Source: Candidatus Lindowbacteria bacterium RIFCSPLOWO2_12_FULL_62_27
Lineage (GTDB): Bacteria; Lindowbacteria; 2-12-FULL-62-27
Assembly: GCA_001784175.1 (NCBI GenBank)
Contig: MFPR01000034.1
Coordinates: 1 to 17,866, forward strand
DNA length: 17,866 nucleotides
Reading direction: 5' to 3'
The notes under the pieces were generated by a model. It saw only the letters and a program-made list of their open reading frames with translations. It ran no database searches and was not told where the DNA came from. Shown in pieces: positions 1 through 17,866 of the stretch. Position 1 is the stretch's first letter. Each line of letters opens with the position of its first letter. The translations under genes were made by a program, and so were the position numbers.

Positions 1-1
1 C

Positions 2-184
2 ACAAATTTCTGGAGGTACTCCATCTCCGGCAATACGTGGGAGACGAAGGCGGCCACGCCCGCCGGCGTGTCGTACGGGGGCGCGCTGGTCTATCCCGGC
101 ACGGGCGACACCCTCTATGCCCTCGGCGGCAACGGCGGCAACTTCTGGGCGTATACGCTTCCCGGTCCTTACCCCGGCCCGAAC
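2..184 (+). repeat. Kelch-like unit at the truncated N-terminus
   Basis: The translated sequence contains NTWETKAATPAG followed by GGALVYPGTGDTLYALGGN. This matches the unit layout of the downstream gene at 17453 (GGAMVYPGSGDTLYA, then TWDTKAATP). The W, GG and YPG-x-GDTLYA positions repeat roughly every 48 residues, as expected for a kelch-type beta-propeller blade. The unit ends in a PGPYPGP linker just before the first WYVND module. The missing upstream part probably holds a signal peptide and further blades. Confidence 0.75.
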
Positions 185-3100
185 TGGTACGTGAACGACA
201 CGTCGACAAGCGGCGACTCGTACACGTCCGCCGTCGGCAGTGACACCAACGAAGGTTCGGCATCCGCGCCGTTTCGGACGATCATCGCCGCGATGGCCGC
301 CGCATCCGAGGGCGACACCATCTACATCGACGCCGGCATCTACGATTCATACACGTGGGTCAGCGCGACGGAGACGGCGGGGGTCAACATCGACAAGGAT
401 TCGATCACGCTCATCGGCAAGGACTCTGGCTCCACCATCATCGACCCGCCGGGCGCAAGCTCCATCTCGACGATGTACGGCATCTACGCCGACACGCAAG
501 TTGGTCTGACGATCAAAAACCTCGGCGTGACGGGGGCGTACGACGGGATTCATTTTTACAACGTGGATAGTTCTACGATCGAGAGCGACAGCGCAAGCTC
601 AAACGGCAACTACGGCATTTACCTGCGCGTCAATTCCGACACCAACACCATCAAAAATAACACGGCCAGTTCGAATTCGCGCGGCATCTGGCTGGATGCG
701 AGTTCGAACAACACGGTGACAAACAACACGGCCGGTTCGAATTCCAACGAAGGCATCGTTCTGACTTCCACTTCGAACAACAACACGGTGACGAACAACA
801 CAGCCAGTTCGAATTCCAGCGCCGGCATCTGGCATGGCTCTAGTTCGAACAACACGGTGACGAACAACACGGCCAATTCGAACACGAACGACGGCATCTA
901 TCTACAATCGAGTACGAACAACACGGTCACAAACAACACGGCCAGTTCGAATTCGAGATACGGCATCTGGCTGGATGTGACTTCGAACAACAACACGGTG
1001 ACGAACAACACGGCCAGTTCGAATTCCACCTTCGGCATCTATCTGGCTGCGAGTTCGAACAACAACGCGGTGACGGGCAATACGGCCAATTCGAATTTGC
1101 AGCACGGCATCGTTCTAGATGCGAGTTCGAACAACAGGGTGATTCAAAATGAAGTTCGGCTGAATACGCGATATCAGGTGTATATCGACAACGCATCGTC
1201 TTCGGACACGGTGCAGAAGAACAATATCGAGCCGTCGGGAACGAATCCTGACAGCGGGGTCTATAACGGATCGACCATCGCCGCCAACAAATTCACCGTC
1301 ACCCGCAACTGGTGGAACTCGACCGACACGGCGCGGATCAAGCAGATGATCTATCAGAAGTCGAACGGCGATTCCGTGATCTGGCAGCCGTTCCGGCTTG
1401 GGCAGGTCGACACGACCGCGTTCGCCGACACGACAGCGCCGGACGCGCCGGATACGGTGGCGGTGACGCCGAGCGACACGAGCCTGATTGTGTCATGGTC
1501 GGCGGTGACGGCGCTGGAGGAGGCCAACGGCGGGGCGGTGGGTCTGTCGGGGTACCGGGTGTACCGGAGCAAGGTCAAAGACACGTCGTCCTGGGTGAAA
1601 GTGGCGCAGACGGCGACGGGCGTGACCCGGTGGCAGGATACGGATGTCGTGATCGGCTCTCCATATTATTATAGGGTCACCGCGTTTGACACGGCCACGT
1701 TTGAGAACGAGTCGTTCTTCTCGGACAGTCAGCCGTCCGACAGCGCGATGTTTACGACGACGGTGAACTGGTACGTGAACGACACGTCGACGACGGGGGA
1801 CTCGTTCACGACTGCCGCCGGGTCGGACACGGCGTCGGGCAAAGGCACGGTCGCCGCGCCGTTCAAGACAATCCCGCGCGCGATGCAGTTCGCGACGGCC
1901 GGGGACACGATCTGGGTCGACGCCGGGCTGTACGATTCCTACGTCAAGGTCTCCGCATCGGAAACGGCCGGGGTGTACATCACGGTGGACAGCCTGACGC
2001 TGATTGGCAAGGACTCGGGCGCGACGGTGATCGATCCGCCGGGTGACAGCGCTGTGGCCAACCTCTATGGCATTTACGCCGATACGCAGACGGGCCTCAC
2101 GATCAAAAACCTCGGCGTGACGGGGGCCCGCGTGGGCATCTATTTCATGAACGTGGACATGTCGACGGTTTCCGGCGACAGCGCAAGTTCCTGCGCCGAC
2201 CACGGGATTCTTCTTCGTAATGGTTCCGACACCAACACGGTGACGAGCAACACGGCCAGTTCGAATTCGGACCGCGGCATCTTTCTGTTTTCGAGTTCGA
2301 ACAACAACACGGTGACGAGCAACACGGCCATTTCGAATTCGACCTCTGGCATCACTCTGGAATCTAATTCGAACAACAACACGGTGAGCAACAACACGGC
2401 CATTTCGAATAAGCAAAACGGCATCCATATGAATTCGATTTCGAACAACACGGTGAGCAACAATACGGCCAGTTCGAATTTGTCCTACGGCATCTATCTG
2501 TCTGCGAGTGCGAACAACAGCACGGTGAGCAACAACACGGCCATTTCGAATGGTTCCAGCGGCATCTATCTGTATTCGAATTCGAACAACACGGTGAGCA
2601 ACAACACGGCCGATTCGAATTCGAGCTACGGCATCACTCTGGATTTGAGTTCGAACAACACGGTGGTTCAAAATGACGTGAGGAACAACACGACGTACCA
2701 GATTTACATCGTCGGCACGTCCTCCTCCGACACCGTCCAGAAGAACAACATCGTCCCGTCCGCGACGAATCCCGACAGCGGCGTGTTCAACGGCTCGACC
2801 GTCGCGACCAACAAATTCACCTTCACCCGCAACTGGTGGAACTCGACCGACACGGCGCGGATCAAGCAGATGATCTATCAGGCGTCGAACGGCGATTCCG
2901 TGATCTGGCAGCCGTTCCGGCTGGGGCAGGTCGACACGACCGCGGGCGCCGACACGACCGCGCCGGACGCGCCGGATACGGTGGCGGTGGCGCCGAGCGA
3001 CACGATCCTGATCGTGTCGTGGTCGTCGGTGACGGGGCTGGAGGAAGCCAACGGCGGCGCGGTGGGGCTGGCGGGGTATCGCGTGTATCGAAGTCCCGTC

Positions 3101-6100
3101 ATATCCGACACGTCGCTTTGGACAGAGATCGCGCAGGTGGGATCGACCGCGGACGGCTGGCAGGACACGAGCCCCTTTGTGGGCAAAGTCTACTATTACC
3201 GCGTGACCGCCTTCGACGGCGCCTCTCCATATATAAATGAGAGCTTCTACAGCGACTCCATCCCGGGCGACAGCGCGCCCTACACGTCGCAGACCGATTG
3301 GTACGTCAATGACGGTTCGACCGCCGGCGACTCGTACACGTACGCGACGGGTTCGGACATGAGCGGCAATGGCTCGAAACAGACGCCATTTGCGAGCATC
3401 CCGAAGGCGATGTCGGTCGCCACGGCGGGGGACACGATCTGGATCGACGCGGGCCTGTACGATTCGTTTGTCACTGTGAACGGCACGGAGACCGTCGGTG
3501 TGAACATCGACAAGGACTCGATCACGCTCATCGGCGCGGACTCAAACGCGACGGTGATCGACCCGCCGGGGGCGGCGGGGACGGCCGGCCTCTACGGAAT
3601 CTACGCCGACACGCAAGTCGGCCTCACCATCAAAAACCTCGGCGTGACCGGGGCGTACCAAGGGATTCATTTCTATAATGTGGATCAATCGACCGTGGCC
3701 GGCGACAGCGTGTGCTCGAACGGGAACTATGGAATTTATCTTCGTATCAACTCCGACAATAACACCCTGAACGGAAACTCAGCCGCTTCGAATTCGAGTT
3801 TTGGCATTTATCTCTTGTCATGTTCGAACAACACGGTGACGAACAACACGGCCAGTTCGAATTCGAACTACGGCATCTATTTGAACGCCGCTTCGAACAA
3901 CATGCTAACGGGCAACACCGCCAGTTCGAATTCGCCCAACGGCATCTATCTGTATTTCGCTTCGAACAACACGCTGAGCGGCAACACGGCCAGTTCGAAC
4001 GCCTACACCGGCATCTATGTGGACGGAAGTTCCAACAACACCCTGACGAACAACACGGCCGCATCGAACGGGACCTACGGCGTCTGGCTGTACGGGGCTT
4101 CGACCGACAACCTCTTCGCCCAAAATACGCTGGATTCCAACGGCGCGTATCAAATCTACATCGACGGAAGCGGCGGGGCGGGCGCGGCCGACACGTTCCT
4201 GAAGAACAACATCCGCCCGTCGCCCGACAACCCCGACAGCGGCGTTTACAACAACACGGGCAACACGTTCGATTTCACGCGCAACTGGTGGGGGACAACC
4301 GATTCGGTCGCAATCGGCCGCATGATGACCGACACCGGCGCTGTCAACCGCATCGTGTACTCGCCGTGGCGGCTCGGCATCGTCGACACAACCGCTGGCG
4401 CGGACACGGTGGCGCCGAACGATCCGGACACGGTTGCGGCGAGCGCGGCGGCGGGCGCGGGGACGGTTCTGGTGACGTGGAGCGCGGTGACGGCGAATGA
4501 GGACGGCGATGCGGGTGCGGCTGGGGTGGCGCAGTATCGCGTGTATCGCGCGGGCGTCGCCGACACGTCATCGTGGACACAGGTCGGCACGCCCACAGGC
4601 ACGGGGTTCACGGATTCGGGGATGACGATCGGCGCGACGTATTACTACCGCGTGACCGCCCGGGACGGCGCGGCGTTTCCGAACGAGTCGTACTACTCCG
4701 ACTCCGTCGTCAGCGCCACGCCCAGCGGGTGGACCAACGCCGCTGAACCCATGGGCGCCAACGCTGGGGTGTATATTATTAGTTCCATCCAGTGGGGCGA
4801 TTACGACAACGACGGCGACCTAGACCTTGCCGTGTCGGGACAGGATGGCGGCACAAACAATCGACTCATCATCTATCGGAACGACGGCGGCGGAAGTTTC
4901 ACGAACGTGGCCGAGCCGATGGGCGCCAACGCGGGGGTGCGGCAGGGTTCCATCCAGTGGGGCGATTACGACAACGACGGCCGTCTAGACCTTGCCGTGT
5001 CGGGAAGTGACGGCACAAACTATCGACTCATCATCTATCGGAACGACGGCGGCGGAAGTTTCACGAACGTGGCCGAGCCGATGGGCGCCAACGCGGGGGT
5101 GCGGCAGGGTTCCATCCAGTGGGGCGATTACGACAACGACGGCCGTCTAGACCTTGCCGTGTCGGGAGTTGACGGCGGCGCAAACAAGCGCCTCATCATC
5201 TATCGGAACGACGGCGGCGGAAGTTTCACGAACGTGGCCGAGCCGATGGGCGCCAACGCCGGGGTGTATTACAGTTCCATCCAGTGGGGCGATTACGACA
5301 ACGACGGCCGTCTAGACCTTGCCGTGTCGGGACAGGATGGCGGCGCAAACTATCGATTCATCATCTATCGGAACGGCGGCGGCGGAAGTTTCACGAACGT
5401 GTCGGAGCCGATGGGCGCCAACGCGGGGGTGCGGCAGGGTTCCATTCAGTGGGGTGATTACGACAACGACGCCGACCTCGACCTTGCCGTGTCGGGACTT
5501 GACGGCGGCGCAAACAGGCGACTCATCATTTATCGGAACGACGGCGGCGGAAGTTTCACGAACGTGGCCGAGCCGATGGGCGCCAACGCCGGGGTCCAGG
5601 ACGGTTCCATTCAGTGGGGCGATTACGACAACGACGGCCGTCTAGACCTTGCCGTGTCGGGAGCAATTGATGGCGGTACAAACAAGCGACTCATCATATA
5701 CCGGAACGACGGCGGCGGAAGTTTCACGAACGCGGCCGAGCCGATGGGCGCCAACGCGGGGGTGTACGCGGGTTCCATCCAGTGGAGCGATTACGACAAC
5801 GACGGCGACTTGGACCTTGCCGTGTCGGGAAATGACGGCACAAACAAGCGACTCATCATCTATCGAAGCGATGCCATCGCCCCGCCCAACGTCCGGCCTA
5901 ACACGCCGGCGATAAACGCGCCCAAAGGCGCATCGGTCGCGCAGGGCGACACCGTGACGTTCCGCTGGACAAAAGTGACAGGCGACACGACGCCCGATAC
6001 GGGCATGACGTACAACCTGCGCGTGGGGACGGCGAGCGACAAGGCCGACATCTTCGCCGCCGACACGAACAGCGCCGACTCGGTCGGCAACGCGATTTTG

Positions 6101-9100
6101 GGCAACGTCCAGAACGACACGTCGGCGGAGTTGGTGCGGTCGTTGACGGTCGGCCAGACATACTACTGGTCGGTGCAGGCGGTCGATCAGGGGATGATGC
6201 GGTCGGCGTGGGCCACGGAGGAGACGTTCACAATCACTCTTGTGCCCAACACAAGCGGCGTGTGGTACGTGAACGACACGTCGATTGTCGGAGACTCGTG
6301 GACAACCGCCATCGGCTACGACACGGCGGCGGGCAACGGCACGGCGTCGAATCCCTACCGCACGATCACCTATGCGCTCTCGCAGGCCCTGTCCGGCGAC
6401 ACGATCTACATCGACGCCGGGCTCTACGCCGAGACCGTCGTCATCGACACGGACAACATCGCGCTGATCGGCAAGGATTCGACCGCGACGGTGATCGATC
6501 CGCCGGGATCGGACACGGGGATTTACGCGTCCGGAAAGTCGTATCTGCTGATCCGGTCAATCGGCGTCACAGGCGCCTATGATGGAATCGTGTTTAACAA
6601 CGTCGATTATTCGCGGCTCGATGCCGACAGCGCAGGCGGCAACTCCAACTACGGAGTTGTCCTGCGCAACGGATCTGACACAAACACGATTGTAAACGGT
6701 ATCTTCAATTCCAACGCGAGCCGGGGGGTCGTTCTCTGGGCGAGTTACAACGACACCGTGCAGACGTGTGTCGCCGCGTCAAACAGCGGCGTCGGCATCG
6801 GGGTCTTCTCGAGCGGCGGCGGCCATACGTTCACGGGCAACACGACGAATTCCAACACCACCGCGGGCATTCAGATCGGAGCGGGTATCGGCGGAAATCT
6901 TGTCAAGAACAACACGATAACGACCAGTCCCAACATGGGTATCTACATATTGAACGCGCCGAACAATACGATCATCGGAAACATCGTGAAAGGCGCGCAG
7001 CCCGGCATTGAGGTCAGCGCCTCGCGCAACACCATCCGGAACAATTTCATCTCGCAGAATTCGAACGGCGCCGGCGTGTACATCAACGGCATCGCCGACA
7101 CCAACATCGTGGAGCAAAACGACATCGCCGGAAACGAAACCGGCGTCATGGTCATTTTGCAGGCCCGGAACAATGTGATTCAGAAGAACAACATCACGGG
7201 CAACACATGGGAACTGATCAACCGCGGAGGACTGGCCCAGACGACCGGGCGCAACTGGTTCGGCTCGGCGGACTCGGCGACGATTGCGGCGAAGATATCC
7301 GATACCGCGAGCGCGTGGCAGCCGTGGCGTTTGTCCCGGGTCGACACGAGCGCAGGCGCGGATACGACCGCGCCGGACGCGCCGGACACGGTGGCGGTGA
7401 CGCCGTCCGACACGTCGCTCATCGTCACATGGCAGGGGGTGTCGGCGCTGGAGGAGCCAAACGGCGGCGCGGTCGGCCTCTCGGGATACCGCATCTATCG
7501 AAGTCCCGTCATATCCGACACATCGCTTTGGACACAGATCGCGCAGGTGGGGTCGACTGCGGACGGCTGGCAGGACACGAGCCCCTTTGTGGGCAAAGTC
7601 TACTATTACCGCGTGACCGCCTTCGACGCCGCCTCTCCATATATAAATGAGAGCTTCTACAGCGACTCCATCCCGGGCGACAGCGCGCCCTACACGTCGC
7701 AGACCGACTGGTACGTCAATGACGGCTCGACCGCCGGCGATTCGTACACGTACGCGACGGGTTCGGACATCAGCGGCAACGGCTCGAAACAGACGCCGTT
7801 TGCGAGCATCCCGAAGGCGATGACCGCCGCGACGGCGGGGGATACGATATGGATCGACGCGGGGTTGTACGATTCCTACGTCGTGATCTCCGCGACCGAA
7901 ACCGCCGGCGTGAACATCGATAAGGATTCGATCACGCTCATCGGCAAGGATTCGGCGTCGACAATCATCGACCCGCCGGGGGCGAATTCGACGAGCGGGT
8001 TGTACGGCATCTACGCGGACACACAAGTCGGACTTCTGATTAAAAACCTCGGCCTGACGGGGGCGTACGACGGGATTCATTTCGTCAACGTCGATCAGGT
8101 CACGCTCTCCGGCGACAGTTTCAGTTACAATGGCAGGCACGGCGTCATTCTCCTCAACGGCGCTGACACGAACAGCGTCACCGGCAATGCCATCGACTCG
8201 AACGGCAGTGACGGTCTTGAGCTGTCAGCCGGCGCAGGATGCACAATCAGCGGAAACCAGGTTAATTTCAACGGCGCGGCGGGAATTCTTCTGTCCGCCA
8301 ACGCTTCGAACAACACTGTCAGCAATAACGCCGCGCGCCAGAACGCCACGCACGGCATCCACCTCAATCCCGCGGATTCCAACACCATCAGCGGCAACAC
8401 GCTGGAATCGAACCCCACCGGCATCTACCTGCAGACCAGCCACAACAACATGATCTCGAACAATATCGCCGACTCGAACACCAACGGCATTTATCTCCAT
8501 CAAGGCTCCAACCTCAACACCGTCAGCGGCAACTCGGCCAACGCGAACGCCGCCGTCGCCGGCATCATGGTGGACGGCGGCACGAACGACACCATCATCA
8601 ACAATACGGCCAATTCGAACTCCCAGGACGGCATCTTCATCAACGCCAGCACGGCCATCACCATCACCGGCAACACCGTCCAGTCGAACCTCATCAACGG
8701 CATCGACGCGGCCGGAGGGAACACGGGTCTTTTGATCGCCGACAACATTGCCCGGTCGAACACCCAACACGGGATTTATCTTTCGGCCAGCGCCGACCTG
8801 ACGGCCCGCAACAACTTCGTGCGGTTCAACGCGCAGGCCGGCATCCTGCTGGAGTTCGCCGAATCGATCGTGATTTCCCAGAACGACGTCTCCGGCAACG
8901 ACACCGGCATCTGGATCACGGGCGACGCGTCGAACAACTTGATCCTGAAAAATAATATTTCGGGCAACACAGTCAGCAACCTCTACAATCAGAGCGGTGT
9001 CGCCCAGACCCTCGCCCGCAACTGGTGGGGCACGTCGGATGAAGTGACGATTGCGGAGAAGATCGCGGATCCGTCGGGGAGTGTGTGGCGGCCGTACAGG

Positions 9101-12100
9101 TTGGAACTTGTAGACACAGCGGCCGGCGCCGACACGGTCGCCCCTGAATCACCGTCAAGCGTAACGCTGGACACGAGCACGCCGGGCCAGATCACGCTCA
9201 CGTGGGTCAATCCGACGATCAACGAGGATTCGGACCTCGGGACGGTGGGATTCGCCGGCCTCAACATCTTCCGGTTGGTCAACCAGCCCGATTCGTCCAA
9301 CTGGTCCGACGGTATCTACGTCGTCCGGCAGACGACGGCGTTGGAGACGACGTGGATAGACACGGACGTGACGGGCGGGAACACCTATTATTACCGGCTC
9401 ACATCGAAGGACACGGCGCCGTTTGTGAACGAGTCGTTCGCCATGGATACATACTGGGCGACGGCGGCCGTCGCATACAGCGGGCCATCGTGGTATGTAA
9501 ACGATACGTCGACATCCGGCGACTCGTACACGAGCGCGATCGGGGATGACACGACGGGCGCCGGGTCGGCGGGCGCGCCGTATGCGACCATCACGAAAGC
9601 CCTTCTGATGGCCAAGTCCGGCGACACGATTTATGTCGACCCCGGCGCGTACACCGCGCCGGTCGTGATCGACACCGACAACCTCACGCTCGTCGGCGCG
9701 GACAATTCGCTTGCGGTCATCGACGTGGGCGCGAGCGGTGACGGCATTTCCGCCACGGGACGCACGGGGCTTTCGATCCAGAACATCGGCGTCGTCAACG
9801 CCTTGAACGGCGTCCTGTTCAACCAGGTCACGAACTCGACCATATCCACCGCCTACATCTTCGGATGCTCGACGAACGGCATCCGCCTTACAAACGGGTC
9901 GGACACCAACACCCTCATCGGCAATACCGCGTTCTCGTGCCCGAACGGGATCGATCTGGAGGCGAGCGCCTTCAACACGCTGACGTACAACAGCGTCTCC
10001 ACGAACTCGGCCATCAACATTCATCTCCTCGGCGCTTCGAACAACACCCTGAGCAACAACTACGCCGACGGCGGTTCGGGCGACGGCATCTATCTGGACA
10101 GCGGATCGAACAACAACACGCTGGAGACCAACAGCGCCGGCGGCAATACCGGCAGCGGGATTGTGATCGCCGGCAGTTCTTACAACAACATCTACGGCAA
10201 CATCGCCGACACGAACGGCGCGCAGGGCGTTTATCTTCAGGCGAATTCGACCGGCAACACTATCAATTCCAACTCGGTCGCCGGCAACGCCACAGGCATC
10301 TACGCGGCGCCGAATGCGGATTCAAACATCATCGCCGCCAACGCGGCCCTTTCGAACACGTCCTTCGGCATTTACCTGAGCGGCTGCACCGGCAACACGG
10401 TAAGCGGCAATACGGCCGATTACAACACCTCCTATGGGATATGGCTGTCCGCGTGCGCGAACACTGCGTTGAACGGCAACGAGGCCGCCTCCAATTCGGA
10501 CTACGGCATTCTCCTTGGAGGGGGATCGATGAACAACGCGGTGTCCGGAAACGTTTCCATGCTGAACGCCACCGTCGGCATCTATCTTGCGGGAAGTTCG
10601 AACAACACGATCGTGGATAATGCCATCCGCGCCAACACCACCAACGGCGTCGAGTTCAGCGCGAGTTCCGACAACAACATCCTGATGAACAACGGAATCA
10701 CAGCCAACGGGATGGACGGCGTCGAAATCGGAAACAGCTCGAACAACATCATGGTTCAAAATCTGATCGCGTCGAACACTCAGTACCAGATATTCTGGTA
10801 CGGGACATCTTCGGCCAACTTGATTTCGAAGAACAACATCTCCTACGCGCCCGGCAATCCGCCCCTCAGCGCCTATATCGCCCCGACCGCCGCGCCGGCA
10901 GTGATCGACCTGACGCGCAACTGGTGGGGCAGTACGGACACGGCGGAGATTCTGGCGATGACGGTGTACCAGGGAACCAACGGAGACACGCTCGTGTTCA
11001 CCCCGTTTCGCATCGGAGTCGTGGACACGACCGCGGGCGCGGACACGGTCGCGCCCGAATCGCCGGAGACGGTGGCGGCGGACGCGCCGGTGAGCGCGGG
11101 ATACGTGCGGATCACGTGGAGCGCGGTGACGGCGAACGAGGACGGCGACGCGGGCGCGGCCGATGTGAGTTCCTACCGCATCTACCGGTCGCTCACGGGC
11201 GACACGAGCGATTGGGTCGAAGCAATCGGCACGGCCGCCGGGGACAACTTCATCGACACGTCCGTCGCGCTTGGGACGACTTACTATTACCGCGTTACCG
11301 CCGTCGACACCGCGACGACGCCGAACGAGTCGTTTTATTCCGATTCCATCGTCAGCGCGACGCCGCCGATGTACGACGGCCCGGCCTGGTTCGTGAATGA
11401 CACGTCGGCGGCGGGCGACTCGTATACGAGCGCGTCCGGGAGCGACGGAACGGGCGACGGGTCGGCGGGCGCGCCGTTTCGCACCATCGCGAAAGCGCTT
11501 GATATGGCCGCATCCGGCGAGACCATCTACATCGACGCCGGTTACTACACGGAGACGGCGGTCATCGACACGGACGATATCACGATATCCGGCGTTGACT
11601 CCGGCGCGACCGTCATCAGTGCCGGCTCTACCGGCGATCCCGTCATTCACGCGCAGAATTGCGCGAATGTCAGGATTGAAAAACTCGGCGTTCGGAACGG
11701 CTATTCCGGGTTGCGGCTCGACAATGTGAATGGGGCGTATATCGAGGGCGTGGAGGCCAAGGACAATCAGTGGTTCGGCGTCGCCATAAGCGGCGGAACG
11801 AACCACACGCTGGTCTACATCTCCGCGACCGGCACGGAAACCGCCGGCGTCTACATCGACAATACGTCGGGCGACTCCATACAGAATTGTTACAGCAGTT
11901 CGAACGGCACAAACGGCTTTGAACTTTGGAATTCCGTCGGAAGCATGTGGAGCGGCAACACCGCGTCGAACAACTCGGGCGCGGGATTTCAAGTCCGGTC
12001 GTGCGCGAGCAATAGCTTCTCAGGCAACACGGCCGATTCGAATGCGTCGAACGGCATGGAACTGGCATCGAGCACGGCCAATTTGGTGAAAGGCAATCGC

Positions 12101-15100
12101 ATCGCCGGCAATCAGCAGGACGGCGTCTTGTTGGATTCTTCCTCGCTCAACGTATTTTCGCAGAACGATATCTCCTCAAACGCCGGGTATCAGGTGTACG
12201 TCACCGACGGCTCGGAATCGAATTGGTTTGCCAGAAACAACATCTTGCCTGGAGGCACATTCCCCGACAGCGCCGTGCTGAACACCAGCGGCAACGCGCA
12301 GGATTTTCAACGGAACTGGTGGGGCACGACGGATGAGTTCATCATCGAGTTGAGGCTAATCGACACATCCGGCTCGAATCTCGTCCAATTCTCGCCGTAC
12401 GGCCTCGGCGTTGTGGATACATCGCTCGCCGGCGACTCGCTCGCGCCCTCGTCGCCGACCGGCGCGTCGGCGAACGGGGGGACGCCCGGACAGGTAACGG
12501 TGACGTGGTCGGATCCGGTTGTCGATGAGTACGGCGGCGGTTTGTCGGACTTGGCCGGGATCAAGATATACCGTTTGGTGGATTCGTTCGACACGCCGAA
12601 CTGGGCGAATTTGCCGGTGAAATATGTCGCGGCGGCGGTTGGTTCGTGGGTCGACACGGACGTGATTGCGGGACACACCTATCGTTACCGTCTCACGGCC
12701 TATGACGGCGCGGCGTTCATCAACGAGTCGTTCTTCAGCGACAGCGTGGGCGCGAGCGCGCTGAACCACGCGCCGTACATCGCGCCGGCCATAGCGAACC
12801 AGATGGACTCCGAGGACACGTCGCCGTGGAGTATCGCCCTGTCGTCATACGCCGGCGACACGGACGGCGACCCGCTGACGTGGAGCGTGACGGGCGGCGG
12901 GACGGTCGTGTCGGCGAGCGTGACCGGCGGGGAAACGCTGGACATCACGCCCACCGCGAACGCGTATGGCGTCGATAACCTGACGGTTTATTTGACGGAC
13001 GGACAGGACACGGCATCGCAGGTCGTGTCCGTCACTCTGACATCGGTGAACGACGCGCCCGTTGCCGACGCCGGGTCGGACACTGCGATCGCGGCCGGCG
13101 CCACCGCCTATCTGACGGGTTCGGGATCGAGCGATGTCGAGGGGGCCGTCACTTATCTCTGGACACAGCTTGCCGGGCCGGCGATGACGCTGTCTCCGGA
13201 TTCAGTGACGGCCGACGTATCGTTTGTTTCGGACACAGCCTATCTCGGCGATTATATTTTTCAACTGACGGTGGGCGACGGGATCGACACATCGGCCGAC
13301 ACGGTCGTGATCTCGGCCGGAAACGTGGCGCCGGTTGCCGATGCCGGGTCGGAGACGGTGTCTGTGACGCACCCGGACACGGTGAATCTCAACGGCGGCG
13401 CCTCGTATGATTCGAACGGCGACACGCTTTACTATCTCTGGACGATCGTCTCGGGTCCGACGTCGCCGGCCATCAGCGGCGCGGATTCGGTGGCCGCAAG
13501 TTTTGTCGCCGATTCTGTCGGCGTTTACGTCGTCACGCTGGAGGTATTCGACGGCACGGACACCACGACGGACACGCTGGATGTGACGGCGTTGAACACC
13601 GCGCCGACGGCCAACGCCGGACCGGACACGTCGGTTACGGCCGGCGCCACCGCGCAGATTTTTGGGAGCGCGTCGAGCGACCCGAACGGCGACATGATCT
13701 CGTATTCATGGACGCAGACCGGCGGGCCGTCGGTGGAGTTGTCGGATTCGTTCGCCGCCAATCCGACATTTGTGCCGGTGATTGCCGCCACATATTATTT
13801 TGATCTGGCCGCGAGCGACGGATTTGACAGTGCGACGGATCAGGTGATGGTGACGGTGACTGCGGGCGCGCCGGCGGTGATGGAGAAGTCTGTCGACACG
13901 CACATTCTGGCGGACACGTATGAACAGGCTGTGCTGGCCGTCCATGTGCTGGACGCGAACGGCAACTGCGTCCCGAGTGAGGCGGTAACATTTGAAGTCA
14001 CGTATCCGTCGACCGGCAACGACGCCGGGATTTCCCCTGCAGCGGCCTACACAGACGGCTCCGGCATCGCGCAGACGACGGTGTATTTGTCGTCGGCGAC
14101 GGCGAGCAGTTTCTACCGCGTCCGGGCGAGCGTGTCGGGATTGACCCAGGACTTCTACGTTTACAACAACAAACTTCATTTCGCGGCCCAAGTCTCGGCC
14201 GGCAACAATCGGGGATGGAAGATGTGGTCATACAACGGCGTGCCGGCAGCGACGACGGTGGCAGACGCCATCACGCCTTATCTGTCCGACGCCGACATCT
14301 ACGAGTGGCAGGCGGGGACGAATGAAAACACGAGCTTGGCCGGCGCGAGCGGCACGCATTATTACGCGCCGTCGGTGATCGAACGCGGGCGTGCGTACTG
14401 GATCAAGAGCAACGCGGGCGGGACGCTGCGCATCACGCCGGGGTTGACCAGCCCGTCAGAGACGGTGGCTGTGAGCCTGATCGCAGGCTGGAACCAAGTC
14501 GGGACCGGCCAGTTCTTCTTCACCGACTGGGATAAGTCCGTGCGGTTTTTCCGGCCGACCGATTCGGAACACCTTGATACGCTGACGCCCCAGCAGGCGG
14601 AAGATTCCGGACTCATCCAGAATGCGGCCTACTGGTGGTCGGAGGACGACAGCACGTACTACTGGGGCCCGGACACGGCGATGTATCCGCAGGTCCAGAT
14701 GAAGCCGATGGCGGGATTCTGGCTGCTCGTGAATTCCGCCGTCGAGATGCTGATCATGCCCATCCCGGCCGAGCCGCAGGACTCGGTGGAGATATTGAAT
14801 CAGGCGCCTGCATATCGGGCAGACAAGGGGACGAGCTACGCTCGGAGACAAGGGGACAAGGGGCGAACCCTGTCGGCGTATTACAAACAAAATCACAAAA
14901 CGGGCGGCGAAAACGACTGGGCGATCCAGCTCATGGCGAGTGGCGGAGGTTCGAGGGACGTCCAGAATTATGTGGGCGTGAAAGCGACCGCGGGGGCAGC
15001 CAAGGCGGCGAGCCGTTTCGAGCCGCCGGCGACGGCGGGCGGGTACGTCGCACTAGCAGTCCGACGGTCGGACGAACGGACGAACGGACGAACGGAATGG

Positions 15101-15676
15101 ATGGCGGCGCTGTTCTCGGAACCCGTGACCGCGACCGACGCGCGAGACGCGGGCCGCGCGTGGGACGTGATGGTGGCGTCGGACATCGGCCAGGCCGTCA
15201 CGCTCGCGTGGGACAACGTCGAGAATCTGCCAAGCGGCTATGAGGCGTATTTGATCGGCGCCCCCAACGGCCCCGTGAATTTACGCACGGTTTCTTCTGT
15301 ATCGTTCCCCTTGTCTCAACGTCCCCTTGTCTCCTTGTCGCTCGTGTTGGGCGCGCCCGAATTCCTCGCGCCGTACTTGGCGGCGCCGCTCTCGAAGGAG
15401 AACACGTTCGTGTACCCGAACCCGGGGCCGGACGGGACAACGGGGAACATGACGTTCGCGTACAACCTGGGCGCGGCGGGCGACGTCAAGATCAAGATAT
15501 TCGACGCGAGCGGGCGGCTCGTGCGCGAGCTGACCGGCACTGGCGCGGCGGGCGCGAACACCGTCGTGTGGGACACGACCAACCGTCACGGCCAGAAGGT
15601 CGGCTCGGGCGTGTACATCTACAAGATCGAAAGCGGCGGCGACAAGCTCGTCGATAAATTGGCAATCGTTCGATGA
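2..15676 (+). CDS. Giant multidomain beta-helix/FN3/FG-GAP surface protein (5'-truncated by window edge)
   Basis: The frame is open from the first base and ends at TGA 15674-15676. The GTG at position 68 is only an internal codon, because homologous kelch-like sequence reads through upstream of it; the true start lies outside the window. Numbered from that GTG, the order is: end of a kelch-like unit (1-35); seven modules starting at W40, W568, W1078, W2066, W2548, W3142 and W3774, each a DUF1565-like opening, NosD-type right-handed beta-helix coils, an NWW cap and an FN3 domain; seven FG-GAP/VCBS repeats (about 1555-1940) and one FN3-like domain (about 1941-2063) between modules 3 and 4; a cadherin-like domain (about 4233-4327); three PKD-like domains (about 4328-4600); a Big-like domain (about 4600-4700); an unrecognised region (about 4700-5108); and a FlgD/T9SS-like Ig tail (about 5112-5202). 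The protein is Asn/Ser/Thr/Asp-rich with few Cys. Such proteins are usually exported structural or adhesive proteins. No catalytic site was recognised, so a polysaccharide lyase role is possible but unsupported. Confidence 0.95.
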   Translation, partial: TNFWRYSISGNTWETKAATPAGVSYGGALVYPGTGDTLYALGGNGGNFWAYTLPGPYPGPNWYVNDTSTSGDSYTSAVGSDTNEGSASAPFRTIIAAMAAASEGDTIYIDAGIYDSYTWVSATETAGVNIDKDSITLIGKDSGSTIIDPPGASSISTMYGIYADTQVGLTIKNLGVTGAYDGIHFYNVDSSTIESDSASSNGNYGIYLRVNSDTNTIKNNTASSNSRGIWLDASSNNTVTNNTAGSNSNEGIVLTSTSNNNTVTNNTASSNSSAGIWHGSSSNNTVTNNTANSNTNDGIYLQSSTNNTVTNNTASSNSRYGIWLDVTSNNNTVTNNTASSNSTFGIYLAASSNNNAVTGNTANSNLQHGIVLDASSNNRVIQNEVRLNTRYQVYIDNASSSDTVQKNNIEPSGTNPDSGVYNGSTIAANKFTVTRNWWNSTDTARIKQMIYQKSNGDSVIWQPFRLGQVDTTAFADTTAPDAPDTVAVTPSDTSLIVSWSAVTALEEANGGAVGLSGYRVYRSKVKDTSSWVKVAQTATGVTRWQDTDVVIGSPYYYRVTAFDTATFENESFFSDSQPSDSAMFTTTVNWYVNDTSTTGDSFTTAAGSDTASGKGTVAAPFKTIPRAMQFATAGDTIWVDAGLYDSYVKVSASETAGVYITVDSLTLIGKDSGATVIDPPGDSAVANLYGIYADTQTGLTIKNLGVTGARVGIYFMNVDMSTVSGDSASSCADHGILLRNGSDTNTVTSNTASSNSDRGIFLFSSSNNNTVTSNTAISNSTSGITLESNSNNNTVSNNTAISNKQNGIHMNSISNNTVSNNTASSNLSYGIYLSASANNSTVSNNTAISNGSSGIYLYSNSNNTVSNNTADSNSSYGITLDLSSNNTVVQNDVRNNTTYQIYIVGTSSSDTVQKNNIVPSATNPDSGVFNGSTVATNKFTFTRNWWNSTDTARIKQMIYQASNGDSVIWQPFRLGQVDTTAGADTTAPDAPDTVAVAPSDTILIVSWSSVTGLEEANGGAVGLAGYRVYRSPVISDTSLWTEIAQVGSTADGWQDTSPFVGKVYYYRVTAFDGASPYINESFYSDSIPGDSAPYTSQTDWYVNDGSTAGDSYTYATGSDMSGNGSKQTPFASIPKAMSVATAGDTIWIDAGLYDSFVTVNGTETVGVNIDKDSITLIGADSNATVIDPPGAAGTAGLYGIYADTQVGLTIKNLGVTGAYQGIHFYNVDQSTVAGDSVCSNGNYGIYLRINSDNNTLNGNSAASNSSFGIYLLSCSNNTVTNNTASSNSNYGIYLNAASNNMLTGNTASSNSPNGIYLYFASNNTLSGNTASSNAYTGIYVDGSSNNTLTNNTAASNGTYGVWLYGASTDNLFAQNTLDSNGAYQIYIDGSGGAGAADTFLKNNIRPSPDNPDSGVYNNTGNTFDFTRNWWGTTDSVAIGRMMTDTGAVNRIVYSPWRLGIVDTTAGADTVAPNDPDTVAASAAAGAGTVLVTWSAVTANEDGDAGAAGVAQYRVYRAGVADTSSWTQVGTPTGTGFTDSGMTIGATYYYRVTARDGAAFPNESYYSDSVVSATPSGWTNAAEPMGANAGVYIISSIQWGDYDNDGDLDLAVSGQDGGTNNRLIIYRNDGGGSFTNVAEPMGANAGVRQGSIQWGDYDNDGRLDLAVSGSDGTNYRLIIYRNDGGGSFTNVAEPMGANAGVRQGSIQWGDYDNDGRLDLAVSGVDGGANKRLIIYRNDGGGSFTNVAEPMGANAGVYYSSIQWGDYDNDGRLDLAVSGQDGGANYRFIIYRNGGGGSFTNVSEPMGANAGVRQGSIQWGDYDNDADLDLAVSGLDGGANRRLIIYRNDGGGSFTNVAEPMGANAGVQDGSIQWGDYDNDGRLDLAVSGAIDGGTNKRLIIYRNDGGGSFTNAAEPMGANAGVYAGSIQWSDYDNDGDLDLAVSGNDGTNKRLIIYRSDAIAPPNVRPNTPAINAPKGASVAQGDTVTFRWTKVTGDTTPDTGMTYNLRVGTASDKADIFAADTNSADSVGNAILGNVQNDTSAELVRSLTVGQTYYWSVQAVDQGMMRSAWATEETFTITLVPNTSGVWYVNDTSIVGDSWTTAIGYDTAAGNGTASNPYRTITYALSQALSGDTIYIDAGLYAETVVIDTDNIALIGKDSTATVIDPPGSDTGIYASGKSYLLIRSIGVTGAYDGIVFNNVDYSRLDADSAGGNSNYGVVLRNGSDTNTIVNGIFNSNASRGVVLWASYNDTVQTCVAASNSGVGIGVFSSGGGHTFTGNTTNSNTTAGIQIGAGIGGNLVKNNTITTSPNMGIYILNAPNNTIIGNIVKGAQPGIEVSASRNTIRNNFISQNSNGAGVYINGIADTNIVEQNDIAGNETGVMVILQARNNVIQKNNITGNTWELINRGGLAQTTGRNWFGSADSATIAAKISDTASAWQPWRLSRVDTSAGADTTAPDAPDTVAVTPSDTSLIVTWQGVSALEEPNGGAVGLSGYRIYRSPVISDTSLWTQIAQVGSTADGWQDTSPFVGKVYYYRVTAFDAASPYINESFYSDSIPGDSAPYTSQTDWYVNDGSTAGDSYTYATGSDISGNGSKQTPFASIPKAMTAATAGDTIWIDAGLYDSYVVISATETAGVNIDKDSITLIGKDSASTIIDPPGANSTSGLYGIYADTQVGLLIKNLGLTGAYDGIHFVNVDQVTLSGDSFSYNGRHGVILLNGADTNSVTGNAIDSNGSDGLELSAGAGCTISGNQVNFNGAAGILLSANASNNTVSNNAARQNATHGIHLNPADSNTISGNTLESNPTGIYLQTSHNNMISNNIADSNTNGIYLHQGSNLNTVSGNSANANAAVAGIMVDGGTNDTIINNTANSNSQDGIFINASTAITITGNTVQSNLINGIDAAGGNTGLLIADNIARSNTQHGIYLSASADLTARNNFVRFNAQAGILLEFAESIVISQNDVSGNDTGIWITGDASNNLILKNNISGNTVSNLYNQSGVAQTLARNWWGTSDEVTIAEKIADPSGSVWRPYRLELVDTAAGADTVAPESPSSVTLDTSTPGQITLTWVNPTINEDSDLGTVGFAGLNIFRLVNQPDSSNWSDGIYVVRQTTALETTWIDTDVTGGNTYYYRLTSKDTAPFVNESFAMDTYWATAAVAYSGPSWYVNDTSTSGDSYTSAIGDDTTGAGSAGAPYATITKALLMAKSGDTIYVDPGAYTAPVVIDTDNLTLVGADNSLAVIDVGASGDGISATGRTGLSIQNIGVVNALNGVLFNQVTNSTISTAYIFGCSTNGIRLTNGSDTNTLIGNTAFSCPNGIDLEASAFNTLTYNSVSTNSAINIHLLGASNNTLSNNYADGGSGDGIYLDSGSNNNTLETNSAGGNTGSGIVIAGSSYNNIYGNIADTNGAQGVYLQANSTGNTINSNSVAGNATGIYAAPNADSNIIAANAALSNTSFGIYLSGCTGNTVSGNTADYNTSYGIWLSACANTALNGNEAASNSDYGILLGGGSMNNAVSGNVSMLNATVGIYLAGSSNNTIVDNAIRANTTNGVEFSASSDNNILMNNGITANGMDGVEIGNSSNNIMVQNLIASNTQYQIFWYGTSSANLISKNNISYAPGNPPLSAYIAPTAAPAVIDLTRNWWGSTDTAEILAMTVYQGTNGDTLVFTPFRIGVVDTTAGADTVAPESPETVAADAPVSAGYVRITWSAVTANEDGDAGAADVSSYRIYRSLTGDTSDWVEAIGTAAGDNFIDTSVALGTTYYYRVTAVDTATTPNESFYSDSIVSATPPMYDGPAWFVNDTSAAGDSYTSASGSDGTGDGSAGAPFRTIAKALDMAASGETIYIDAGYYTETAVIDTDDITISGVDSGATVISAGSTGDPVIHAQNCANVRIEKLGVRNGYSGLRLDNVNGAYIEGVEAKDNQWFGVAISGGTNHTLVYISATGTETAGVYIDNTSGDSIQNCYSSSNGTNGFELWNSVGSMWSGNTASNNSGAGFQVRSCASNSFSGNTADSNASNGMELASSTANLVKGNRIAGNQQDGVLLDSSSLNVFSQNDISSNAGYQVYVTDGSESNWFARNNILPGGTFPDSAVLNTSGNAQDFQRNWWGTTDEFIIELRLIDTSGSNLVQFSPYGLGVVDTSLAGDSLAPSSPTGASANGGTPGQVTVTWSDPVVDEYGGGLSDLAGIKIYRLVDSFDTPNWANLPVKYVAAAVGSWVDTDVIAGHTYRYRLTAYDGAAFINESFFSDSVGASALNHAPYIAPAIANQMDSEDTSPWSIALSSYAGDTDGDPLTWSVTGGGTVVSASVTGGETLDITPTANAYGVDNLTVYLTDGQDTASQVVSVTLTSVNDAPVADAGSDTAIAAGATAYLTGSGSSDVEGAVTYLWTQLAGPAMTLSPDSVTADVSFVSDTAYLGDYIFQLTVGDGIDTSADTVVISAGNVAPVADAGSETVSVTHPDTVNLNGGASYDSNGDTLYYLWTIVSGPTSPAISGADSVAASFVADSVGVYVVTLEVFDGTDTTTDTLDVTALNTAPTANAGPDTSVTAGATAQIFGSASSDPNGDMISYSWTQTGGPSVELSDSFAANPTFVPVIAATYYFDLAASDGFDSATDQVMVTVTAGAPAVMEKSVDTHILADTYEQAVLAVHVLDANGNCVPSEAVTFEVTYPSTGNDAGISPAAAYTDGSGIAQTTVYLSSATASSFYRVRASVSGLTQDFYVYNNKLHFAAQVSAGNNRGWKMWSYNGVPAATTVADAITPYLSDADIYEWQAGTNENTSLAGASGTHYYAPSVIERGRAYWIKSNAGGTLRITPGLTSPSETVAVSLIAGWNQVGTGQFFFTDWDKSVRFFRPTDSEHLDTLTPQQAEDSGLIQNAAYWWSEDDSTYYWGPDTAMYPQVQMKPMAGFWLLVNSAVEMLIMPIPAEPQDSVEILNQAPAYRADKGTSYARRQGDKGRTLSAYYKQNHKTGGENDWAIQLMASGGGSRDVQNYVGVKATAGAAKAASRFEPPATAGGYVALAVRRSDERTNGRTEWMAALFSEPVTATDARDAGRAWDVMVASDIGQAVTLAWDNVENLPSGYEAYLIGAPNGPVNLRTVSSVSFPLSQRPLVSLSLVLGAPEFLAPYLAAPLSKENTFVYPNPGPDGTTGNMTFAYNLGAAGDVKIKIFDASGRLVRELTGTGAAGANTVVWDTTNRHGQKVGSGVYIYKIESGGDKLVDKLAIVR
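185..1768 (+). repeat. Beta-helix module 1 with FN3 domain
   Basis: The module opens with WYVNDTSTSGDSYTS and an APFRTI...GDTIYIDAGIYDS segment typical of the DUF1565 opening of beta-helix proteins. Coils of 23-24 residues with the core NNTVTNNTASSNS then GIxL run from about nt 640 to 1140. A QKNNI cap and NWWNSTD lead to an FN3 domain carrying GYRVYRS and YYYRVTAFD. The coils are very alike at the DNA level. Confidence 0.85.
1284..1480 (+). repeat. Intragenic repeat, copy A (module 1 cap/FN3)
   Basis: This 197-bp stretch over the NWWNSTD cap and start of the FN3 domain aligns without gaps to 2808-3004, with 8 mismatches by hand count (about 96% identity). Confidence 0.88.
1769..3298 (+). 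repeat. Beta-helix module 2 with FN3 domain
   Basis: The layout matches module 1: WYVNDTSTTGDSF opening, coils from about nt 2228 to 2665 with cores NNTVTSNTA and NNTVSNNTA, NWWNSTD cap and FN3. The stretch 2808-3004 is almost identical to 1284-1480 in module 1. The end of the FN3 domain, running on into module 3, is almost identical to the module 4/5 junction. Confidence 0.85.
2808..3004 (+). repeat. Intragenic repeat, copy B (module 2 cap/FN3)
   Basis: Partner of 1284-1480. The matching part lies between helix ladders that differ in coil number. Homology here could therefore mediate exchange or loss of a whole ladder. Confidence 0.88.
3091..3412 (+). repeat. Long intragenic repeat, copy A (module 2/3 junction)
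   Basis: This 322-bp stretch aligns without gaps to 7501-7822, with 11 mismatches by hand count (about 96.6% identity). It spans the second half of one FN3 domain and the first part of the following beta-helix module. Both flanks diverge quickly, which suggests recent gene conversion or duplication rather than uniform conservation. Confidence 0.9.
3299..4729 (+). repeat. Beta-helix module 3 with FN3 domain
   Basis: The module opens with WYVNDGSTAGDSYTYATGSD and has a short ladder of coils from about nt 3770 to 4110 (NNTVTNNTASSNS, NNMLTGNTASSNS, NNTLSGNTASSNA). The cap is NWWGTTDS. The FN3 domain differs in its first strand (AASAAAGAGTVLVTW) from modules 1 and 2 and resembles that of module 6. 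The FG-GAP cassette follows directly. Confidence 0.85.
4730..5878 (+). repeat. Seven tandem FG-GAP/VCBS repeats
   Basis: Seven units of 54-56 codons start at about nt 4742, 4910, 5072, 5237, 5402, 5567 and 5735. Each reads AEPMGANAGV, SIQWGDYDNDGxLDLAVSG, then RLIIYRNDGGGSFTN. The DYDNDGxLD segment is the DxDxDGxxD calcium loop of FG-GAP/VCBS beta-propeller repeats, and seven units would close one seven-bladed propeller. Unit 5 has DYDNDADLD, losing the loop glycine. Unit 4 has RNGGGG instead of RNDGGG. Near-identity at the DNA level indicates recent amplification or homogenisation. Confidence 0.9.
5879..6262 (+). repeat. FN3-like domain attached to the FG-GAP block
   Basis: The translated segment has RPNTPAINAPKGASV, TVTFRWTKVTGD, MTYNLRVGT and TYYWSVQAVD. 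This is an FN3-like fold distinct from the YRVYRS type that closes the beta-helix modules. The NTP...P, LRVGT and YYWSVQAVD pattern commonly follows FG-GAP repeats in other bacterial proteins. The repeats and this domain therefore look like one cassette placed between modules 3 and 4. Confidence 0.7.
6263..7708 (+). repeat. Beta-helix module 4 with FN3 domain
   Basis: The module opens with WYVNDTSIVGDSWTT. Its coils are less regular than those in modules 1-3 (NNTIIGNIV, RNTIRNNFIS, NNVIQKNNIT) and their DNA is clearly diverged. The cap is NWFGSAD rather than NWWG/NWWN. The FN3 domain from nt 7501 onward is nearly the same sequence as the module 2 FN3. Confidence 0.85.
7501..7822 (+). repeat. 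Long intragenic repeat, copy B (module 4/5 junction)
   Basis: Second copy of the 322-bp repeat at 3091-3412. Most of the 11 differences are silent third-position changes, as expected if protein sequence was retained after copying. Confidence 0.9.
7709..9490 (+). repeat. Beta-helix module 5 with FN3 domain
   Basis: The opening copies that of module 3 (WYVNDGSTAGDSYTYATGSD). A long ladder of coils runs from about nt 8150 to 8980 with cores such as NNTVSNNAA, SNTISGNTL and INNTANSNS. The cap is NWWGTSDE. The FN3 domain belongs to another subtype, with GFAGLNIFRLV and YYYRLTSKD, shared only with the last FN3 at about 12,436-12,765. Confidence 0.85.
9491..11386 (+). repeat. Beta-helix module 6 with FN3 domain
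   Basis: This is the longest module. It opens with WYVNDTSTSGDSYTSAIGDD, and coils run from about nt 9850 to 10790 with cores NNTLSNNYA, GNTVSGNTA and NNTIVDNAI. The cap is NWWGSTDT. The FN3 has VRITWSAVTANEDGDAG, close to that of module 3. The DNA of successive coils is well diverged, so this ladder is older than those of modules 1-3. Confidence 0.85.
11387..12765 (+). repeat. Beta-helix module 7 with FN3 domain
   Basis: The opening is WFVNDTSAAGDSYTSASGSD, with F in place of the Y found in the other six. The ladder is the shortest and least regular (NSFSGNTADSNAS, ANLVKGNRIAGNQ). The cap is NWWGTTDE. The FN3 domain has GIKIYRLV and YRYRLTAYD, the same subtype as in module 5. It is the last helix before the Ig-like stalk. 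Confidence 0.85.
12766..14165 (+). repeat. Ig-like stalk: cadherin-like, three PKD-like and one Big-like domain
   Basis: A cadherin-like domain with DTDGDPLTWSV and YLTDGQDTASQ (about 12,766-13,045) precedes three PKD/REJ-like domains. Each of these opens with A-P-x-A-D/N-A-G-S/P-x-T and contains YxWTxxxGP (about 13,050-13,865). A Big_1-like domain with VLAVHVLDANGNCVPSEAVTFEV-type residues follows (about 13,870-14,165). Such chains usually space a functional head from the cell surface. Domain edges are approximate. Confidence 0.75.
14819..14863 (+). repeat. AGACAAGGGG short repeats, forward copy
   Basis: AGACAAGGGG occurs at 14821-14830 and 14846-14855, followed directly by ACAAGGGG (14856-14863). 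The stretch is read in frame and encodes the odd Arg/Lys/Gly-rich segment DKGTSYARRQGDKG inside a domain that is otherwise acidic and Lys-poor. It looks like an inserted dispersed repeat rather than part of the domain. Confidence 0.75.
15069..15096 (+). repeat. 8-bp microsatellite CGGACGAA x3.5 within the giant gene
   Basis: Three full copies of CGGACGAA (15069-15092) plus CGGA are read in frame as part of RRSDERTNGRTEWM. The unit length is not a multiple of three, so gain or loss of one copy would shift the frame and remove the C-terminal FlgD-like domain. Confidence 0.85.
15307..15340 (+). repeat. CCCCTTGTCT short repeats, inverted copy
   Basis: CCCCTTGTCT occurs at 15307-15316 and 15323-15332, followed by CCTTGTCG. 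This is the exact reverse complement of the AGACAAGGGG units near 14,820-14,863, about 480 bp upstream. It is read in frame as SFPLSQRPLVSLSLV. Confidence 0.8.
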
Positions 15677-15683
15677 GAACTTG

Positions 15684-15783
15684 ATGGAGACGGCGCGCAA
15701 GATCCGCCTGGGTCACGCCCATGTCTTTGCGCAACCCGCGAAGCCGCCTGCCGAGTTGTTTTCAATTGCCGCGATACAGCCAT
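15684..15783 (-). pseudogene. XRE-type helix-turn-helix regulator, broken fragment
   Basis: Read on the minus strand from ATG 15783, the sequence starts MAVSRQLK. One base into the next frame, at a run of four A (about 15,756-15,762), it continues QLGRRLRGLRKDMGVTQADL and then ARRL. This is the classic first half of an XRE/Cro-type HTH domain (LGxRLRxLRxxxGxTQxxLA). One extra A in the run would explain the frameshift; in the HTH frame a TGA lies immediately upstream. Homology stops about 8 bp outside the giant gene's stop codon, so the second half of the domain is missing. AAAGG lies 10 bp before ATG 15783. The gene is probably a relic of a regulator or antitoxin truncated at a rearrangement junction. 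Confidence 0.6.
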
Positions 15784-15805
15784 ACCGCCGTTGCCTTTCA
15801 TGATG

Positions 15806-15831
15806 CGTTCGACCCTATCTTTTTTCGAACG
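15806..15831. promoter_or_regulatory. Inverted repeat upstream of the XRE relic
   Basis: CGTTCGA (15806-15812) and TCGAACG (15825-15831) form a perfect 7-bp inverted repeat around a 12-bp T-rich centre. It lies 22 bp upstream of the XRE fragment's ATG on the minus strand, where an autoregulatory operator would be expected. It could equally be a weak hairpin after the giant gene. No experimental or family evidence decides this. Confidence 0.25.
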
Positions 15832-15868
15832 ATTCTGACAGCCAAGGGCCGTATCCGGCGGGAAACAT

Positions 15869-17032
15869 TCAATTCAGATCATCCAGATTCTGCCAGCCCA
15901 GGGCATGGCCGTGTTTTCTGGACTCGGTCCGGTTTCCCCCGTGGACGAGGAAATGGGCCGAGGCGGGCGTTTTTGAAATGCGCGCGAAGAAATCCAGTCC
16001 TTTGAAGAAATCCCCGGTGACGGTTGAGCCGGATTTGATTTCAACGGCGTGCAAGTCATGCCCGTCTTCCAGAACCATGTCCACTTCATGGCCGGTATTG
16101 TCCCGCCAGAAATACGCGTTGGGGAGCCGGCCGGCGTTGAATCGGCGTTTCAGGTATTCCGATATCACAAAAGACTCGAATATGCCTCCGCGCAGATAAT
16201 GCCCGGCCAACTGGCGGCTGGAACGAATGTCCAGCAGCGCAGAGAGGAGGCCCGTGTCGTAAAAGTAGAGTTTTGGCTGTTTGACGACGCGCTTGTTGAA
16301 GTTGCGGTGGTGCGGCTGCAGCAGAAAAACGATGAAACTGGCCTCCAGCACCGACATCCAGGAACGGACGGTCTTGTAATTGACGCCGATATCACTGCCG
16401 ACGCTCGACAGATTCAAAAGCTGTCCGACGCGGCCGGCGCAACATTTGAGAAACCGCTGAAATGCGCTCTGATCCCCGATATTCTTGATGCTTCTCACAT
16501 CCCGTTCGACGTACGTCTGAATGTAGGAGGGAAAATAATCCTCCGGCTTGATGTTCCGGCCGTGCAGGGCGGGGTATCCTCCCCTGAACAACGCCTCGTC
16601 CAGGGAGTTGGAGTCAAGTTTGGCGCGTTTGAGTTCGGACAGGGTCAACGGAAGGAGATGACAAACGGCCACGCGGCCGGCCAGGGACTGGCTGATTTTC
16701 TCAAGGAGCAGAAAGTTCTGGGATCCCGTGAGAACGTATCTTCCCATTTTTCCCGAATCGTCGACTATGCTCTGCAGATAGGAGAAGAGGGCGGGAACTC
16801 TCTCTGCCTCGTCGATGATCAGGCCCGTTTGGGAATGGGCATGGAGGAACCTCAGCGGGTCCTCCTCCGCGGCCATCCGTTCGTCCGGCCTTTCCAGGTT
16901 GGCGTAGGCATGCCGGGGGAACAGCTTTTTGACGAGCGTCGTCTTCCCCGACTGCCTCGGCCCGGTCAGAGAAACAACCGGAAACTTTTTCGACAGGGCA
17001 AGGACGTGAGCCCCCGCCGTCCGTTGGATCAT
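15869..17032 (-). CDS. AAA_14/DUF4143 family ATP-binding protein
   Basis: This 387-residue protein is full length for the family. An N-terminal AAA_14 P-loop domain carries Walker A GPRQSGKTTL (24-33), Walker B LIIDEAERVP (71-80, D74/E75), a TGSQNF sensor-like motif (102-107) and LAGRV (118-122). The C-terminal DUF4143 part has ERDVR (176-180), FYDTGLLSALL (257-267), GGIFESFVISEYL (282-294) and a PD-(D/E)xK-like core, EVD (316-318) with EIK (331-333). Start ATG 17032 is supported by GGGAGG six bases upstream. Stop is TGA 15869-15871. The family is widespread and patchily distributed. Its cellular role is not established; the nuclease-like core suggests DNA contact, which is inference. The gene is transcribed against both giant genes and upstream of the XRE fragment in the same direction. 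The full motif set suggests it is functional. Confidence 0.93.
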   Translation of the reverse strand: MIQRTAGAHVLALSKKFPVVSLTGPRQSGKTTLVKKLFPRHAYANLERPDERMAAEEDPLRFLHAHSQTGLIIDEAERVPALFSYLQSIVDDSGKMGRYVLTGSQNFLLLEKISQSLAGRVAVCHLLPLTLSELKRAKLDSNSLDEALFRGGYPALHGRNIKPEDYFPSYIQTYVERDVRSIKNIGDQSAFQRFLKCCAGRVGQLLNLSSVGSDIGVNYKTVRSWMSVLEASFIVFLLQPHHRNFNKRVVKQPKLYFYDTGLLSALLDIRSSRQLAGHYLRGGIFESFVISEYLKRRFNAGRLPNAYFWRDNTGHEVDMVLEDGHDLHAVEIKSGSTVTGDFFKGLDFFARISKTPASAHFLVHGGNRTESRKHGHALGWQNLDDLN

Positions 17033-17038
17033 GCCCGA

Positions 17039-17044
17039 CCTCCC
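17039..17044 (-). promoter_or_regulatory. Ribosome binding site of the AAA/DUF4143 gene
   Basis: GGGAGG on the minus strand lies six bases before ATG 17032. It is a strong Shine-Dalgarno match and fixes the start codon. Confidence 0.8.
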
Positions 17045-17055
17045 TTCGCGCCAAT

Positions 17056-17084
17056 ATCGTATCCTTACAAAACAGGAATTTCAA
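17056..17084 (-). promoter_or_regulatory. Candidate sigma70-type promoter of the AAA/DUF4143 gene
   Basis: On the minus strand, TTGAAA (17084-17079) and TACGAT (17061-17056) are separated by exactly 17 bp and lie shortly upstream of the ribosome binding site. The promoter is in an AT-rich patch (about 17,050-17,100) that contrasts with the GC-rich coding sequence around it. The position and spacing are convincing; activity is inferred. Confidence 0.55.
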
Positions 17085-17120
17085 TACTAATTTGTAAAAT
17101 CCAGAACCCCTGAGCTCTGC

Positions 17121-17177
17121 TACAAACCCGAAGGCAGCGGCAACAAGCTCGTGGATAAACTGGCGGTTGTCAGATAG
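17121..17177 (+). pseudogene. Orphan 3' tail of a giant-gene paralogue
   Basis: The frame reads YKPEGSGNKLVDKLAVVR then TAG. The last 18 residues of the giant protein are YKIESGGDKLVDKLAIVR, giving 13 of 18 identical, with both ending at a stop codon directly after R. An in-frame TAA lies a short way upstream and there is no coding continuation, so only the end of a FlgD-like sorting domain is left. Clear DNA differences from the intact copy rule out a fresh target-site duplication. It looks like the remnant of another family member lost when this region was rearranged. Confidence 0.75.
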
Positions 17178-17302
17178 GGCATGACTCTATGAGCGCCGCA
17201 CGCGGCCCCGGCGGGCGGGAAAACCGATGTGAATCTGAAAACGATCTCTCAATAAGTTGTAAAATCAGTCCCGGGCGTCAACGGATTCCGACAAAGCCCC
17301 CG

Positions 17303-17324
17303 AATTCGCCTTAAAAGGCGAATT
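17303..17324. terminator. Strong palindrome, possible terminator or operator
   Basis: AATTCGCC and GGCGAATT flank TTAAAA, giving an 8-bp perfect stem that can extend by two A-T pairs. Only a weak T-rich stretch (TTTATCT) follows on the plus strand. It may terminate transcription coming from the remnant paralogue, or be a binding site in the leader of the 17453 gene. It is not a textbook intrinsic terminator. Confidence 0.35.
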
Positions 17325-17353
17325 TATCTCTGAAAATACATCTTCTTCTTCGA

Positions 17354-17381
17354 TTGACTTTCTCCGGCCTCAGGCCACAAT
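17354..17381 (+). promoter_or_regulatory. Candidate promoter of the downstream giant gene
   Basis: TTGACT (17354-17359) and CACAAT (17376-17381) are separated by 16 bp, about 70 bp before the start codon. The -35 box matches 5 of 6 consensus bases and the -10 box 4 of 6. It is plausible but unproven. Confidence 0.35.
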
Positions 17382-17437
17382 TGTCCGGTGTGGGGAGAGC
17401 GCTCGCGCGGCGCCCATCCCCTGACGGCGGGGTTGGT

Positions 17438-17443
17438 GGAGGG
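17438..17443 (+). promoter_or_regulatory. Ribosome binding site of the downstream giant gene
   Basis: GGAGGG lies nine bases before ATG 17453. The second possible start, ATG 17459, would be 15 bases away, so 17453 is preferred. Confidence 0.75.
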
Positions 17444-17452
17444 AATTCAAAG

Positions 17453-17866
17453 ATGTCGATGGTGGTCAAGAGGATCTTGCGATTGGCCGGGGTTGCCGCG
17501 TTGTTGCATTACTGCGTTCTCACTTTCCCGGCTCCGGCTTGGGCCGCGGGGGACACGTGGATCACACGGTCGAGTATCCCCAGCGGCGCGTATAACGGCG
17601 CAGGTCTTGTGTACCCCGGTTCGGGCGACACCCTATACACGTTCGCCGGTAACAGCACGAATCTATTCTACGGGTATTCCATCACCGGGAATTCGTGGAC
17701 CGCCATGCCAAACGCTCCGGCCGGCGTCGACGAGGGCGGCGCGATGGTGTATCCCGGATCGGGCGACACGCTCTACGCCATGATCAACAATGCGACGAAC
17801 CGCATGTTCACGTATTCCATATCAAGTGGAACGTGGGACACGAAGGCGGCCACGCCGTTCGCGGGG
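17453..17866 (+). CDS. Secreted kelch-like repeat protein, N-terminal part (runs off right edge)
   Basis: 138 codons are visible with no stop. The first 31 residues form a typical signal peptide: K6, R7 and R10, then a hydrophobic core (about 11-25), then PAPAWA with likely cleavage after A31. Cys21 is not in a lipobox, so this is not a lipoprotein. Kelch-like units of about 48 residues follow, with G-A-G-L-V-YPGSGDTLYTFAGN (first), GGAMVYPGSGDTLYA (second) and the start of a third, TWDTKAATPFAG. The same unit opens the window inside the first giant gene. The protein is therefore a paralogue of it, at least at the N-terminus, and shows what the missing N-terminus of that gene probably looks like. 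It is expected to be exported by the Sec pathway; the rest of its architecture is unknown. Confidence 0.88.
   Translation, partial: MSMVVKRILRLAGVAALLHYCVLTFPAPAWAAGDTWITRSSIPSGAYNGAGLVYPGSGDTLYTFAGNSTNLFYGYSITGNSWTAMPNAPAGVDEGGAMVYPGSGDTLYAMINNATNRMFTYSISSGTWDTKAATPFAG

Follow-up and report, generated by a model that had tools for sequence, protein, structure and literature searches.

Giant surface genes occur in many environmental bacteria. Little is known of how they diversify, in part because assemblies from short reads break within these genes. In Apilactobacillus kunkeei, the Giant1-5 cluster consists of consecutive genes for extracellular proteins of 3,000–8,000 residues; identity among the members of a cluster is <20%, and the study saw no sign of recent gene conversion among the giants (PMC12863079). 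Huge proteins of Omnitrophota and other environmental bacteria have been reviewed (PMC11573180), and cargo proteins of the type IX secretion system carrying a type A C-terminal domain are known from Bacteroidota.

The DNA analyzed here (the window, 17,866 bp) is the entire contig C34 of a 4.39-Mb, 44-contig draft genome from a Lindowbacteria-like lineage. It resembles the A. kunkeei cluster in having probably neighboring giants with a signal peptide, a long repeated interior, and a conserved C-terminus, but A. kunkeei is a lactic acid bacterium whose giants have other domains, and the near-identical head tract is a feature of the giants described here. As with the huge proteins of Omnitrophota, there are many ORFs >5,000 residues in one uncultured genome, while the lineage is a different one and the genes here have a probable tandem arrangement and shared heads. 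With type IX cargo, the giants share the signal peptide and the TIGR04183 domain, and PorV-family genes are present in the genome. Tandem giant surface genes are therefore already known from Apilactobacillus, and the unusual feature of this locus is the homogenized, freshly copied head.

Our preferred reading, to which we assign a probability of roughly 0.78, is that the gene starting at the right edge of the window (gene B) is the second complete giant of a tandem pair spanning contigs C7, C34, and C6, that both giants are displayed at the surface after Sec and type IX-like export, and that their tips were recently homogenized. The features of the window are as follows.

2..15676 (+): body of giant gene A; ORF that enters from the left contig edge and has 5,224 residues before its stop; begins inside kelch-like unit 5
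2..199 (+): left half of the head tract, shared with the C6 gene by sequence comparison and covering the end of unit 5, the whole of unit 6, and the beginning of helix module 1
200..499 (+): stretch still 84–95% identical to the C6 gene, from the same comparison, to codon 166
14051..15673 (+): conserved C-terminal region common to about 19 genes of the genome, from sequence comparison
15374..15673 (+): type IX type A-like sorting domain by HMM (TIGR04183, 39.7 bits, cut-off 23), with phmmer matches to PorU (6za2) and PG93 (5m11) in the PDB
15691..15834 (−): relic of an XRE-type regulator gene, 5′ end, 82.5% identical over 143 bp to the intact gene on C7
15835..17282 (no strand): inserted segment between the XRE relic and the promoter element; its two flanks jointly align to a contiguous C7 site
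15869..17032 (−): AAA ATPase with DUF4143 (PF13173, PF13635 in Pfam), inside the inserted segment
17120..17178 (+): stranded tail, a 59-bp relic coding for the C-terminal end of a giant protein; 17120-17175 and 15619-15674 share 77% identity
17303..17324 (no strand): operator-like palindrome, AATTCGCCTTAAAAGGCGAATT; in the copy preceding the giant start on C7, changes on both sides preserve the symmetry
17354..17381 (+): sigma-70-like promoter, TTGACT-N16-CACAAT, conserved in three copies of the promoter element
17438..17443 (+): ribosome-binding site GGAGGG, from the sequence
17453..17866 (+): start of giant gene B (signal peptide, kelch-like units 1 and 2, start of unit 3); ORF from the ATG at 17453, open to the contig end
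17726..17866 (+): right half of the head tract, shared with the C7 gene start (139/141 bp and 25/25 fourfold sites identical)

An earlier note on this DNA had proposed that a gene with a signal peptide and kelch-like units starts at the right edge, and the ORF, ribosome-binding site, promoter, and homologous units bear this out. The signal peptide is basic and then hydrophobic, ending in PAPAWA-A, and the units start with TWITRSS, SWTAMPN, and TWDTKAATP at a spacing of 46 residues. Within the genome, this start is closest to the C7 gene start (77% identity) and to kelch-like regions encoded on C6, C30, and C24, and homologous units were found in the C6 gene (E = 1e-31), the C24 gene (E = 2e-28), and the left edge of C34 (E = 3e-11). 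A PDB search with the right-edge fragment gave no match. The resemblance of TWDTKAATP to TWETKAATP at the left edge, which the note had taken as a link between the two genes, is real in the DNA (25/26 nt, E = 3e-4 genome-wide), but it is weaker evidence than claimed because unit 3 is being set against unit 6 and most units of the family contain the motif. We therefore rejected it as evidence of gene identity.

The kelch-like domain of the window itself is interrupted by the contig break, and the kelch HMM PF13964 scored just under threshold on this partial domain (23.5 bits vs a cut-off of 25.3). Three complete paralogues, C6:153699-181040, C24:40668-55529, and C30:66603-69002, contain six units each at 46-residue spacing. 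Units 1 and 2 and the initial 12 residues of unit 3 stand at the right edge, and the final 11 residues of unit 5 and the whole of unit 6 at the left, which fits a total of six; from the six units of the paralogues we infer that residues 139-253, about 345 bp, are hidden at each break. Six units of ~46 residues in the complete paralogues resemble the Kelch six-bladed beta-propeller, although the Pfam Kelch_6 match is just below cut-off and the domain is known here from sequence alone.

Both ends of C34 lie within one same repeat, where the assembly stopped. The last 88 bp of the contig are exactly shared with the left end of C7, where they form the end of that contig's gene start, and the first 98 bp are exactly shared with the left end of C6, where they form the start of a giant body. 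Genome searches found neither the 88-bp nor the 98-bp end sequence at other contig ends, so that gene starts stand at two contig ends (C34 right, C7 left) and giant bodies at two (C34 left, C6 left); the repeat therefore has two entries, the gene starts, and two exits, the giant bodies. There was no direct end-to-end overlap of contigs. The only possible continuations of the right-edge gene found among the contig ends of the genome are the two giant bodies, of 5,038 and 5,224 residues, and the C6 body is a paralogue of the C34 body with modules and C-terminus in common. Because both exits are giant bodies, gene B is expected to encode a protein of 5,000 residues or more, complete with helix modules and the shared C-terminal sorting domain, whichever body it joins. 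This supports the proposal that it is a second giant paralogue, and speaks against a short gene lacking the helix modules, which the note had named as the outcome that would overturn it.

Body A and start B are adjacent within one contig, and the joins of C7 to C34 and of C34 to C6 are inferred. The order would run from C7, with the start of gene A, through C34, with the body of A, the insertion carrying the ATPase, and the start of B, to C6, with the body of B. A self-join of C34, as a circle or in extra tandem copies, yields identical contig ends. One form of it we regard as extremely improbable, namely that C34 is circular and free, or misassembled, with its two edges parts of a single gene and C7 joined directly to C6: units 1–3 of the right edge and 5–6 of the left would fit together, but the C34 ends do not overlap each other, the 18 kb carry no replication gene, and this reading requires a free element whose sole cargo is one giant gene and an ATPase. 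The circular contig considered in the earlier note is thus disfavored by the absence of end overlap, although its strict exclusion is beyond sequence alone. It is also unlikely that more than one copy of the C34 unit lies between C7 and C6 as a higher-order tandem array collapsed by the assembler, since the copies must then be nearly identical across 18 kb; such an array would leave the same four contig ends, and decayed duplicated gene starts at C6:152.6-153.6 kb and C6:254.7-255.4 kb are in its favor.

In a related genome (G002), genes orthologous to those of C7 and of C6:34-44 kb are found on the same contig within 10 kb, adjoining a giant C-terminus. Exact synteny as proof of the C7-C6 link was rejected, as G002 shows proximity but another gene order. 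Another contig of this genome likewise ends inside a kelch-type giant gene start (G002:C74:2-400, minus strand).

The contig ends also preserve a record of sequence exchange. C34 and the C6 body are identical at 37/37 fourfold sites over the first 66 codons, and beyond the still similar stretch their identity falls to ~57% from position 500 on, with 33/68 fourfold sites identical downstream. At the other edge, the first 91 codons of gene B are 73% identical to the C7 gene (fourfold sites 22/35), and the last 47 codons are 98.6% identical. Taking both halves together, 62/62 fourfold-degenerate sites next to the break are identical; Fisher tests on fourfold sites gave P = 3e-4 for the right tract and P = 2e-6 for the whole 498-bp left tract. 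The sharp tract edges and identical silent sites argue for recent exchange rather than protein constraint, and the near-identity of the heads points to a recent conversion-like tract between neighboring genes. Purifying selection or a recent whole-gene duplication without exchange is a very unlikely source of this near-identity. Constraint on the propeller sequence is possible and the two genes are certainly duplicates, but neither selection on the protein nor a uniform duplication age yields silent sites that are identical within a tract and diverged on both sides of sharp edges. The suggestion in the earlier note that the array could feed recombination among giant surface proteins has direct support in the shared head tract.

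Under the preferred reading, the tips of the two neighbors would have been homogenized recently by gene conversion or unequal crossing-over, and the near-identity of these tips would account for the assembly break. The break marks a recent exchange between neighboring giants, with tract boundaries that can be mapped. The stalk modules would have been duplicated and shuffled more freely than the tips. The best partner of a C34 module head is often a C6 module at another position, and for C6 module 3 the closest module is one in the C24 gene. C34 and C6 module heads were each other's best partners 7 times vs 2.2 expected (P = 0.01), and same-gene module partners were enriched (19 vs 6.1 expected, P = 1e-4), both by permutation ignoring shared module ancestry and indicative only. 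A tentative and rather doubtful extension is that the array acts as a head-exchange system, in which the ligand-binding propeller tip is repeatedly copied from one neighboring giant to another and stalk modules are shuffled separately, so that tip and stalk evolve apart in an uncultured lineage with type IX-like export.

Two decayed partial giant gene starts (C6:152637-153574 and C6:254654-255448) lie just upstream of a full giant gene, one of them broken by a small gene, which suggests that gene starts may be recurrently duplicated in tandem.

Between the two giants, the XRE relic sits directly behind the stop codon of gene A. The C7 site has the regulator and a copy of the promoter element side by side, and the joined flanks of the window align there with few gapped bases near the junction; 15835-17282 is therefore best read as a 1.45-kb insertion. 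The stranded tail that the earlier note had placed between the genes is real, given its 77% match to the end of gene A, but it is a 59-bp relic within this insertion. We rejected it as a third gene, and the claim of at least three related genes in a row gives way to a pair of full genes and one short relic. A direct repeat of 14 bp (93%) on either side of the tail, at 17088-17101 and 17253-17266, is possibly the footprint of its insertion or deletion.

The promoter element begins at 17283 (17283-17400 in the window), with other copies at C7:454-617 and C7:5332-5435. These three copies in the genome precede gene B, the C7 gene start, and a C7 operon for a phosphonate-binding protein and a cyclase, and one copy is divergent from the XRE regulator gene. 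A common regulator for the three could be guessed at from this arrangement. In G002, a giant C-terminus directly adjoins a broken copy of the phosphonate-binding-protein gene upstream of the cyclase (G002:C141:54.2-55.1 kb).

Gene A has Pfam matches to NosD, Beta_helix, FG-GAP, PKD, Big, and FlgD_ig/Por_Secre_tail. The genome has about 19 copies of substantial length of the conserved C-terminal region, in ORFs of up to 9,114 residues, and at least 11 ORFs >2,000 residues carry it. It is also present in the two other genomes of this family, of which one is recorded as Candidatus Lindowbacteria. Scanned against the GTDB contig collection, the C-terminal region of the window by itself gave no match, and an alignment recovered the two related genomes only, one being JAHFCY (Candidatus Lindowbacteria nzgw232). 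Variable linkers of this region (14950-15270 and the same linker in paralogues) contain the peptides IQNPKSKI and SPQPSPASGRG, which resemble translated dispersed repeats, and CGGACGAA is repeated 3.5 times at 15069-15096.

These giants have both a signal peptide and a conserved C-terminus, and the C6 gene also matched TIGR04183 (26.5 bits vs a cut-off of 23). They are likely exported by a type IX-like route, as judged from these signals, with Sec acting via the signal peptide and the C-terminal sorting domain then directing passage across the outer membrane. With the C-terminus as anchor, the six-unit kelch-like propeller would form the free tip, and the helix, FG-GAP, and PKD modules the stalk. 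The genome adds a Lindowbacteria-like lineage in which a large giant-protein family carries type IX-type sorting domains. Unlike Bacteroidota cargo, the close relative of the window's genome is recorded as Lindowbacteria, and the candidate SprA/Sov, a 1,826-residue ORF on C20, is a weak, partial match (69.9 bits, E = 6e-20, below the 200-bit cut-off) for which there was no Pfam or PDB match. No C25 (PorU-type) peptidase, PF01364, was found in the window's genome, which is 94% complete, and matches to the PorU model there are confined to its C-terminal domain. The SprA score below cut-off and the missing C25 peptidase make the secretion route uncertain. Covalent attachment of the giants is not supported. 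Given their domain types and long modular stalks, their role is most likely adhesion or ligand binding.

Twelve PorV-family genes in the genome scored above cut-off. PorV-family genes directly beside sorting-domain ORFs (C6:146150, C30:59064, C18:17641, C31:39553, C44:57833, C44:42936, C28:205208, C10:6187, and C21:15801) suggest candidate cargo and shuttle pairs. Elsewhere in the genome, C40 contains an open frame of 10,454 residues, and C2:43827-110684 (minus strand) contains one of 22,286 residues that is open at the contig end and crosses N bases; if real, it is among the longest bacterial frames.
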